Shown: piece after piece, positions 1-64,000 of the stretch
Layout of the letters: each line of letters opens with the position of its first letter
Numbering within the stretch: the first letter of the stretch is position 1
Source of the DNA: Hoeflea sp.
GTDB lineage: Bacteria; Pseudomonadota; Alphaproteobacteria; Rhizobiales; Rhizobiaceae
DNA length: 64,000 nucleotides
Reading direction: 5' to 3'
Assembly: GCF_002733955.1 (NCBI RefSeq)
Contig: NZ_NVXQ01000002.1
Location: forward strand, 186,001-250,000
Notes under the pieces: generated by a model
The model's input: only the letters and a program-made list of their open reading frames with translations
What the model was told of the DNA's origin: nothing
The model's database searches: none
Position numbers and translations under genes: made by a program

Positions 1-996
1 ATCGGTGATTCCCATGCGGCCCACCGGCTTGCCGCGAATAAGGATCGCCTCGGCATCCCCAACCTGGTCTTCGCCCGACAGAACATCGAACAATTCGCTC
101 TGCCCGTTGCCGGCGACACCGGCGATGGCCACCACTTCGCCCGCGCGGACCGACAGCTCGATATCCTTGAGCGCCACCGCAAACGGCGTGCGCGACGGGG
201 CACTGAGTTTCCTGATTTCAACCAGCATTTCACCCGGCTCGCCGAGACCGGCACCGGAAATTTCGGCCACTTCGCCGCCGACCATCATGCGCGCCAGCGA
301 GGACGGCGTTTCCTGCCGCGGATCGCAGGCACCGGTGACCTTGCCATGGCGCAGCACGGTAGCCCGGTCGCAGATGCGCTGAACTTCCTCGAGACGGTGG
401 CTGATATAGAGAACCGAGCGGCCCTCGGCCTTCAGCTTCGCCAGCGTTTCAAACAGCTTGTCGGCTTCCTGCGGCGTCAGCACCGAGGTTGGCTCGTCAA
501 GAATGATCAGTTCCGGGTTCTGCAACAGCGCCCGGACAATCTCGATGCGTTGCCGTTCGCCGACGGACAGATCGGCGACATGGGCCGACGGATCAAGTGG
601 CAATCCATATTCCAGCGAGAGTCGCCGGGCTTCTTCGGAAATCCGGTCAATGGCGACATTGCCATCCAGCGCCAGCGCGATGTTCTCTGCCACCGTCAGC
701 GCTTCGAACAGCGAAAAATGCTGGAACACCATGCCCACGCCGGTGGCGCGCGCCTCGCCGGGGCTGCCGATACTGACCGGCTTACCCTTCCACAGGATTT
801 CGCCGCCGCTCGGATCCAGAACCCCGAACAGCATCTTGACCAGCGTTGACTTGCCGGCCCCGTTTTCCCCCAGGAGTGCATGGATTTCGCCCGGAGCAAT
901 CGCGAGGTCGATCTCGTCGCAGGCTCTCAGGCTCCCGAAAATCTTGGTCAGCCCCTTTGTTTCCAAAAGCGGCGTTTCGGTCTTTTGGTTTTGCAC
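1..996 (-). CDS. Nucleoside/simple-sugar ABC transporter ATP-binding protein (BmpA/YufO type), 3' end outside window
   Basis: Cytoplasmic ATPase of a CUT2-like importer; such proteins carry two fused ABC modules and partner with two permeases and a BMP-family lipoprotein. The visible 332 residues begin at a GTG with an AGGGGG ribosome site 5 bases upstream. Module 1 has a Walker A (GENGAGKST, residues 43-51), a Q-loop in VFQHFSLFEA, the signature LSVGE and Walker B ILDEPTSVLTPQEA. LSVGE in place of LSGGQ, together with LTPQEA, is typical of the nucleoside (BMP) branch rather than the ribose branch. Module 2 starts near residue 245 and reaches AGVAGNGQSELFDVLSG before the coding frame leaves the window on the left. 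The permease genes would be expected just beyond that edge. Substrate is inferred only from the subfamily. Confidence 0.88.
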   Translation of the reverse strand, partial: MQNQKTETPLLETKGLTKIFGSLRACDEIDLAIAPGEIHALLGENGAGKSTLVKMLFGVLDPSGGEILWKGKPVSIGSPGEARATGVGMVFQHFSLFEALTVAENIALALDGNVAIDRISEEARRLSLEYGLPLDPSAHVADLSVGERQRIEIVRALLQNPELIILDEPTSVLTPQEADKLFETLAKLKAEGRSVLYISHRLEEVQRICDRATVLRHGKVTGACDPRQETPSSLARMMVGGEVAEISGAGLGEPGEMLVEIRKLSAPSRTPFAVALKDIELSVRAGEVVAIAGVAGNGQSELFDVLSGEDQVGDAEAILIRGKPVGRMGITD

Positions 997-1296
997 GTCA
1001 CCCCCTGAATTCCGTAACCCCGGAATCGCCTAGTTTTGAGGCATTTTTGACCGAAGCACAAGAAACAAGCTTCACCATATGTCGCCGAAATTCAAGTGGC
1101 CGGCTTTTGGCAAAGATGTCGAGTTTTCAGCATCAAACGCAATAATTGTGCGTTGCACAAGCCTGCTGCGGCGGAAAACAGCGAGCAAATTCAACGCCCC
1201 CGAATTTCTACCCTTCGAAAAATGTGTTTACCGGTCTGCTTTCTCAAAAATATCCTGATAGTGCTTTCGATCCAGACGGTGCAATTGTTCCCCGGT
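997..1296. other. Intergenic region upstream of the ABC ATPase gene
   Basis: About 300 bases without a credible gene between qor and the ABC ATPase gene, both on the minus strand. It is more AT-rich than its flanks and contains one clean inverted repeat (listed separately). It probably carries the promoter of the ABC operon, but I could not assign convincing -35 and -10 boxes. Confidence 0.6.
1146..1160. promoter_or_regulatory. Candidate operator: TTGTGC-GTT-GCACAA inverted repeat
   Basis: A perfect 6-base inverted repeat with a 3-base centre lies about 150 bases upstream of the ABC ATPase start. Its size and symmetry suit a dimeric repressor site of the GntR or LacI type. No regulator gene adjoins it in this window, so the binding protein is unknown. 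Confidence 0.3.
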
Positions 1297-2271
1297 TCAC
1301 GGCAGCAGAACCGTGGTGCCGGTGGTCTTGCGTCCTTCCAGATCGCCATGCGCCCGCCCGGCCTCGGCGAGCGGATAGCGCTGATTGATCTCGATGTTTA
1401 CGACCCCGCGGGAGACAACGTCGAACAGGGCATCGGCCGAGGCGACCAGTTCCGGGCGGCTGGCAATATAGGTAAACAGCGTCGGCCGTGTCGCAAACAG
1501 CGATCCCTTCTGCGCCAGGATGCCAATGTTGAAAGGTTCGATCGGACCCGACGACTGGCCGAAACTGGCCCACAGCCCCCGGGGCTTGAGACAATCGAGC
1601 GAGCCGGGAAACGTGTCCTTGCCAACCGAATCGTAAACCACGTCGGCCCCCTTGCCACCGGTGATCTCCTTGACGCGTTCGACAAAGTCTTCGGTCCGGT
1701 AGTTGATCACGTGGTCGAAGCCGTTGGCGGCAGCCAGTTCCGCCTTTTCCGGTGAGCCCACGGTTCCGATCACCGTGGCTCCCAGCGCCTTGGCCCACTG
1801 GCCGACGATGAGACCGACTCCGCCGGCTGCGGCGTGATAGAGGATCGTGTCGCCGGGCTTCACCTCATAGGTGCGCCTGAGCAGATATTCCGCCGTCATG
1901 CCCTTGAGCATCATGCTTGCAGCCACATCCAGCGCGATACCGTCGGGCACCTTGACCAGCTTGTCAGCGGCGATCAGCCGTTCCTGAGCATAGGCGCCGA
2001 TCGGACCGGCATAGGCGACCCGGTCGCCTTGCTTGAACAGGCTGACGCCCTCGCCCACGGCGGTAACCACCCCGGCTGCCTCGTTGCCGGGCACCAGCGG
2101 CAAGCCGTTCGGGGCCGGGTACAGCCCGGTCCTAAAATAGACATCGATGAAGTTCAGGCCAACCGCTTCCTGCCGCAGCCTGACCTCGCCGGGACCGGGT
2201 TCACCCACCTCGTGGTCGCGCCACTCCAGAATCTCCGGGCCGCCATGCTGTGAAACGAGGATCGCTTTCAT
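1297..2271 (-). CDS. qor: NADPH:quinone oxidoreductase, zeta-crystallin type
   Basis: Cytosolic medium-chain dehydrogenase/reductase, 324 residues, the normal length for the QOR family, which reduces quinones by one electron with NADPH. It opens MKAILVSQHGGPEILEW, has the PGNEAAGVV segment near residue 61 and the nucleotide-binding AAAGGVG at residues 147-153, and lacks the Cys-rich structural zinc loop of alcohol dehydrogenases, as expected for this zinc-free branch. The ATG has a GGAG ribosome site 8 bases upstream. It stands 53 bases downstream of pcs on the same strand and could be cotranscribed with it. Physiological substrate cannot be read from the sequence. Confidence 0.88.
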   Translation of the reverse strand: MKAILVSQHGGPEILEWRDHEVGEPGPGEVRLRQEAVGLNFIDVYFRTGLYPAPNGLPLVPGNEAAGVVTAVGEGVSLFKQGDRVAYAGPIGAYAQERLIAADKLVKVPDGIALDVAASMMLKGMTAEYLLRRTYEVKPGDTILYHAAAGGVGLIVGQWAKALGATVIGTVGSPEKAELAAANGFDHVINYRTEDFVERVKEITGGKGADVVYDSVGKDTFPGSLDCLKPRGLWASFGQSSGPIEPFNIGILAQKGSLFATRPTLFTYIASRPELVASADALFDVVSRGVVNIEINQRYPLAEAGRAHGDLEGRKTTGTTVLLP

Positions 2272-2324
2272 ATCGGTATCTCCAACCTGTCAGGGACCGC
2301 ACGGACGGCGGTGCCGAACCATTA

Positions 2325-3062
2325 TTACTCGGCAGCGCGCCGCCCGAGACCGGGAAACATCTGCATGATCCCGCCGATGACGAACAGGTAGCCACCGGTC
2401 AGCATCACCGCCCACATCAGCCATTCCGGGCTCTCAAAGCGCAACAGCAGCGCATAGGCCGACAACACCGACCAGATCCCGAACATCGTCAGGTTCAGCC
2501 ACCGCAGCCGCACCACCCGCACCGGATGCAGGAAGTTGATCGGCAGAAAGGTCATGAACACCGCTGCCAGAACGATGGCGAAGGCGACCGCCTCCGACGC
2601 GTTGGTCACGAACAGCGTGTAGACCAGCATGTTCCAGGCGACCGGGAAGCCGGAGAAGAAGTTCTCGTCGGTCTTCATGCCCATATCGGCATAATAGATC
2701 GCGCTCGACACCACGATCAGCCCGGCCGCCACGAATGACAGCGGCTCGCCGATCATGCCGCTCTGGTAGAGCGCGAATGCCGGAATCAGCACATAGGTGA
2801 CATAGTCGATCACATTGTCGAGCATCACCCCGGACCAGTTCGGCAGCACTTCCTTGACGTTTAGCTTGCGCGCGATCGGCCCGTCGATGCCATCGATCAG
2901 CATGGCAACGGCCAGCCACCACCACAGGTCGACAAACCGGCTTTCCGCCGCCGCCACCAGCGCCAGAAACGCCATGAAGGAACCGCTGGCGGTCAGGATG
3001 TGAACCGAAAACGCCCGAATTTCCGCGTAGGGAACGCGGCGATATTTGAATGGAAGCTTCAT
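2325..3062 (-). CDS. pcs: Phosphatidylcholine synthase (Pcs, CDP-diacylglycerol:choline)
   Basis: Integral membrane enzyme that condenses choline with CDP-diacylglycerol to give phosphatidylcholine directly, the Pcs route of rhizobia and relatives. The 245-residue product starts MKLPFKYRRVPYAEIRAFSV, as in rhizobial PcsA. The CDP-alcohol phosphotransferase motif has the Pcs-specific long spacing: D60 G61, A64 R65, G78, D82 and D86 (12 residues between AR and G rather than 8). Several hydrophobic helices follow. The ATG at 3062 is preferred over an upstream in-frame start at 3158 because it has a GGAGG ribosome site 10 bases upstream, does not overlap the preceding gene and matches the family N-terminus. 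It is the last gene of a DUF2182-DUF1326-pcs run, 25 bases after DUF1326. Confidence 0.93.
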   Translation of the reverse strand: MKLPFKYRRVPYAEIRAFSVHILTASGSFMAFLALVAAAESRFVDLWWWLAVAMLIDGIDGPIARKLNVKEVLPNWSGVMLDNVIDYVTYVLIPAFALYQSGMIGEPLSFVAAGLIVVSSAIYYADMGMKTDENFFSGFPVAWNMLVYTLFVTNASEAVAFAIVLAAVFMTFLPINFLHPVRVVRLRWLNLTMFGIWSVLSAYALLLRFESPEWLMWAVMLTGGYLFVIGGIMQMFPGLGRRAAE

Positions 3063-3087
3063 GCCGCCTGCGCCTCCCAGCGCAATC

Positions 3088-3705
3088 TCAGTTGGGGCCG
3101 CTCCAGTCGAGGGCACAGATTTCGGCTGAACGGCCGGCAAAGTTCCAGTTGCGGCCAAAGGCGCGCAGCTTGGATTTTTCCGACTTGGCCACGATGATCT
3201 CGGGCGCGATCCAGTATTCCGAATTGGAAATCACGGTGTCTTCGCCATGGGTCTTGCCCGGAATTGGCGCGACCACGCCATCGATGATCTTGGGGATCTT
3301 GAAGATGCGCTTCTTGTCTTCGACCTCGTAGCTGATCGGCTCCTGCTGCACGCCGAGAAAGTTGCCGACGAGGATCGATAAAAGCGATGTCGTGCCGCCG
3401 GCCTTGCCGGTGAAGATCTTGGTAAAAGCCTTGGTGGCGTAGATCGAGGCCCGCTTGTCGACGAAAAGCCCGGCAGTCCAGTTGCCACGGCTCATATAGC
3501 CTGGAATTTCCATGATCAGTCCGAGATTGAGCCCGGAGAGGTCGGTGTCGCCGTAATAGCCATTGTCGACCTTGAACCCGGCCCAGGTCTGGCAATAGCC
3601 TTCGGTGGGCGGATGCTGGCCAAGCGACAGCACGCACGGACAAAACACCGTGCAATTGCAGGACAGCACCAATTCGCCCTTCAAGGCCCATTCGACATCA
3701 GCCAT
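3088..3705 (-). CDS. DUF1326 domain protein with N-terminal CxCxxxCxC motif
   Basis: Uncharacterised 205-residue protein. Near the N-terminus the motif CNCTVFCPC (C16, C18, C22, C24) offers four closely spaced thiols, a probable metal or redox site, followed by a beta-rich DUF1326 body with no clear membrane helix. It lies between a DUF2182 membrane protein (38 bases upstream) and pcs. DUF1326 and DUF2182 genes are commonly neighbours, so the two products probably act together; a role in copper or other thiophilic metal handling is inference. Start: ATG with GGGAG about 9 bases upstream. Confidence 0.85.
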   Translation of the reverse strand: MADVEWALKGELVLSCNCTVFCPCVLSLGQHPPTEGYCQTWAGFKVDNGYYGDTDLSGLNLGLIMEIPGYMSRGNWTAGLFVDKRASIYATKAFTKIFTGKAGGTTSLLSILVGNFLGVQQEPISYEVEDKKRIFKIPKIIDGVVAPIPGKTHGEDTVISNSEYWIAPEIIVAKSEKSKLRAFGRNWNFAGRSAEICALDWSGPN

Positions 3706-3743
3706 TCACATCATCTCCCTCAAGCCTCTGTTGTCGGCTTTTG

Positions 3744-4688
3744 TCATGCCAAAGCGCTCCAAATCAGCGCTGCTCCCCAAACACTTAGTATCGCGCCGCC
3801 GGCTTTCGTTGTCACCCGCCCTGCTCCGGTTTTCTCCAGAAATGTGAATAGGGTGAGCGCGGCCATCCAGACCACATTCATGCTGCCGACTGCAAGCATC
3901 ATCAGCATCAAGGCCCAGCAGCAGCCCAGGCACCAAATGCCCTGTTCCATGCCCAGCCGGAACACTCCGCCTATGGATGTCTTCCAGCGGGCAAACAGCG
4001 TGGTGAACGGGTTGCGGCACTTGGTCAGGCAGGCCTGCTTCAAAGCCGTAAACTGGTACAGACCGGCCCCCAGAAGGATAAGCCCGGCGATCACACCCTT
4101 GGTCGGGCTGGTGGCCGACGTTCCGCTTAGCTGCGCGATTCCCATCTGCACCAGCGTGAAACCGACGGCAGCCAGCGCCCAGACGCTGAGATAACCTGCG
4201 GTCAGAACGGCTGGATGAACCACCGGCTCGCCACGCGCGGCGGCGGTATCTGCGATCTCGGCATAGGTGCGGATCATCGGCGCGGCGGTCGGCAGCATCA
4301 TCGCCGCCGACATGGCAAACCACATCAGGAACAGGGCAATGGCAAGCGCCGGAAAAGAGCCACCCGAAAGCAAAAGTCCCGCATCTGCGGACAGACAAAG
4401 GTCCGCGATTGTGGCAGCAAACGAACCCGGTTCGACCGGAAGAAAGCGCGAAATCAACGACATGCCGGGTCCCAGCGGACGCGCGGTGCCCTGCAGCTCG
4501 ACAATCGAACCCGCCATCGACATGAGGAACCACCAGGCAAGGCCGGCGGTCATGAGCACCATGGCAAGCACGGGCCACGTCGGCCGCCGCGCCAGCCTGG
4601 CAATCACGCGACCCGGACGGTCCAGCCGGTCAAACCGGCCGTCGAGCGGATCTGTGTTTGCCCTTGGGCTGAACATGCGCCAAATCAT
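3744..4688 (-). CDS. DUF2182 predicted metal-binding integral membrane protein
   Basis: 314-residue inner-membrane protein with about six hydrophobic segments. It carries the family hallmarks: a Met-rich helix (MWFAMSAAMMLPTAAPMI), a KQACLTKCRNP loop with two cysteines, and a GIWCLGCCWALMLMMLAVG helix with a Cys-x2-CC cluster. Cys and Met inside helices suggest binding or passage of a soft metal such as copper, but no biochemical function is established. It is the first gene of the DUF2182-DUF1326-pcs run and is divergent from the UbiH-like gene 80 bases away. Confidence 0.85.
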   Translation of the reverse strand: MIWRMFSPRANTDPLDGRFDRLDRPGRVIARLARRPTWPVLAMVLMTAGLAWWFLMSMAGSIVELQGTARPLGPGMSLISRFLPVEPGSFAATIADLCLSADAGLLLSGGSFPALAIALFLMWFAMSAAMMLPTAAPMIRTYAEIADTAAARGEPVVHPAVLTAGYLSVWALAAVGFTLVQMGIAQLSGTSATSPTKGVIAGLILLGAGLYQFTALKQACLTKCRNPFTTLFARWKTSIGGVFRLGMEQGIWCLGCCWALMLMMLAVGSMNVVWMAALTLFTFLEKTGAGRVTTKAGGAILSVWGAALIWSALA

Positions 4689-4768
4689 CCCATGGAGTTC
4701 GCTGGTCAGCCGATGTAAAGGATGGACCGGTCCAAAGGCAATTGGTTCGACAGTGAAAGGGCAAAGAA

Positions 4769-5965
4769 TTGCGTGAGCAGTACGATATCGCGGTCATCGG
4801 TGGTGGTCTTGCCGGATCCGTCACAGCCCTGGCGGCAGCCGCCGAAGGCTGGCGCGTTGCCTTCATCGCACCGCAGCCTCCCCGGCAGGATGGGCGCACC
4901 ACGGCGCTTTTGTCGGAATCGATCGATCTCTTGACCCGGCTGGGCATTTGGGAAGACATCCGCCCGGCCTCGGCTCCCTTGCGCACCATGCGCATTCTCG
5001 ATGGCACCACGCGTCTGTTCCGTTCGCCGCCAGTCTCGTTCCGCTCGAGCGAAATCGATCTTGATGCCTTTGGCTACAACATTCCCAACCAGCCGCTGTT
5101 CGACGTGCTCCAGGCGGCAACCCGCGGCTCCGACCTGATCGACCGCTTCGAGAGCCCGATGCTTGAGGCCGAGCAATCCGAGGATCTGGTTCGTCTCGCG
5201 CTTGAGGACGGCACCGAAATCACAGCGCTTGCAGCTTTGGCAGCGGACGGCCGCGGCTCCAAGCTCCGCGACGCGATCGGCATCAAGGTCAAGACCTGGT
5301 CCTATCCGCAAACGGCCCTGGTGCTGAACTTTTCGCACACCATCGGCCACGCGGATACCTCGACCGAATTTCACACCGAGCGCGGCCCCTTCACCCAGGT
5401 TCCGCTGCCGGGCAAACGCTCAAGCCTGGTCTGGGCCGTAAAGCCGGAAGAGGCCGATGGAATTGTCTCCCTGCCCCGCGATGAACTCAATGCCGAGGTG
5501 GAATCGCGCATGCGCTCCATCCTCGGCGCGGTTCAGGTGGAAGGTGACGTCCAGGCCTGGCCGCTTTCGAGCCTGATTGCCGAGAGCTTTGGCAACGGGC
5601 GGACCATGCTGGTGGGTGAAACCGGACACGCCTTTCCACCCATCGGTGCGCAGGGCCTCAACCTCGGCCTGCGCGATATCATGCAGGCGATCGAGGCAAT
5701 CATAGATGCGGGCGGGCCGCAGAACGCGCCGCAGGCCGTCCGCGCCTTCAACCGCCGGCGCCGGGTGGACGTGACCAGCCGCACCGCTGGCGTCGATCTT
5801 CTCAACCGAACATTGCTGAGCTCGTTTCTGCCGGTCCAGGCGCTGCGCGCCGGCGGTCTGGCAGCGCTGTCGGCCATTCCCCCGCTCCGGCTTCTGGCCA
5901 TGCGCGAGGGCATGACACCGGGCTGGCGCAAGAATCGCTCCGGCACGGCAACGCCACGCTTCTGA
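4769..5965 (+). CDS. UbiH/UbiF/COQ6-family FAD-dependent hydroxylase
   Basis: 398-residue flavoprotein monooxygenase of the family that hydroxylates ubiquinone precursors. Residues 8-16 form the dinucleotide motif (IGGGLAG), ADGRGS at 159-164 is the second FAD contact (usually DG), and GETGHAFPPIGAQG from residue 283 is a variant of the GDAAHxxxPxxGQG motif. Start is TTG at 4769, giving the REQYDIAVIGGG N-terminus directly; no ATG fits. A purine-rich AAAGGG lies about 9 bases upstream. In rhizobia this gene often sits beside an AEC transporter, as here. Which ring position of ubiquinone it modifies cannot be told from sequence. Confidence 0.85.
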   Translation: MREQYDIAVIGGGLAGSVTALAAAAEGWRVAFIAPQPPRQDGRTTALLSESIDLLTRLGIWEDIRPASAPLRTMRILDGTTRLFRSPPVSFRSSEIDLDAFGYNIPNQPLFDVLQAATRGSDLIDRFESPMLEAEQSEDLVRLALEDGTEITALAALAADGRGSKLRDAIGIKVKTWSYPQTALVLNFSHTIGHADTSTEFHTERGPFTQVPLPGKRSSLVWAVKPEEADGIVSLPRDELNAEVESRMRSILGAVQVEGDVQAWPLSSLIAESFGNGRTMLVGETGHAFPPIGAQGLNLGLRDIMQAIEAIIDAGGPQNAPQAVRAFNRRRRVDVTSRTAGVDLLNRTLLSSFLPVQALRAGGLAALSAIPPLRLLAMREGMTPGWRKNRSGTATPRF

Positions 5966-5972
5966 CAATGCA

Positions 5973-5998
5973 TTCAAAACCTCTCGCAAGGTATTGAA
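5973..5998. terminator. Hairpin between convergent ubiH-like and AEC genes
   Basis: Ten-base arms TTCAAAACCT and AGGTATTGAA with one mismatch enclose a 6-base loop, directly after the UbiH-like stop and followed by AT-rich sequence. It is placed to end transcription of the hydroxylase gene, though the stem is weak. Confidence 0.4.
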
Positions 5999-6031
5999 TT
6001 GTATATTAGTAACACCTAACGATGCTTTCGA

Positions 6032-6049
6032 AATTTTGCGCGCAAAATT
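6032..6049. repeat. Perfect 18-bp palindrome at the AEC gene stop
   Basis: The half-sites AATTTTGCG and CGCAAAATT abut with no spacer and touch the stop codon of the AEC transporter gene. It may form the core of a bidirectional terminator, with T-rich arms on either strand, or be a protein site. Confidence 0.4.
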
Positions 6050-7014
6050 CAGCCGGGAAACAGATCCGGCGGCAAGGTGCCGCTGGTGATCAGCCACAAC
6101 AGCGCGGAGACGGAACCGACGCTGCACACCGTGGTCACCAGAACCGTGGCAGAGGCGCGCTCGACCCAGGTGGAGTATTGCTGCGCGATGACAAACACAT
6201 TGGTGGCGGTCGGCAGCGACGCAAGCAACACGGCGGTGTAGACCCAGACCGGTTCGAAATCGCCCATCAGGCTCAGCCCGAGATACATCATCACCGGGTG
6301 CGCGATCAGCTTCATCGGCACGATGAACCCCAGTTCCACAGGCACGCGCTTGAGCGGTCTCAGCGCCAGCGTCACCCCCATCGCAAACAGTGCACAAGGG
6401 GCCGCGGCCTGGGCCAGGTAGTCGATCAGCCTCCCGACCGGCAACGGCGGCACGAATTCGACCCATGCAGCGGCAACGCCCACCACCGTCGCAAGGATGA
6501 ACGGGTGAAACGCGATCTTGCGGGTTACCCCGAGCGCCAGCGCGCCCGGACTGCGGTGATCGCCGCCGGCCAACGCCATCATCATCGGCGCAATGGTGAA
6601 ATGCATGATGTTCTCGAAGCAGAAGATCAGCGCCACCGGCACTGCGGCGGGTTCTCCGAACGCCAGAATGGCGATGCCCGGCCCCATGTAGCCGATATTG
6701 CCGTAGGCACCCGCCAGGCCCTGCACGGTGGCTTCGCCGATCGCCGCACGGCGGATCAGGATGCTGGCCGCAAACACAAGCGCAAAGACGGTATAGGTCA
6801 CCACCATGCTGGTCAGCACGTAGTCCCAGCGCGCCAGCTGTTCGATCGGGGTGCGCGACAGCAGCTTGAAAAACAGCGCCGGCAGCGACACATAGATGAT
6901 GAAGGTGTTGAGCCACCCCATCGCCTCTTGCGGCTGTTTGGTAATGCGCGCGGCAATGTAGCCAAGCAGGATCAGGCCGAAAAACGGCAGCACAAGACCT
7001 GTGATTTCAGCCAT
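6049..7014 (-). CDS. AEC-family (auxin efflux carrier-like) transporter
   Basis: 321-residue inner-membrane carrier with about ten hydrophobic helices in two inverted halves, as in the AEC/BASS fold. GLAGAYGNIGYMGPGIAI near residues 103-120 is the characteristic first-half motif, and SLPTATNVFVIAQQY near the C-terminus is its second-half counterpart. Bacterial members move small organic anions such as malate or malonate; the substrate here is unknown. ATG with AGGGA 5 bases upstream. It converges on the UbiH-like gene. Confidence 0.87.
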   Translation of the reverse strand: MAEITGLVLPFFGLILLGYIAARITKQPQEAMGWLNTFIIYVSLPALFFKLLSRTPIEQLARWDYVLTSMVVTYTVFALVFAASILIRRAAIGEATVQGLAGAYGNIGYMGPGIAILAFGEPAAVPVALIFCFENIMHFTIAPMMMALAGGDHRSPGALALGVTRKIAFHPFILATVVGVAAAWVEFVPPLPVGRLIDYLAQAAAPCALFAMGVTLALRPLKRVPVELGFIVPMKLIAHPVMMYLGLSLMGDFEPVWVYTAVLLASLPTATNVFVIAQQYSTWVERASATVLVTTVCSVGSVSALLWLITSGTLPPDLFPG

Positions 7015-7149
7015 GCTTGATCCCTGCGAACCCGGTTAATACAATGCGGCGACCCCTGCAGGGGGTAGGTTCCCGGCGCACCGGCGTCAAGGCCAAACAG
7101 TTGAACTTCTGGTCAAAGCTCCCATGTAAAAGGCCAAAGGAACAAAGAC

Positions 7150-7479
7150 ATGCAGCTCAGACAAGCCAAATTTCGCATCGGACAAATCGTCAAGCACCGG
7201 ATTTTCCCGTTCCGTGGCGTGATCTTTGACGTTGATCCGGTCTATGCCAACACCGAGGAGTGGTGGAACGCCATTCCCGAACAGGTGCGTCCCAGCAAGG
7301 ACCAGCCGTTCTATCACCTGCTCGCCGAGAACGACGAGACCGAATACGTGGCCTATGTGTCGGAACAGAACCTGTTGATCGATGACAGCGACAATCCGGT
7401 CCGCCATCCTCAGCTCAAGGAGTTCTTCGAGGCCCAGGTCGACGGCGTCTACCAGCCGAAGGAACGCGTCAGTCACTGA
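7150..7479 (+). CDS. hspQ: Heat shock protein HspQ
   Basis: 109-residue YccV-like domain protein. In enterobacteria HspQ is a specificity-enhancing factor of Lon protease and binds hemimethylated DNA. The sequence shows the family core: KFRIGQIVKHRIFPFRGVIFDVDP at the N-terminus, then EEWWNAIPEQVRPSKDQPFYHLLAE and YVSEQNLL. ATG has AAAGGA 9 bases upstream. It is transcribed alone and ends before a strong hairpin. Confidence 0.93.
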   Translation: MQLRQAKFRIGQIVKHRIFPFRGVIFDVDPVYANTEEWWNAIPEQVRPSKDQPFYHLLAENDETEYVAYVSEQNLLIDDSDNPVRHPQLKEFFEAQVDGVYQPKERVSH

Positions 7480-7518
7480 CGAGGTGATCTGTCGGCTCTC
7501 TGCCTTCATGAAACACGA

Positions 7519-7552
7519 AAGGCTCGGATGCGATAAAGCATCCGGGCCTTTT
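7519..7552. terminator. Rho-independent terminator after hspQ, probably shared with ialB
   Basis: Thirteen-base arms AAGGCTCGGATGC and GCATCCGGGCCTT, with one G-T pair, flank a 6-base loop (GATAAA) and run into TTTT on the plus strand. The minus strand has a matching T run after its own stem, so it can serve both convergent genes. Confidence 0.85.
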
Positions 7553-7575
7553 CAATGCACGATGATCGAGTGCGA

Positions 7576-8184
7576 TCAGTTCTTCTTGGCAGCAGCCTGG
7601 GCGTCTTCAAGCTTCTTGCGGGCTTCCTCGGCCTTCTTGGTCATTTCTTCCTGCAGCAGACGCTGGCGTTCCTGCAGCTCGGACTGGGCAATCGGGTCGC
7701 CGTCATAGGCCTGTGTAAAGCCTTCGAGCGAAATCTTAAGCGGGTTCGGGGTGCGCTGGAAGTTGACCGAGGTCAGAACCAGTTCGCCGCCCTTCTTGAA
7801 CGAGTTGACCATGGCGTCGGTCAGAAGCGCTTCGGCCACGCAGGTTTCAGGCATGCAGATCGCATACTCAAGACGTTGGGCCTGGCCGCCATCGACCTGC
7901 AGGTTGATGCCCGGCTGGATCAGGCGCGCAGTCGGAACAGTGACCTGCATCAGCTTCCGGTTGACCTTGCCGGTCACGGTGATCAGGCCGACGGCTGTCA
8001 GCAGCTGACCGGTCGGTGCGGTGACAAGGTTCTGCACGATGCAGACGTCATTGTCTTCCTGCTTGGTGCAGGTCTTGTACCAGCCCTGGTTGGCGCCCTG
8101 GGCGGTAGCGGTGGCAGGCATGAAAGCGGCGGCGACGCCAACCGACATGACAGCTGCAGAAAGGGTCTTGGTGATGGCGTTCAT
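7576..8184 (-). CDS. IalB-family (invasion associated locus B) periplasmic protein
   Basis: 202-residue exported protein. A signal peptide covers about residues 1-28, ending ATATAQG. The IalB domain follows: WYKTCTKQEDNDVCIVQN with its first Cys pair, then YAICMPETCVAEAL with the second, probably two disulfides. The last 40 residues are highly charged (LQERQRLLQEEMTKKAEEA) and predicted coiled coil, a common rhizobial extension. Named after Bartonella IalB, but most alphaproteobacteria have several paralogs and the molecular role is unsettled. It converges on hspQ. Confidence 0.9.
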   Translation of the reverse strand: MNAITKTLSAAVMSVGVAAAFMPATATAQGANQGWYKTCTKQEDNDVCIVQNLVTAPTGQLLTAVGLITVTGKVNRKLMQVTVPTARLIQPGINLQVDGGQAQRLEYAICMPETCVAEALLTDAMVNSFKKGGELVLTSVNFQRTPNPLKISLEGFTQAYDGDPIAQSELQERQRLLQEEMTKKAEEARKKLEDAQAAAKKN

Positions 8185-8487
8185 TTGGTTTCAGTACTCC
8201 TCATAGGCGGCCATCGGGCCGCGTAGGTTCGCGCGGACACCGCGCCCTCATGTATATGTCGCGCCTTCTCGATTGAAAATGCGGCGACAGCAAGGCTTGT
8301 TTCGGCTTCCTGTTACCGCGTGAAGGCATGAATATCCAGCCCGGCAGCGGGGTTGGGTCAAAAAAATCCTGCCTCGCCCGCTCAGTGGTGGCCTGTTACA
8401 GGAGGCCCGTATATTCTCGGGATTGGGATTCGGCGGTGGCGAATTCCCGGGGAAACCGCCACCCATCACCCTTCGTGAGGAGCGAGA
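8185..8487. other. Divergent upstream region of ialB-like and YejA-like genes
   Basis: About 300 bases with no credible gene. It must hold promoters for the divergent ialB-like and solute-binding-protein genes. Bases 8435-8463 contain an inverted repeat (GGTGGCG and CGCCACC, 15-base loop) inside the probable 5' leader of the plus-strand gene, about 24 bases before its ATG. Confidence 0.55.
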
Positions 8488-10311
8488 ATGAGACAATTGC
8501 TGCAAACACTTGCCATTCTTGCGGGCGCACTTTTGAGCGCCGGCAACCTGGCACACGCGGAACCGCTGCATGGTATCGCCATGCACGGCGAACCGGCCTT
8601 GCCAGCCGATTTTACCCACCTTCCCTATGTCAATCCGGACGCGCCCAAGGGCGGCAAGGTGACCTACGGCGTGGTGGGTTCATTCGACAGCGCCCGGCCG
8701 TTCATCGTCAAGAGCATGCGCACCACCGCGCGTGGTCTTGCAGATCCGGTGTTCGGCAATCTCGTCTACGAACCGCTGATGCAGCGTTCGCAGGACGAAC
8801 CCTTTACGCTCTATGGCTTGTTGGCCGAGACCGTTGAGTGGGACGATGAGCGCAGCTTCATCCAGTACAACATCAATCCCGCAGCGCGCTGGTCCGACGG
8901 TGAACCGGTGACAGCCGATGACGTCATCTTCACCATGGAACTGTTCAAGGAGAAGGGCCGCCCGCCCTACAGCACCCGGCTCAACCGCGTCGAAAAAATG
9001 GAGAAGGTTGGCCCCCTCTCCGTCCGCTTTACCTTCAATGACAGCTCCAACCGCGAATTTCCGCTGATCCTGTCGCTGACGCCGGTTCTGCCCAAGCACG
9101 CCACCGACGCCGAAAGCTTCGATCAATCGACGCTCGAACCCGGTATCGGCTCGGGCCCGTACGTGGTCAGCGAGGTCAAGCCCGGCGAGCGCATCACCTA
9201 CACCAGAAACCCGGAATACTGGGCCAGGGACCTGCCGATCAAGCGCGGTATCGACAATTACGACCAGATCGCGGTCGAGTATTTCCTGTCGGAAACCGCC
9301 CAGTTCGAGGCCTTCAAGAAAGGCGTGTTCGACATCTATCCCGACGGCAGCGCCACCAACTGGTCGCGCGGCTATGATTTCCCCGCCGTCACCTCCGGCG
9401 AAATCGTCCGCAAGGAATATGAGAGCAAGATCCCCTCGGGCATGTACGGCTTCGTCTTCAACACCCGCAAACAGCTGTTCGAGGATGTCCGCGTCCGCCA
9501 GGCGCTGACCATGCTGTTCGATTTCGAATGGGCCAATCGCAGCCTGTACGACAACACCTACAAACGAACCCACTCGTTCTGGGACGGTTCGGACCTCTCA
9601 AGCTACGGCAAACCCGCCGATGAGCGCGAACGCGAAATCCTGGCGCCCTTCCCCGATGCGGTATCAGCCGAGATCATGGAGGGCACCTGGACGCTGCGGG
9701 TCACCGATGGGTCGGGCCGCGACCGCAAGGTGCAGCGTGCAGCGCTGACGCTGCTGCAGGAAGCCGGCTACCGGATCGAGAACGGCAAGCTGCTGGATGC
9801 CAGTAACCGTCCCTTCGCCTTTGACCTGATGACCCAGAACGAGGGCCAGGAAAAACTCGCCATCGCCTTTCAGAGATCGCTGGCAGCGCTTGGCATCGAG
9901 ATGGCCATCCGCACGGTTGATGACGCGCAGTACCAGCAGCGCTCGCAGACCTTCGACTACGACATGATCATGAAATCCTTCTCCTCGTCGCTGTCGCCCG
10001 GCGCCGAACAGATCAACCGCTGGGGATCGGCCTCGCGCGACCAGCAGGGATCGTTCAATTTTTCAGGCGCCGCCAGCCCAGCGCTCGATGCCGCCATCGA
10101 CGCCTTGCTCAATGCCCGAACCGCCGACGATTTCCGCTCCGCGGTGCGCGCCTATGACCGCGTGCTGCTGTCTGGCCACTATGTCATCCCGGCGTTCCAC
10201 CTCGGCAAGTCCTGGGTCGCCCACCGCAGCCGCATTGCCGAGCCGGAAGGCGAAGCACCGCTTTACGGCTACTACCTGCCGGCCTGGTGGGATACGACGG
10301 CCGCGCCGTGA
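8488..10311 (+). CDS. YejA-like family 5 extracellular solute-binding protein
   Basis: 607-residue periplasmic binding protein of the peptide/microcin C (DppA/OppA/YejA) class. A signal peptide ends near residue 24 (NLAHA before EPLHG). The start HGIAMHGEPALPADFTHLPYVNPDAPKGG is diagnostic of the YejA subfamily, and WSDGEPVTADDVIFTMELF is the SBP family 5 signature. No permease or ATPase gene adjoins; rhizobia often keep yejBEF elsewhere. The ATG follows GAGGAGCGAGA. Ligand probably an oligopeptide or peptide-like compound, by family only. Confidence 0.9.
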   Translation: MRQLLQTLAILAGALLSAGNLAHAEPLHGIAMHGEPALPADFTHLPYVNPDAPKGGKVTYGVVGSFDSARPFIVKSMRTTARGLADPVFGNLVYEPLMQRSQDEPFTLYGLLAETVEWDDERSFIQYNINPAARWSDGEPVTADDVIFTMELFKEKGRPPYSTRLNRVEKMEKVGPLSVRFTFNDSSNREFPLILSLTPVLPKHATDAESFDQSTLEPGIGSGPYVVSEVKPGERITYTRNPEYWARDLPIKRGIDNYDQIAVEYFLSETAQFEAFKKGVFDIYPDGSATNWSRGYDFPAVTSGEIVRKEYESKIPSGMYGFVFNTRKQLFEDVRVRQALTMLFDFEWANRSLYDNTYKRTHSFWDGSDLSSYGKPADEREREILAPFPDAVSAEIMEGTWTLRVTDGSGRDRKVQRAALTLLQEAGYRIENGKLLDASNRPFAFDLMTQNEGQEKLAIAFQRSLAALGIEMAIRTVDDAQYQQRSQTFDYDMIMKSFSSSLSPGAEQINRWGSASRDQQGSFNFSGAASPALDAAIDALLNARTADDFRSAVRAYDRVLLSGHYVIPAFHLGKSWVAHRSRIAEPEGEAPLYGYYLPAWWDTTAAP

Positions 10312-10351
10312 CCCGCACGACCCGTAATCAAAACACCCGAAAGGTGAAGCC

Positions 10352-11044
10352 ATGACTGCTCCCTCCCTGACCATCGACGTTGTCTCCGATGTCATGTGCC
10401 CCTGGTGCTATATCGGCAAGCGCCGGCTTGAAGCAGCTCTCGATGACGTCCGCGCCGAGATGGATGTCGAAGTGCGCTGGCGTCCCTACCAGCTCGACCC
10501 GACCCTGCCAAAGCAAGGCAAGGACCGGCAGCAATATCTGGAAGACAAGTTTGGCGGCGCCGCTGGTGCTGAACAGGCCTATGCCGCCGTTCGCGCAGCC
10601 GGTGCCGAGGAGAAGATCCCCTTTGCCTTCGACAAGATCGAGGTCTCGGCCAACACGCTTGACGCCCACCGGCTGATCCGCTGGGCCGGTTCGCTCGGGC
10701 TAACCACCCAGCAGGAAGTCGTGGACCTGCTGTTCAAGGCCTATTTCGAGGACGGCAAGAACATTGGCGACGATGCCGTGCTGATGCAGATCGCGGAGCA
10801 GGCAGGCCTTGAAATGCCTGTCGTCGAACGCCTGCTGGCCGGTGACGCCGACCGCGATACGGTCACCGCCGAGATTGACCAGGCCAGGCAGATGGGCGTG
10901 ACCGGCGTGCCCTGCTTCATCATCGACATGCAGTATGCCGTGGTCGGCGCCCAGTCCGGCGAAGCACTTGCCGACGCCATGCGCAAGGTGGTGCAGGAGA
11001 AGGCCAAGCAGGCTGCCGCCAACGACGACAAGGCACAGTCATAA
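10352..11044 (+). CDS. FrnE-like DsbA-family oxidoreductase
   Basis: 230-residue cytoplasmic thioredoxin-fold protein with a helical insertion. The active site C16-P-W-C19 lies after the first strand (DVVSDVMCPWCYIGK), and the cis-proline loop TGVPCFIID is near residue 185. There is no signal peptide, so it acts in the cytosol, unlike true DsbA. FrnE homologs are linked to polyketide biosynthesis and oxidative-stress tolerance; substrate unknown. It lies 40 bases after the solute-binding protein gene and may share its transcript. Confidence 0.88.
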   Translation: MTAPSLTIDVVSDVMCPWCYIGKRRLEAALDDVRAEMDVEVRWRPYQLDPTLPKQGKDRQQYLEDKFGGAAGAEQAYAAVRAAGAEEKIPFAFDKIEVSANTLDAHRLIRWAGSLGLTTQQEVVDLLFKAYFEDGKNIGDDAVLMQIAEQAGLEMPVVERLLAGDADRDTVTAEIDQARQMGVTGVPCFIIDMQYAVVGAQSGEALADAMRKVVQEKAKQAAANDDKAQS

Positions 11045-11098
11045 CCCGGAGAATCGGGAGGCAGTCGCTTTGCCGCGATTGCCTCTGGCTGCTGCTGC

Positions 11099-12472
11099 CT
11101 AGCGCACGGTCTCGAACCGCGCACGGCTGAGGCTTACCAGGGCGGAGACCGCCGTGCACAAACCAGCCAGCACCAGGGCGAAATTGGGCGCCTGTTCCAA
11201 TGGCACCAGGACAAAGATGACCGACATGGAAATTGCCCCCATGGTCTGCCCCATCAACCGGGCCGTTCCCTGCATCGCCCCTGCCGCACCGCTGCGGGCT
11301 TTGGGAGCCGAAAGCAGCAGAACACGGTTGTTTGGCGTCTGAAACAGGCCGAACCCGATCCCGGCTATCGTTGCGCCGCACAGGAAGGCAAGGCCCATTG
11401 CATCAGGTGGATAGAGCCCGGCAATAAAAAGCCCCAGCGTCAGCAACGCGCCCCCGGAGGCGCACAGCCATGCGGTCTTGATCCTGGCGGCAAGACGTCC
11501 TGCAATCGGCGCAAAGATGATGGTCGCAATCGGCCATGGCATCATATAGAGGCCGGTCATGGCCGGTGACATGCCCATGCTATGGTGAAGGTAAAACGGC
11601 AGCGCCACATAGGCAAGCATCTGGCCGGTAAAACAGGCGACCGACGCAATCACGGCGACCCTGAAACCGGGTTCGGCAAGCAGATCCGTTGGCACGATCG
11701 GCGCGCTGGTGTTGCGTTCGACACGCAGCAACATTGCCAGACACAGGGCTGCGCTTCCAATCAGCAATGCACCGACAAGGGGCGCGCTGGCAATCTGTTC
11801 GGCGCCTGAAAAGAACAGCAGAAACATCGCTATGTTGAGCAGGAGAGCCGGCACATTAAGCCGCCGCTTCGTGCCATCCAGCTTGCCCAGAAACCGGCCG
11901 CACAGAAGAATGACCACCCCGAGCGGTATGTTGACGGCAAACAGCCACGGCCAACTGGCGATCGAAAGGATCGCGCCCGCCACCCCTGGCCCGGCCGCAG
12001 CCGAAATGGCAATGGTCATGGCGTTGAACCCGATGATGGTTCCCAGCATCCGCTGCGGTACGGCAAAGCGCAGGTTCATTGCGGCCAGGGCCATCATGGC
12101 GCCAGCCCCAAGCCCTTGCACGAACCGGGCCCCCACGAGTACCGGCAAGCTCTCGGCCGATGCACAAGCCGCCGATGACAGCGTGAACAGGCCAACGCCG
12201 ATCAGGAAAACGCGCCGCGGCCCGTAGATTTCGCCAAGCGCGCCGCAGGGCAAGAGAGCTACAAGAACCGCAAGCTGATAACTTGAGACCACCCATACCG
12301 TATCGCTGGGATGCGCGCCCAGCGAGGTGGCAATCGAAGGCAGAGCCACATTGGCAATAGCGCCGTCGAGGACGACGAGAACGAGCGACAGCAACAGCAC
12401 GCCAACAGCCAGGTGGCGTCGCGGAGCAGGCAAGCCGTCATCTATGTGGTCGGGATGGGTCGGGTAGGACAT
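11099..12472 (-). CDS. MFS transporter, DHA2-like (14-helix) drug/proton antiporter
   Basis: 457-residue inner-membrane efflux protein. The N-terminal helix ends in LDGAIANVALPSIATSLG, the DHA2 motif C-type helix is VQGLGAGAMMALAAMNL, and motif A-like PRRVFLIG lies between helices 2 and 3; length and spacing suggest about 14 helices. The ATG at 12472 (MSYPTHPDH) is preferred although no ribosome site is evident; an in-frame TTG at 12538 would add 22 residues. It is divergent from a LysR gene with 117 bases between them, which suggests local control by that regulator. Confidence 0.82.
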   Translation of the reverse strand: MSYPTHPDHIDDGLPAPRRHLAVGVLLLSLVLVVLDGAIANVALPSIATSLGAHPSDTVWVVSSYQLAVLVALLPCGALGEIYGPRRVFLIGVGLFTLSSAACASAESLPVLVGARFVQGLGAGAMMALAAMNLRFAVPQRMLGTIIGFNAMTIAISAAAGPGVAGAILSIASWPWLFAVNIPLGVVILLCGRFLGKLDGTKRRLNVPALLLNIAMFLLFFSGAEQIASAPLVGALLIGSAALCLAMLLRVERNTSAPIVPTDLLAEPGFRVAVIASVACFTGQMLAYVALPFYLHHSMGMSPAMTGLYMMPWPIATIIFAPIAGRLAARIKTAWLCASGGALLTLGLFIAGLYPPDAMGLAFLCGATIAGIGFGLFQTPNNRVLLLSAPKARSGAAGAMQGTARLMGQTMGAISMSVIFVLVPLEQAPNFALVLAGLCTAVSALVSLSRARFETVR

Positions 12473-12589
12473 GGAGGAACATTGGTTGGATTGATCGTCC
12501 CAGCGATAACGTTGATCGCGCGATTGCACCAGACGCAACGCAGTAAAGCCAGCATTGCATCAAACGCCATACATGGCTAAGGCTGGCGC

Positions 12590-13564
12590 ATGCCTGATCT
12601 CGATCTCAATCTTCTTGTCGCCCTTGATGCCTTGCTGACGGAACGCAGCGTCTCGGGTGCTGCGCGCAAGCTTGGTCTTTCCACTTCGGCGATGAGCCGC
12701 ACCCTGTCGCGGTTGCGCCGCGCTCTGGGCGATCAGATTCTCGTGCCGGCCGGGCGCGCCATGGTGGCCACCCCGCATGCCGAGGCAATCGCGTCCCAGG
12801 TCCGCACCCTGACACTGGCGGTCCAGACAGTCCTGAGCCCGCCGCCTGTCACACAGATCCGCGATCTGCGGAGAGATTTCACCATCCGCGCCAATGATTC
12901 CTTCGTGCTGCTTTATGCGGCGCGGCTAAGCGCGACCGTCACCGAAGCCGCCCCCGGTGTGAGGCTGAGCTTTGCCCCCAAGCCGGACAAGGATATCGAA
13001 CCGCTCAGAAATGCCAGTATCGATCTCGACATCGGAGTGGTTTCCGGAAATGGCGCCGAACTCAGGGGCCAGACCCTGTTTGAGGATTCCTTCGTCGGCG
13101 TGGCCAGAACCGGCCACCCCATCCTCGCCTCCCAGCCGGTCAGCGCTGCCAGCTATGCTGCCTGTGGTCACGTCGTCGGCTCACGCCGTGGGGAATTCAG
13201 CGGCGCGGTCGACGACGCGCTTGCCGAACTCGGGCTGTCGCGCAAGGTCCATCTGGTGGTGCCGAGCTACCCTGCCGTCCTTGCAGTCGCAGCCTCGTCC
13301 GACCTTGTCGGCGTGGTACCGAGATCCTGCTGCCAGGCCGAGACCATGGGCGCAACCAGCCTGTTCGAATTGCCGGTCGAGACCCCGCGCTTCATCATCA
13401 CCCAGACCTGGCACCCGCGCATGGATGCGGACCCGGTTCACCGCTGGCTCCGGGCCTTGATCTTCGATGAGCTCAGATCGCGGCCGGAAGCGACCGGCAA
13501 TGCAGCGCCGCTTGCAAGCCACTCGTTAAACCACGACCCGCTCAGCCCTTCCGCCGCAGGGTAA
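12590..13564 (+). CDS. LysR-family transcriptional regulator
   Basis: 324-residue DNA-binding protein. The N-terminal winged helix-turn-helix (LNLLVALDALLTERSVSGAARKLGLSTSAMSRTLSRLRRALGD, residues about 7-48, quoted as key words LLTERSVSGAAR and LSTSAMSRTLSR) is followed by a periplasmic-binding-protein-like effector domain. The divergent MFS gene is the likely target; LysR proteins usually autoregulate and activate such a neighbour. The gene's last 23 bases overlap, tail to tail, the 3' end of the metallophosphoesterase gene. Effector unknown. Confidence 0.87.
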   Translation: MPDLDLNLLVALDALLTERSVSGAARKLGLSTSAMSRTLSRLRRALGDQILVPAGRAMVATPHAEAIASQVRTLTLAVQTVLSPPPVTQIRDLRRDFTIRANDSFVLLYAARLSATVTEAAPGVRLSFAPKPDKDIEPLRNASIDLDIGVVSGNGAELRGQTLFEDSFVGVARTGHPILASQPVSAASYAACGHVVGSRRGEFSGAVDDALAELGLSRKVHLVVPSYPAVLAVAASSDLVGVVPRSCCQAETMGATSLFELPVETPRFIITQTWHPRMDADPVHRWLRALIFDELRSRPEATGNAAPLASHSLNHDPLSPSAAG

Positions 13565-14660
13565 TCCGGGTCAGCTCCGCGGGTCTCCCCAGCCGCAGTG
13601 CAAAGCCGGGCCAGAGTGCGGTGCCGTTGTTGACGTAAAGCTGCATGGGCCCGACCTGGTAAAGCCCGGAAACGAAACCATTGTTGGCGCGTGCCAAAAG
13701 CCGGTCCATGCCGCGGATCATTCCGCCATGGGTATGACCGGACAGTTGCAGCGCCACCCCGGCTTCCGCGGCTTGCTGCGCCTGCATCGGCTGATGGTCG
13801 AGCAGGATCACCGGCGCCTCAACCGGTGCATCCCTGAGGGCGACCCCGAGATCAGGTGCCTCAAACCCGTTGCGGCCGGCCGAGCGGTCGGGAATGCCCG
13901 CCACCACCAGCTTGGCGTGACCGCGCTCGATGACAGCGTGGCTGTTACTGAGCAATCGCATGTCCATGGCTTCGAAGTGCTGCAGAAACCCTTCGGCGTC
14001 GAAGAAATACTCGTGATTGCCGGAAATGGCCAGGATCCCGTCCCGGGCGCGAAGCCCGCGCAGCGGTTCGATATCATCACGCCGGTGGTCGAGGCTTCCA
14101 TCGATGAAATCGCCGGTAATGACGATAAGATCCGGCTCAAGCCTGTTGGTCTTCACCACCATCGCCGCGGTCCAGGCGGCAGGAAACAACCGGCTGATAT
14201 GTAGATCCGTCAGTTGTACGACTGTGTACCCGTCAAAGGCGGCATCAAGCCCGGGAATGGCGATCTCGATCTCCTTGAGTGGCGGCACAATGATCGCCCG
14301 GTTGACCCCAAACGCCGACAGCGCCAGTGCCGCAAGTCCTGCCACGTAGCGCAGCTCAGTCGCGAAAGCCGGGAGATCGCCGGTAAACACCAGGACAATG
14401 AGCGAAGCCGCATCTATCGCCAGCATGAACACTGCCAGAAGCAGGATCGTGCCAAACAGCACGTTGAATGCGATGACCAACGGCCTTGGAAACTCGGGCG
14501 AAAACACCGAGCCGGACGAAAGCCGGCTGAAATAGTGATACTGCGAGGCAATGAGCAGGACCAAAGCCAGCAGCGCCTTGACCCACCATGGCCAGGGCAA
14601 CGGCAGGATGAAGCGAACGAGCACGATCAGCCACAGCAGCCCGGTAACAAGTTTGAACAT
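13542..14660 (-). CDS. Membrane-anchored metallophosphoesterase (YkuE/YaeI-like)
   Basis: 372-residue protein with about four N-terminal membrane helices (first 135 residues) and a calcineurin-like phosphoesterase domain. All metal motifs are visible in order: QLTDLHISRLFP (D-x-H), ITGDFIDG, GNHEYFF, LLDHQP and SGHTHGGM. The YkuE/YaeI group acts on phosphodiester or lipid pyrophosphate-like substrates at the membrane. ATG at 14660 has AAGGA 8 bases upstream; a longer frame to 14762 would overlap mfd and is rejected. Follows mfd by 82 bases on the same strand. Confidence 0.86.
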   Translation of the reverse strand: MFKLVTGLLWLIVLVRFILPLPWPWWVKALLALVLLIASQYHYFSRLSSGSVFSPEFPRPLVIAFNVLFGTILLLAVFMLAIDAASLIVLVFTGDLPAFATELRYVAGLAALALSAFGVNRAIIVPPLKEIEIAIPGLDAAFDGYTVVQLTDLHISRLFPAAWTAAMVVKTNRLEPDLIVITGDFIDGSLDHRRDDIEPLRGLRARDGILAISGNHEYFFDAEGFLQHFEAMDMRLLSNSHAVIERGHAKLVVAGIPDRSAGRNGFEAPDLGVALRDAPVEAPVILLDHQPMQAQQAAEAGVALQLSGHTHGGMIRGMDRLLARANNGFVSGLYQVGPMQLYVNNGTALWPGFALRLGRPAELTRITLRRKG

Positions 14661-14742
14661 CAATTGCGTCCTTGCTGATGCGAAACCCCTGCGGCGGCAA
14701 ATTTCGCGGATGTCTTCGATCGCTGAAGGCGCCGTGCGCGCG

Positions 14743-17700
14743 TCACCCGCTCTTGCCTGCAAGTTCTGCGAGGTGTGTCATCACTACGGCCGCTCCATTG
14801 AGCCGCTTTTCCGGCGTTGGCAGATCGCGGATGAAGACCACGCTCTGGTCGGGCCGGATCTTGGCCTGATTGCCCTGCTTCGAAATGTGCTGCACCAGCC
14901 CCGCCGGGTTGGGGAATTCCTTGTTGCGGAACTGCACCACCACGCCCTTCGGCCCGGCATCGAGTTTCTCGACATTGGCCTTGCGGCACAGCGCCTTGAT
15001 GAAGACGATCTTGAGCAGGTGCTGCACCTCGATCGGCAGCGGTCCGAACCGGTCGATCATCTCGGCGCCAAAACCGTCGATATCGGCCACATCGATGATC
15101 TCGCCCAGACGCCGGTATAGCCCCAGACGCAAATGCAGGTCCGGGACGTAATCTTCCGGGATCATCACCGGGGTGCCGACGGTAATCTGCGGTGACCATC
15201 CGGTGTCCACCACCTCGTCCTCGCCACGAACCTGGGCCACGGCTTCCTCTAGCATGTGCTGGTATAGCTCGAAGCCGACTTCCTTGATGTGGCCGGATTG
15301 CTCCTCGCCCAGCAGGTTGCCGGCGCCACGGATGTCGAGATCGTGGCTCGCGAGCTGAAAGCCGGCGCCCAGCGTGTCGAGCGACTGCAACACCTTGAGC
15401 CGCTTGTCGGCGGTTGTCGTGAGCATCTTGTTGACCGGCAGCGTGAACAGCGCGAAGGCGCGGACCTTGGAACGGCCGACACGCCCGCGCAGCTGATAGA
15501 GCTGGGCCAGGCCGAACATGTCGGCCCGGTGCACGATCAGCGTATTGGCGGTCGGCACATCGAGGCCCGATTCCACGATCGTCGTCGACAGCAGCACGTC
15601 ATATTGCCCGTCGTAAAACGCGTTCATGATGTCATCGAGTTCGCCAGCGCCCATCTGGCCATGTGCCATGGCGAATTTGAGTTCCGGCACGCTGTCGCGA
15701 AGGAAGGCCGCGACCTCCTCGAGATCCGCCAGCCGCGGACAGACATAAAAACTCTGGCCGCCGCGGTAATGTTCGCGCATCAGGGTTTCACGCACGGTCA
15801 CCGGGTCAAACGGCGAAATGAAGGTTCGCACCGCCATCCGGTCGACCGGCGGTGTGGTGATCAACGACAATTCCCGTACGCCTGTCATCGCCAGTTGCAG
15901 CGTCCGCGGGATCGGCGTCGCCGACAGCGTCAGCACATGCACGTCGCTCTTGAGATCCTTCAGCCGTTCCTTGTGCTTGACCCCGAAATGCTGCTCTTCA
16001 TCGATGATCAGCAGTCCCAGATTGGCAAACTGGATCGAGGATCCGAGCAGCGCATGGGTGCCGACCACGATGTCGGTCTTGCCCGACGCCAGCTCCGCCT
16101 TGGTCTGCGCCAGTTCCTTGGCGCCGACCAGCCGCGAGGCCTGGGCGATGCGCACCGGATAGCCGCGCAAGCGCTCGGTGAAGGTCTTGAAATGCTGCCG
16201 CGCCAGCAGCGTCGTCGGCACCACCACGGCCACCTGCACGCCGTTCATGGCGGCGATAAAGGCTGCGCGTAGCGCCACTTCGGTCTTGCCGAAGCCGACA
16301 TCGCCGCAGACCAGCCGGTCCATGGGCTGGCCGGCGGCAAGATCGTCACGCACCCGCTCGATCGCCGCCATCTGGTCTTCGGTCTCGTCATAGGGAAAGC
16401 GCGCCGAAAACTCGTCGTAAAGCCCCTCTGGCGCTGCAAGCGCCGGGGCCGAGCGCATGTGTCGTTCGGCGGCAATGCGGATCAGGCCTTCGGCCATGTC
16501 CAGCAGCCGCTTCTTCAGCTTGGCCTTGCGCGACTGCCAGGCAACCCCGCCCAGTCGGTCGAGCTGCACTTCCGCGCTGTCCGAACCATAGCGGGTCAGG
16601 AGCTCGATGTTTTCGACCGGCAGAAACAGCTTTGCATCGCCGGCATAATGCAGTTCCAGACACGCATGCGGTGCACCCGCGGCCTCGATGGTGCGCAACC
16701 CGACGAACTGGCCGATGCCGTGCTCGGCGTGGACCACGTAATTGCCCTCGTCCAGCCCCGAGACTTCCGAAATATAGTCCGCGCCACGGCGCTTGCGCTT
16801 GGCCCGGCGCACCAGCCGGTCGCCGAGCACATCCTGCTCACCGATCACAACCAGGTCGTCGATCTCGTAGCCGCCTTCAATGGCGAGAACGGCGGCCGCC
16901 GCTTCACCCGACTTGAGCTTGTCGAGTTCGGCGTGACTGTTGATCCGCACTACCCTCTTGAGGCCGTGCTCGTCGGTGACCTGCAACAGCCGGTCAAGCG
17001 AGCCTTCGGTCCAGGCAGTGATCAGAACCTTGCGGCCTTCGGATCGCTTTGCTCCGACATGGGCAACCAGCTTCTCGAACAGGTTGGCCCGGCTGCCATC
17101 TTCGGACCGGTCCGCTTCCGCGTCAGCCGCCCAGCGCGGTCCCGTGCGGGTCGGCAGGTCGATCACCCGGCGGGCCGAATTCTCAGGTTCGTGAAACGGG
17201 GTCAGCCGGATCGCATTCAGGGCTTCGAGCATGGCCACAAGCCCGGGCGCATCGAGATAGAGCAGGTCCGGTTCGATCGCCTTGTAGGGCGTGGCCTGAA
17301 CGCCACGGCCCTTTTCCAGGGTCTGGGCAGCTTGCCGTGCCTCGTAATGGTCCTCGATCTGCGCCCGGCGTTCGCTCGCGGCTTCCGGCAACATGTGATC
17401 GTTGCTGATCCGGAACCCTTCGAGATAATCGAACACCGTCTGCATCTCGTCGTGAAACAGCGGCAGCCAGTGTTCCATGCCGGGATAGCGGCGGCCCTCG
17501 CTGATGGCGACATAGAGCGCATCGTCGCGGGTCGCGGCACCGAACATCGAGAGATAGTTCTTGCGAAACCGGCTGATGGTCTCGGGCTCCAGCGTCACTT
17601 CGCTCATGGCGTTGAGCGCCAGTTCCTTGGCCTTGCTGGTGGTGCGCTGCGAGGCGGGATCGAAATGCCGCACGCTTTCGAGCGTGTCGCCAAAGAAATC

Positions 17701-18258
17701 GAGCCGCACCGGTTCTTCCGCGCCGGGCACGAAGACATCGAGAATGCCGCCGCGCACGGCGTATTCGCCGACTTCGCGAACCGTGTCGACCCGTTCGAAG
17801 CCGTTCTTGGCCAGGCGGCCCGACAGGTCTTCCATCTTCAGATGGTTGCCGGCGCGCGCGGTAAAGCCGAGCTCTGCCACCACCGATTTCGCCGGCACCC
17901 GCTGCAGCATGGCGTTGACCGTGACCAGCAGGATCGCCGGATGCGGATTGTCCGAAAACTGCGCCAGCGCCGACAGCGCTTCCAGCCGCCGCGCGGAAAT
18001 ATCCGCCCCCGGGGACACCCGGTCATAGGGAAGGCAGTCCCATCCCGGCAGCGTCAGAACCGGGATATCAGGCGCGAAGAAGGCCAGGTTCTGTTCCAGA
18101 TCGGCCATCCGCTGGCCGTCGGAAATGATATGCGCCAGCGGCCCTTCGGCGCGCGCGAGCTCTGCCAGCGCCAGGGCTTCCATGCCCTGGGGCACGCCGG
18201 ACAGGGTGATCGGGGTCTTGGCTCCGGCGATCTTGGCGGCCGGGATCACGGCTTTCAT
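14743..18258 (-). CDS. mfd: Transcription-repair coupling factor Mfd
   Basis: 1171-residue cytoplasmic DNA translocase that removes RNA polymerase stalled at lesions and recruits UvrA. It has an N-terminal UvrB-homology module, a CarD-like RNA polymerase-interacting domain (NYVVHAEHGIGQFVGL, about residue 510), RecG-like helicase motifs (Walker A GDVGFGKTEVALRA, DEEQHFGVKHKE, LSATPIPRTLQ, QLRGRVGRSKVRA) and a C-terminal UvrA-masking domain. Full normal length. Its ATG overlaps the sdhE stop by 4 bases (ATGA), so the two are translationally coupled, an arrangement conserved in rhizobia. Confidence 0.97.
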   Translation of the reverse strand: MKAVIPAAKIAGAKTPITLSGVPQGMEALALAELARAEGPLAHIISDGQRMADLEQNLAFFAPDIPVLTLPGWDCLPYDRVSPGADISARRLEALSALAQFSDNPHPAILLVTVNAMLQRVPAKSVVAELGFTARAGNHLKMEDLSGRLAKNGFERVDTVREVGEYAVRGGILDVFVPGAEEPVRLDFFGDTLESVRHFDPASQRTTSKAKELALNAMSEVTLEPETISRFRKNYLSMFGAATRDDALYVAISEGRRYPGMEHWLPLFHDEMQTVFDYLEGFRISNDHMLPEAASERRAQIEDHYEARQAAQTLEKGRGVQATPYKAIEPDLLYLDAPGLVAMLEALNAIRLTPFHEPENSARRVIDLPTRTGPRWAADAEADRSEDGSRANLFEKLVAHVGAKRSEGRKVLITAWTEGSLDRLLQVTDEHGLKRVVRINSHAELDKLKSGEAAAAVLAIEGGYEIDDLVVIGEQDVLGDRLVRRAKRKRRGADYISEVSGLDEGNYVVHAEHGIGQFVGLRTIEAAGAPHACLELHYAGDAKLFLPVENIELLTRYGSDSAEVQLDRLGGVAWQSRKAKLKKRLLDMAEGLIRIAAERHMRSAPALAAPEGLYDEFSARFPYDETEDQMAAIERVRDDLAAGQPMDRLVCGDVGFGKTEVALRAAFIAAMNGVQVAVVVPTTLLARQHFKTFTERLRGYPVRIAQASRLVGAKELAQTKAELASGKTDIVVGTHALLGSSIQFANLGLLIIDEEQHFGVKHKERLKDLKSDVHVLTLSATPIPRTLQLAMTGVRELSLITTPPVDRMAVRTFISPFDPVTVRETLMREHYRGGQSFYVCPRLADLEEVAAFLRDSVPELKFAMAHGQMGAGELDDIMNAFYDGQYDVLLSTTIVESGLDVPTANTLIVHRADMFGLAQLYQLRGRVGRSKVRAFALFTLPVNKMLTTTADKRLKVLQSLDTLGAGFQLASHDLDIRGAGNLLGEEQSGHIKEVGFELYQHMLEEAVAQVRGEDEVVDTGWSPQITVGTPVMIPEDYVPDLHLRLGLYRRLGEIIDVADIDGFGAEMIDRFGPLPIEVQHLLKIVFIKALCRKANVEKLDAGPKGVVVQFRNKEFPNPAGLVQHISKQGNQAKIRPDQSVVFIRDLPTPEKRLNGAAVVMTHLAELAGKSG

Positions 18259-18578
18259 CGCTTGGCTGCCTGCCCTTCGGATGTGGGAACGGAGGGTTCA
18301 AAATCAGGCACATAGCTGCGCATGCGGTCAAACAATGCGGTGCGATACCGTTCCGGCGTTTCAGCCTCACCGGTCACCCAGCGGAAAATGTCGGCGTCTT
18401 CCTCCGCCATCAGCAATTCCAGCTGGTCGAGTTCGGCGTCATTCAGGCTGCCGATTTCCGCATCGGCAAAACCGCCGATGACGAGATCCATCTCGCGGAT
18501 GCCACGGCGCCAGGCGCGCACGAGAATGCGGCGGCGGCGCGGATCGAGGTCGGCGCTTGAACGTGTTGTTCCGGTCAT
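18255..18578 (-). CDS. sdhE: Succinate dehydrogenase flavinylation/assembly factor SdhE
   Basis: 107-residue protein that helps attach FAD covalently to SdhA. The signature RRGIREMDLVIGGFAD (RGxxEMD) is intact, followed by the acidic helices typical of the five-helix fold. The ATG at 18578 is chosen because AAAGG lies 6 bases upstream; an upstream in-frame start at 18626 would add 16 residues unlike the family. Overlaps mfd by 4 bases and is divergent from recG, sharing a roughly 90-base promoter region. Confidence 0.93.
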   Translation of the reverse strand: MTGTTRSSADLDPRRRRILVRAWRRGIREMDLVIGGFADAEIGSLNDAELDQLELLMAEEDADIFRWVTGEAETPERYRTALFDRMRSYVPDFEPSVPTSEGQAAKR

Positions 18579-18671
18579 GATCAGCCTTTTTCGGTTGGAC
18601 GGTTTCCATATCCTGTCATCAGGCAAATGTCAGCCTTGCCTTTGGCTCAAAATTGCCGTTCATCTGAATTC

Positions 18672-20789
18672 ATGCGACCTCTCCAACTCGATCCTCTGTT
18701 CAAGACCGTCGAAAGCCTGCCAGGAATCGGCCCCAAGCTGGCCGAGGCGCTGGCGCGGGTGACCGGACGCGAAGGTCCGGAGGATACCCGTGCGCTCGAT
18801 CTTCTCTTGTTGCCGCCGCACGGTCTGATCGACCGCACCCTGCGCAAGGGCATCACCGAGGCCCCGGAATCCACCATTGCCACGCTCAAGGTCCGTGTTG
18901 ACCGCCATCAGGCCTCGCCGCCGGGACGCCGCAACGTGCCCTATCGCGTCTTCGTCCACGATGACACCGGCGAACTGGCGCTCACCTTCTTTCACTCTAA
19001 GCAGGCCTGGCTGGAAAAGATCCTGCCGGTCGGCGAGACCGTCCTGGTCAGCGGCAAGGTCGAATGGTTCAATGGCCGTCCCTCGATGGTTCATCCCGAC
19101 CACATAGTCCTGGAAGCTGATGCTGCAAGCTTCCCGCTGATCGAACCGGTCTATCCGCTGACCGCCGGCCTCTCGCCCAAGATACTGCGGCGTTCGCTCG
19201 ATTCGGCGCTCGAGCTGCTGCCTGAGCTGCCCGAGTGGGCCGACCCGCATCTGGTCGTAAAGAACAGCTTTCCCAGTTTTGCCGAGGCTGTGCGGGAATT
19301 GCATCATCCAGAAGCCGCGCTCGACATCGAACCGCAAACCCCGGCCCGGCGCAGGCTGGCCTATGACGAGTTGCTGGCCGGCCAGCTGTCACTTGCCCTG
19401 GTGCGCCAGACCTTGCGCAAGCTGCCAGGCCACCCGGTGATCGCTGACGGCAAGCTGCGCCAGGCCATTCTTGGCTCCCTGCCCTTTTCGCTGACTGGCA
19501 GCCAGACCACTGCTGTGGAGGAAGTTCTGACCGACATGGCCGGCTCCGACCGCATGCTGCGGCTGCTGCAGGGCGATGTCGGCTCCGGCAAGACCGCCGT
19601 AGCAATGCTCGCCATGGCCGATGCGGTGGAAGCCGGCGGCCAGGCGGTGCTGATGGCCCCGACCGAAATCCTCGCCCGCCAGCACTACGCCACCATCAGC
19701 AAAATGGCCGAGGCGGCAGGCATCGAAGTCGCGGTGCTGACCGCCCGCGCCAAGGGCCGGGAACGGACCGAGCTGCTGCAGCGGATCGCCAATGGCCAGG
19801 CCCAGATCGTGATCGGCACCCATGCCCTGTTCCAGGATGCAGTCGTCTACAACAATCTCACCCTGGCCGTAGTCGACGAACAGCACCGTTTCGGCGTTCA
19901 CCAGCGCCTTCGGTTGACGGCGAAAGGCACCGCGCCGCACATGCTGGTGATGACGGCAACGCCGATCCCGCGCACCCTGGTGCTGGCAGCGTTCGGCGAC
20001 ATGGACGTCTCCAAGCTCACCGAAAAACCTGCTGGCCGTCAGCCGATTGCCACTGTCACCATTCCCGATGAACGCCTGGGCGAAATCGTCGAGCGGCTGA
20101 AAAGTGCCCTGCTCGACGGCAAGAAAGCCTACTGGATCTGCCCACTCGTCGAGGATTCCGACCAGAGCGAGCTGATGTCGGTGGAAAGTCGGCATGCGAG
20201 CCTGGCCAAGGCCTTCGGCAAGGACCTGGCGCCGCTGGTCTCGCTGGTTCATGGCCGCATGACGTCGGATGAAAAAGACCAGGCCATGCGCGACTTCAAG
20301 AACGGCGTTACCCGGCTTTTGGTGGCCACGACAGTGATCGAAGTCGGTGTCGATGTGCCCGATGCCACCATCATGGTCATCGAACATGCGGAGCGTTTCG
20401 GCCTGGCGCAACTCCACCAGCTGCGCGGCCGTGTTGGCCGCGGGTCCGGCGCCTCGAGCTGTATCCTGCTTTATCACGGTCCTTTGGGTGAAACTGCCGG
20501 CGCCCGGCTCGCGGTTCTGCGCGAAAGCGAGGACGGGTTCCGCATTGCCGAGGAAGACCTCAAGCTGCGTGGCGAAGGCGAGGTTCTGGGAACCCGCCAA
20601 TCCGGCCTCCCCGGCTTCCGGCTCGCCAATCTGAGCGCCCATGCCGATTTGCTGGAAATCGCCCGCAGCGATGCCCGCAATGTGCTGGACACCGATCCGG
20701 CGCTGAGTTCCCCGCGTGGCGAGGCGCTGAGAATGCTGCTCTACCTGATGCGGCGCGACGAGGCTATCCGGTTCCTCAGAGCCGGTTAA
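18672..20789 (+). CDS. recG: ATP-dependent DNA helicase RecG
   Basis: 705-residue branch-migration helicase that remodels stalled forks and Holliday junctions. An N-terminal helix-hairpin region (SLPGIGPKLAEALARV) precedes the wedge/OB domain, then superfamily 2 motifs: Walker A LQGDVGSGKTAVAM, DEQHRFGVHQR, MTATPIPRTLVLAAFGDMD and QLRGRVGRGSGASSC. Start at ATG 18672 gives MRPLQLDPLF, as in rhizobial RecG; an in-frame ATG at 18627 is less likely. It ends 3 bases before the convergent DUF502 gene. Confidence 0.96.
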   Translation: MRPLQLDPLFKTVESLPGIGPKLAEALARVTGREGPEDTRALDLLLLPPHGLIDRTLRKGITEAPESTIATLKVRVDRHQASPPGRRNVPYRVFVHDDTGELALTFFHSKQAWLEKILPVGETVLVSGKVEWFNGRPSMVHPDHIVLEADAASFPLIEPVYPLTAGLSPKILRRSLDSALELLPELPEWADPHLVVKNSFPSFAEAVRELHHPEAALDIEPQTPARRRLAYDELLAGQLSLALVRQTLRKLPGHPVIADGKLRQAILGSLPFSLTGSQTTAVEEVLTDMAGSDRMLRLLQGDVGSGKTAVAMLAMADAVEAGGQAVLMAPTEILARQHYATISKMAEAAGIEVAVLTARAKGRERTELLQRIANGQAQIVIGTHALFQDAVVYNNLTLAVVDEQHRFGVHQRLRLTAKGTAPHMLVMTATPIPRTLVLAAFGDMDVSKLTEKPAGRQPIATVTIPDERLGEIVERLKSALLDGKKAYWICPLVEDSDQSELMSVESRHASLAKAFGKDLAPLVSLVHGRMTSDEKDQAMRDFKNGVTRLLVATTVIEVGVDVPDATIMVIEHAERFGLAQLHQLRGRVGRGSGASSCILLYHGPLGETAGARLAVLRESEDGFRIAEEDLKLRGEGEVLGTRQSGLPGFRLANLSAHADLLEIARSDARNVLDTDPALSSPRGEALRMLLYLMRRDEAIRFLRAG

Positions 20790-20792
20790 AAC

Positions 20793-21485
20793 TCACTCCG
20801 GTTGCGGAATTGTCTTCGTCTTGGATTTCGGCTGAACCGGCAGCTTTTGCGGGAAATCGGGAGAAACCAGTCCGGCCGAAATCACCATCTTGGCGGCTTC
20901 CTCGACGCTCATGTCCAGAATGATGACATCCTTGCGCGGAACGAACAGCAGAAAGCCGGATGTCGGGTTCGGGGTCGTGGGGAGAAAGACGGAGATCGAC
21001 TCGTCTTCCGGCAGCCGCGCATTGACCTCGCCCCTGGTGTCGGTGGCAATGAAGACGATCGACCACAGGCCGCGCCGTGGATACTCGATCAGCGCAGCCT
21101 GTTTGAACGAACCGCTCTGCTCGGCCAGAACCGTCTGGAAAATCTGTTTCAGCCCTTTGTACAGGCTGCGCACCAGCGGCATCCGGTCAAGCAGCGATTC
21201 GCCGAAGCCGATGATCGAACGGCCAACCAGATTGGCGGTCAGGAACCCAATCATGGTGATCAGGAACAGGGCTGTCAGCAGACCGAACCCCGGAACCGCG
21301 AACGGCAGGTAATTGTCCGGATTGTAGATCTGCGGAATATAGGGTTTCACCCAGCTGTCGACCCAGCCGATGAAGGTCCAGGTGAGATAAGCCGTAATCG
21401 CCAACGGCGCCACGATAATCAGACCGGTGAGAAAATAGTTCCTCAACCGTCGGCCTGCGCCCAGCCGTTTCAGCTTCTCGCTCAT
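20793..21485 (-). CDS. DUF502 family inner-membrane protein
   Basis: 230-residue protein with two N-terminal membrane helices (NYFLTGLIIVAPLAITAYLTW and a second near residues 65-90) and a soluble C-terminal domain, the layout of DUF502. The segment GFGESLLDRMPLVRSLYKGLKQI is family-typical. Function unknown; plant homologs of this family (LCV/COV) sit in the Golgi, which says little about bacteria. The order recG, DUF502, glmS is conserved across rhizobia. Confidence 0.88.
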   Translation of the reverse strand: MSEKLKRLGAGRRLRNYFLTGLIIVAPLAITAYLTWTFIGWVDSWVKPYIPQIYNPDNYLPFAVPGFGLLTALFLITMIGFLTANLVGRSIIGFGESLLDRMPLVRSLYKGLKQIFQTVLAEQSGSFKQAALIEYPRRGLWSIVFIATDTRGEVNARLPEDESISVFLPTTPNPTSGFLLFVPRKDVIILDMSVEEAAKMVISAGLVSPDFPQKLPVQPKSKTKTIPQPE

Positions 21486-21521
21486 TCTTCACCTTGCGTT
21501 ATGGCAGACAGGACACAGCGT

Positions 21522-21551
21522 CATGCGCTCCCTCAATATAGGGAGCGCATG
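21522..21551. repeat. Strong hairpin between DUF502 and glmS
   Basis: Perfect 12-base arms CATGCGCTCCCT and AGGGAGCGCATG with a 6-base loop lie between the glmS stop and the DUF502 start. No T run follows on the minus strand, so it is either a Rho-assisted terminator or an mRNA 3'-end stabiliser for glmS. Confidence 0.6.
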
Positions 21552-21585
21552 CCTGCAAAGACAAGGACTTCGCTGTAGGCTTTGC

Positions 21586-23412
21586 CTATTCGACGGTGAC
21601 CGACTTGGCCAGGTTGCGTGGCTGGTCCACATCGGTGCCCATGAACACGGCCGTGTGATAGGCAATCAGCTGCACCGGCAGGGCGTAGAGCATCGGCGCA
21701 ACGATTTCGTTGACCGCCGGCACGACGATGGTCGCCATCGTTTCGAGCGTCGTTGCCGCAGCGCCCTTTTCGTCGGTGATCAGGATGATCTGTCCGCCGC
21801 GCGCGGCCACTTCCTGCATGTTCGACACGGTTTTCTCAAAATGCCGGTCATGCGGCGCGATCACGATCACCGGCATGTTCTCGTCAATGAGCGCGATCGG
21901 CCCGTGCTTGAGTTCGCCCGCGGCATAGCCTTCGGCATGAATATAGGAGATTTCCTTGAGCTTGAGCGCACCCTCAAGCGCCAGTGGGAAACTCGTGCCG
22001 CGGCCGAGATAAAGCACGTCCTTGAACCGCGACAATTCCCGCGACAGGGTTTCGATCTGCGGCTGGAACGTGTTCAGAACCTCGTTGAACAGCCGTGGCG
22101 CCTCGACGAGCGCCTGCACCATGGCCGTTTCATCTTCTTTCGACAGTGTCCCGCGCGCCCGTCCGGCAATCATTGCCAGCGCCGCCAGCACCGACAGCTG
22201 ACAGGTGAACGCCTTGGTGGAGGCCACGCCGATTTCGGGTCCGGCCAGGGTCGGGAACACAGCATTGGACTCACGTGCAATGGTCGATTCCCGCACATTG
22301 ACCACCGCACCGATGGTCAGCTGGTTGTCCTTGCAGTAGCGCAGCGACGCCAGCGTGTCGGCGGTTTCGCCCGACTGCGAGATGAACAGCGCCGCCATCT
22401 TGCCCGGCAGCGGCATCTCGCGATAGCGGAACTCGGAGGCGACGTCGATTTCCACCGGCAGGCGCGCAAAGCGTTCAAACCAGTATTTCCCGATCAGCCC
22501 GGCATAATAAGCCGTGCCACAGGCCGACATCGCCAGCCGGTCGAGATTGGCAAAATCGATCTGCGCGGCATCGAGCTTCACCCGTCCTTCGGCAAAGTCG
22601 ATATAGTGGCTGAGCGTGTGCGAGACCACCTCCGGCTGCTCGTAGATTTCCTTTTCCATGAAATGCCGGTGATTGCCCTTGTCGACGACATAGGCCGCAC
22701 CTTGCGATTTCTGCTTGTTGCGTTCGACCAGCGTGCCTGACTGGTCGTAGATTTCGAGCGTGTCGCGGGTGATCACCACCCAGTCGCCATCATCGAGATA
22801 GGTGATTTCGTCGGTAAACGGCGCCAGCGCGATGGCATCGGATCCGAGGAACATTTCGCCCTCGCCATGGCCTACCGCCAGCGGCGGCCCGGAGCGTGCG
22901 CCAAGGATCATGTCCGGCTGGTCCTCGAACAGCACCGCGAGCGCATAGGCGCCTTCGAGCCGGCTCAGTGCCTTCTGCATGGCCTGACGCGGCGCCAGGC
23001 CTTCGCCGCGGTAGGCTGACAAGAGCTGCGCCACCACTTCGGTGTCGGTCTGGCTGTAGAAGGTGGCGCCCTTGCCGGTCAGCTCGGCGCGCAGCGGCGC
23101 GAAATTCTCGATGATGCCGTTATGGACGACCGCGACGCCACTGCAGAAATGCGGATGGGCATTGCTTTCGGTCGGCGCACCATGGGTCGCCCAGCGCGTA
23201 TGCCCGATGCCGACATGACCGGCAAGCGGCTCCTGCCCCAGCTTGTGGTCCAGATTGGCGAGCTTGCCTTCGGCCCGGCGGCGGTCGAGACGGCCGTCAT
23301 GCACGGTGGCGACACCGGCGGAATCATAGCCGCGATACTCAAGCCGTTTGAGCGCATCCACCAGCAACGGGGCCACTTCGCCCTTGCCAACTATCCCGAC
23401 TATGCCGCACAT
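21586..23412 (-). CDS. glmS: Glutamine-fructose-6-phosphate aminotransferase (isomerising) GlmS
   Basis: 608-residue cytosolic enzyme making glucosamine-6-phosphate, first step of UDP-GlcNAc synthesis for peptidoglycan and LPS. Cys2 of MCGIVGIVGKGE becomes the N-terminal nucleophile of the glutaminase domain. Two SIS domains follow (SACGTAYYAGLIGKYWFE, SQSGETADTLASLR), and the protein ends in the conserved KSVTVE tail. ATG has AGGAG about 6 bases upstream. glmU lies 111 bases upstream on the same strand, so both UDP-GlcNAc genes are probably coexpressed. I see no glmS ribozyme, which is a Gram-positive feature. Confidence 0.97.
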   Translation of the reverse strand: MCGIVGIVGKGEVAPLLVDALKRLEYRGYDSAGVATVHDGRLDRRRAEGKLANLDHKLGQEPLAGHVGIGHTRWATHGAPTESNAHPHFCSGVAVVHNGIIENFAPLRAELTGKGATFYSQTDTEVVAQLLSAYRGEGLAPRQAMQKALSRLEGAYALAVLFEDQPDMILGARSGPPLAVGHGEGEMFLGSDAIALAPFTDEITYLDDGDWVVITRDTLEIYDQSGTLVERNKQKSQGAAYVVDKGNHRHFMEKEIYEQPEVVSHTLSHYIDFAEGRVKLDAAQIDFANLDRLAMSACGTAYYAGLIGKYWFERFARLPVEIDVASEFRYREMPLPGKMAALFISQSGETADTLASLRYCKDNQLTIGAVVNVRESTIARESNAVFPTLAGPEIGVASTKAFTCQLSVLAALAMIAGRARGTLSKEDETAMVQALVEAPRLFNEVLNTFQPQIETLSRELSRFKDVLYLGRGTSFPLALEGALKLKEISYIHAEGYAAGELKHGPIALIDENMPVIVIAPHDRHFEKTVSNMQEVAARGGQIILITDEKGAAATTLETMATIVVPAVNEIVAPMLYALPVQLIAYHTAVFMGTDVDQPRNLAKSVTVE

Positions 23413-23523
23413 GCGCTTCTCCTGGGTAATATGTTGGCACTGCTCTTACCCAGCAACGCGGGATTAAACCAGTGCCGCAATGTGGTGTGCCTGCTCAATT
23501 TCCGTGACACGGCGTTACCGAAC

Positions 23524-24903
23524 CTAGGCGTCCGGTGCCGTTTCGGCCTTTTTCTTCAGCGCCTTGATGGCTGCAATCTTGTCTCTCAACCGCTGCGCCC
23601 GCCCCGGCTTGGTCTCCTGGCGTGCCCGTGCGATTGCCAGCGCGTCGTCCGGCACATCCATGGTCACCACGCTTCCCGAACCGACATAGGCGCCGTCACC
23701 GATCTTGATCGGCGCCACCAGCGAGGAGTTCGAGCCGATGAATGCGCCGCTGCCGATTTCGGTCAGGTGCTTGTTCTGGCCGTCGTAATTGCAGGTGATC
23801 GTGCCCGCACCGATATTCGCGCCGGCACCGACGATCGCGTCGCCGATATAGCTCAGATGATTGACCTTGGCGCCGTCGCCGACCCTGGCCTTCTTGATTT
23901 CGCAGAAGTTGCCGACCTTCGCCTTTTCGCCAAGTTCTGTGCCGGGACGCAGCCGGGCGAAAGGCCCGATCACCGCATTTGCACCGATATCGGCGCCTTC
24001 GAGATGGCTGAAAGCGTGGATCACCGCGCCAGCACCAACCCTGACGCCGGGACCAAACCAGACATTGGGTTCGATCAGAACGTCATTGCCAAGCTCGGTA
24101 TCGTGCGAGAGAAAAACGCTTTTCGGATCGACCATGCTGACGCCCGAAAGCATCGCCGCCTGCCGGGCCCGGACCTGCCAGACCTGCTCGATCTCGGCCA
24201 GTTCGGCGCGGGTGTTGCAGCCCATCATGTCTTCTTCCGGCGCCTCGATGGCGACGCATTTCAAACCCTCGGCGCGGGCAATCTCGACAATGTCGGTGAG
24301 ATAATACTCGCCCTTGGCATTGTCGTTGCCGATGGCTTCGAGCAGGCTGATCGCCTTGGCCCCGGAAAACGTGATGATGCCGCCATTGCAGAAATCGACC
24401 GCCAGTTCTTCTTCCGAGGCTTCCTTGTGCTCGCGGATCGCCACCAGTTCGCCATCACGCTCGAGCAGCCGGCCGTAACCGGTCGGGTCCGCGGCGCGAA
24501 ACCCGAGCACCACGACATCCGCGCCCTTCTGCCGCTCGGACGTGGCGGCAGCCAGGCTTTGCGGATCGATCAGCGGCGCATCACCGTAAAGCACCACCAC
24601 GTCGTCATAGCCTTCCGCGATAACGTCCCGCGCCATCAGCACGGCATGACCAGTGCCCTTGCGTTCGGTCTGCTCCACCGGCGTGACCGGCACGCCAAGC
24701 CCTTCGCTCGCGGCCTTGGTGACCTGCTCCGCATCGCGGCCGACGACCAGCGCGACCCTGGTCACACCGGCAGCAGCCGCGGCCCGGGTCACATGCGAAA
24801 TAAGCGGCAGATTGCCGACCGGATGCAGCACCTTGGATTTGGACGATTTCATCCGTGTCGCGTCACCCGCCGCAAGCACGACCGCCAGACATGTCCGCGC
24901 CAT
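23524..24903 (-). CDS. glmU: Bifunctional GlcNAc-1-P uridylyltransferase / GlcN-1-P acetyltransferase GlmU
   Basis: 459-residue cytosolic enzyme that acetylates glucosamine-1-phosphate and couples it to UTP. The nucleotidyltransferase domain opens [19 protein letters not shown] (family LAAGxGTRM; the Gly at the fifth motif position is Ala here and the fourth is Asp, as in some alphaproteobacteria). The C-terminal half is a left-handed beta helix of hexapeptide repeats with the acetyl-CoA site near [22 protein letters not shown] precedes the ATG closely. Upstream of glmS on the same strand. Confidence 0.96.
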
Positions 24904-25010
24904 TCCATCACCTCATCATCGAATCGCTTGTTTACCCGTCCACGACGCTATAGCACCGGAACTTCAATCAGACCCCTTCAAGCAAACATTGCCGCGATTT
25001 GGAAGCCCCC

Positions 25011-25952
25011 ATGACTGCCCCGACGACAACCGATGCCGCGCCTGACGCGAAACCTTCTCTTGCGCGCTTCATTCCGCTTATCGTCATGTTGCTGACACCG
25101 CTGTTCTTCTCCTCGAACCTGATCTTCGGCCGCTCGACGATTCCCGAGGTGGCCCCGTTCACGCTGGCGTTTCTGCGCTGGACCGCCGCGTGCCTGCTGC
25201 TGTCGCCCTTTCTGTGGATGGCGCGCGCGCGCGTTCGCGCCTATGTCACCACCTATCCGGTTCACTGGCTGGTGCTGGGCTTTCTGGGCATGTGGATCTG
25301 CGGCGCCGGGGTCTACTACGCACTGCAATTCACCACCGCCACCAACGGCACTTTGATCTACACCACCTCGCCGCTGATGGTGATCATCCTCGAAAGGCTG
25401 TTTTTCGGCCGGCCGACGAGCGGGCGCGAAATCGCCGGCATCATTGTCGGCTTTCTCGGCGTGGCAATCATCGTTCTCAAGGGCGATCTGAACGTGCTGA
25501 CGACGACGTCCTTCAACCTGGGCGACCTGATGTTCATCGCCGCCGCCCTGTCCTGGGCCGGCTATTCGGTGCTGCTCAAGGGCCACCGCACCGCTGGATT
25601 GCCGGTCTCGGCACTGTTTGCCATTATCACGCTATCCGGCGCGCTGCTGCTGGCGCCGTTCGCCCTGTGGGAATATCTCAGCGGCGCGATGATGCCTCAG
25701 ACCTGGAGCGCCTGGGGCGGCATTGCCGGCATCGTCGTGTTCTCATCCCTGCTCGCCTTCTCCGGTTATCAGTACGGCATCGCCCGGTTGGGCGCCTCGA
25801 CGGCAAGCGTCTTCATGTACCTGCTGCCGCCCTATGGGGTCGGCCTTGCCGTGCTGGTTCTGGGTGAACCCTTCGAAACCCACCACGCCATCGGCATCTT
25901 CACCGTGCTGGCGGGCCTGGTGCTGGCGACAGCTCCCCGCAAGAAGCGCTGA
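25011..25952 (+). CDS. EamA/DMT-family transporter
   Basis: 313-residue inner-membrane protein with ten hydrophobic helices in two EamA repeats. The first repeat has FSSNLIFGRSTIPEVAPFTLAFLRWTAA, the second ALSWAGYSVLLKGHRTAGLPV and ends FTVLAGLVLATAPRKKR. Such carriers usually export metabolites or amino acids; substrate unknown. ATG at 25011 (GGAAG 5 bases upstream) is preferred to a TTG 12 bases earlier. Divergent from glmU. Confidence 0.87.
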   Translation: MTAPTTTDAAPDAKPSLARFIPLIVMLLTPLFFSSNLIFGRSTIPEVAPFTLAFLRWTAACLLLSPFLWMARARVRAYVTTYPVHWLVLGFLGMWICGAGVYYALQFTTATNGTLIYTTSPLMVIILERLFFGRPTSGREIAGIIVGFLGVAIIVLKGDLNVLTTTSFNLGDLMFIAAALSWAGYSVLLKGHRTAGLPVSALFAIITLSGALLLAPFALWEYLSGAMMPQTWSAWGGIAGIVVFSSLLAFSGYQYGIARLGASTASVFMYLLPPYGVGLAVLVLGEPFETHHAIGIFTVLAGLVLATAPRKKR

Positions 25953-25980
25953 TGCCGGTTGCCGGGTAGCAAGCGCTGCC

Positions 25981-26727
25981 TCAGCCGATCATGCCCAGCG
26001 CGGGAAAGGTTTCGAGCAGCCAATAGGCCACGGTGGCCATGCCGCCGGTCAGAAACAGGATCCCGGTCAGCACCAGCAGCGCCCCGGTGACCTTCTCGAT
26101 CGTTCCGAGATGCCTGCGGAATTTTTGCGAGAAGCGCATGAAGCGTTCGGAAAACAGCGCGGCAATCCAGAACGGCACCGCAAGCCCAAGCGAATAGGCC
26201 GCCAGCAACGCAGCCCCCGCACTGACGGTCTCCCGTCCGGCCGCAACCCCGAGCACCGCGCCGAGCACCGGTCCGATGCAGGGCGTCCAGCCAAAGGCGA
26301 ATGCCAGCCCCATCACATAGGCGCCCGACAACGTGGCCGGCTTGCCGCCGCCCGCAAACCGCGCCTCGCGGGCCAGCACTCCAATGCGGAAGACGCCGAG
26401 GAAATGCAGGCCCATCAGGATGATGACGATACCGCCGAACTTGGCCAGCAGATCCATGTGCTGACGCAGGGCCGCCCCGATGCTCGAAGCCCCGGCGCCG
26501 AGTGCCACGAACACGGTGGCAAAGCCCAGCGTGAAGAAGACCGAGGCGAAAAACACCGCCCGCCGCGTGTCCCTGGCTCGTGCCTCGGCACCGCTGCCGC
26601 GAAAATCCTCGACCGACACACCGGCCATGTAACACAGGTAAGGCGGCACCAGCGGCAGCACGCAAGGCGACAGGAAAGACAGCGCACCCGCCAGGATGAC
26701 GGTGAGCAGCGGTATGTCGGCAATCAT
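25981..26727 (-). CDS. ccdA: CcdA-type thiol-disulfide interchange membrane protein (cytochrome c biogenesis)
   Basis: 248-residue protein with six membrane helices that carries reducing equivalents from cytosolic thioredoxin to periplasmic thiols, feeding cytochrome c maturation or related pathways. The paired helix cysteines sit in FLSPCVLPLVPPYLCYMAG (helix 1) and FGWTPCIGPVLGAVLG (helix 4). Length matches short CcdA rather than full DsbD. A GTG one codon upstream (26730) is an alternative start. Converges on the EamA gene with a 28-base gap. Confidence 0.92.
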   Translation of the reverse strand: MIADIPLLTVILAGALSFLSPCVLPLVPPYLCYMAGVSVEDFRGSGAEARARDTRRAVFFASVFFTLGFATVFVALGAGASSIGAALRQHMDLLAKFGGIVIILMGLHFLGVFRIGVLAREARFAGGGKPATLSGAYVMGLAFAFGWTPCIGPVLGAVLGVAAGRETVSAGAALLAAYSLGLAVPFWIAALFSERFMRFSQKFRRHLGTIEKVTGALLVLTGILFLTGGMATVAYWLLETFPALGMIG

Positions 26728-26730
26728 CAC

Positions 26731-26989
26731 GAAATCAGGATCCCTTTGCCGCGTGAGTGCGATGGAGACGAACAGGCCAGATGGCTATTGGGTCTCTATC
26801 TAACCGCCAGCCTGCCACTTCGCCAGTCACGTTTTGGAGCGCAAGACGTGATTTCCTCCCCTCCCGAACCTGGAGCCGAACCCAGCCGGCACAGCGCCGT
26901 TGTGGTTTGCAAATAAGCTCGACAAACGGCCTGGGGGGGCAAGGCCGAAAGTGCTTTGAAAAAACCGCGTGATGCATCTGTTTTTGCGG
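26731..26989. other. Intergenic region between ccdA and the tRNA-Lys promoter
   Basis: No credible gene or RNA is visible in these bases. The long minus-strand frame crossing this region reads through the tRNA and is an artefact. Confidence 0.6.
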
Positions 26990-27018
26990 TTGACCATGGA
27001 CAGATGCCTGCCTATGTT
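26990..27018 (+). promoter_or_regulatory. Sigma-70-type promoter of tRNA-Lys
   Basis: TTGACC (-35) and TATGTT (-10) are separated by exactly 17 bases and lie about 47 bases upstream of the mature tRNA 5' end, an excellent fit to a housekeeping promoter. Confidence 0.75.
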
Positions 27019-27064
27019 CCGCGCCATTCGGGCCGACGCCCCAGGCGTCCGTCCCGCTGTGTGA

Positions 27065-27140
27065 GAGAGCGTAGCTCAGCTGGTAGAGCAACTGACTTTT
27101 AATCAGTAGGTCCAGGGTTCGAACCCCTGCGCTCTCACCA
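27065..27140 (+). tRNA. tRNA-Lys (anticodon TTT)
   Basis: A complete 76-base cloverleaf including an encoded CCA. The 7-base acceptor stem GAGAGCG pairs with CGCTCTC; the D stem is GCTC/GAGC; the anticodon stem ACTGA/TCAGT holds the loop CTTTTAA with anticodon TTT; the T stem is CAGGG/CCCTG with loop TTCGAAC. Reads AAA and AAG lysine codons. Confidence 0.98.
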
Positions 27141-27356
27141 AACAAGCCCACATGATACGATGATTTGCGCAGCGTGCTAGACGCGTACGCTCCGGGATCT
27201 TGCGGAACTCTGTTGTGGCCGATCATCCAAGTCGGCTCAGCATGGACCGCTATGCCGCGGGGTCCCGCGAAGATAAACCGCAGAGGATATGTTCGGTTAC
27301 ATCGAGATGTTCTAGGGTCCGAATCGTCGGCATGTGCGAAACGGGATGGGACTGAA

Positions 27357-28874
27357 ATGGCAGCTATAGAGCCTGGGGCGTCTGGCCTGGAGCCAGACAC
27401 GGCTGTGCGAAAGACATCGAATTTCTCACTAAAGCCATCAGAACGCCAGGCCTTGCTGGCGATCCTCTGCGCAATGCTGATCGTGCGCATCCTGGCCATG
27501 TTCTGGTATCCCTTCGTCGATTCGACCGAAGCACGATACGCGGAAATTGCGCGAAAAATGCTGGAGACGGGTGACTGGATTACCCCTCAGTTCGACTATG
27601 GCGTCCCGTTTTGGGGCAAGCCGCCATTGCACACATGGATGTCCGCGCTTGGCATGAAGATATTCGGTGTGGGTCATTTCGGCGCGCGGTTTTTCTTTTT
27701 GATTGCATCACTCGGCCTGCTGTCGCTCTGCTACATCTGGGTGCGCAAGCTGCGAGGCAGTGACCTGGCCTTGGTCGCAACAGCCGTCATGGCATCTGCA
27801 GGCCTGTTTTTCGGGGCTTCCGCCTTCGTCGTGACCGACATGGCAATGGTTCTGGGAACGACCATGAGCATGGCCGGTTTCTACGCCTGCGTCGCTGACA
27901 GGCAGTCTCATCGTATATGGGGGTACCTGTTCTTTGTCGGGCTTGCTGTTGGCCTCTTGGCAAAGGGGCCGGTTGCGGTCGTTTTGACAGGAATCCCGAT
28001 CTTCCTCTGGGTCGTGCTGGGCAATCGCTGGCTGCAGTTGTTGCGTCTTCCATGGGTCACGGGAGTGCTGCTCGCTGCGCTGATCGCCGTGCCATGGTAC
28101 CTGATGGCCGAAGCGAAGACGCCCGGGTTCCTCAGCTACTTCATCATCGGCGAACACTACAAGAGGTTCCTGGAGACCGGCTGGCAGGGTGATTTGTACG
28201 GTTCGGCTCATGCACGTCCCAAGGGGATGATCTGGGTCTATGGCTTCATTGCATTCCTGCCCTGGATCATGTTCGCGCCAGCTTTGGCGACGCGAGGCAA
28301 ACAGGTGCTGGAGGTCTTCCGGAAAGATCAAACCGGCTGGCATGGCTATCTGTTGGCCTGGTCATTGTCTCCCCTGATCCTGTTCACACCGGCCGCCAAC
28401 ATTCTTCCCGCTTATGTTCTGCCTGGAATTCCCGCCGCCGCCATCCTGCTGGTGTCTGTCTGGACGACGGTCTTCGGGCAGCCGGGCCGGATGACGCGGC
28501 TATGGGTGCCACTTTCCATGATCACTGTCGCGGTCATAGTTCTGGGCCTGACGACGGTCGCGTTCTTCTTCCCCAACACGCTCAATGTCAGGTCGGAACG
28601 GGATTTGGTTCTAAAAGCGCTTGAAACGTCACCGGACATCGCGATCAATTACTGGGGTGACCGAAGCTACTCGGCCGAGTTTTATACACGAGGCCGCGTT
28701 CGCTACGTGACCGATCCCGCTGCTCTCGAGGCGTTGAACACGAATGATGTCCGGGATGCCCTGGCGGTTTACAGCCACGACATACCGCTTCTCAAGGATC
28801 AGTTGGAGGCTGGCTTTGTCGACCTGGGCCGGTTCAACCGCCGTCACTTGTTCGTCGAGCCGCCGTTGCAGTAG
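27357..28874 (+). CDS. ArnT-like family 39 glycosyltransferase (PMT_2 superfamily)
   Basis: 505-residue integral membrane transferase using a polyprenyl-phosphate sugar donor, probably to decorate lipid A or another envelope glycan on the periplasmic side. The first periplasmic loop has DSTEARYAEIARKMLETGDW and FWGKPPLHTWM, the ArnT/PMT catalytic and donor-binding motifs; about a dozen helices follow and then a small C-terminal soluble domain. ATG 27357 is chosen over a longer frame from 27165, whose extra residues are not family-like. Third-position composition is visibly less GC-biased than in flanking genes, and it stands alone just downstream of tRNA-Lys, which suggests acquisition by transfer. 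The sugar and acceptor are unknown. Confidence 0.85.
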   Translation: MAAIEPGASGLEPDTAVRKTSNFSLKPSERQALLAILCAMLIVRILAMFWYPFVDSTEARYAEIARKMLETGDWITPQFDYGVPFWGKPPLHTWMSALGMKIFGVGHFGARFFFLIASLGLLSLCYIWVRKLRGSDLALVATAVMASAGLFFGASAFVVTDMAMVLGTTMSMAGFYACVADRQSHRIWGYLFFVGLAVGLLAKGPVAVVLTGIPIFLWVVLGNRWLQLLRLPWVTGVLLAALIAVPWYLMAEAKTPGFLSYFIIGEHYKRFLETGWQGDLYGSAHARPKGMIWVYGFIAFLPWIMFAPALATRGKQVLEVFRKDQTGWHGYLLAWSLSPLILFTPAANILPAYVLPGIPAAAILLVSVWTTVFGQPGRMTRLWVPLSMITVAVIVLGLTTVAFFFPNTLNVRSERDLVLKALETSPDIAINYWGDRSYSAEFYTRGRVRYVTDPAALEALNTNDVRDALAVYSHDIPLLKDQLEAGFVDLGRFNRRHLFVEPPLQ

Positions 28875-28929
28875 CGATCGCGATACGTCAGATGGGTGCC
28901 GCCGATCTGCGGCTTGATCAGACACGAAG

Positions 28930-28954
28930 CAAGCGCTGAGCATCTCAGCGCTTG
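28930..28954. terminator. Hairpin between convergent glycosyltransferase and FAD monooxygenase genes
   Basis: Perfect 11-base arms CAAGCGCTGAG and CTCAGCGCTTG around a CAT loop, 56 bases after the glycosyltransferase stop and 68 bases from the convergent gene. It lacks a clear T run but is well placed as a shared terminator. Confidence 0.6.
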
Positions 28955-29021
28955 TCCTGTGAATATGCGACCCGAAACCTCGAGCCTGATCCCCGCGCCA
29001 CTACTAAAGACGACGCCCGTC

Positions 29022-30302
29022 TCACTCCGGCGTGGCGCGGGGGGCTATCGTCGGTGGAGCCGCGTTCAAGGTGTCGCGGGCAAAACCGGCCGCGGCCTTG
29101 TACTTGCCCATGAATTCGGCCCGTTCCGCAGCCGGGATCACGCTGTCGATGTCGTCGAACTCGCCGCCGCAACGCTCGTTGACCATGTTGAGCAGCCCGA
29201 ACGGCCCTGCCCCGCGATTGCGCAGGATCAGCGCCGAAATCGGTTCGCACAACTCGGCATTGAAGGCGGACAGCGCCTCGGGGCCGACGCCATGGGCGAG
29301 GAACTTGGCGCCCAGTATCCGCGCGTCCATGATCGCCTGGCTGGCGCCGTTCGAGCCGGTCGGATACATCGCATGCGCGGCGTCGCCAATCAGCGCCACC
29401 GGGCCGTCGACCCAGGTCGGGATCGGGTCACGGTCGATCATCGGGTTTTCAAAGGCGATATCTGCATCGCGGATCAGCGCCGGCACATCCAGCCAGTCAT
29501 AGGTCCAATCCTCGAAATGATGGATGAAATCATCGATCCCGACCGGCCGGAACCAGCCCATGGTCTCGTGCTGGGACGGATCGTCATAGGTGACCTCGGC
29601 GATCCAGTTGATCAGCGCCAGCCCGGTTTCAGGATCCGGCGGCGAAATCGGATAGATCACCATCCGGTGCTTGTGCGTGCCAAGCCCGATGAAGGACGAG
29701 CCGGTGCGGATAGGCTTTGCCCGCGAGGTCCCGCGCCACATCACCGCGCCGCCCCAGTGGATCGGCGGCTGATCGGGATGCATCTGCGCCCGGATGGCGG
29801 AGTGAATGCCGTCCGCCCCGATCAGCAGGCTCCCGGTTTCCTTAATCTCGCCGGTTTTGGTTTCCAGCGTCACGGTGACGCTGCCATCAGGATTGACCGC
29901 ATAACCCTTGGCGCGGCATCCCGGCCGGACCGCATCGGGCCCCGCCAGTTCGACAAAGCGCTGGTACAGCGCCATGTGAAATTCGCCCCGGTGCATGGCG
30001 TATTGCGGCCAGTCGTAACCCGCCAGCAGGCCACGCGGCTCGGAATAGATTTCCTGGCCTTTCATGCCGACCAGCGCCCACTCCTTGGCCGGAACCCCGA
30101 GCGTGTCCAGTTCTTCCGCCGTGAAGCCGAGATCGAACAATTCGCGCACGGCATTGGGCTGGATGTTGATGCCGACGCCCAGCGGCTTGAGTTCGTTGAC
30201 GGCTTCAAACACCACGCAGTCGACACCGATCTGGTGCAAGGTCAGCGCAAGCGCCAGCCCGCCAATGCCGCCACCTGCGATCATCACCCTGTTGTCCGTC
30301 AT
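29022..30302 (-). CDS. FAD-dependent aromatic monooxygenase (salicylate hydroxylase-like)
   Basis: 426-residue class A flavoprotein monooxygenase. MIAGGGIGGLALALTLHQIG at the N-terminus binds the ADP part of FAD, LIGADGIHSAIR is the middle DG motif, and ALIGDAAHAMYPTGSNGASQ is the third FAD motif. These enzymes use NAD(P)H to hydroxylate aromatic rings. The OYE-type reductase gene lies 103 bases upstream on the same strand, suggesting a two-gene transcript for an aromatic or enone compound. Substrate not determinable from sequence. Confidence 0.85.
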   Translation of the reverse strand: MTDNRVMIAGGGIGGLALALTLHQIGVDCVVFEAVNELKPLGVGINIQPNAVRELFDLGFTAEELDTLGVPAKEWALVGMKGQEIYSEPRGLLAGYDWPQYAMHRGEFHMALYQRFVELAGPDAVRPGCRAKGYAVNPDGSVTVTLETKTGEIKETGSLLIGADGIHSAIRAQMHPDQPPIHWGGAVMWRGTSRAKPIRTGSSFIGLGTHKHRMVIYPISPPDPETGLALINWIAEVTYDDPSQHETMGWFRPVGIDDFIHHFEDWTYDWLDVPALIRDADIAFENPMIDRDPIPTWVDGPVALIGDAAHAMYPTGSNGASQAIMDARILGAKFLAHGVGPEALSAFNAELCEPISALILRNRGAGPFGLLNMVNERCGGEFDDIDSVIPAAERAEFMGKYKAAAGFARDTLNAAPPTIAPRATPE

Positions 30303-30405
30303 CCTGAAATGCTCCGTGTGTTTGGTGTCCCGCGCGTTCCGGCCCGTCCAATAACCAGATCGGACCAGACTGTCGACAGCAGCGACGCGTCGAGGAAAGT
30401 CAGCA

Positions 30406-31554
30406 TCAGCCTTTTGGCTGGTAGAAATCCGAGGTTTTTTCGCGGCCCGCCAGCCACCAGCCGGCCTGCTGCGGCCAGGTCTCGAACGCTGTGTCGTAAC
30501 CCAGATGGCGTGCTGCGTGCTGCGCCCAGTTCGGATCGACCAGCGCTTCGCGGGCGATGGCCATCAGATCGGCCTGGCCGTCCTGCAAGATGGCTTCTGC
30601 CTGCTCGGGATGGGTAATCAGCCCCACCGCCATCGTCGTCATTCCGACATCCCTGCGCACCCGCTCGGCATAACCGACCTGGAACCCGGGCTGCCGCTTC
30701 TGCCCACCGCTCGCCGTCGCGGCACCTGCAATGCCGCTTGACGAGCAATCCATCACATCTACGCCGCGCCGCTTGAGTTCGCCCGCCAGCACCACCGTAT
30801 CCTCCAGCGTCCAGCCTTCCGGTACACCATCGACGGCGGAGGTGCGGAAAAACAGCGGCAGCTCCTCGGGCCAGACCGCACGCACTCTCTCGGTAATTTC
30901 CAGCGCCAGCTGCATCCGTCCGGCAAGATCTCCGCCGTATTTGTCGGTGCGCTTGTTGGACAATGGCGACAGGAAACTGTGCACCAGATAGCCATGCGCG
31001 CCGTGGATCTCGGCGATCTTGTAGCCGGCCAACAGCGCCCGCCTGGCGGCTGACTCGTAATCGTCCAGCAGCGTGGCAATCTCGTCAGTCGAAAGCTCAT
31101 GTGGCTCCGGCCAGCCTTCCGCCACCGGCACCGCAGAGGGGCCGACCGGCGTCCAGGGCATGTCGCCACGGGCAAAATCCGCCTCGTTCAGCGGACCGTT
31201 GCCGTACCAGGGACGCTGCATTCCCGCCTTGCGCCCGGCATGGCCGAGCTGGATAGCCGGAATGGCGCCGTTCCTGAGCGCGAATTGCGCCACCCTTGCA
31301 TGGCCGGGGATCTGGCTGTCGGTCCAGATGCCGGGGCAGCCATGGGTGATCCGGCCCTGTTTCTGCACCGCAGTGGCTTCGGTGAAGACGATCCCTGCCC
31401 CGCCGATCACAAAGCGCCCCAGATGCGCCAGGTGCCAGTCATCCATATGCCCCTCATGCGCCGAATACTGGCACATCGGTGAAATCACCACCCGGTTGCG
31501 CGTGGTGACGCTACGAAGGGTGAGCGGTTTGAACAGGTGAGGCGCAGCGGTCAT
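30406..31554 (-). CDS. Old yellow enzyme family NADH:flavin oxidoreductase (YqjM class)
   Basis: 382-residue FMN-dependent ene-reductase. It has the YqjM-class cysteine in VVISPMCQYSAHEG, the substrate-binding His pair in EIHGAHGYLVHSFLSP, and the NKRTDKYGG loop. ATG at 31554 follows AAAGGA at 7 bases; the longer frame to 31617 is rejected. It probably reduces an activated C=C bond. Located directly upstream of the FAD monooxygenase gene; the nearby heme locus begins 92 bases farther upstream but is likely a separate unit. Confidence 0.88.
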   Translation of the reverse strand: MTAAPHLFKPLTLRSVTTRNRVVISPMCQYSAHEGHMDDWHLAHLGRFVIGGAGIVFTEATAVQKQGRITHGCPGIWTDSQIPGHARVAQFALRNGAIPAIQLGHAGRKAGMQRPWYGNGPLNEADFARGDMPWTPVGPSAVPVAEGWPEPHELSTDEIATLLDDYESAARRALLAGYKIAEIHGAHGYLVHSFLSPLSNKRTDKYGGDLAGRMQLALEITERVRAVWPEELPLFFRTSAVDGVPEGWTLEDTVVLAGELKRRGVDVMDCSSSGIAGAATASGGQKRQPGFQVGYAERVRRDVGMTTMAVGLITHPEQAEAILQDGQADLMAIAREALVDPNWAQHAARHLGYDTAFETWPQQAGWWLAGREKTSDFYQPKG

Positions 31555-31646
31555 GAGAGGTCCTTTTGTCAATCGCGCGGAAGCTATCGCGCGTTGACGC
31601 CGGGAGCAATCATTCACTGCCAGGAATTGTCAGGCTGCAACAGAGC

Positions 31647-32471
31647 TCAATTGGAAACCGCAAGTTTTGGCGATGCCAGACCCCGGCGCGCCGCATCAAT
31701 CAGCGGCAAGACAAAGAAGTCCATTCCCGGCGGCACCTGGCCCACGGCCATCGGGCAGCCATAGACGGTTTCCAGATTGTCCGGTGTCAAAACCTCCCGC
31801 GGCGCGCCACAGCCGTGAACCTCGCCCTGCTTCATCAACACCACATGGTCGGCATAATGCGCGGTCAGATTCAGATCGTGCAGGATCGCCACCACGCCAC
31901 CGCCGGCATCGGCATAGCGCCGGGCGATCTGCATGATCTGCAGCTGATGCTTGATATCAAGGCTCGAGATCGGCTCATCCAGAAACAGGCAGCGCGGCAT
32001 GCCCTCGAATACCGGTTCCCAGACTTGGGCCAGCACCCGGGCGAGCTGAACCCGCTGCTGTTCGCCGCCGGAGAGCTCCTGGTAAAGCCTGCCGCCAAAC
32101 CCGCCCATATCAACCGCATCAAGCGCCTGGCCGATCCGTTCCGGAACATCCGTTCCGGTCTGGACGCCCGTTGTCAGCCCCAGCCTGACCACCTCATGCA
32201 CCGTGAAGGGGAACGAAAGACTGGCCGCTTGCGGCAGCACGCCGCGCAGGCTGGCGAGTTCCGCCGGACGCGCGGAGGCAATATTGACCCCGTTGAGATG
32301 CACATCGCCGTCAAAGCCGATTTCACCGGTCAGCGCACGCAGCAAGGTGGTCTTGCCGGAACCGTTTGGCCCGATGATGACGGTAAAATGATCCTGCGAA
32401 GCCGCCATGTCGATGCCGTGCAGGATTTCGGTTTTCCCAAGCCGCACATGAATGTTTTTTGCCGTGAGCAT
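31647..32471 (-). CDS. hmuV: Heme ABC transporter ATP-binding protein HmuV
   Basis: 274-residue cytoplasmic ATPase energising heme import across the inner membrane. Walker A IIGPNGSGKTTLLRAL (about residue 33), signature ELSGGEQQRVQLARVLAQ and Walker B CLFLDEPISSLDIKHQ followed by the H-loop ILHDLNLTAHYAD are all intact; the sequence matches HmuV rather than siderophore ATPases. It starts 1 base after the hmuU stop, so it is translated from the same transcript. Confidence 0.95.
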   Translation of the reverse strand: MLTAKNIHVRLGKTEILHGIDMAASQDHFTVIIGPNGSGKTTLLRALTGEIGFDGDVHLNGVNIASARPAELASLRGVLPQAASLSFPFTVHEVVRLGLTTGVQTGTDVPERIGQALDAVDMGGFGGRLYQELSGGEQQRVQLARVLAQVWEPVFEGMPRCLFLDEPISSLDIKHQLQIMQIARRYADAGGGVVAILHDLNLTAHYADHVVLMKQGEVHGCGAPREVLTPDNLETVYGCPMAVGQVPPGMDFFVLPLIDAARRGLASPKLAVSN

Positions 32472-32472
32472 G

Positions 32473-33564
32473 TCAGATGTCCATCAGTCCGCGTCGGCGC
32501 AGCAGGATCCACAAGAAGAACGGCGCGCCCACCGTTGCAGTCACGATCCCGATCGGAAGTTCAGCCGGCGCCACGATCTGCCGCGCAATGGCGTCGGCAA
32601 ACAACAGCATGATGGCGCCAAGCAGCGCGCAGGCCGGCAGCAAATAGCGGTGATCGGGCCCGATCGACAGCCGCAACAGATGCGGCACAACGATGCCGAC
32701 AAAGCCGATACCGCCGGACACGGCGACAGCCGCACCGGTGGCCGCCGCCACCATGACGATCGCCACTCGTTTGAAGACCTGCACATGGATACCCAGATGC
32801 TGCGCCGTTGCCTCGCCCAGCGTCATCGCATTCAGTCCCCGCGCCATGAACGGCGCGAAAAACAGGATCGGCAGGATGATCGGCGCCACTGCCAGCACCT
32901 TAGGCCAGGTCGCTCCGGCAACCGAGCCCAGGCCCCAGAACGTGAGGTCCCGCAATTGATTGTCATCCGCCCAGAAGATCAGGAGCCCGGTAAAGGCTCC
33001 CGCCATCGCACCAAGCGCGATGCCGGCCAGCAGCATGGTGGCAACCGACGTCCGGCCGTTGCTGGTGGATATCCGGTAGAGTGCAAAGGTGAAGGCCAGC
33101 CCGCCCAGAAACGCCGCGAACGGGACATGATAGATGCCGAACAGCGCCGCCACCGGCGCCAGAACGCTGCCGCCAAGCACGATGAAGGTCACGGCCCCCA
33201 GCCCTGCGCCTGCAGAGACACCGACGATCCCCGGATCGGCGAGCGGATTGCGAAACAGGCCCTGCATCGTCGCACCCGAGACCGCCAGTGACGCGCCGAT
33301 CATCATGCCGAGCAGGGTGCGCGGCATGCGGATATCGAGAATGACCACACGTTCCACCGCACTGATCAGGTCATCCTGCCCAGAGACGAGCGCCCAGACG
33401 ACCGACACAGCCGATGTGTCGGTGGCTCCCGATGCGAGGCTCAGCACGGCGGTGATCAGCAGAAAAATTGCCAAGAAGACAATTACCCTGCGGGCAAAGA
33501 CTGTCCTGTCTCCCGCCTGTGCATCCGCGGGCCGAACGGCAGCGGCGTCGAGACTAATACTCAT
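32473..33564 (-). CDS. hmuU: Heme ABC transporter permease HmuU
   Basis: 363-residue FecCD/BtuC-type permease with about ten helices. RMPRTLLGMMIGASLAVSGATMQGLFRNPLADPGIVG is the family hallmark (key words RMPRTL and GATMQGLFRNPLADP), and GFVGIVVPHLLRLSIGPDHR is the coupling region that contacts HmuV. The ATG at 33564 overlaps the hmuT stop by 11 bases; a longer frame to 33639 lies inside hmuT and is rejected. Confidence 0.94.
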   Translation of the reverse strand: MSISLDAAAVRPADAQAGDRTVFARRVIVFLAIFLLITAVLSLASGATDTSAVSVVWALVSGQDDLISAVERVVILDIRMPRTLLGMMIGASLAVSGATMQGLFRNPLADPGIVGVSAGAGLGAVTFIVLGGSVLAPVAALFGIYHVPFAAFLGGLAFTFALYRISTSNGRTSVATMLLAGIALGAMAGAFTGLLIFWADDNQLRDLTFWGLGSVAGATWPKVLAVAPIILPILFFAPFMARGLNAMTLGEATAQHLGIHVQVFKRVAIVMVAAATGAAVAVSGGIGFVGIVVPHLLRLSIGPDHRYLLPACALLGAIMLLFADAIARQIVAPAELPIGIVTATVGAPFFLWILLRRRGLMDI

Positions 33565-34465
33565 CGCCGTAGAACGCTTCAGCCAGCTTGGAGATCGCCT
33601 CGCCCGTGCGCGGGCCAAAGCCCAGCAACAGGAGACCATCCATACGGATAATGTTGCCGTTCCTGACCGCCGGGGTCGCGGAAAGTGCCGGATGCGCTTC
33701 CAGCAATGCGTTCGGGGATTCGTGGTCGGTGGATTCGCCCCGTCCGTTCATCATCACGATGATGTCCGGCGCCGCCTCGATGACCGCTTCATTGCTGATC
33801 TGCTTGTAGCCCGAAAACGCGGTGATGACGTTGTCGCCACCGGCCAGTTCGATGATGTTGTTGGCCGCCGTGTTCTTGCCAGCCGTGTGGACCTTGTCGT
33901 CGGTCAGCGCCAGCACGAACATGACCTTGTGTCTGCGCTCGATGGAGGCCAGCCGCGCGCGCGCCTTGGCAATGTCGACGGCAACCTTCTTCTTCAGCGC
34001 CTCGCCCTTTTGCGGCACACCCAGTTCCGCAGCAATGATGGTGATGTTCTCGTCGATACCTTCGAGGGTGAAATCGTCAGGCACATCCACCCAGCGCACC
34101 CCGGTGCTCTTGAGCACTTCCACCGCTTCCGGAGGGCCGTTGTTTTCGCGCGCCAGAATGAGATCGGGCTTGACCGACAGGACGCCCTCGGGCGACAGCG
34201 CGCGAATGTAGCCCACATTTGGCAACCCGGCGGCTTCCGGAGGATGGTTGGAGGTCGCATCCCGGCCCACGAGCCGGTCCTGTTCGCCCAGCTCATAGAC
34301 AATCTCGGTCACCGCACCGCCAATCGCCAGCACTCTTTGCGCCTGCGCACCTTCGGCCTGAGCCGGCAAGGAAGCCAAGGGCACAGCCATCATTGCCGCC
34401 AGCGCGGACTGCAGGAAAAACCGGCGCTCGAGGCGGTAGAAATGTGTCATTTTCATATATCTCAT
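33554..34465 (-). CDS. hmuT: Periplasmic heme-binding protein HmuT
   Basis: 303-residue exported protein with a signal peptide ending about residue 38 (LPAQAEGAQA). It is a cluster A-II binding protein with two lobes and a long linker helix. VGYIRALSPEGVLSVKPDLI holds the tyrosine that ligates heme in HmuT/ShuT, and AGKNTAANNIIELAGGDNV lies in the second lobe. It delivers heme to HmuUV. The start overlaps the hmuS stop by 4 bases (ATGA). Confidence 0.94.
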   Translation of the reverse strand: MRYMKMTHFYRLERRFFLQSALAAMMAVPLASLPAQAEGAQAQRVLAIGGAVTEIVYELGEQDRLVGRDATSNHPPEAAGLPNVGYIRALSPEGVLSVKPDLILARENNGPPEAVEVLKSTGVRWVDVPDDFTLEGIDENITIIAAELGVPQKGEALKKKVAVDIAKARARLASIERRHKVMFVLALTDDKVHTAGKNTAANNIIELAGGDNVITAFSGYKQISNEAVIEAAPDIIVMMNGRGESTDHESPNALLEAHPALSATPAVRNGNIIRMDGLLLLGFGPRTGEAISKLAEAFYGDEY

Positions 34466-35535
34466 TGTGCCGGCTCCATATCCGTCAGGACCTCTGACCG
34501 CGGCAAGGCCTCAACAAGAGCATCCCACTTCGCGACCAGTTCCGTCCCGTCGCCATCGCGGCGGTAGCCGTTGATCAGGATGACCTGATCGTCATTCTCA
34601 TCAAAGATTTCGATCGAATGGATGTCGCCATTGCCGGTTGGCTTGCGAACCAGCCAGATTGCAGCAAAGTGATCCTTGCGCAGATGAAGATGGAAGCCAG
34701 TGTCGAGAACATTGAGCCAGGGCCCCATCTGCTTGATATTGCGCACGGGACCGGAATGGATTTGCAAGATCCCGGGGTTGCGGACAAAGGCCATGATGGG
34801 AAGCTCTTGTTCGGCGAGCTTTTCAAACAGCACTTCAGCAGCCTCGGGCGACAGCCGTTGGGCGTAATCCTCGCCAACCAGGCGAATCGCGTCATGACGG
34901 GAGATATTGCTTTGGCGCAGCATCGACTGAAACTGATGCGTGTCTTCCATGGTGGCCCATGAATCGCGCAACGCGACCAACGCCTCAGGGGTCGGTTGTT
35001 CCGTCTGCTTGACCGGTCCGGCAGGTTTGAAGTCAGGCCCGGGCGCGTGTTTCTTCAGCCGTTCGCGGATGAGATTCCATTTCTCCATGTCTGTCGCATC
35101 ACGTGCGAAGACCTTGTGCACGGCATCTCCGCGCGCATCAAAGAATTGAAAACTCTTCAGCGTGGATCCGTCGTCCAACGGTTTGGTGACATGGTAGGCG
35201 TGTCGCCACTGCTTTGGGAAAATCCGCAGATCGATGTCTTTTCCCAGAACCACCGAGGCATGTTTGCCAGCCGAGTATTTTTCGTAAACGCCTGTCTTTT
35301 CATGCACCGCATTGGCATTCCGCGACAGCGCCATCACGACACCGGCCTCGCTCAGCAAAGTGAAGAAGACATCGATGGACGGCTCGATCCGCTCGACATA
35401 TTCGCCGACAAAGGCCTCCAGAAACTGGCCTTCGGTAATCCCCAGCTGACCGGCCAGGTCGCGCTCGCGCATCTTGGGGTTATTGCGGCGCGCTTCACGT
35501 ATCGCTGCCGCATCAGGTAAAGTTGTGCTGTTCAT
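34462..35535 (-). CDS. hmuS: Hemin-degrading factor HmuS
   Basis: 357-residue cytoplasmic protein of the HemS/ChuX/HmuS family, built of two similar halves (about residues 35-180 and 200-350; compare FFTLLSEAGVVMALSRNANAVHE with LPIMAFVRNPGILQIHSGPVRNI). It receives imported heme and opens or transfers it. ATG 35535 is used; a GTG at 35547 overlapping the hemP stop would add four residues and is equally possible. Second gene of hemP-hmuSTUV. Confidence 0.93.
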   Translation of the reverse strand: MNSTTLPDAAAIREARRNNPKMRERDLAGQLGITEGQFLEAFVGEYVERIEPSIDVFFTLLSEAGVVMALSRNANAVHEKTGVYEKYSAGKHASVVLGKDIDLRIFPKQWRHAYHVTKPLDDGSTLKSFQFFDARGDAVHKVFARDATDMEKWNLIRERLKKHAPGPDFKPAGPVKQTEQPTPEALVALRDSWATMEDTHQFQSMLRQSNISRHDAIRLVGEDYAQRLSPEAAEVLFEKLAEQELPIMAFVRNPGILQIHSGPVRNIKQMGPWLNVLDTGFHLHLRKDHFAAIWLVRKPTGNGDIHSIEIFDENDDQVILINGYRRDGDGTELVAKWDALVEALPRSEVLTDMEPAQ

Positions 35536-35543
35536 GCGCCCGC

Positions 35544-35732
35544 TCACTTGTTGAGTATCAATTTGCCCTGTTTGGTGATTTTCAGGCGGTAGATGGCGCC
35601 ATCATGCTCAATGGCGACCTCCCGGCTCTCACCGAACAGCTCCCGCGATTCAATCACCCGATCGACCTGTGAAAACTCGAAGTCACGATTGGGCGCACTG
35701 TGGTCGGCTGGAATTTTTTCCAAGGTCAACAT
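35544..35732 (-). CDS. hemP: Hemin uptake protein HemP
   Basis: 62-residue protein, first gene of the heme operon. The C-terminal HemP core reads SRELFGESREVAIEHDGAIYRLKITKQGKLILNK in overlapping pieces: RELFGESREVAIEH and YRLKITKQGKLILNK, typical of the family. In rhizobia the homolog HmuP acts as a transcriptional co-regulator for heme uptake genes with Irr, so this gene may be regulatory rather than structural. Its stop overlaps the alternative hmuS GTG start. Confidence 0.92.
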   Translation of the reverse strand: MLTLEKIPADHSAPNRDFEFSQVDRVIESRELFGESREVAIEHDGAIYRLKITKQGKLILNK

Positions 35733-36150
35733 CCATTTGTTGGCCTGGCTGGCGACGAGCTGGCTTGGCGTGATTTGCTGTGCGAATTAACTTGACTAAA
35801 ACGCTCCGGATTTAGTAATCGGTGTCTCGCATAAGGTGAGTGGAAATGTCAAGTTTGATGTGAAGCTCGACCAACGCATTCAAAAGCGGCAAGCAAGCGA
35901 CACGCCAGCCAGCCATCCAGTAAGAACTATGGATCAGGTAAGCGTTTTGACGGCGATGACAGAATCTACAACAGCCATGTCGGGGAAAGCCGCCGCTCTG
36001 CCGCACGGCGCTCCAAACGCATCATTTGGCGTTGAAAATCAATTTGTTGCGAAGCGCCGGGACCTTTTGTCCAGCCATGTCCGCAGAGCACACACCTTCA
36101 AGATCACAGTGACCAAGCGGTTCAGCCGGTAATTTCTTAGGAGACTGATA
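35733..36150. other. Divergent control region between hemP and the exb/tonB operon
   Basis: About 420 bases, less GC-rich than the surrounding genes, with no convincing gene. It must hold the promoters of both heme transcripts. A plus-strand frame at 35836-36132 lacks a ribosome site and family features. An inverted repeat overlapping a TTGACT box is listed separately. I found no exact match to the rhizobial Irr (ICE) motif; a degenerate RirA IRO site cannot be excluded by eye. Confidence 0.6.
35795..35816. promoter_or_regulatory. Candidate operator ACTAAA-N10-TTTAGT in the heme control region
   Basis: Six-base inverted arms separated by 10 bases, about one helical turn and a half centre to centre. 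The left arm overlaps a TTGACT -35-like box (35792-35797) and the right arm runs into TAGTAAT, a poor -10-like box, on the plus strand, so a bound repressor could block the exb/tonB promoter. It lies about 60 bases upstream of hemP as well. The regulator (Irr, RirA or another) is not identifiable. Confidence 0.35.
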
Positions 36151-36591
36151 ATGGCACTCGTATGCCCAAAACCTGTAATTCTGTCACTCGTTGCCGGGCT
36201 TTCGCTTGCCGCGACCACTGTGCATGCGCAGGAGCAGAGCCAGCCATCGCTTTCCATCGACCTCAACGCGACGCAACAGCTTGAACAAGCCTGCCGTCTG
36301 GTCTTTGTCGCAACCAACAAGATCGGCACCTCGATAGAGGAAATGTCGTTCGAAACCGTGCTGTTCGACACGGCCGGCACTGTCGACCGCTTTGCCCTGT
36401 TCGATTTCAAGGACCTGCCTGTGGGCAAGACCCGTGTCCGCCAGTTTGACCTCCCCGACACACAGTGCAGCGATATTGGCCGGATCCTGATCAACGGATC
36501 GGCCTCCTGCAAGGGACAGTCCTTCAAGGGAACCGAGTGCATGGATCACCTTGATCTCAAGAGCTCCTCCAAGACGGAGATCGTCGGATGA
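36151..36591 (+). CDS. Exported protein of unknown function heading the exb/tonB operon
   Basis: 146 residues with a clear signal peptide (PVILSLVAGLSLAATTVHAQEQ, cut near residue 26). The mature part has four cysteines (EQACRL, DTQCSDIG, ASCKG, TECMDH), probably two disulfides in the periplasm. It looks like a small beta-sandwich: FVATNKIGTSIEEMSFETVLFD and VGKTRVRQFDLP. I do not recognise a named family. AGGAGA lies 7 bases before the ATG, and its stop overlaps exbB by 4 bases (ATGA), so it is cotranslated with the TonB energising complex and may help it or bind heme. Confidence 0.8.
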   Translation: MALVCPKPVILSLVAGLSLAATTVHAQEQSQPSLSIDLNATQQLEQACRLVFVATNKIGTSIEEMSFETVLFDTAGTVDRFALFDFKDLPVGKTRVRQFDLPDTQCSDIGRILINGSASCKGQSFKGTECMDHLDLKSSSKTEIVG

Positions 36592-37229
36592 GCCTGTTTG
36601 ACAATCCAATCGCCCGAATCCAGCAATTCATCGATGTCGGCGGGCCAGTGGTCGTGCTTTTGTTGCTGCTCTCTGTCATCGCCCTGTCGGTCGCCCTGTT
36701 CAAGCTGTGGCAGTTCAGGTCACTCAAGCTGGGCACCGAAAAGGGACTGCACAACATCGTCTCGCTGGCGGTTCGGCTCAAGCGCCAGCATTCCGATCGC
36801 GCATCCAGCCGCGGCGATCTCGAGGATGTCCTGGCTGTCGCAGCCAATGCGCAGATCAAGCAGCTCCAGCGCGGCTTCCGGGTGCTCGACACGATTGCGC
36901 AGATCGCCCCGTTGATCGGCCTTTTCGGCACGGTGCTCGGCATGATCACGGCGTTCCAGGCGTTGCAGCAGTCCGGCAACAATGTTGATCCGTCGATCCT
37001 GGCGGGCGGCATCTGGGTGGCGCTTCTGACCACGGCGGTCGGTCTTGCGGTTGCCATGCCGACCAGCATCGCGCTCACCTATTTCGAAAGCAGGGTCGAG
37101 CGTCATCAGCTCGCCATTGAAGCGGCGGTGACGCGTATCCTCAATCCGGCAGCCCTGGCAGCCTATGATGAGGAGACCGAAAACGCACCCAAGGCAGCCG
37201 TCTGGCCTGTACCCGCCGATGCAGCTTGA
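36588..37229 (+). CDS. exbB: ExbB-type MotA/TolQ/ExbB proton channel protein
   Basis: 213-residue inner-membrane subunit of the ExbBD motor, which passes proton-motive force to TonB. Three helices are visible: VVVLLLLLSVIALSVALFKLW near residues 20-40, the family core QIAPLIGLFGTVLGMITAFQAL near 104-125, and GIWVALLTTAVGLAVAMPTSIALTYF near 139-164. The protein is somewhat shorter than E. coli ExbB at its N-terminus. Its end overlaps the first exbD gene by 11 bases. Confidence 0.92.
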   Translation: MSLFDNPIARIQQFIDVGGPVVVLLLLLSVIALSVALFKLWQFRSLKLGTEKGLHNIVSLAVRLKRQHSDRASSRGDLEDVLAVAANAQIKQLQRGFRVLDTIAQIAPLIGLFGTVLGMITAFQALQQSGNNVDPSILAGGIWVALLTTAVGLAVAMPTSIALTYFESRVERHQLAIEAAVTRILNPAALAAYDEETENAPKAAVWPVPADAA

Positions 37230-37605
37230 AACCTCTGGGTACAAGCGGCGTCAGATATCGGTGACGTCGCTGATCGACGTCATCTTTCTGCTTTTGCTGT
37301 TTTTCATGCTCAGTTCGACGTTCTCGAAATTTGCAGACGTCGAGTTGAGCGCTTCGGGTGGCCAGAGCACCATGGCGCAAAGCTCCGTTCCGGCGTTTCT
37401 CAAACTGTCGGCGGACCGGCTACTGCTCAATGGCGTCGCCTATGACCAGGAGGCGATTGCAGCCGAACTCGAGCGCTTGCAGACCAGCGGCAAGGTCAAT
37501 GCAATCATCATGTCGGTCGATGAATCCGCCAATGCTCAGCGCCTCGTCGACATGCTGCTGGTCCTGCGCAAGCTGCCGGATATCAACGTCCAGATCGTAC
37601 GATAG
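37219..37605 (+). CDS. exbD: ExbD-type biopolymer transport protein (first copy)
   Basis: 128-residue protein with a short cytoplasmic start, one membrane helix (SLIDVIFLLLLFFMLSSTF, residues about 15-33) and a periplasmic domain. The helix carries the essential proton-carrying Asp in SLIDVIF. ATG 37219 lies within the exbB 3' end, giving an 11-base overlap; the longer frame from 37165 is rejected. It is followed 8 bases later by a second ExbD-like gene. Confidence 0.9.
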   Translation: MQLETSGYKRRQISVTSLIDVIFLLLLFFMLSSTFSKFADVELSASGGQSTMAQSSVPAFLKLSADRLLLNGVAYDQEAIAAELERLQTSGKVNAIIMSVDESANAQRLVDMLLVLRKLPDINVQIVR

Positions 37606-37613
37606 GCCCACGG

Positions 37614-38018
37614 ATGCGTATTCCACCGAGATTGTCGAAACGCTCGAAGCCCGAGCCGACCATCGCTCTCATCAACATCGTTTTCCTGATGCTGATCTTC
37701 TTCATCGTCGCGGCACAGATCGCGCCCCCGCTCGAGGGCGATCTCAAGCTGGTCTCGACCGCTGAGCTTGAAAACCGTGAACCGCCTGACGCGCTCGTGG
37801 TCATGCCTGACGGTCTGATGAAATACCGGGGCGCTCTGGTCACGCCGGCGCATTACGTCACCATCAAGCAGGAATCCAACCCCGACGAGCTCAAGTCCAT
37901 TCGCCTGGTTCCCGATCGGGAGCTGGCCGCGGTCAAGCTCATCGATATCGGCAATGAACTGCGCAGCCTCGGCGCGGAAAAAATCATGCTCGTGACCGAA
38001 CAGGGGCTTGCCCAGTGA
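37614..38018 (+). CDS. ExbD-like protein (second copy) with the channel Asp replaced
   Basis: 134-residue ExbD/TolR-like protein: cytoplasmic start, one helix (IALINIVFLMLIFFIVAAQIA, residues about 17-37) and a periplasmic domain ending KIMLVTEQGLAQ. Where ExbD has Asp in the helix (LIDVIF in the neighbour) this copy has Asn (LINIVF), so it cannot carry protons in the same way. Tandem ExbD copies may form a heterodimer inside the ExbB pentamer. Its stop overlaps the tonB GTG start by 4 bases (GTGA). Confidence 0.88.
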   Translation: MRIPPRLSKRSKPEPTIALINIVFLMLIFFIVAAQIAPPLEGDLKLVSTAELENREPPDALVVMPDGLMKYRGALVTPAHYVTIKQESNPDELKSIRLVPDRELAAVKLIDIGNELRSLGAEKIMLVTEQGLAQ

Positions 38019-38995
38019 TCACCTCAGCATCCAGATTGCGCCTGGCGGCCATGGCCGCCGTCTTCGCCTCGTCCCTGTTGCATGTCGGCGCCATGGCCAT
38101 TGCACCGGAACTCACGGCCGATATCCGGATTGCCGGCAGCGATACCGAACAATCGGCAACGCTTGGCAGCAATTTCGCCGACCTGGTCAAGGCTGGCGAC
38201 AAGCTCGATCCGGCGGAAACCGACGATGCCACCGTCACCGAGCCGGAGGCCACACCACCGATCGAGCCGGTCATGACCGATGCCGCCAAGCCGGTGGTTC
38301 CGCAAGCCTACGCCGCAGTGTCGACGCCCGACTTCAAGATCGAGCCCTCGCAGACTGAAGGTCTCATCCCGCCGTCCCCGGTCGAGAAGCTGGAAGCGGT
38401 CAAGCCTGAAGTGGCCACGGTCCAGCCGCGCACCGAAGAGCTCAAGCCTGTCGAACCGAAGCCATCGGAGACCAGAGTTGAACCCGTCGAAACGGTAGAG
38501 GCTCTGACCCCGGTCGAAGAACCGGAAGTTGTTCCCACGCCAACTCCGAAGCCGAAACAGAAGGTTGCGAAAGCCAGGAAGGTTGAAAAGCCCAAGCAAG
38601 CGACGTCTGGGAATAAGCAGTCCAAGTCGAAGGTCAACAACAAGTCGGGCGCGCAGAATGGCAAGAAGAGCGCCAAGGCGGCCTCGAGCGGCAAGAGCAA
38701 GAAAAAGTCCAAGGCCAGAAATTCCGGCAACGCCGCTGCCTCGAACTATCCCGGCAAGGTCTATTCCAAGATCGCCAGAACGCGGCAGCGAAATGCCGGC
38801 GGCAGAGGTGTGGCCCAGGTCCGGTTCAATGTCTCATCCAGCGGCCGTGCGGTCAGTGTTTCGATCGCCAGAAGTTCCGGCAATGCGCGGATCGACAGCG
38901 CGGCGGTTGCCCATGTCAAACGCGCTTCGCCGTTCCCCAAACCGCCACCGGGCGCGCAGACACGCTACGTCATCCCGATTGAATTCCGGAGATAG
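38015..38995 (+). CDS. tonB: TonB-family energy transducer
   Basis: 326-residue protein that couples ExbBD to outer-membrane receptors. A signal-anchor helix (LRLAAMAAVFASSLLHVGAMAIA) starts at residue 8; a long Pro/Glu/Lys/Val-rich spacer spans about residues 60-240, acidic first (EPVETVEALTPVEEPEVVPT) then strongly basic (KPKQKVAKARKVEKPKQ); the C-terminal TonB domain (residues 245-326) has YPGKVYSKIARTRQRNAGG and VSIARSSGNARIDSAAVAHV and ends PIEFRR. Start is GTG overlapping the previous stop. Confidence 0.93.
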   Translation: MITSASRLRLAAMAAVFASSLLHVGAMAIAPELTADIRIAGSDTEQSATLGSNFADLVKAGDKLDPAETDDATVTEPEATPPIEPVMTDAAKPVVPQAYAAVSTPDFKIEPSQTEGLIPPSPVEKLEAVKPEVATVQPRTEELKPVEPKPSETRVEPVETVEALTPVEEPEVVPTPTPKPKQKVAKARKVEKPKQATSGNKQSKSKVNNKSGAQNGKKSAKAASSGKSKKKSKARNSGNAAASNYPGKVYSKIARTRQRNAGGRGVAQVRFNVSSSGRAVSVSIARSSGNARIDSAAVAHVKRASPFPKPPPGAQTRYVIPIEFRR

Positions 38996-38999
38996 GCGG

Positions 39000-39191
39000 A
39001 TGCAGCGAGTCAGAGATATCTGCCCACTGCAATTGCACAAGGCAGCAAGCGAACAACTTCACGGCGACGCAGCACTGGTTGAGTATTATCAACTGGCAGC
39101 CGCACACCCGGACGACCGGTCAGGAAGAGATGATGGTCGCCATTCGAACCACGAAGTATTCCTGTCCGCAGACCCATTAAGACCAACATGA
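39000..39191 (+). CDS. Possible small protein after tonB (63 residues)
   Basis: An ATG 4 bases after the tonB stop opens a 63-codon frame; GGAG within the tonB stop region is 8-10 bases upstream, a good translational position. The product (MQRVRDICPLQLHKAASEQL..., ending SADPLRPT) is hydrophilic with one Cys and no membrane helix. I recognise no family. Tight spacing within the heme operon supports it being real; short length and lack of homology knowledge argue caution. Confidence 0.35.
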   Translation: MQRVRDICPLQLHKAASEQLHGDAALVEYYQLAAAHPDDRSGRDDGRHSNHEVFLSADPLRPT

Positions 39192-39214
39192 TAACACACC
39201 AAGGAGACCAATAA

Positions 39215-39529
39215 ATGTTTATCGCAATGAACCGTTTTATCATCAATGAAGGCCATGAAAGCGCATTTGAAGACGTCTGGCGCAATCGCGATTCGAGCCT
39301 GAAAGAGGTTCCCGGGTTCCAGACCTTCCACCTGCTCAAGGGTCCGAAGAACAAGGAAACCGGACAGACGCTCTACGCCTCCCACACGGTCTGGGAAACG
39401 CACGCGCATTTCATCGACTGGACCAATTCTGAGAATTTCCGCAAAGCCCACAAGAATGCCGGCAACAACAAGGGAATGTATGCCGGCCACCCCAATTTCG
39501 AAGGCTTCGAATCCGTTCTCGACGCCTGA
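39215..39529 (+). CDS. Heme-degrading monooxygenase-like ABM protein (HmuQ/HmoA type)
   Basis: 104-residue ferredoxin-like alpha-beta barrel of the antibiotic-biosynthesis-monooxygenase (IsdG-like) superfamily. FIAMNRFIINEGHESAFEDVWRNRDS at the start, YASHTVWETHAHFIDWTNSENFRKAHKN in the middle (with candidate heme-binding His) and GHPNFEGFESVLDA at the end match rhizobial HmuQ/HmuD and Bacillus HmoA. Dimers of such proteins cleave heme to release iron. AAGGAGACCAATAA lies before the ATG. It is the last gene of the exb/tonB unit and may complement HmuS. Confidence 0.88.
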   Translation: MFIAMNRFIINEGHESAFEDVWRNRDSSLKEVPGFQTFHLLKGPKNKETGQTLYASHTVWETHAHFIDWTNSENFRKAHKNAGNNKGMYAGHPNFEGFESVLDA

Positions 39530-39545
39530 TCCATCGCTCCATGAA

Positions 39546-39585
39546 GGTGCCAATGGCTGCGGCCGCAATGCCCGCCATTGGCACC
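39546..39585. terminator. Long hairpin after the heme monooxygenase gene
   Basis: Perfect 12-base arms GGTGCCAATGGC and GCCATTGGCACC enclose a 16-base GC-rich loop that itself contains GCGGCCGC, 16 bases after the stop codon. No T run follows, so it may be a Rho-assisted end or an RNA stabiliser for the heme operon. Confidence 0.6.
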
Positions 39586-39792
39586 GCTCCAAGCTCTCGG
39601 GTTTCGACAGAACAGACTTTGCAAAACAAAGAAGCCTGGAGCCGGCTGAAGTTTTTCCAGCCACTCAGGCGGCTTGAACCACCTTCGCGCCACAGCAACC
39701 CGTAAATACCCGGCTAATTATTCAACGCTTAATTAGCAACCATGACGCATGGTTCCTGCTTAGCTATCTGCGGCTAAGTGAGGACATCATCC

Positions 39793-40155
39793 ATGAAGCC
39801 GAAAAATTACCTGCTCACCCGGTCCGGCGAAGCGCCCAGAGAAACAAGGCGGGTCTACCCGCGCCGGGATGCTAACTGTCCGGTCATCGCCCGCGTCCGG
39901 CAGCGCGAGCGCGAAGAGCAGGTTTCCATCCCGTGCTGGTTGATCAATCTGTGTGAAGACGGATGCTTGCTTTCGTCGGATCACTTTCCCCGTAAAATCG
40001 ATGATGTCATGCTGACCATCCCGGGTATCAGTTCGCCCGTGCGCGGCAAGGCCAGGGCGCAGGGCAAGTTCACAATCAACGTCCGGTTCGCGAAGCTTCT
40101 CAGGGTGGAAACCGTCGACATGGTGGCGCGCATCAAGACAATCCCCAAACCCTAA
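39793..40155 (+). CDS. PilZ-like domain protein with degenerate c-di-GMP motif
   Basis: 120-residue single-domain protein. The RxxxR element is present (ETRRVYPRRDANCPV), but the second motif (D/N)xSxxG reads NLCEDG with Cys for Ser, so c-di-GMP binding may be weakened or lost. The remainder (PRKIDDVMLTIPGI, VRGKARAQGKFTINVRF) follows the PilZ beta barrel. GAGGA lies 9 bases before the ATG. Stands alone, with no motility or cyclase gene nearby; role unknown. Confidence 0.78.
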   Translation: MKPKNYLLTRSGEAPRETRRVYPRRDANCPVIARVRQREREEQVSIPCWLINLCEDGCLLSSDHFPRKIDDVMLTIPGISSPVRGKARAQGKFTINVRFAKLLRVETVDMVARIKTIPKP

Positions 40156-40214
40156 GACGCGGCTGCGGTCGCCTTGGCCGCTGGCCCCGCTGGCACCAGC
40201 GGTAGGGCAAATGC

Positions 40215-41009
40215 TCATGCCAGCCAGTCATCCAGCCTGGCCGCTCGGACCTCTGACATCAGCTTCAGGAACCCGTCAGCCTGATGCTGGGCGGTGGCTT
40301 CGCCCTTTTCCGCAGTCGCCAGCGCGGCTTCGCCAACAGCGCCGGCCGGGTTGATGTCACTGGCAATCCAGGCAAAGGCGTGGGTGCCGGTGTGGCGCAG
40401 CAGATCGAACTCCTTCTCCGCCCGGGTAACCGCGGAGACAAAGTTCTCGGCCTTGTTCATCGCCACCAGATCCTTGCGGAAATGCAGCATCAGCGACGTT
40501 TCGACATCGCCGCCGTGGATTCCGTATGACGTCTCGGTCTCGCTGTAGAGCCCGCCCGGCAGGCCGAACCGCATCCAGGAGGTCTTGACTGCCAGCATCC
40601 GCGCCCTGACCCGCAATTCGCGCGCAACGATGCCCATGATCTCTTCATTGCCGCCGTGAGAATTGACCAGCACCACCTTGCGGATCCCGGCGCGGGCGAT
40701 CGAATGGCCCAGTTCGACCCAATGATCGATCAGCGTGGTTGCCGGTATCGTCAGCGTTCCCGGCGCATGCTGATGTTCGTTGGATTTGCCAATGCATTGA
40801 ATGGGCAGGATCCGGATATCGAGATCGTCGGGCGCCTTCGCGATCACCGTCTCGATCATGCCCTGCATGATTGCGCTGTCGGTCGAGACCGGCAGATGCG
40901 GTCCATGCTGCTCGGTGGCGGCGATCGGAAGCACGGCAATCGTGCGGTCCGGATCTAGCTCTTCGAATTCCTGCGTCGTGAAGTCGCCCCACCAGATTTT
41001 CCGTGTCAT
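40215..41009 (-). CDS. Creatininase-family metal-dependent amidohydrolase
   Basis: 264-residue protein of the creatininase fold, whose members hydrolyse cyclic or linear amides (creatinine, the formamidopyrimidine of archaeal flavin synthesis). Metal ligands are visible: AATEQHGPHLPVSTDS (E, H and D), NSHGGNEE and HGGDVETSLMLHF (E). ATG 41009 has GAAGGA 8 bases upstream and is preferred to the ATG two codons earlier (41015). It follows the Rid gene by 42 bases and is divergent from the ABC importer and cytosine-deaminase operon, so it probably acts in the same pathway. Substrate unknown. Confidence 0.88.
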   Translation of the reverse strand: MTRKIWWGDFTTQEFEELDPDRTIAVLPIAATEQHGPHLPVSTDSAIMQGMIETVIAKAPDDLDIRILPIQCIGKSNEHQHAPGTLTIPATTLIDHWVELGHSIARAGIRKVVLVNSHGGNEEIMGIVARELRVRARMLAVKTSWMRFGLPGGLYSETETSYGIHGGDVETSLMLHFRKDLVAMNKAENFVSAVTRAEKEFDLLRHTGTHAFAWIASDINPAGAVGEAALATAEKGEATAQHQADGFLKLMSEVRAARLDDWLA

Positions 41010-41051
41010 CGTCATGTTCCTTCAGTGCTCAGTCAGTCGGTCTGTCGGTGC

Positions 41052-41438
41052 TCACTCGGGCGCTGCAGCGATAACTTCGATTTCCACCTTGAATTCCGCG
41101 CGGGCAAAGCCCGATACGATCATCAGCGTTGACGCCGGCGCAGGATCGGCAAACAGCCGGTCGCGAACCTTCATGTAACCCGGCAAATGGGCCCGGTCGG
41201 TGACGAAGGCATTGATCCGCACGATGTCGGCGAGCCCCATGCCCGCAGAGTCCAGCACCGCCGCGACGTTCGCAAAACATAATTCCGTCTGCTCTTCCGC
41301 GCTTTCCGGAACCTGGTCATCGGGCGTGATCGACAACTGCCCCGAACACAGCATCAACCGGTGTCCCGCCGGCACCTCCACGCCGTGGCTGTAGCGGGCA
41401 AACGGAGCCCGGATGGAACTTGGCGTGTGATGTTTCAT
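41052..41438 (-). CDS. Rid (YjgF/YER057c/UK114) family protein lacking the RidA arginine
   Basis: 128-residue trimeric Rid-fold protein. The core ADIVRINAFVTDRAHLPGYM and FKVEIEVIAAAPE match the family. Archetypal RidA deaminases carry Arg in the segment before the last strand; here the segment reads PAPASTLMIVSGFARAEF with Ser/Thr at that place, so it belongs to the Rid4-7 groups rather than RidA itself. Such non-archetypal Rid genes often sit in catabolic clusters, for example pyrimidine breakdown (RutC type), and may hydrolyse an imine or aminoacrylate-like intermediate. First gene of the minus-strand pair. Confidence 0.88.
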   Translation of the reverse strand: MKHHTPSSIRAPFARYSHGVEVPAGHRLMLCSGQLSITPDDQVPESAEEQTELCFANVAAVLDSAGMGLADIVRINAFVTDRAHLPGYMKVRDRLFADPAPASTLMIVSGFARAEFKVEIEVIAAAPE

Positions 41439-41731
41439 CAGCTGTGTCTCGGCGTGAAATTTGATCGAAACTCATTAAACCCACAAAATTTTCGCCGTCT
41501 ATTCCAAACCGGCACGCAATGGTCCAATCTGCAAAGATCGGTCAATGAAGGCGCATTATTGGGCAATATGGCTGCACAAGATGCAGTTTTTAGCGACACA
41601 GGCAGGGCGTCTGCCGAAAATCCCAAGGCCTTCCCGCCGCTGCCGGTGCTGGCATGGCGCTTGCAAGATCAAATGGTTGGCAAAATCCAAGGGGTGATTC
41701 GAAGCCCCGATCAAACCAAGGGATGGTGTAT

Positions 41732-42733
41732 ATGTCGCTTCTTCTTCGTTCTTCGGCCGCTTTGACGGCCATCCTGGCCCTTGGGTCGCAGGCAATCGCC
41801 GCCGAACAGGTGACGTTTGGCACAAACTGGCTGGCGCAGCCCGAGCATGGCGGCTTCTATCAATCCGTCGCCGATGGCACCTATGAAGCCTGCGGCCTCG
41901 AAGTCACCATCGCCCAGGGCGGCCCGCAGGTGAACAACCGCGCGCTGCTGCTGGCCGGCAAGATCGAGTTCCACATGGGCGGCAACATGCTCGAGGCTTT
42001 TTCGGCGGTTGAACAGAACATTCCGGTCAAGGTGGTCGCGGCCTCGTTCCAGAAGGAGCCGCAGGTGCTCATGACCCATCCCGGTCAGGGCCTCGACACC
42101 TGGGAAGAGCTCAAGAATGCCGAGCAGTTCATTCTCGGCGATGCCGGCTTCCAGAGCTATTACCAGTACATGATCACCGAATACGGTTTCGATGCGTCCA
42201 AGCGCGTGCCCTATACCTTCAACCCGGCGCCGTTCATCGCCAATCCGAAATCCGCCCAGCAGGGCTACATCACCTCGGAGCCATTCGCCGTCGAGCGTGA
42301 AGGCGGCTTCAAGCCGAACCTGTTCCTGGTTGCCGATTACGGCTTTGACACCTACTCGACCACCATCGAGACCATGCAGGCAACAATCGATGAGAAGCCC
42401 GAGGTGGTGAAATGCTTCGTCGAGGGCTCGATCAAGGGCTGGTACAATTACCTCTATGGCGACAACTCAGCCGCCAACGCCCTGATCCAGAAAGACAATC
42501 CGGACATGAGCGATGAGCAGATCGCGTTTTCGATCGAGAAACTCAAGGAATACGGCATCGTCGATTCCGGCGACACCGAAACCATGGGCATCGGCGCCAT
42601 GACCGACGAACGGATGGCTAGCTTCTACGACAAGATGGTCAAGTCCGGCGTGGCCAAGGAAGGCATCGACATCAAGGCCTCCTACACGCTCGACTACGTC
42701 AATGACGGCCTCGGCCTCAATCTGAAAAACTAA
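41732..42733 (+). CDS. THI5/NMT1-like ABC transporter substrate-binding protein
   Basis: 333-residue periplasmic protein with a signal peptide ending near residue 25 (GSQAIAAEQ). TFGTNWLAQPEHGGFYQSVADGTYEA is the hallmark of the THI5-like group that binds pyrimidines such as the thiamin precursor, related to nitrate/sulfonate/taurine binders. ATG 41732 has AAGGGA 8 bases upstream; an ATG at 41723 falls inside that ribosome site. It is followed by a strong hairpin and then the ATPase and permease genes, so the binding protein can be made in excess. The ligand is probably a pyrimidine-like heterocycle by family. Confidence 0.9.
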   Translation: MSLLLRSSAALTAILALGSQAIAAEQVTFGTNWLAQPEHGGFYQSVADGTYEACGLEVTIAQGGPQVNNRALLLAGKIEFHMGGNMLEAFSAVEQNIPVKVVAASFQKEPQVLMTHPGQGLDTWEELKNAEQFILGDAGFQSYYQYMITEYGFDASKRVPYTFNPAPFIANPKSAQQGYITSEPFAVEREGGFKPNLFLVADYGFDTYSTTIETMQATIDEKPEVVKCFVEGSIKGWYNYLYGDNSAANALIQKDNPDMSDEQIAFSIEKLKEYGIVDSGDTETMGIGAMTDERMASFYDKMVKSGVAKEGIDIKASYTLDYVNDGLGLNLKN

Positions 42734-42741
42734 TGCAATAT

Positions 42742-42777
42742 CCCGCCCGGATGACGATCGTCCGGGCGGGTCCTTTT
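42742..42777 (+). terminator. Intra-operon terminator/attenuator after the binding-protein gene
   Basis: Ten-base arms CCCGCCCGGA and TCCGGGCGGG with a 9-base loop, followed by TCCTTTT, lie 8 bases after the binding-protein stop and 30 bases before the ATPase gene. It should let only part of the transcripts continue, keeping binding protein above transporter levels. Confidence 0.8.
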
Positions 42778-42806
42778 GATCCCGCACGCATAGCTTCTGG
42801 ACACCC

Positions 42807-43610
42807 ATGCCCGACCGGAAAAGCCCATTCCTGATCCTGCAATCGATCGGCAAGACCTTCGCATCCGGCGTCACAGCGCTGGAAAATGTCAATCTGACGG
42901 TCAACGAAGGCGACTTCATGAGCCTTCTCGGACCCTCGGGCTGCGGCAAGTCCACAGCACTCAGGATCATTGCCGGATTGTCGTCGCCGACCTCCGGCGT
43001 AGTCGACTGGCGCCGTGCACCGCTCAAGCAAAACGACATCGGTTTTGTCTTCCAGGAACCGACCTTGCTGCCCTGGGCCAGCGTCTATGACAATGTCTGG
43101 ATGCCGTTGCGGCTGCGCGGTGTTTCGCGAAAAGACGCCGAACCGCAGATCGCCGAGGTGCTCGAACGCGTCCACCTCACGGGCTTTGAGAATGCCGTTC
43201 CACGCGAACTTTCCGGCGGCATGAAAATGCGCGTCTCCATCGCCCGCGGGCTCGTCACCCGCCCGCGTATCCTGCTGATGGACGAACCCTTCGCAGCCCT
43301 TGATGAGATTACAAGATTCAAGCTCAACAACGACCTCCTGGAACTCTGGCAGGCGCGCGGCTTCACCGTCATTTTCGTCACCCATTCGGTATTCGAAAGT
43401 GTCTTTCTGTCGAACCGCATCACCGTCATGGCCGCCAGACCCGGACGGGTCTACAAGGAGGTGGCGGTCGACGCACCCTATCCGCGCGCCCAGAGTTTTC
43501 GGACATCGCCGGAATATGCTGCCTTGTGCAGAAACACATCCGATGTGCTGGTAGAAGCGATCAATGCAACGGCGGAAGACCTGGAGGCAGTCGATCATGT
43601 CGGCCATTGA
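42807..43610 (+). CDS. ABC transporter ATP-binding protein (SsuB/TauB class)
   Basis: 267-residue cytoplasmic ATPase of the nitrate/sulfonate/pyrimidine importer class. Walker A LLGPSGCGKSTALRIIAG (about residue 40), Q-loop VFQEPTLLPWASVYDNVWMP, signature ELSGGMKMRVSIARGL and Walker B ILLMDEPFAALDEITR are intact. FGVTALENVNLTV-like N-terminus (FASGVTALENVNL) is normal. It overlaps the permease gene by 14 bases. Confidence 0.93.
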   Translation: MPDRKSPFLILQSIGKTFASGVTALENVNLTVNEGDFMSLLGPSGCGKSTALRIIAGLSSPTSGVVDWRRAPLKQNDIGFVFQEPTLLPWASVYDNVWMPLRLRGVSRKDAEPQIAEVLERVHLTGFENAVPRELSGGMKMRVSIARGLVTRPRILLMDEPFAALDEITRFKLNNDLLELWQARGFTVIFVTHSVFESVFLSNRITVMAARPGRVYKEVAVDAPYPRAQSFRTSPEYAALCRNTSDVLVEAINATAEDLEAVDHVGH

Positions 43611-44454
43611 TCAGCACGTTAAAACCACTCCGGTCGACCCCGATGAAGCCCGCCGCGTGCGCCTGCGCAAGCTCGAGCGCACTGGTAGCTGGCTGCTGCC
43701 GTTGATCATCATGATTGCAGCGATCGCGCTATGGGACCGGATCTGCGTCTGGAACGGCATCCCGCAATACATCCTGCCGCGCCCCGGCGTGGTGCTGACC
43801 ACCATGATCGAGGACGCGGGACTGCTGTTCTCGTCGCTGCTTGTCACGCTCCGGATTACCTTGTTGTCGCTCGCCTTGGCCGTCATCGGCGGCGTCGGCC
43901 TGTCGGTGCTGTTCACCCAGTCCCGCTTCATCGAGATGAGCCTGTTTCCCTTTGCCATCGTGCTGCAGGTGACTCCGATCGTGGCGATCTTCCCGCTGAT
44001 CAACATCTATGTCGACGACCAGACCACCAAGCTGCTGCTCTGTGCCTGGATCGTCGCCTTCTTTCCGATCCTGTCCAACACCACGCTGGGGCTGAATTCG
44101 GTTGACCGCAATCTGATCGATTATTTCAAGCTCAATGGCGCCAGCCGCTGGCAGACCCTGTGGCACTTGAGGCTTCCCGCAGCGATGCCCTATTTCCTGG
44201 GGGGCTTGAAGATCGCCGGTGGCCTGGCGCTGATCGGAGCCGTGGTCGCCGAATTCGTCGCCGGCACCGCGGGCCAGTCGTCCGGCCTTGCCTCGCGCAT
44301 CATCGAGGCCGGCTACCGGCTCAACGCGCCACGGCTGTTTGCAGCACTGATACTGATCTCGCTCACCGGTATCATCATCTTCCTGCTCTTGTCCTGGATT
44401 TCCCACCTCGCGCTGCATCGCTGGCACGAGAGCGCGTTGAAGCAGGAGCAGTAA
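43597..44454 (+). CDS. ABC transporter permease (SsuC/ThiX class)
   Basis: 285-residue inner-membrane permease with six helices. The BPD_transp_1 EAA loop reads YFKLNGASRWQTLWHLRLPAAMPYFLGGLKI in overlapping parts (GASRWQTLWHLRLPAAMP). ATG 43597 has GGAGG 9 bases upstream inside the ATPase gene; the longer frame from 43564 is rejected. It forms the importer with the two preceding genes and ends directly at the GTG of the deaminase gene. Confidence 0.92.
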   Translation: MSAIDQHVKTTPVDPDEARRVRLRKLERTGSWLLPLIIMIAAIALWDRICVWNGIPQYILPRPGVVLTTMIEDAGLLFSSLLVTLRITLLSLALAVIGGVGLSVLFTQSRFIEMSLFPFAIVLQVTPIVAIFPLINIYVDDQTTKLLLCAWIVAFFPILSNTTLGLNSVDRNLIDYFKLNGASRWQTLWHLRLPAAMPYFLGGLKIAGGLALIGAVVAEFVAGTAGQSSGLASRIIEAGYRLNAPRLFAALILISLTGIIIFLLLSWISHLALHRWHESALKQEQ

Positions 44455-45777
44455 GTGACACAGCTCCCTATCACCCTGCCCGCCTCCGGGGCCTATACAC
44501 TCGCCAATCTCAGGCTGCACAGATCTCACTTGGACAAGACCGGCGGTTTTGCGTTCGACAGCGAAGGCTTTGCGCTTGCATATGTCTCCATTTCAGACAG
44601 CGCAATCACGTCGATCCACCCGGCGACTGACACCACCAACATGCCCGATCCGATCGATTGTCGCGGCGCGATCGCCTTCCCGGCCTTCGTCGATTGCCAT
44701 ACCCATATCGACAAGGGTCACATCTGGGCTCGCAAGCCGAATCCTGACGGCAGCTTTCCCGGCGCGCTGACCGCGGTCGGGGAAGACCGCGAAGCCAACT
44801 GGTCGGCCCATGATGTCGAGCGCCGGATGGAGTTTTCGCTCCAATGCGCCTATGCCCACGGCACCAAGGCTTTGCGCACCCATCTCGATTCCGTGCCGCC
44901 GCAGGAAGACATTTCCTGGCCGGTCTTCGAGACCATCCGCGAGCGCTGGAAAGGACGCATCGAGCTGCAGGCCGCCTGTCTGTTCGGCATCGACCAGGCA
45001 CAGGACGAAGCCTGGTTCAACCGGCTGGCGGACACCGTCGCCCGGCATCGCGGCATCCTGGGCGCTGTCACCTACATGGTGCCCGATCTCGATGCGCTGC
45101 TCGACCGCATGTTCACCAAGGCGATTGCTCTGGAGCTCGATCTCGATTTCCACGCCGATGAGACCGATGACGTCAACGCGGTCTCGCTCGACCGTATTGC
45201 CGACGCTGCGTTGAGACACGGATATGAGGGCAAGATCCTCGTCGGCCATTGCTGCTCCTTGGCGCGCCAGCCCGATGACAAGGTCAAGGCAACGCTCGAC
45301 AAGGCGGCCAGGGCCGGCCTCTCCGTCGTCTCGCTGCCGATGTGCAACATGTATCTGCAGGACCGCCGTGCGGATGCGACCACGCCGCGCTGGCGTGGCG
45401 TCACGCTGCTGCACGAAATGGCCGACCGCGGCATCAATACCTGCGTGGCGTCGGACAACACCCGCGACCCGTTCTATGCCTATGGTGATCTCGATGTGCT
45501 GGAAGTCTACCGCGAATCCACCCGCATCCTGCATTTCGACCACCCGGTCGGCGCCTGGCCGGCCACCGTCGCCGCCAACCCGGCGCAGGCCATGGGCCTT
45601 GCCGACGCAGGTATCCTCAAACCCGGCGCTTCCGCGGACCTGATCCTGTTCCGCGGCCGCAGCCTGACCGAACTTCTCTCTCGCCCCGAAAGCCGCCGAA
45701 CACTTATCCGTGCAGGAAAGCTCATTGACGCGACTGTCCCCGACTACCAAGACCTAGATGATTTGATGGAGCCCTGA
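44455..45777 (+). CDS. Cytosine deaminase-like amidohydrolase
   Basis: 440-residue metal-dependent hydrolase of the CodA branch of the amidohydrolase superfamily, acting on exocyclic amines or ring amides of N-heterocycles. Visible metal residues: FVDCHTHIDKGHIW (H82, H84), LDFHADETDD, LVGHCCSLA and ASDNTRDPFYAYGDLD (the catalytic Asp). CodA relatives deaminate cytosine, isoguanine, creatinine or atrazine products, so substrate is open. GTG start right after the permease stop, with AGGAG 6 bases upstream. Transport and deamination are thus in one transcript. Confidence 0.88.
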   Translation: MTQLPITLPASGAYTLANLRLHRSHLDKTGGFAFDSEGFALAYVSISDSAITSIHPATDTTNMPDPIDCRGAIAFPAFVDCHTHIDKGHIWARKPNPDGSFPGALTAVGEDREANWSAHDVERRMEFSLQCAYAHGTKALRTHLDSVPPQEDISWPVFETIRERWKGRIELQAACLFGIDQAQDEAWFNRLADTVARHRGILGAVTYMVPDLDALLDRMFTKAIALELDLDFHADETDDVNAVSLDRIADAALRHGYEGKILVGHCCSLARQPDDKVKATLDKAARAGLSVVSLPMCNMYLQDRRADATTPRWRGVTLLHEMADRGINTCVASDNTRDPFYAYGDLDVLEVYRESTRILHFDHPVGAWPATVAANPAQAMGLADAGILKPGASADLILFRGRSLTELLSRPESRRTLIRAGKLIDATVPDYQDLDDLMEP

Positions 45778-45780
45778 GCC

Positions 45781-47178
45781 ATGGACATGACCGCACTGAT
45801 CGCCGAGCTGGACGGCATCCGCCTCGAGCAGAACGACAAGATCATTCAGCAGAAAAGCCGCGATTTCTACTGGTATTCACCGGTGCTCAAGCGCCAGCTC
45901 GACCATGTCACCGGCGATCTTGTGGCCTCGCCCAGGACCGAAGACGAGCTGATCCGTATCCTCAAGGCCTGTTACGCCCATGATGTCCCGGTGACCCCGC
46001 GCGGCACCGGCACCGGCAATTACGGCCAGGCGATGCCCTTGTCCGGCGGACTGGTTCTCAGCCTTGCCGACATGAATGACATCAAGGAGATCTCGCCCGG
46101 CCGGGTGACTTGCGGTCCCGGCGTCATCTGCTCCGATCTCGACAAGGCAACACGCGAGCACTCGGCCCAGGAAATGCGGATGCACCCCTCGACCTACCAC
46201 ACCGCAACTGTCGGTGGCTTTATCGCCGGCGGCTCGGGCGGCGTCGGTTCGATCAACTGGGGCGGCCTGCGCGATTTCGGCAACATCATTCGCCTGCGTG
46301 TCGTCACCATGGAAGAAGAGCCGCAGGTGCTGGAACTCACCGGCGAGGATCTGCACAAGGTCACCCACGCCTACGGCACCAACGGCATCATCACCGAAAT
46401 TGAAATGCCGCTCGCGCCCGCCTACGACTGGGTCGATACCATCGTCGGCTTCGACAGCTTTGACGAAGCGACCATCTACGCCAATGCGCTGGCGCGGCAG
46501 GACGGCATCCTCACCAAGCTGATCACCGTTGTGGCGGCACCCTGCCCGTTTGACTATTTCAAGCGGCATCAGAAATTCCTTCGCGACGGCCAGAGCGTGG
46601 TTCTGGTGATGACGGCACCGCACAGCCATGACGCCTTCAAGGCCTTCACCGCACGCCACAGCGGCGAGATCGTGTTCGACGCGAGCGCAGTGGAAGACCT
46701 CAAGGGCCTGCCGCCGGTGTTCGAGCTCGCCTGGAACCACACCACGCTGCGCGCGCTCAGGGTCGATCCGGCCTGGACCTATCTGCAGTCACTCTATCCC
46801 TTCCCCAACCAGCTTGAACTCGCCGCGAAGATGGAACGCATGTTCCCCGGCGAGATGATCTCGCATCTCGAATTCGTCCGTTTTGACGGCGACATCACCT
46901 GTTTCGGCCTGCCGCTGATCCGCTTCACCACCGAGGAACGGCTCGATGAAATCGTCGCGCTGCACCATCAGCATGGCTGCCCGGTGTTCAATCCGCACCG
47001 CTTCACGCTCGAGGAAGGCGGCATGAAGCAGACCGACGAGATCCAGCTCGAATTCAAGCGCCAGGCCGACCCCAAGGGCCTGCTCAACCCGGGCAAGATG
47101 ATCGCCTGGGATGACCCGGACTATGATTTTGATGCGGGAGAGACCTGGTTGTTCAAGGGTTTGAAACAGGCAAGCTGA
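45781..47178 (+). CDS. FAD-binding oxidoreductase (GlcD/VAO family)
   Basis: 465-residue flavoprotein. The PCMH FAD-binding domain (about residues 40-215) contains VTPRGTGTGNYGQAMPLSGG, VTCGPGVICSDLDKAT and TVGGFIAGGSGGVGSINWGG; the C-terminal FAD oxidase domain ends LNPGKMIAWDDPDYDFD. Such enzymes oxidise alpha-hydroxy acids, lactones or amines. It begins 3 bases after the deaminase stop (GGAG 9 bases upstream), so it is a pathway enzyme of the cluster. Substrate unknown. Confidence 0.88.
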   Translation: MDMTALIAELDGIRLEQNDKIIQQKSRDFYWYSPVLKRQLDHVTGDLVASPRTEDELIRILKACYAHDVPVTPRGTGTGNYGQAMPLSGGLVLSLADMNDIKEISPGRVTCGPGVICSDLDKATREHSAQEMRMHPSTYHTATVGGFIAGGSGGVGSINWGGLRDFGNIIRLRVVTMEEEPQVLELTGEDLHKVTHAYGTNGIITEIEMPLAPAYDWVDTIVGFDSFDEATIYANALARQDGILTKLITVVAAPCPFDYFKRHQKFLRDGQSVVLVMTAPHSHDAFKAFTARHSGEIVFDASAVEDLKGLPPVFELAWNHTTLRALRVDPAWTYLQSLYPFPNQLELAAKMERMFPGEMISHLEFVRFDGDITCFGLPLIRFTTEERLDEIVALHHQHGCPVFNPHRFTLEEGGMKQTDEIQLEFKRQADPKGLLNPGKMIAWDDPDYDFDAGETWLFKGLKQAS

Positions 47179-47188
47179 GGCAGAAGCC

Positions 47189-47770
47189 ATGCGCGTTCTC
47201 GTCGTTCACGCCCACCCCGTCGCAGCCAGCTTCAATGCCAGCCTGTTTCGCCTCACCGTCGAGCGGCTGGCGGCAAACGGCCATGAAGTAGACGCCATCG
47301 ATCTTTACGAGGACGGCTTCAACCCGGTCATGAGCGAGACCGAGCGATTGAATTACCATGATCTCGAGATCAACCGGAAACCGGTCGAGCGCCATGTCGA
47401 CCGGCTGCTCGCAGCCGAAGCGTTGGTGCTGGTCTATCCGGTCTGGAATTACGGTTTTCCCGCCATTCTCAAGGGCTGGTTCGACCGGGTGTTCCTGCCC
47501 GGCGTGTCTTTTGGACTGGTGGATGGTAAGGTCCGCCCGACACTGCACAATATCGGCAGGATCCTGGTCGTCACCTCCTATGGCGGCTCCCGCTTCCGCT
47601 CCTGGCTGATGGGGGACCCGCCGCGCAAGATCGCCAACCGGATGCTCCGCGCCACCGTCAGGCCCGGCGCGCCCGTCACCTACCTCGCCCACTACGAAAT
47701 GAACCTTTCAACCGACAAGACACGGCAATCTTTCATGTCCAGGGTGGAAAGAGCTTGGGACAAATTCTGA
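47189..47770 (+). CDS. Flavodoxin-fold NAD(P)H-dependent oxidoreductase (first of tandem pair)
   Basis: 193-residue NQO1/MdaB/KefF-like protein. MRVLVVHAHPVAASFNASLF binds FMN/FAD phosphate, and VLVYPVWNYGFPAILKGWFDRVFLPG is the family flavin-contact segment. It shares its layout with the next gene, so the pair arose by duplication. The stop codon overlaps the next ATG by one base (TGATG). Probably supplies two-electron reduction of a quinone or ring intermediate. Confidence 0.88.
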   Translation: MRVLVVHAHPVAASFNASLFRLTVERLAANGHEVDAIDLYEDGFNPVMSETERLNYHDLEINRKPVERHVDRLLAAEALVLVYPVWNYGFPAILKGWFDRVFLPGVSFGLVDGKVRPTLHNIGRILVVTSYGGSRFRSWLMGDPPRKIANRMLRATVRPGAPVTYLAHYEMNLSTDKTRQSFMSRVERAWDKF

Positions 47771-48363
47771 TGCGTATTCTCCTGATCTATTGCCACCCGG
47801 TGCCCGAAAGCTTCTGTGCCGCCATCCGCGACACCGCCGTGAGAACCCTTGAGACGGCCGGCCATGAGGTCGATCTGCTGGATCTCTATGCCGAGGGTTT
47901 CGACCCGGTGATGCCGGCGGATGAACGCCGCCGCTACAACGAGATGCAACGCGCCGATCATCCCTACCCGGACCACGCCGCCCGGCTTGAGGCCGCCGAA
48001 GGCTTGCTGTTTGTCTATCCGACCTGGTGGTACGGGCTGCCCGCCATGCTCAAGGGCTGGCTTGACCGGGTCTGGACCCCGGAGCTGACATTTCACATGT
48101 CCGATGGCCCCGGCCCGATCGAGCCGCTGATGACCCACATCAACCTGCTCGGCGTCATCACCACCTGCGGCGCGCCGCGCTGGTGGTCCTATGTCGTCGC
48201 CCATCCCGGCAAGCGCACCATCCTGCGCGGCATGCGCGCGCTGTGCGGCAAATCCTGCCGGCGGCTGTTCATGGCGCATTATTTGATGGACAAGTCGACG
48301 CCTGAAAGCCGGGCGCGCTATCTCGCCTCTATTGAAAAGCGCCTCATGAAGATCAGAGGCTGA
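47770..48363 (+). CDS. Flavodoxin-fold NAD(P)H-dependent oxidoreductase (second of tandem pair)
   Basis: 197-residue paralog of the preceding protein: MRILLIYCHPVPESFCAAIR at the N-terminus and LLFVYPTWWYGLPAMLKGWLDRVWTP in the centre. The C-terminal half (CGAPRWWSYVVAHPGKRTILRGM) has diverged more. Last gene of the plus-strand operon; it converges on maiA with 5 bases between the stops. Whether the two copies form a heterodimer or act on different substrates is unknown. Confidence 0.88.
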   Translation: MRILLIYCHPVPESFCAAIRDTAVRTLETAGHEVDLLDLYAEGFDPVMPADERRRYNEMQRADHPYPDHAARLEAAEGLLFVYPTWWYGLPAMLKGWLDRVWTPELTFHMSDGPGPIEPLMTHINLLGVITTCGAPRWWSYVVAHPGKRTILRGMRALCGKSCRRLFMAHYLMDKSTPESRARYLASIEKRLMKIRG

Positions 48364-48368
48364 AGCGC

Positions 48369-49019
48369 TCAGAAATTGTTGCTGTCCGGATGCGCTTTGA
48401 CAAATGCCGGCAGCTGATCGCAGGCCTGCCGGATCGCCTGAATCCGCGGCATCGCCGACATGTCTATTCCCCAGCGGTCGGCATTGTAGACCTGCGGCAT
48501 CAGGCAGATATCGGCCAGCCCCGGCGTGTCGCCGTGACAGAACCTGCCGGTCTCCGCGTGATCGAGCATTGCCTCGAACGACGCAAGGCCCTGCGAGATG
48601 AAATACTGCATCCAGTCCGACCGCGCTTCGGCACCGCCGCCGGTGATCTCCATCACATGCGCGACAACCGATAGATTGCACACCGGGTGGATATCCATTG
48701 CGATCGCATGCGCCAGAGCCCGCACCCGCGCCCGGCCAGGCAGATCGTCCGGCAACAGCGGCAGCCCCCGGGTCTCGATCAGATACTCGATGATCGCCAG
48801 CGACTGCGTCAGCATCAACCCGTCAATTTCCAGAGCCGGAACAAAGCCTTGCGGATTGCGCTCCAGGTGCTCGGCAGCCTTGTGCGCCCCATCGAGCAGA
48901 TTGACCACCACCGGCCTGTACTCGATGCCCGCGAGGTTCAGGGCGATGCGCACCCGGTAGCTCGCCGACGAGCGCCAGTAGTCGTAAAGAACCGGCATTT
49001 GCTCCGCCATCTCGCTCAT
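48369..49019 (-). CDS. maiA: Maleylacetoacetate isomerase (zeta-class glutathione transferase)
   Basis: 216-residue cytosolic enzyme converting maleylacetoacetate to fumarylacetoacetate with glutathione, in tyrosine/homogentisate degradation. SSASYRVRIALNLAGI (residues 17-32) is a variant of the zeta-class SSCSWRVRIAL motif with Ala for Cys, and NPQGFVPALEIDG with LTQSLAIIEYL forms the glutathione site. It overlaps the DUF2783 gene by 4 bases (ATGA). Last gene of the homogentisate run that starts at hmgA. Confidence 0.92.
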   Translation of the reverse strand: MSEMAEQMPVLYDYWRSSASYRVRIALNLAGIEYRPVVVNLLDGAHKAAEHLERNPQGFVPALEIDGLMLTQSLAIIEYLIETRGLPLLPDDLPGRARVRALAHAIAMDIHPVCNLSVVAHVMEITGGGAEARSDWMQYFISQGLASFEAMLDHAETGRFCHGDTPGLADICLMPQVYNADRWGIDMSAMPRIQAIRQACDQLPAFVKAHPDSNNF

Positions 49020-49210
49020 TCCTTCCGCGCAGCGGCCTGCAGCGCCTCCGACAGCACCTGCCGGTCGCCGATGTGATTGGCCAGCAACAGGATCAGCCGC
49101 GCATTGAGCGCATCACTCTCCGCCTTGCTCAGCCCCTCATGCACCGCAAGCAATTCGGCATAGAATTCGTCCGGGGCCTTGATGTTGGCTTTGGTATTGA
49201 GAGAAGTCAT
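49016..49210 (-). CDS. DUF2783 small protein
   Basis: 64-residue acidic, helical protein (APDEFYAELLAVHEGLSKAES, ARLILLLANHIGD). This family is found beside aromatic FAD hydroxylases and homogentisate genes, so a partner or chaperone role is possible but unproven. It starts 3 bases after the FAD hydroxylase stop and overlaps maiA, so it is firmly inside the operon. Confidence 0.85.
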   Translation of the reverse strand: MTSLNTKANIKAPDEFYAELLAVHEGLSKAESDALNARLILLLANHIGDRQVLSEALQAAARKE

Positions 49211-49213
49211 TGT

Positions 49214-50821
49214 CTATCGCCCCATCGCCTTGCCAAGGGCCGCCGTCACCGCGGCCTCATCGAAAGCCTCCCAGCGCGCAGCAACATGCTGGTCCGGGCG
49301 AACCAGATAGACGCCGGATACGGCATCCCCCAGATAACGCTGTTTCAGATACCCGTCCGGATCATCAGCCGTTGAAAGCGCCAAACGTTTGCATCCAACA
49401 CCATATTCCGGGAGCGGCTCGGGCGTCTCCGCATCGATGGTCAGCAGATGAAAGGCTGATCCCAGCCGGTCGAACAGCCAGCCCCCGGGCACCGGTGCAT
49501 CCACCATCGGCGAGCCTGGCCGGGTGCGCTCCGGCATCACGGCGCAGTCCGGACCATTGAGCGGCGACCCGTCATAGGTACACGGCACCGAAAGCCGGCC
49601 CGAATTGACCATCGGCCGCGTTGCCTCGTAGCGTTCGGACAAATCCAGCACCGCATCGCGAAAGATCCGGCTGATCTCCGATTTCGGCGTGATGAAATCG
49701 GTCGAGCGCGAGGAATTGAGAATGTTCTCATCGGCTCCATGCACTCGCTCGACATCGTAGCTGTCGAGCAATGTAAGCGGTGACTTTCCATCGACGATGA
49801 GTTTCAGCTTCCAGGCCAGATTGTCGGCGTCCTGCAGCCCGGAATTGGCGCCTCGCGCCCCGAACGGAGAAACCTGGTGCGCCGAGTCGCCGGCAAACAG
49901 CACCCTGCCCTCGCGGAACCGGTCCATCCGGCGGCACTGGAACGTATAGATCGAGCTCCATTCCAGCTGGTAGCTGATCTCGTCGCCCAGCATGGCGCGC
50001 AGGCGCCTGTCGATGTTTTCCGGCTTGAGTTCCTTCTCGCGGTCAATGTCCCAGCCAAGCTGGAAATCGATGCGCCAGACATTGTCGGGCTGCTTGTGCA
50101 ACAGCGCCGACTGGCCGCGATTGAATGGCGGGTCGAACCAGAACCATCTCTCCGTCGGAAAATCGGCTTCCATCACCACGTCGGCAATCAGGAAATTGTC
50201 TTCGAACACCCGCCCAGTGAATTCGAGCCCGAGCAGCGTCCGGATCGGGGATGCCGCGCCATCGCAGGCAACCACCCAGTCTGCCGAAATCTGGTACGGC
50301 CCGTCCGGTGTACCGATGGTCAGTTCCGCGCCACTGTCGTGCTGGCTGACATCGAGTACCTTGCTTCCACCGCGCAGCTCGATCGGCTTGCCCTCGGCTT
50401 GGAGTTCACGCACCCGGTCGACCAGGAACTGCTCCAGGTAATATTGCTGCAGATTGATGAAAGCGGGCCGCTTGTGTCCCTCTTCGGGCAACAGGTTGAA
50501 GCCGAACACCTGGCGCTCGTCGAAATAGACCTTGCCCAGGTTCCAGACCACGCCCTTGTCGACCATCGGGTCGCCGCAGCCCAACCGGTCGAGGATTTCC
50601 AAAGGCCGTTTGGCAAAGCAGATCGCCCGCGAGCCCCAGCTTACCTTGTCATTTTCATCAACGACGACAACCGGCACATCCTGCATCGCCAGATCAATCG
50701 CAAGCGCCAGCCCCACCGGCCCGGCGCCGACCACCACCACCGTGTGCCGCACGGGCGTCGCGGCATCCTGATCTGGGGAACGCTGATAGGGATACAGCGG
50801 AACCTCGAAGACTTTACTCAT
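49214..50821 (-). CDS. MhpA-like FAD-dependent aromatic hydroxylase
   Basis: 535-residue flavoprotein monooxygenase of the PheA/TfdB/MhpA branch. VVVVGAGPVGLALAIDLAMQ (about residues 27-46) binds FAD, DWVVACDGAASPIR is the middle motif, VLFAGDSAHQVSPFGARGANSG is the third, and a thioredoxin-like C-terminal domain follows. ATG 50821 has GGGAGG 6 bases upstream; the longer frame to 51106 overlaps the MBL gene and is rejected. Placement between MBL/FAH/hmgA and maiA suggests it makes homogentisate, or a related 2,5-dihydroxy compound, from a monohydroxylated aromatic acid such as 3-hydroxyphenylacetate. That is inference. Confidence 0.87.
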   Translation of the reverse strand: MSKVFEVPLYPYQRSPDQDAATPVRHTVVVVGAGPVGLALAIDLAMQDVPVVVVDENDKVSWGSRAICFAKRPLEILDRLGCGDPMVDKGVVWNLGKVYFDERQVFGFNLLPEEGHKRPAFINLQQYYLEQFLVDRVRELQAEGKPIELRGGSKVLDVSQHDSGAELTIGTPDGPYQISADWVVACDGAASPIRTLLGLEFTGRVFEDNFLIADVVMEADFPTERWFWFDPPFNRGQSALLHKQPDNVWRIDFQLGWDIDREKELKPENIDRRLRAMLGDEISYQLEWSSIYTFQCRRMDRFREGRVLFAGDSAHQVSPFGARGANSGLQDADNLAWKLKLIVDGKSPLTLLDSYDVERVHGADENILNSSRSTDFITPKSEISRIFRDAVLDLSERYEATRPMVNSGRLSVPCTYDGSPLNGPDCAVMPERTRPGSPMVDAPVPGGWLFDRLGSAFHLLTIDAETPEPLPEYGVGCKRLALSTADDPDGYLKQRYLGDAVSGVYLVRPDQHVAARWEAFDEAAVTAALGKAMGR

Positions 50822-50870
50822 GACACCTCCCGGAAAAGGAGCGCCTTCCCGGGCCGCTCCCCCAAACGCC

Positions 50871-51821
50871 TTATCCTTGAAGCTGCGCCCACATTGCAGC
50901 GTCGCGCTCGGCGGTCCAGATCCGTGGCGTGTCGATATCGAGCGCCTCGTCATAGGCCCGCGCCACGTTGAACGGCAGGCAGTGCTCATAGATCGCGTAG
51001 TCCGAGAATTTCGGGTCGCACTCGGCCCGGCAGGCATCCCAGGCTTCCTTGAGCGAACCGCCGCGAAGCGCGACCTGGGCCACCGGCCGGTAGGTCGAGC
51101 GGACAAAGTCAGTGGTGGAATCGAGCGCGGCTTTGACCATGGCCTTGCCCGTCAGCGCATCGCCCCTGCCTGGCGCGATCGCATCGACGTCGAAGGACCG
51201 GATCTTTTCAACCGTCGTCGGCCAGTCATGGAAATGCCCGTCACCGCAATAGCAGGCCGAATGGTACTCGACGATATCGCCGGTGAACATCACGTTTTCA
51301 TCCGGCACATAGGCGACGATGTCACCGGCCGTGTGGGCGCGGCCGAGAAACATCAGGTCGACCCGGCGCTTGCCGAGATAGACCGACATCCGGTTGTTGA
51401 ATGTCGTCGTCGGCCATGTCAGGCCGGGAATCGATTCATGTCCCTGGAACAGCCGGGGAAAGCGCTCGAATTCCGAATCCCAGTCTTCCTGGCCGCGTTC
51501 GGCAACCATCGAACGGGCCTTCTCGCTCATGATGATCTGCTGCGCGCCATAGCCTGAAGCGCCGAGCACGCGCACCGCATGGTAATGGGTCAGCACAAGA
51601 TGCGTGATCGGCTTGTCGGTGATCGAGCGGACCTTTTCGATCACCTTGTTGGCGAGCCGCGGCGTTGCCTGCGCCTCGATGATCATCACGCTGTCATCGC
51701 CGATGATGACGCCCGAATTGGGGTCGCCTTCGGCGGTAAATGCCCACAGGTCGCGACCGATCTCGGTGAACGAGATCTGTTTTTCCGCCATGTCGCCGGC
51801 GGATGCGAATTTCTTGCTCAT
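50871..51821 (-). CDS. MBL-fold protein with an incomplete metal site
   Basis: 316-residue metallo-beta-lactamase-fold protein. The usual HxHxDH reads H79-Y-H81-A-V83-R84, so the second-site Asp and His are gone; the later GRAHTAGD keeps H163, D182 is present, but the distal PGHG His is replaced by Arg (PGRG, R219). Thus site 1 ligands remain and site 2 is lost. The body is otherwise well conserved (VMFTGDIVEYHSACYCGDGHFHDWP has several extra His and Cys). It lies 9 bases after the FAH-family gene and 49 bases before the hydroxylase gene, so it belongs to aromatic catabolism; function unknown. Confidence 0.87.
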   Translation of the reverse strand: MSKKFASAGDMAEKQISFTEIGRDLWAFTAEGDPNSGVIIGDDSVMIIEAQATPRLANKVIEKVRSITDKPITHLVLTHYHAVRVLGASGYGAQQIIMSEKARSMVAERGQEDWDSEFERFPRLFQGHESIPGLTWPTTTFNNRMSVYLGKRRVDLMFLGRAHTAGDIVAYVPDENVMFTGDIVEYHSACYCGDGHFHDWPTTVEKIRSFDVDAIAPGRGDALTGKAMVKAALDSTTDFVRSTYRPVAQVALRGGSLKEAWDACRAECDPKFSDYAIYEHCLPFNVARAYDEALDIDTPRIWTAERDAAMWAQLQG

Positions 51822-51830
51822 TTGGAAGTC

Positions 51831-52841
51831 CTAAGCTTTTTCAACTGTTTGCTCGATGGCGCCAAAGATCGAATGGCCATCGGCATCTTTCATTTCGATG
51901 CGAACCGTGTCGCCGAAACGCATGAACGGCGTCGACGGCTTGCCCGCCTTGATCGTCTCGATCATGCGGATCTCGGCGATGCAGGAATAGCCCGCGCCGC
52001 CTTCGCTCACCGGCTTGCCCGGGTCGCCGTCAGGCCCCTTGTTTGACACCGTGCCCGATCCGATGATGGTGCCGGCACACAGCGGCCGCGTCTTGGCCGC
52101 ATGCGCGATCAACCGCGGAAAATCGAATGTCATGTCGACCCCGGCATTGGCCCGCCCGAAGGCCTCGCCATTCAGGTCCACTTCCAGCGGCAGACTGAGC
52201 TTGCCGCCATCCCATGCGTCACCCAACTCGTCCGGTGTTACCGTCACTGGCGAAAACGCCGAAGAGGGTTTTGCGTGGAAGAAGCCGAACCCCTTGCCGA
52301 GTTCGGCCGGGATCAATCCGCGCAGGCTGACATCATTGACCAGCATCACCAGTTCGATCGCCTCGCGGCAGGTGTCGATATCGGCGCCCATCGGCACATC
52401 GCCGACAATCACCGCCACTTCGCCTTCGCAATCGATGCCCCAGGCTTCATCGGCCATCCGGATCGGGCCGCGCGGCGCCAGGAACGAATCCGAGCCGCCC
52501 TGGTACATCAGCGGGTCTTCCCAGAAGCTCGGCGGCATTTCCGCACCCCGCGCCTTGCGCACCAGTTCGACGTGATTGACGTAGGCCGAGCCGTCGGCCC
52601 ACTGATAGGCCCGCGGCAATGGTGACAGCGCGTCACGTTCGTGAAACCGCTCGGTCGGCTCGGCGCCGGTCTCGAGCATCGCCGCCACATCCTGAAGTCT
52701 CGGGCCCACATGCTGCCAGTCATCGAGCGCCGCCTGAAGCGTCCGCGCGATATGCGGCACCCCGGTGGCGCGGGTGAGATCACGCGAGACGACGACAAGA
52801 CGTCCATCCCGGCTGCCGTCACGAAGAGTGGCTAGTTTCAT
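51831..52841 (-). CDS. Fumarylacetoacetate hydrolase family protein
   Basis: 336-residue FAH-fold hydrolase, last step of the homogentisate pathway (fumarylacetoacetate to fumarate and acetoacetate). Metal-binding and catalytic features include WGIDCEGEVAVIVGD (Glu ligand), MLVNDVSLRGL, and the GTIIGSGTVSNKGP loop typical of bacterial fumarylacetoacetases. It is shorter than mammalian FAH (about 420) but normal for the bacterial type. AGAGGA precedes the ATG. Second gene of the run after hmgA. Confidence 0.9.
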   Translation of the reverse strand: MKLATLRDGSRDGRLVVVSRDLTRATGVPHIARTLQAALDDWQHVGPRLQDVAAMLETGAEPTERFHERDALSPLPRAYQWADGSAYVNHVELVRKARGAEMPPSFWEDPLMYQGGSDSFLAPRGPIRMADEAWGIDCEGEVAVIVGDVPMGADIDTCREAIELVMLVNDVSLRGLIPAELGKGFGFFHAKPSSAFSPVTVTPDELGDAWDGGKLSLPLEVDLNGEAFGRANAGVDMTFDFPRLIAHAAKTRPLCAGTIIGSGTVSNKGPDGDPGKPVSEGGAGYSCIAEIRMIETIKAGKPSTPFMRFGDTVRIEMKDADGHSIFGAIEQTVEKA

Positions 52842-53010
52842 GCGATTTTCCTCTGTGGTTTGTCAGACGGGCTTGGAGATCCAGCCCGTCTCTCCCTTTG
52901 TCTCTTGCCTGAACCGGGCACTTTCGCCCTCGCGTTCAGGATTGCCGGTCGGCGCCACCACGCCTGGTTTGCCAGACGACACAGCGGGGTTCCGGCATCA
53001 TGTCCGATGC

Positions 53011-54342
53011 CTACTTGGCGCCCGACCAGCCACCGGCTTCCGGCGTGCCGTCGAACTTGCGCTCAAGCCCCTCCCAGCAATTCACGTAGCTGGTCTGAAG
53101 CGTATCGAGCTCCGCCGCGTAGCGGGTGACCATCTGCGGGAATCGTGTTTCAAACATGAACGCCATCGTATCGGACAGCTTGACCGGTTTCAGGTCCACC
53201 GTCGAGGCCTTTTCGAACGCGTCATGATCGGGCCCGTGCGGCATCATCATGTTGTGCAGGCTCATCCCGCCCGGCACGAAGCCTTCTTCCTTGGCGTCGT
53301 ACTGGCCCTGGATCAAGCCCATGAACTCGCTCATGATATTGCGGTGATACCAGGGTGGACGGAACGAATGTTCGGCCACCATCCAGCGCGGCGGGAAGAT
53401 GACGAAATCGATATTCGCGGTGCCCGCCTCGCCCGACGGCGCCGTCAGCACCGTAAAGATTGAGGGGTCCGGATGGTCAAAGCCGATCGCACCCACCGGC
53501 GAATAGGTCCTCAGATCATATTTGTAAGGCGCATAATTGCCGTGCCAGGCCACCACATCGAGCGGCGAGTGGCCGATCGCGGTGACATGAAACACGCCGC
53601 ACCACTTGATATGCACCAGGCAGGTGGTTTCCTTGTCTTCATAGGCGGCCACCGGGGTCTTGAAGTCGCGCGGATTGGCCAGGCAATTGGCGCCGATCGG
53701 CCCGCGCTCAGGCAGCGTGAACTTGGCGCCGTAATTCTCGCAGACGTAGCCGCGTGCGCGCTCAACGCCGTCGCCGCGCTTCACCTTGAACATCATGCCG
53801 CGCGGCAGCACGGCGATTTCCAACGGCGCCACCTCGATGATCCCCATCTCGGTGAAGATCGTCAGCGCGCCTTCCTGCGGCACGATCATCAGCTCGCCAT
53901 CGGCATTGAAGAAATAGTCATCCTCCATGTCGGCCGTCAGCGCATAGACATGGGTCGCCATCCCCACCTGCCCGACAACATCGCCGGCGGTGGTGATGGT
54001 GCGCATCGCGTCGAGAAAATTGACCTCACCCTCGGGATAGGGCAGCGGATCCCAGCGCCGCTGGCCCAGCGACAGGATGTCGGGCTCGTTGCGCGGCGCC
54101 GACAGCCAGTGCGACCGCTCGATGATGCGGAAGTCGGTGGTATGGCGCACGGTCGGGCGGATCCGGTACAGCCACGAGCGCTCATTGGTGCCGCGCGGCG
54201 CGGTAAACGGCGAACCGGACAGCTGCTCGGCATAGAGCCCGTAGGCACAGCGCTGCGGCGAATTCTGCCCTTGCGGCAAGGCGCCCGGCAGGCTTTCCGT
54301 TTCAAAGTCGTTTCCAAAACCCGGCATATAGGCAAGCGACAT
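53011..54342 (-). CDS. hmgA: Homogentisate 1,2-dioxygenase
   Basis: 443-residue iron(II) dioxygenase that opens homogentisate to maleylacetoacetate. The start [20 protein letters not shown], the sequence [19 protein letters not shown] with iron ligands and [16 protein letters not shown] near the C-terminus are diagnostic. ATG 54342 has GGAG 7 bases upstream; an upstream in-frame TTG (54366) is less likely. First gene of the minus-strand homogentisate operon. Confidence 0.97.
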
Positions 54343-54529
54343 TGGAGCACTCCGATAGCTGTTCAAATCAGAGCCGCATAAAATCAGTTGTAAATGTAAC
54401 TATCAACAGCACCGCCGATGATATTCCGATCGCTGCGGGGGGTGTCGCGACAGACCAGAGATTGTGTGTCACGAGGTGTCTTTGATACTATGTCTGCGAA
54501 CAGTTTCACCTGATATCCGGAGGCCCCCG

Positions 54530-55054
54530 GTGAGCCTGGAAACCGAGATACGAGAATGGGACCAGAAGTCCGTGGCGGCGATCACGGAGATTCATGCCGA
54601 TCATGCAGCAGATCCGGATTTCATCGACCGACTGCTGTCGCTGGCAGATGAAACGGAGCTCGGGACCGGCGCCACCTGGCTGATCAAGCATCAGCTGGAA
54701 AACAGGTTGGCGCAGCTCGACCAGGCACAAACGCTCATACTGATCGGCTTGCTTCCAAGACTGTCAGGCTGGGAGGCCAGGCTGCATTGCCTGCAGATTT
54801 TTCCCTTTATCACCCTGCCCCGCGAAGGAGGCGACTTGATCCTGCACTTCGTGCTGGACTGCAGCAGAGACGACAACAAGTTCGTTCGGGCCTGGGCCTA
54901 TTCCGGGCTGCACCAGCTGGCGCTCGCCCATCCGGAGTATCGCGAACAGGCGCGCGTGATTCTGGAAACAGCCCAGGAGAGCGAGCGCGCGGCTTCGGTG
55001 AAAGTGCGTTTGCGGCGCGCACTCAAAAAGGGTTTTCCGGGCGCTGATGCCTGA
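54530..55054 (+). CDS. HEAT-repeat-like helical protein
   Basis: 174-residue all-helical protein with repeat-like segments (LPRLSGWEARLHCLQIFPFI, RDDNKFVRAWAYSGLHQLAL, RAASVKVRLRRALKKG) that resemble HEAT repeats, a protein-binding scaffold. GTG start at 54530 has GGAGG 7 bases upstream. It is divergent from hmgA and converges on mmsB. No enzymatic motif; role unknown. Confidence 0.75.
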   Translation: MSLETEIREWDQKSVAAITEIHADHAADPDFIDRLLSLADETELGTGATWLIKHQLENRLAQLDQAQTLILIGLLPRLSGWEARLHCLQIFPFITLPREGGDLILHFVLDCSRDDNKFVRAWAYSGLHQLALAHPEYREQARVILETAQESERAASVKVRLRRALKKGFPGADA

Positions 55055-55083
55055 TCCGACGGATCACATACACGTCTGCTTGC

Positions 55084-55938
55084 CTATTTCAGCTTTTCGA
55101 TCATGGCCGAGAAATCGCGGCCTTTGCCGTCACCAGACACGAACGCGTCATAGAGCTCGGTCGCCCGTGCCCCCATCGGCGTCTGCGCCGACACGCTGCC
55201 TGCCGCCTGTTGCGACAGCTTCAGGTCCTTGAGCATCAGCTCGGCGGCAAAACCGGGCTTGTAGCCATTGTCAGCCGGGCTTTGCGGACCGACACCGGGC
55301 ACAGGGCAATAGGTGTTGACCGACCAGCACGAGCCCGACGAGGTCGAGACCACGTCAAACAGGCCTTGCGCCGACAGCCCCAGTTTCTCGGCCAGCGCAA
55401 AGGCCTCACACGTACCGATCATCGAAATGCCAAGCAGCATGTTGTTGCAGATCTTGGCCGATTGCCCGGCACCGGCAGCCCCGCAATGCACCGCCTTCTG
55501 GCCCATGATCTCGAACAGCGGTGCGGCCCGGCCAAAGGCCTCGTCGCTGCCGCCGGCCATGAAGGTCAGCGTTCCGGCCGCCGCTCCGCCGACGCCGCCC
55601 GATACCGGCGCATCCACCGACAGCAGCCCCCTGGCAGCCGCCAGCTCATGCGCGGCTTTGGCGCTGTCCACATCCACCGTCGAGCAATCGATAAAAACCG
55701 AGCCCTTTGCACCCGCAGGAACAATCTCGGCATAGACCGAGCGCAGGATTTCGCCATTCGGCAGCATGGTGATCACCGCGTCCTGCCCGCTCGCAGCGTC
55801 CGCCGCAGAGCCTGCCTTGGCGGCCCCTTCGACGGTGACGCCCGCCACATCGAAGCCTGTCACTTCATGCCCGGCCTTGATCAGGTTCGCCGCCATCGGC
55901 GCACCCATGTTTCCCAGTCCGATAAATCCGATTTTCAT
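55084..55938 (-). CDS. mmsB: 3-hydroxyisobutyrate dehydrogenase
   Basis: 284-residue NAD-dependent beta-hydroxyacid dehydrogenase, converting 3-hydroxyisobutyrate to methylmalonate semialdehyde in valine breakdown. GFIGLGNMG (residues 4-12) binds NAD, DAPVSGGVGGA (109-119) is the substrate loop, and K162 in AKICNNMLLG is the catalytic Lys. GGGAGG lies 6 bases before the ATG. Last gene of the mmsA-ACAD-HIBCH-mmsB operon. Confidence 0.94.
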   Translation of the reverse strand: MKIGFIGLGNMGAPMAANLIKAGHEVTGFDVAGVTVEGAAKAGSAADAASGQDAVITMLPNGEILRSVYAEIVPAGAKGSVFIDCSTVDVDSAKAAHELAAARGLLSVDAPVSGGVGGAAAGTLTFMAGGSDEAFGRAAPLFEIMGQKAVHCGAAGAGQSAKICNNMLLGISMIGTCEAFALAEKLGLSAQGLFDVVSTSSGSCWSVNTYCPVPGVGPQSPADNGYKPGFAAELMLKDLKLSQQAAGSVSAQTPMGARATELYDAFVSGDGKGRDFSAMIEKLK

Positions 55939-55983
55939 GACGTCCTCCCAAACTTCATTCGCAAATGGCAGAAAATGCCGCAG

Positions 55984-57006
55984 CTAGAATCCGATATCGC
56001 CGCCCGGCGGTTCCGACAGCATGGCCGCCACCGTTTCAGGTGTCACATCCTCAACCCTCGCATGTTGCCAGCGCGGGGTCCGGTCCTTGTCGATAATCGC
56101 CGCGCGGATGCCCTCGACGAAATCCCCTTCCGACGCACTGCGTGACGTAAACCGGTATTCCTGCTGCAAGGCAGAGCGGATCTCGTTGCTTTCGCGCGCC
56201 CGCCGCACCAGCTCGATGGTGCAGCTTGCCGACAGTGGCGAACCGGCCCGGATGGCCTTGGCGGTCGCCTGCCCCCAGTCATCATCCGGCAGGGACGCCA
56301 GAATGTCGCACGGCGTGGCGGCACCAAAATGCGCGTCCACCTGCGCCCGCATCGCCATCAACGGCCCATCTTCCGGATCCCGCGCAAGCGCTGCAACCGC
56401 AGACCAGTCACCAGTCTCGATCAGCGTTTCGGTCAGCCCCGCCCATTCGGCTTGCGGGATAAAGTAATCCGCAAAGCCTGCCAGAATCGCATCCGAAGCG
56501 TTCATCCGGTACCCGGTCACGCCAAGATATTCACCCAGCCGGCCCGGCGCCCGCGCCAGCAGCAGTGTGCCGCCGACGTCAGGCACCAGCCCGACAGCGC
56601 ATTCCGGCATCGCGATCTTCGAGCTCTCGCCCACCACCCGGTGCGAACCATGCAGCGACACGCCGACGCCGCCGCCCATGGTGAAGCCCTGGCACAGCGC
56701 GATATAGGGTTTTGGGTATTCCGCGATCTTGGCGTTGAGCCGGTATTCGTCGCGCCAGAACGCTCGGCCCAGCTCGAAATCGCCTTTCGCGGCGGTCTCA
56801 TGCATGAATTGCAGGTCGCCCCCGGCCGAGAAGGCCTTGTGGCCCTCGGCATCGATCAGCACGCAAGCTACGTCATCATCGTCGCGCCACTCATCAAGTG
56901 CCGCCTCGATTGCCAGCACCATCTCGTGGCTGACGGCATTGAGCGCCTCGGGCCGCTGCAGCGTGATCTGGCCGATGCGCCCGATCTTGCGGATGCGGAT
57001 GCTCAT
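55984..57006 (-). CDS. 3-hydroxyisobutyryl-CoA hydrolase (crotonase fold)
   Basis: 340-residue crotonase-superfamily enzyme that releases 3-hydroxyisobutyrate from its CoA ester. AFSAGGDLQ (58-66) and GGGVGVSLHG (111-120) form the oxyanion hole, and E135 and D143 in MPECAVGLVPDVGG are the family catalytic positions. Length and the C-terminal HIBCH extension separate it from enoyl-CoA hydratases. It overlaps the acyl-CoA dehydrogenase gene by 4 bases (ATGA). Confidence 0.92.
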   Translation of the reverse strand: MSIRIRKIGRIGQITLQRPEALNAVSHEMVLAIEAALDEWRDDDDVACVLIDAEGHKAFSAGGDLQFMHETAAKGDFELGRAFWRDEYRLNAKIAEYPKPYIALCQGFTMGGGVGVSLHGSHRVVGESSKIAMPECAVGLVPDVGGTLLLARAPGRLGEYLGVTGYRMNASDAILAGFADYFIPQAEWAGLTETLIETGDWSAVAALARDPEDGPLMAMRAQVDAHFGAATPCDILASLPDDDWGQATAKAIRAGSPLSASCTIELVRRARESNEIRSALQQEYRFTSRSASEGDFVEGIRAAIIDKDRTPRWQHARVEDVTPETVAAMLSEPPGGDIGF

Positions 57007-58151
57007 GCAGCGCGCTCCGAAAGCAGCGCCCGCGACACGATCAGCCGCATGATCTCATTGGTGCCCTCGAGGATCTGGTGCACCCGCAGGTCACGAACGA
57101 TCTTCTCGACGCCGTAATCAGCCAGATAGCCGTAGCCGCCATGCAGCTGCAGCGCGTCATTGGCCACATTGAACGCCGTGTCGGTGACGAACCGCTTGGC
57201 CATGGCGCAATATTTGGTCGCGTCCGGCGTCTTGCGGTCGAGCTTGCTCGCCGCCTGGCGCAGAAAGATGCGCGCCGCCTGCATTTCGGTTTCCATGTCG
57301 GCGAGGCGGAACTGCAGCGCCTGGAACTGGTCGATGGTTTTACCGAAGGCCTCGCGCTCGCCCATATAGCTAAGCGTCTTGTCGAGCGCCGATTGCGCCC
57401 CGCCCAGTGCGGAGGCGGCGATATTGAGCCGCCCGCCATCAAGCCCGCTCATGGCGTAACGGAAGCCGGCACCTTCTTCACCGAGCAGGTTTTCCGCCGG
57501 GATCACGCAATCATCAAACTGCACTTGCGAGGTCGGCTGCGAACGCCAGCCCATCTTGTCTTCCGGTGCGCCGAAGGAAAGCCCCGGCGTTCCGTTTTCG
57601 ACGACCACCGCGGAAATCCCCTTGGGTCCGTCAGCGCCGGTCCGGGTCATCACCAGGTAGAGATCTGAAAACCCGCCACCGGAGATGAACGCCTTGGTGC
57701 CGTTGAGCTTGTAGCCCTCGTTGGTCCGGTCCGCCCGGGTCCTGAGCGCCGAGGCATCAGACCCGGAACCGGGCTCGGTCAGGCAGTAGGAGGCGATCTT
57801 GGTCATGCTGACGAGATCAGGCAGCAGCCGCGCCTTCATCTCGTCCGAGCCATAGGATGACACCATCCATGTGCACATGTTGTGGATCGAAAGGAACGAG
57901 GCCACCGAAGGGCACGCCATCGACAGCGCCTCGAACACCAGCGTGGCGTCGAGCCGGGTGAGCCCCGACCCGCCGTCTTCTTCCGGCACATAGATCGCCG
58001 CCAGCCCAAGGGCTGCTGCTTCTTCAAGCACGCCGCGCGGGATCGCTTCGTCCTTCTCCCACTTGGCCGCGAACGGAGCGATCTTCTCGGCCCCGAAATC
58101 CCGGGCCATGTCAAAGATTGCCTGCTGTTCTTCGTTCAGCTCAAAGTCCAT
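57003..58151 (-). CDS. Isobutyryl-CoA dehydrogenase (acyl-CoA dehydrogenase family)
   Basis: 382-residue FAD enzyme. YCLTEPGSGSDA (122-133) is the ACAD signature near flavin, LQLHGGYGYLADYGVEK (335-351) contacts FAD, and E362 in LEGTNEIMR is the catalytic base. Context with mmsA, HIBCH and mmsB points to isobutyryl-CoA from valine as the substrate. GAGGAGG lies 11 bases upstream of the ATG. Electron acceptor would be ETF. Confidence 0.92.
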   Translation of the reverse strand: MDFELNEEQQAIFDMARDFGAEKIAPFAAKWEKDEAIPRGVLEEAAALGLAAIYVPEEDGGSGLTRLDATLVFEALSMACPSVASFLSIHNMCTWMVSSYGSDEMKARLLPDLVSMTKIASYCLTEPGSGSDASALRTRADRTNEGYKLNGTKAFISGGGFSDLYLVMTRTGADGPKGISAVVVENGTPGLSFGAPEDKMGWRSQPTSQVQFDDCVIPAENLLGEEGAGFRYAMSGLDGGRLNIAASALGGAQSALDKTLSYMGEREAFGKTIDQFQALQFRLADMETEMQAARIFLRQAASKLDRKTPDATKYCAMAKRFVTDTAFNVANDALQLHGGYGYLADYGVEKIVRDLRVHQILEGTNEIMRLIVSRALLSERAA

Positions 58152-58196
58152 GCCGTTTCCGCCTCCTCATCCGGAAATTGCCTGCCGCCCTCGTTA

Positions 58197-59696
58197 TCAC
58201 CCCATGGTCGGAATCGAGAACTCGGCCCCTTCCTTGATACCGGAAGGCCAGCGCGCGGTCACCGTCTTGGTGCGGGTGTAGAAGCGGAAAGAATCCGGGC
58301 CGTGCTGGTTGAGATCGCCGAAGCCGGATTTCTTCCAGCCGCCGAAGGTGTGATAGGCCAGCGGCACCGGGATCGGCACATTGACGCCGACCATGCCGAT
58401 ATTGATCCGGCTGACGAAATCGCGCGCGGTATCACCGTCGCGGGTGTAGATCGCAGTGCCGTTGCCATACTCATGTTCCATCGGATAGCGAAGGGCTTCC
58501 GCATAGGTCGGCGCACGGACCACGGAGAGCACCGGGCCGAAGATTTCCTGGGTGTAGATGTCCATGTCGCGGGTGACATTGTCGAACAGGCAGCCGCCGA
58601 CAAAATAGCCGTTCTCATACCCCTGCATCGAGAACTTGCGGCCATCGACCACCAGCTTGGCGCCCTGCTCGACACCGGAATCGACCAGACCCAGCACCCG
58701 GTCGCGGGCCTCACGCGTCACCAGCGGACCGAAATCGACATCATTGCCGTCCGTATAGGGCCCGATCTTGAGAGCTTCGACGCGCGGCGTCAGCTTTTCG
58801 ATCAGCCGGTCTGCCGTCTCCTGGCCCACCGGCACGGCCACCGAAATTGCCATGCAGCGTTCGCCCGCTGCGCCGTATCCGGCACCGATCAGCGCGTCGA
58901 CGGCCTGGTCCATGTCGGCGTCGGGCATGATGATCATGTGGTTCTTGGCGCCGCCAAAGCACTGCACCCGCTTGCCGTTGGCGCAACCCCGCGCATAGAT
59001 GTATTCCGCAATCGGCGTCGAGCCGACAAAGCCGATGGCCATGATCTCGGGATGATCGAGGATCGCGTCCACCGCGCCCTTGTCGCCATTGACGACATTG
59101 AGAATGCCGTCCGGCGCACCGGCTTCGCTCATCAGCTCGGCCAGCATCAGCGGCACGGAAGGATCGCGCTCGGATGGCTTGAGGATGAAGGCGTTGCCGG
59201 CGGCGATTGCCGGGCAGAATTTCCACATCGGGATCATCGCCGGGAAGTTGAACGGGGTGATGCCGGCGACCACGCCGAGCGGCTGGCGCAGCGAGTACAT
59301 GTCGATGCCCGGACCCGCGCCTTCGGTGAACTCGCCCTTCAAGAGATGTGGCGCGCCAAAGCAGAATTCAGCCACTTCGAGGCCGCGAATGATGTCGCCC
59401 TTGGCATCGGGAATGGTCTTGCCGTGTTCGCGCGACAGCGCTTCGGCCAGCTTGTCCATGTCGCGGTGCAAAAGCTCGACGAACTTCATCAGCACCCGGG
59501 CGCGCTTCTGCGGGTTGGTGGCAGCCCAGCCGACTTGCGCGCGTGCCGCAACCGCCACGGCTTCCGCCAGTTCCTCGTTCGAGGCCAGCGGCACCTGCGA
59601 CTGAACTTCGCCGGTCGCCGGGTTCATCACGTCGGCAAAACGTCCGGATTTGCCCTTTACGTGCTGGCCGCCAATGAAATGAGTGAGTTCCTGCAT
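58197..59696 (-). CDS. mmsA: Methylmalonate-semialdehyde dehydrogenase (CoA-acylating)
   Basis: 499-residue aldehyde dehydrogenase converting methylmalonate semialdehyde to propionyl-CoA, NADH and CO2. FNFPAMIPMWKFCPAIAAGN (150-169), KPSERDPSVP and C281 in GAAGERCMAIS are the MmsA-type cofactor and catalytic motifs. GGAGG lies 7 bases upstream of the ATG. First gene of the valine operon; its promoter should be in the 114 bases between it and the SDR gene upstream, which I could not resolve into boxes. Confidence 0.95.
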   Translation of the reverse strand: MQELTHFIGGQHVKGKSGRFADVMNPATGEVQSQVPLASNEELAEAVAVAARAQVGWAATNPQKRARVLMKFVELLHRDMDKLAEALSREHGKTIPDAKGDIIRGLEVAEFCFGAPHLLKGEFTEGAGPGIDMYSLRQPLGVVAGITPFNFPAMIPMWKFCPAIAAGNAFILKPSERDPSVPLMLAELMSEAGAPDGILNVVNGDKGAVDAILDHPEIMAIGFVGSTPIAEYIYARGCANGKRVQCFGGAKNHMIIMPDADMDQAVDALIGAGYGAAGERCMAISVAVPVGQETADRLIEKLTPRVEALKIGPYTDGNDVDFGPLVTREARDRVLGLVDSGVEQGAKLVVDGRKFSMQGYENGYFVGGCLFDNVTRDMDIYTQEIFGPVLSVVRAPTYAEALRYPMEHEYGNGTAIYTRDGDTARDFVSRINIGMVGVNVPIPVPLAYHTFGGWKKSGFGDLNQHGPDSFRFYTRTKTVTARWPSGIKEGAEFSIPTMG

Positions 59697-59810
59697 GGTC
59701 CTGCCTCCGGGATGATTGTGTTGATCCCACTGTGCGCTAACCGATCTTGATGTTCAATCCGCCGGATTGCTCAACCGATGTGCAAAAACCGTAGCCCTGT
59801 CAGGCGACGC

Positions 59811-60587
59811 TCAAGAAGCGCTCAGGCCGCCGTCGATCTGCAGGGTCTGGCCGGTAACGAAACTCGAGGCGGGATCCGCAAGATAAATCAGACCGTTGAT
59901 CACCTCGTCGACTTCCGCCAGCCGCCGCATCGGGATCGCCTGCACCAGCGAGGCTTCAGCGGCGTCGCGGTTGTCGCCGGCCTTGTCGAGAAAATCCGTG
60001 GCCATCGGCGTGCGCGCAAAGGATGGGCACAGGGCGTTCACCCGCACGCCCCGCCGGGCATATTCGATAGCCGCCGATTTGGTCATCCCCACCACGCCGT
60101 GTTTCGCCGCCGCATAGATCGACAGCATCGGCGCTGCCACCACACCGGCAACGGAGGCCACATTGATGATCGCCCCGCTCTCGCCGGTCTCGCGAAACCG
60201 CTGTTCCATAACCGGCAATTGCGCCCGCATGGCGTAGAACACGCCCAGCAGATCCACATCGATGATCTTCTTTGCCACATCGACCGGCGTTTTCGGCAAC
60301 GGCATCATGTCATGCGCAATACCGGCATTGTTGACCGCGATGTCGAGCCGCCCGTATTCGGACATGGCTTTCTCCACCAGCCGTTCGGACACGGCCGGAT
60401 CGGACACATCTCCATCGAGTGCCACGGCCTTGCCGCCGAGCTCGTCTGCCAGTGCCTCCAGACGGTCCGCACCGAGATCGCTCAGGACCAGGCTGGCACC
60501 GGCCTTGGAAAAATACCGTGCCGCGGCTGCGCCAAAACCTCCGGTCGCCCCGGTGAGGAGAACGACCCGTCCTGCAAAATCTGCCAT
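59811..60587 (-). CDS. Short-chain dehydrogenase/reductase
   Basis: 258-residue classical SDR. TGATGGFGAAAARYF (about 13-27) binds NAD(P), NNAGIAHD follows, and the catalytic set is S (NVASVAG), Y and K (SIYAAAKHG). It ends VTGQTLQIDGGLSAS. ATG 60587 has GAAAGG 7 bases upstream and lies 2 bases after the kinase-like gene. Probably oxidises a 3-hydroxyacyl-CoA or similar. Last gene of the minus-strand SDR-APH-SDR run. Confidence 0.88.
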   Translation of the reverse strand: MADFAGRVVLLTGATGGFGAAAARYFSKAGASLVLSDLGADRLEALADELGGKAVALDGDVSDPAVSERLVEKAMSEYGRLDIAVNNAGIAHDMMPLPKTPVDVAKKIIDVDLLGVFYAMRAQLPVMEQRFRETGESGAIINVASVAGVVAAPMLSIYAAAKHGVVGMTKSAAIEYARRGVRVNALCPSFARTPMATDFLDKAGDNRDAAEASLVQAIPMRRLAEVDEVINGLIYLADPASSFVTGQTLQIDGGLSAS

Positions 60588-60589
60588 CT

Positions 60590-61615
60590 CTATGCCTTTC
60601 CGGACATGATGCTGTTGGCCATCGACGCCAGTTGCGGCACCGCCTGCCCGATTTCCCTGGCGCGCTCCGGATTGGAGGCGTTTCCATCGAGCGACCGCTT
60701 GTAGACCCCTTGCAGGATCGCAGCGAGACGGAAGAAGGAGAACGACAGGCAGAAGGTCCAGTTGTCGACCGCAATGCCGCTGCGTTCGGAATAGCGCGCC
60801 ACATAATCGGCCTCGCTGGGGATCCCGAGTTCCGCGCGATCGAGGCCGCCCAGCCCGCGAAAGCCGCTCTTGTGCGGCAGCCGCCACTGCATGCACTGGT
60901 AAGACAGATCGGCTAGCGGATGCCCCAGTGTCGACAATTCCCAGTCGATCAGCGCCCGTACTTCCTCGCCGTGGGGGGCAAAGATCATGTTGTCGAGCCG
61001 GTAGTCGCCATGCACCACCGAGACCATTCCGTCATCATCGGGCAGATTGTCCCAGAGCCAGTCCATCAGCCGGTCCATATCCGGCAGTTCCTCGGTCTTC
61101 GAGGCAATATATTGCTCGCTCCAGCGCCGGATCTGGCGGGCGAAGTAATTGCCGGGACGACCGTAATCAGCCAGCCCCGCGGCTTCCGGATCAACACTGT
61201 GAAGCCGCGCCAGCACGTCGTTCATCCCGTCATAGATCGCGGCGCGCTCCTGCTTGCTGACTTCCGGCAGCGCCGGGTCCCAGAAGATCCGGCCTTCGAC
61301 CAGCTCCATGACGAAATACATCCGGCCGATCGCGCTGTCTTCGCCCGACAGGCCGTAGACCTTCGGAACCGGAACATTGTTTTCCGAAAGCGCCTTCATC
61401 ACCCGGTATTCGCGGTCGACCTGGTGCGCCGATTTCAGCAAGGTGCCGGGCGGCTTGGCGCGCAGCACGTAATTGCCGCTGTCGGCCTCCACCCGGTAGG
61501 TCGGGTTGGACTGGCCGGTGTTGAACTTTTCCACCGCGTGCAGGCCTGAAAAGCCGGGCACCAGCTCGTGCAGCTCGTCGGCCAGCGCGTCCATGTCGAA
61601 GGGTTGGTCTTCCAT
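60590..61615 (-). CDS. APH-fold phosphotransferase (ACAD10/11 N-domain, LvaA-like)
   Basis: 341-residue aminoglycoside-phosphotransferase-fold kinase of the acyl-CoA-linked type, homologous to the kinase half of mammalian ACAD10/11 and to LvaA of the Pseudomonas levulinate pathway. Motifs: FNTGQSNPTYRVEADSGNYVLRAKPPG (P-loop and ATP Lys), VVHGDYRLDNMIF (Brenner catalytic loop) and LIDWELSTLGHPLADLSY (metal Asp). Family members phosphorylate the 4-hydroxyl of hydroxyacyl-CoAs. ATG 61615 has AAGGA 8 bases upstream; ATG 61624 overlaps the previous stop and is the alternative. Confidence 0.88.
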   Translation of the reverse strand: MEDQPFDMDALADELHELVPGFSGLHAVEKFNTGQSNPTYRVEADSGNYVLRAKPPGTLLKSAHQVDREYRVMKALSENNVPVPKVYGLSGEDSAIGRMYFVMELVEGRIFWDPALPEVSKQERAAIYDGMNDVLARLHSVDPEAAGLADYGRPGNYFARQIRRWSEQYIASKTEELPDMDRLMDWLWDNLPDDDGMVSVVHGDYRLDNMIFAPHGEEVRALIDWELSTLGHPLADLSYQCMQWRLPHKSGFRGLGGLDRAELGIPSEADYVARYSERSGIAVDNWTFCLSFSFFRLAAILQGVYKRSLDGNASNPERAREIGQAVPQLASMANSIMSGKA

Positions 61616-61616
61616 G

Positions 61617-62450
61617 TTAGGCATCCTTGAACAGGCGGATATCGTGCTGCACCGACAGCCCGCCATCAATGGGAAGAATGGCGCCGGTGATATAGGATCC
61701 GGCGCGACTGCACAGATAGAGCGTGGCGCCTGCCACATCGTCCGGCGCGCCGATGCGGCCGAGAGGCACCCCGGCGCCGACCTTTTCCACCTGCTCGTCC
61801 TTTGCCGTGGCAAAGGCCGTCATGCGGCTCTGGAAGGGTCCCGGCGCAAAGGCGTTGACCGTCACCCGTTTGGAAGCCAGCTCTTCGGCCAGGATCCGGG
61901 TCAGGTGATGCACCGCCGCTTTCGAGGCCGAATAGGAATAGGCGCCGTCAGCTGCCGGCTGGCTCCCCATTACCGAGCCGAGATTGATCACTCGCGCCGG
62001 ATCGGCATCGCTGGCCGCCTTGAGCAGCAGCGGCGTCAGATCGCGGGTCAGCGTGAACAGGCCAGCCACATTGACCGACATTACCTTCGACCAGGCCGCG
62101 TGCGGAAACTCCTCGTAAGGCGCGCCCCATGACACGCCGGCATTGTTGACCAGAATATTCAGCCTGTCGGTGCGCGCCTGCACCTCCTGCACCAGCGCCA
62201 CCACGCCGTCGGCGGTGCCCACGTCGCCTGCGAACCCTTCGGCTTTTCCCGGCGCGCCCAGCGCGTTGATTTCATCGGCCACGCGGACGCAGTCCTCGCC
62301 CTTGCGCGAGGCGATCAGCACCCGTGCCCCGGCCTGCACCAGCGCCGTGGCAATCATCCTGCCGATACCCGTTGCTCCGCCCGTGACCAGCGCCGTTTTT
62401 CCGCTCACGCCAAAAAGACTGCCCAGATAGCCGTCGCTCACTTCACTCAT
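61617..62450 (-). CDS. Short-chain dehydrogenase/reductase (first gene of run)
   Basis: 277-residue classical SDR: TGGATGIGRMIATAL binds the cofactor, NNAGVSWG is the second motif, and S (GSVMGSQ), Y and K (AYSYSASKAAVHHL) form the active site. ATG 62450 has GGAGG 6 bases upstream; the longer frame to 62492 is rejected. It is separated from the divergent TetR gene by 187 bases that include a perfect operator-like palindrome. It does not look like a duplicate of the downstream SDR beyond the common fold. Confidence 0.88.
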   Translation of the reverse strand: MSEVSDGYLGSLFGVSGKTALVTGGATGIGRMIATALVQAGARVLIASRKGEDCVRVADEINALGAPGKAEGFAGDVGTADGVVALVQEVQARTDRLNILVNNAGVSWGAPYEEFPHAAWSKVMSVNVAGLFTLTRDLTPLLLKAASDADPARVINLGSVMGSQPAADGAYSYSASKAAVHHLTRILAEELASKRVTVNAFAPGPFQSRMTAFATAKDEQVEKVGAGVPLGRIGAPDDVAGATLYLCSRAGSYITGAILPIDGGLSVQHDIRLFKDA

Positions 62451-62527
62451 GAATAACCTCCCCGCTGCGTTTTGGCGTTTCCGCCGCCGCATCGTTCCCT
62501 GACAATAGCGCTGTCACGATAATTGAC

Positions 62528-62547
62528 AACATACTCGATAGTATGTT
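62528..62547. promoter_or_regulatory. Probable TetR operator: perfect 8-bp inverted repeat
   Basis: Arms AACATACT and AGTATGTT are exact reverse complements around a 4-base centre (CGAT), in the AT-rich gap between the divergent SDR operon and the tetR gene. TTGACA (62523-62528) abuts the left arm as a possible -35 on the plus strand. Size and location are typical for TetR dimers. Confidence 0.72.
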
Positions 62548-62637
62548 CAACTCTTGGGCAACTGCAAGACGGGACGGCAATATTCTTCAACTCCACCGTC
62601 CACGCATCCTCAAGACTGCACAGGGGCAAGCAGACAG

Positions 62638-63297
62638 ATGGCGACCGCCGCGCGATCGACCAAATACCGCCGCCAGAGCGACACCGAGCTGTCCCGCATG
62701 GAAATCATGGAGGGCGCGGCACTCTGCTTCGAAGCCCGTGGTTACGCGGCCACCAGCCTGGACGAAGTCGCTGCCCGAATTTCCTCGACCAAGGGTCGGA
62801 TCTACCATCACTACGGCTCCAAGGCCGAGCTGTTCCTCGACGTCTACCGCACCGGCATGATGATGAACTTCCAGGCCATCGAACCGCTGCTCGAACATGA
62901 CATGCCGCCGATCGAGCGGCTGAAGGCCGTGCTCAAGGCGCATGTGCGCTGCGTCATCCGCACCAAGGCATTCCAGAACGTTGTCGGCCAGGGCGTCGAC
63001 ATGCTCAGGCACGGCACCATGCCGGCCAATGAACACGCCGAACTGGCGCAACTGGCTGAGCTGCGTGACGCCTATTCCGAGCATTTCAGCAAGGTGCTCG
63101 AGGACGCCAAGGCCGCGGGCGCGATTGACTACACCAACATCAAGATCGCGCTCAATTCGGTCTTCATGTGCATCAACGGACCCATCGTCTGGTTCACACC
63201 GCGAAAAGGCCAGGCCGAACACGAAATCGAAGCCCTCGCAGATGAGTGCGTGCTCTATGCGATCCGGCTTCTTGGCTACAGGGGTGAGATGTCGTGA
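62638..63297 (+). CDS. TetR-family transcriptional regulator
   Basis: 219-residue repressor. Helix-turn-helix: MEGAALCFEARGYAATSLDEVAARI with STKGRIYHHYGSKAELFLDVY recognition region (residues about 24-72). The C-terminal ligand domain includes HVRCVIRTKAFQNVV. The SDR-kinase operon on the minus strand and the acyl-CoA dehydrogenase gene 39 bases downstream are likely targets, through the palindrome upstream; acyl-CoAs are the usual ligands of such regulators (FadR/PsrA-like logic). ATG 62638 lacks a strong ribosome site. Confidence 0.88.
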   Translation: MATAARSTKYRRQSDTELSRMEIMEGAALCFEARGYAATSLDEVAARISSTKGRIYHHYGSKAELFLDVYRTGMMMNFQAIEPLLEHDMPPIERLKAVLKAHVRCVIRTKAFQNVVGQGVDMLRHGTMPANEHAELAQLAELRDAYSEHFSKVLEDAKAAGAIDYTNIKIALNSVFMCINGPIVWFTPRKGQAEHEIEALADECVLYAIRLLGYRGEMS

Positions 63298-63336
63298 ACG
63301 GCATTTGACCGCAGATACAGTTGGAGGAGGATTTAC

Positions 63337-64000
63337 ATGACCCAGGCAAAGCCGATGGATCTTGGTATCACCAAGCATCTCGAACCCATTCTCGAGGCCG
63401 TGCGCGACATGGTTCGCAACGAGATCATGCCGCTCGACGAGGAGTTCCTCGCAGCCGTCGGCTCCGAGGGTGACCGCTGGAGCTACACCGCCCGCCAGAC
63501 CGAGATCCTCGAAGGCCTCAAGGCCAAGGCAAAGGCCCGCGGGTTGTGGAACCTCTGGCACACCCAGGCCGAAGACGGGCTGACCACGGTCGAATATGCC
63601 TATCTCGCCGAGGAAATGGGCAAGGCCAGCCTCGGTGCCGAAACCTTCAACTGCTCCGCACCCGACACCGGCAACATGGAAGTGCTTGACCGCTACTCCA
63701 GCGCCGAACACAAGAAACAGTGGCTCGAGCCGCTGCTCAACGGCGAAATCCGCTCCGCCTATCTGATGACCGAGCCCGATGTCGCCTCGTCCGACGCCAC
63801 CAATGTCTCGATGTCCTGTGTCCGCGATGGCGACGACTACGTGCTCAATGGCGAGAAATGGTGGGCCTCGGGCGTCGGCGATCCGCGCTGCAAGATCTAC
63901 ATCGTCATGGTTCGCACCGGCGATGACGACACGCCGAAGCATCAACGCCACTCGATGATCCTGGTGCCGGCAGACACCGCCGGAATCGAGAAGATCAGGC
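63337..64000 (+). CDS. Acyl-CoA dehydrogenase, ACAD10/11-like, 3' end outside window
   Basis: The first 221 residues of an acyl-CoA dehydrogenase. MTEPDVASSDATNVSMSC and LNGEKWWASGVGDPRCKIYIVM are the flavin-region motifs of the ACAD10/11 and LvaC-like branch (TEPDVASSDATN instead of TEPGSGSD). A strong GGAGGAGG lies 6 bases before the ATG. The catalytic Glu/Asp is beyond the window. With the APH-fold kinase gene nearby it suggests dehydration/isomerisation of 4-phosphoacyl-CoA. Confidence 0.9.
   Translation, partial: MTQAKPMDLGITKHLEPILEAVRDMVRNEIMPLDEEFLAAVGSEGDRWSYTARQTEILEGLKAKAKARGLWNLWHTQAEDGLTTVEYAYLAEEMGKASLGAETFNCSAPDTGNMEVLDRYSSAEHKKQWLEPLLNGEIRSAYLMTEPDVASSDATNVSMSCVRDGDDYVLNGEKWWASGVGDPRCKIYIVMVRTGDDDTPKHQRHSMILVPADTAGIEKIR

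Follow-up and report, generated by a model that had tools for sequence, protein, structure and literature searches.

Nine genes at positions 40215-48363 of the window, a 64,000-nucleotide stretch of Hoeflea sp. DNA, probably constitute an operon for the uptake and catabolism of folate or of folate-derived pterins. This reading rests on a FAD-dependent protein (FAD) with 85% identity to the enzyme of PDB entry 6V42 and on the conservation of the gene set, all eight gene types being found together in 67 of 80 relatives and the block recurring almost unchanged in many rhizobia and related bacteria. In the proposed route, the binding protein (SBP) and its ABC importer would bring in a pterin or a folate fragment, and the amidohydrolase AMH would take the 2-amino group off the cyclic amidine of the ring to give the lumazine (pyrimidinedione) form. 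The flavin oxygenase FAD would oxidise the lumazine-type ring with electrons from flavodoxin-fold reductases, the creatininase-family protein CRN would then hydrolyse a ring amide or formamide, and RID would help to hydrolyse an unstable product, making the ring nitrogen available. What we infer is the importer's substrate, the reaction of AMH, the part played by the reductases, and in what order and by what chemistry CRN and RID would act.

Organization of the divergent unit

All nine genes fall in families named beforehand, as judged by profile searches of their translations; these matches and the gene spacing bear out the divergent unit described in an earlier note. Two genes are found on the minus strand, 36 nt apart: CRN (40215-41015), encoding an HGGN-type amide hydrolase of the creatininase family, metal-dependent and 266 residues long (PF02633, 1.5e-66), and RID (41052-41438), encoding a Rid-family protein of 128 residues with Ser replacing the RidA catalytic Arg (PF01042, 1e-22). 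The seven genes of the plus strand begin with the importer, composed of an NMT1/THI5-type periplasmic binding protein (SBP, 41732-42733; PF09084, 2.4e-20), an ATPase (ATP, 42807-43610; PF00005, 3.4e-33) and a BPD permease (PERM, 43597-44454; PF00528, 2.1e-23). For the permease, the ATG at 43597 is taken to be the start; a longer reading would begin at 43564. Then come AMH (44455-45777), FAD (45781-47178) and two flavodoxin-fold NAD(P)H oxidoreductases of the Flavodoxin_2 family, FLV1 (47189-47770; PF02525, 1.7e-31) and FLV2 (47770-48363; PF02525, 7.2e-33). Spacing on this strand is 73 nt between SBP and ATPase, -14 between ATPase and permease, 0 between permease and AMH, and 3, 10 and -1 for AMH-FAD, FAD-FLV1 and FLV1-FLV2.

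From its sequence, the divergent intergenic region (41439-41731) is presumed to hold the promoters of both transcripts; no sigma-70-like match was found inside it. Promoter-like sites (3 versus 2.1 in shuffles) and terminator-like sites (6 versus 6.5) show no excess in the region scanned, and an Rfam scan returned one tRNA and no other match. The attenuator that the earlier note had placed in the SBP-ATPase gap was rejected. The 13-pair stem found there by stem search (42742-42770, plus strand) is read as an ordinary intercistronic hairpin after the binding-protein gene, since among 74 loci whose gap measures 20-300 nt there are 42 in which its first 80 nt have a raw folding energy, not compared with shuffles, below -20 kcal/mol, and the gap sequences differ among the loci printed. 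The next gene after FLV2, maiA (48369-49019), occurs in the stretch of 4 of 80 relatives, and was rejected as a member because it adjoins FLV2 in three loci only, all from Hoeflea; its neighbours are a FAD hydroxylase and a SoxH-like hydrolase.

The flavin oxygenase and its putative electron donors

By sequence, FAD is most likely a folate-catabolism flavin oxygenase orthologous to 6V42, a link resting on one deposited title, "flavin oxygenase with cofactor bound involved in folate catabolism". The identity extends over the full length (465/465 residues aligned, phmmer 955 bits), and the match is supported by sequence as well as by the predicted structure, which has a middling mean pLDDT of 72 and was used for entry titles. 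Whereas nine genes are found together here, the enzyme alone is deposited under 6V42/6V43, and neither a publication behind 6V42 nor a described operon, partners or reaction for 6V42/6V43 was found in the open-access literature. The earlier note knew of no described pathway for the set; FAD, one of the nine, can now be assigned to a named folate catabolism, and it seems to be the only enzyme of this presumed vitamin-recycling route with an earlier link to folate.

The former designation of FAD as a "GlcD-like" oxidase holds for its FAD-binding half only. FAD_binding_4 is matched at 5.3e-29, while the glcD model matches residues 49-231 only (95 bits versus a cut-off of 568) and FAD-oxidase_C (PF02913) gives no match at 0.001. 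The GDGN/GEHG motifs, which we take to be those of GlcD/D-lactate dehydrogenase, are present in 0 of 82 FAD-type sequences. The missing C-terminal domain and motifs argue against FAD being a GlcD/D-lactate dehydrogenase or a literal hydroxy-acid oxidase.

FLV1 is proposed as electron donor, and two or more FLV copies can be found in 39 of 80 relatives. Where FLV is missing, some loci (L114, L199 and Pantoea L230) harbor a PDR/VanB ferredoxin-type reductase, which would agree with a dependence of the FAD protein on electrons supplied by another protein. Outside the main group this argument is weak, because among the 14 FLV-less loci of 46, one has PDR/VanB, two have a TauD oxygenase and 11 have neither. 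The reductase regarded as exchangeable in the ring-opening reading given below is of the flavodoxin fold in rhizobia and many relatives, and of the ferredoxin type in Klebsiella and Pantoea.

A different chemistry within a folate pathway, rather unlikely in our estimation, is that FAD cuts the C9-N10 bond between pterin and aminobenzoate via an imine, RID or CRN handling the remainder. The FAD fold includes cytokinin oxidase (weak match to 6c80, E 0.00036), which cleaves a side-chain amine. Rid genes are moreover described as clustering with FAD-dependent amine oxidases (PMC4433059, in part). However, the 6V42 title reads oxygenase and not oxidase, RID is devoid of the Arg that RidA requires for imine hydrolysis (PMC4433059, in part), and the conserved reductases would be left without an obvious role.

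Recurrence and neighbours of the gene set

Recurrence in other genomes, which the earlier note had named as its refutation test, was found: besides the 67 complete relatives there are 13 incomplete loci, six of which lie on stretches shorter than 14 kb that end at a contig end. In whole genomes, 46 loci were tallied, counting that of the window; the partners recognised within 8 kb of the FAD gene were AMH (38), SBP (37), ATP (37), PERM (36), CRN (32), FLV (32) and RID (26). The presence of a creatininase in 32 of 46 loci compares with only 2 creatininase-family genes in the whole 4.86-Mb genome studied here. The thresholds of this tally are our own, and divergent partners are undercounted since Rhizobiales sequences served to build the models. 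CRN (unrecognised in 14 loci) and RID (in 20) have counts that are lower bounds, the RID model having missed a RidA annotated in L114, and neither need be indispensable in every locus. The sample comprised two draws of 398 and 385 genomes, with some genomes in both; 14 of the 32 matches of the 398-genome draw belong to the window's own family. From 58 distinct places, 51 were taken, in 46 tallied stretches, some of which end at contig ends; the tally excludes a 47th stretch (L219), which overlaps one of the others, and seven places from six genomes (G330, G348, G395, G462 twice, G465:C12 and G625). Component distances rise together (Spearman 0.66-0.82 for 378 pairs of 28 loci, kinship ignored). 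FAD relatives are found in at least 532 stretches of one scan, where a gene may count twice; the Klebsiella FAD gene had no match in E. coli.

Neighbour profiling (101 ORFs chosen from 194 candidates at 23 loci) returned mostly unrelated genes among the commonest 25 of 78 and the commonest 25 of 154 families, and neither carboxypeptidase G nor an aminobenzoate gene among the neighbours listed. Molybdenum hydroxylase genes (paoABC) adjoin the unit in Rhizobium leguminosarum WSM1325, a type of neighbour present in only 5 of 81 loci. The divergent loci L189 and L214 harbor RutB/BiuH-like hydrolases scoring below the cut-offs of those models, with an additional amidase in L214, which would fit the release of a ureido product; RutB is matched at 1e-40 by 3 of the 101 neighbour ORFs, L214's among them, and at 3.2e-36 by L189.

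The distribution of the set bears on an alternative that we regard as unlikely, namely that the substrate is a broader or different fused pyrimidine (plant or algal pteridines, or other 2-amino-4-oxo heterocycles) and that the folate label of 6V42 is an annotation guess. The set is common in nodule isolates and is also seen in isolates of intertidal or algal origin, other partners (TauD, PDR/VanB, Rieske) accompany divergent copies with an identity of about 40%, and tandem FAD paralogues can be found in L205 and L209, all of which would suit such a substrate; no alternative substrate is directly supported here, however.

Substrate residues and known pathways

SBP has a signal-like N-terminus, judged by eye, and matches 4nmy (1.8e-13), which we take to be a thiamin-bound structure, and the formylaminopyrimidine-binding protein 3ix1 (2.1e-6); these matches count for import of a pterin-type compound. 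The ThiXYZ/Thi5 salvage of thiamin pyrimidine shares this binding-protein family (3ix1 match), but TenA and ThiD are absent from the nine genes in a family search and the TenA gene of the genome lies on another contig (C31), so that thiamin salvage was rejected, in agreement with the earlier note.

AMH passes the NCBI "cytosine deaminase" model NF005759/PRK07583 (623.8 bits, cut-off 403), and its nearest Foldseek matches are 4r7w/4r88, AtzC and CodA, the closest fold being that of 5-methylcytosine deaminase. The label "CodA-like" is correct for the metal-binding and catalytic core (HxH, HxxE, H, D), kept according to the alignment to 1k6w and family conservation, but not for Gln156, Asp314 and Trp319, presumably the substrate residues of CodA. 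In AMH and 17 aligned relatives, the Gln156 site holds Ile/Val/Leu in 16, Thr in one, Phe in one and Gln in none of 18, a pairing from our own alignment where that of HMMER leaves the CodA Gln unpaired; Asp314 is replaced by Asn and Trp319 by Phe in 18/18. These residues argue against literal cytosine deaminase activity. In other settings, where a FAD gene is not annotated close by (L116, L119, L120), AMH has relatives at 44-57% identity, so it is not specific to a folate or pterin pathway. Known bacterial pterin/folate deaminases belong with the cyclic-amidine hydrolases, close to enzymes predicted to be cytosine and creatine amidases (PMC9513972, in part), and by analogy AMH is proposed to be such a deaminase.

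As to CRN, membership of the creatininase family stands, but creatininase residues are missing. With the MftE, creatininase, IolN and ArfB models, its scores fall short of the cut-offs (86.8 versus 235 for creatininase, TIGR04448). Among 72 aligned members, the window's included, EQHGPHLP is present in 72, NSHGGN in 71 and the creatininase GHYE in none; the alignment to 1q3k has HGG in place of His120-Tyr121-Glu122, which argues against literal creatininase activity. RID members display P.P.STL in 74/75 (pattern count) and PAR[ASTC], with the RidA catalytic Arg, in 0/75, the alignment placing Ser there; this argues against Arg-dependent RidA activity. About 10% of RidA proteins likewise carry Ser at this site, so that the residue does not settle RidA subfamily membership, and the Rid4-7 groups are called "mysterious" (PMC4433059, in part).

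Gene context upholds the earlier proposal of an N-heterocycle uptake and degradation unit, without its cytosine or creatinine substrate. A route that imports cytosine, 5-methylcytosine or creatinine, deaminates it and opens the ring with a creatininase is very improbable: although AMH passes a cytosine deaminase model with a fold nearest 5-methylcytosine deaminase and CRN belongs to the creatininase family, the three CodA residues are all replaced (18/18), His-Tyr-Glu is found in 0/72 CRN members, and the 85% identity of FAD to an oxygenase deposited under folate catabolism would be left unexplained.

Since "endoribonuclease" is presumably the old name of Rid proteins, the Variovorax gene so annotated is read here as Rid-type. 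It lies downstream of the pterin/folate deaminase gene in Variovorax paradoxus (PMC9513972, in part). The breakdown of folic acid by Variovorax sp. F1, together with Arad3529, thus resembles the folate/pterin reading in having a deaminase of the cyclic-amidine group with a Rid-type gene nearby, but the available part of that article describes neither an oxygenase nor a creatininase nor an importer, and F1 has a carboxypeptidase G, absent from the neighbours listed here. Its abstract states that environmental folate degradation "has not been fully elucidated" (PMC9513972); the known enzymes are carboxypeptidase G and pterin deaminase, with no known ring-opening enzyme among them. The Lum pathway for riboflavin and lumichrome is likewise a dedicated cluster that degrades a pteridine-like vitamin completely, with hydrolysis of a fused pyrimidinedione; the enzymes described in its abstract and in the passages available are different, and its main text mentions no creatininase, cytosine deaminase or folate (PMC12746152). 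The Rut pathway also combines a flavin oxygenase and flavin reductase, a Rid protein and an amide hydrolase acting on a pyrimidinedione ring. The present unit differs in having an oxygenase of another fold, an additional deaminase, and an ABC importer where Rut has a permease, and Rut itself was rejected, as in the earlier note, since RutA has no match in the genome. Beyond the papers cited, none on the gene set or on bacterial pterin catabolism was found in the open-access literature.

Only tentatively can it be suggested that the unit represents a widespread and largely undescribed Rut-like route of pterin ring opening, in which a cytosine-deaminase-fold enzyme would make the pyrimidinedione, a PCMH/VAO-fold FAD oxygenase with an exchangeable reductase would open it, and an HGGN hydrolase and an Arg-less Rid protein would finish the breakdown.

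The gene set names a candidate importer, deaminase, electron donor and hydrolases for the breakdown of the folate ring, and its occurrence in genetically tractable rhizobia makes the question directly testable. Rid proteins that lack the catalytic Arg could in this way gain a function, and the labels "cytosine deaminase" and "creatininase" on genes of the AMH and CRN types are probably wrong.

The divergent unit and its recurrence

The unit at 40215-48363 of the window comprises nine genes in two divergent groups, with a creatininase-family hydrolase (CRN) and a Rid-family protein (RID) on the minus strand and, on the plus strand in this order, an NMT1/THI5-type binding protein (SBP), an ABC ATPase and permease, a cytosine-deaminase-fold amidohydrolase (AMH), an FAD protein and two flavodoxin-fold NAD(P)H oxidoreductases (FLV1 and FLV2, together FLV). 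The gene families named by the earlier note are confirmed by Pfam and NCBIfam, and the tight spacing it described holds (-14 to 36 bases between genes) except for 73 bases 3' of SBP. This gap, which the earlier note called an attenuator gap, contains a 13-pair hairpin. The first 80 nt of the SBP-ATPase gap fold below -20 kcal/mol in 42 of 74 loci (raw folding energies of the native sequences), and the gap sequences of the loci printed are unlike one another; we read the hairpin instead as the ordinary type found behind binding-protein genes.

In the window, genes for a TonB-family protein and then the haem-degrading protein HmuQ lie at 38015-39529, and valine catabolism genes (3-hydroxyisobutyrate dehydrogenase, 3-hydroxyisobutyryl-CoA hydrolase, acyl-CoA dehydrogenase) at 55084-58151. 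A minus-strand aromatic cluster at 48369-51821 encodes maleylacetoacetate isomerase (maiA, 48369-49019), a PRK08132-type FAD hydroxylase and a SoxH-like zinc hydrolase; among the loci compared, maiA adjoins the unit in Hoeflea loci only. Hoeflea species are the closest named relatives at the locus among the matches listed, with FAD proteins 84-86% identical.

A scan of named genomes with the FAD-protein alignment gave at least 532 confirmed stretches, from which the best 80 loci were retained. Among these 80, the FAD gene is accompanied by AMH in all, by the permease and a flavodoxin-fold reductase in 79 each, by SBP and the ATPase in 76 each, by RID in 73 and by CRN in 71. The complete set of eight gene types is present in 67, which bears out its recurrence in other genomes, and of the 13 loci with an incomplete set, 6 are cut by a contig end and span less than 14 kb. 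Component divergence is parallel (Spearman 0.66-0.82 across 28 loci, raw values that include shared host ancestry). Because the retained loci are the closest relatives, whole genomes were searched as well. At E 1e-60 the FAD protein was found in 32 of 398 genomes drawn from the phylum (of which 14 belong to the same family as the window) and in 19 of 385 drawn from the class. The 46 stretches fetched represent 51 of 58 matched places. Within 8 kb of FAD, AMH is present in 38 of them, SBP and the ATPase in 37 each, the permease in 36, CRN and FLV in 32 each and RID in 26; CRN, AMH and the entire importer occur together in 25, joined by RID in 20, and no partner gene was recognised in 2. Since the window's genome (4.86 Mb) has only two creatininase-family genes, the neighbourhoods that contain CRN go far beyond what chance would give. 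The observation stands; the unit exists and is conserved.

The FAD enzyme and the exchange of its partners

By sequence search the FAD protein matches PDB 6V42/6V43 across all 465 residues (955 bits), and with its structure model as PDB query the top match was 6V42 (85% identity), released 2020-12-02 as 'Crystal structure of the flavin oxygenase with cofactor bound involved in folate catabolism'. The following matches are D-lactate and D-2-hydroxyglutarate dehydrogenases, at 18-21% identity. The FAD-oxidase_C domain of such dehydrogenases was not detected in the FAD protein by Pfam, and GDGN and GEHG, which we take to be motifs of these enzymes, occur in 0 of 82 family members; the earlier label 'GlcD-like' therefore fits the FAD-binding fold but not the reaction.

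An exchange of reductases fits an FAD enzyme using external electrons, hence an oxygenase. Pantoea and a plasmid of Klebsiella pneumoniae retain the core of AMH, RidA, CRN, importer and FAD (the FAD protein being ~40% identical); here the core follows a LysR gene, a PDR/VanB reductase is present and FLV is missing; locus L199 also has a PDR/VanB reductase and L194 both reductase types. A TauD-type oxygenase gene comes after FAD in Ruegeria sp. TM1040 and in two related loci, where neither FLV nor an NMT1-type importer was recognised. Against the argument from exchange, neither substitute was found in 11 of the 14 loci of the sample that lack FLV. The neighbours of CRN-AMH-FAD in Nitratireductor sp. 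OM-1 include a DAO-type oxidase, a hydantoinase/oxoprolinase and a ring-hydroxylating dioxygenase. RutB/BiuH-like hydrolases scoring below model cut-offs lie near FAD and CRN in L189 (10336-11151) and L214 (7963-10548), the latter also encoding an AtzE-type amidase, a hint that the final product of some pathways is a ureido or biuret-like compound. Tandem FAD-oxygenase paralogues beside AMH, two in L205 (~7713-10400) and three in L209 (~6688-10500), suggest substrate diversification. In Rhizobium leguminosarum WSM1325 (L033, 1-3682), paoABC molybdenum hydroxylase genes adjoin the cluster; their products might oxidise pterins.

With at least one enzyme known to structural biologists, 'undescribed system' is too strong, although neither the set as a whole nor its distribution or exchange of partners was found in the open-access papers searched. 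No paper on the gene set or 6V42 was found there either; one may exist among subscription papers. The riboflavin pathway enzymes are a different set (PMC12752717), as is that in the accessible part of PMC12746152, and the available portion of a review covering RutA-type flavin oxygenases does not mention folate (PMC7662398).

Substrate residues and the case for folate or pterin

AMH has the cytosine deaminase fold (nearest 4r7w, AtzC and CodA) and retains its metal and catalytic residues. To that extent it is CodA-like, but the residues that presumably read cytosine in CodA (Gln156, Asp314 and Trp319) are replaced: in our alignment, Gln occurs at the first position in 0 of 18 sequences (Ile, Val or Leu in 16, Thr in 1, Phe in 1), and the others are Asn and Phe in all 18. 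Lys87 and Arg337, invariant among aligned relatives, would suit an acidic substrate. AMH relatives from Aminobacter niigataensis MD1 (57% identical; L120, 12010-13302) and Shinella sp. HZN7 (54%; L116, 11938-13311) have no adjoining FAD-oxygenase gene; their neighbours are RidA, a GTP-binding protein, another ABC importer, isochorismatase, 2-hydroxymuconate tautomerase, and genes of opine-dehydrogenase-like and DpsA-like type, and these clusters seem to serve another pathway. CRN belongs to the creatininase family and shares its EQHG and HGG-ETS motifs; where creatininase has HYEN, however, CRN has HGGN. A characterised creatininase-family relative, BrbF, is described in the accessible text as a formamide hydrolase (PMC9478397), so the family name leaves the CRN substrate unfixed. 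RID has Ser where RidA has Arg. According to the part available of PMC4433059, the Rid4-7 groups without Arg 'remain mysterious' and ~10% of RidA proteins also carry Ser, which therefore does not settle the RID subfamily.

The earlier note proposed a pyrimidine- or creatinine-like ring as substrate; several observations speak for a pterin. The SBP profile matches 3ix1, an aminopyrimidine binder. 'Endoribonuclease L-PSP' is the older name for Rid proteins. In the accessible part of PMC9513972, bacterial folate and pterin deaminases are grouped with cyclic-amidine amidohydrolases, close to amidases predicted to act on cytosine and creatine. In Variovorax paradoxus, according to that paper, the deaminase gene is followed by a conserved 'endoribonuclease' gene. 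The amidine of pterin would be the point of attack for such a deaminase, and the product, lumazine, would have a ring resembling uracil. The chemistry that we infer around the oxygenase, with such a ring handled by a flavin oxygenase and a partner reductase together with a Rid protein and an amide hydrolase, would share the logic of the Rut pathway, although RutA is missing from the window's own genome. AMH relatives of 44-57% identity also found in clusters without an annotated FAD gene count against a pterin substrate; the unit nevertheless probably serves in folate or pterin breakdown, and its divergent copies may well act on different substrates.
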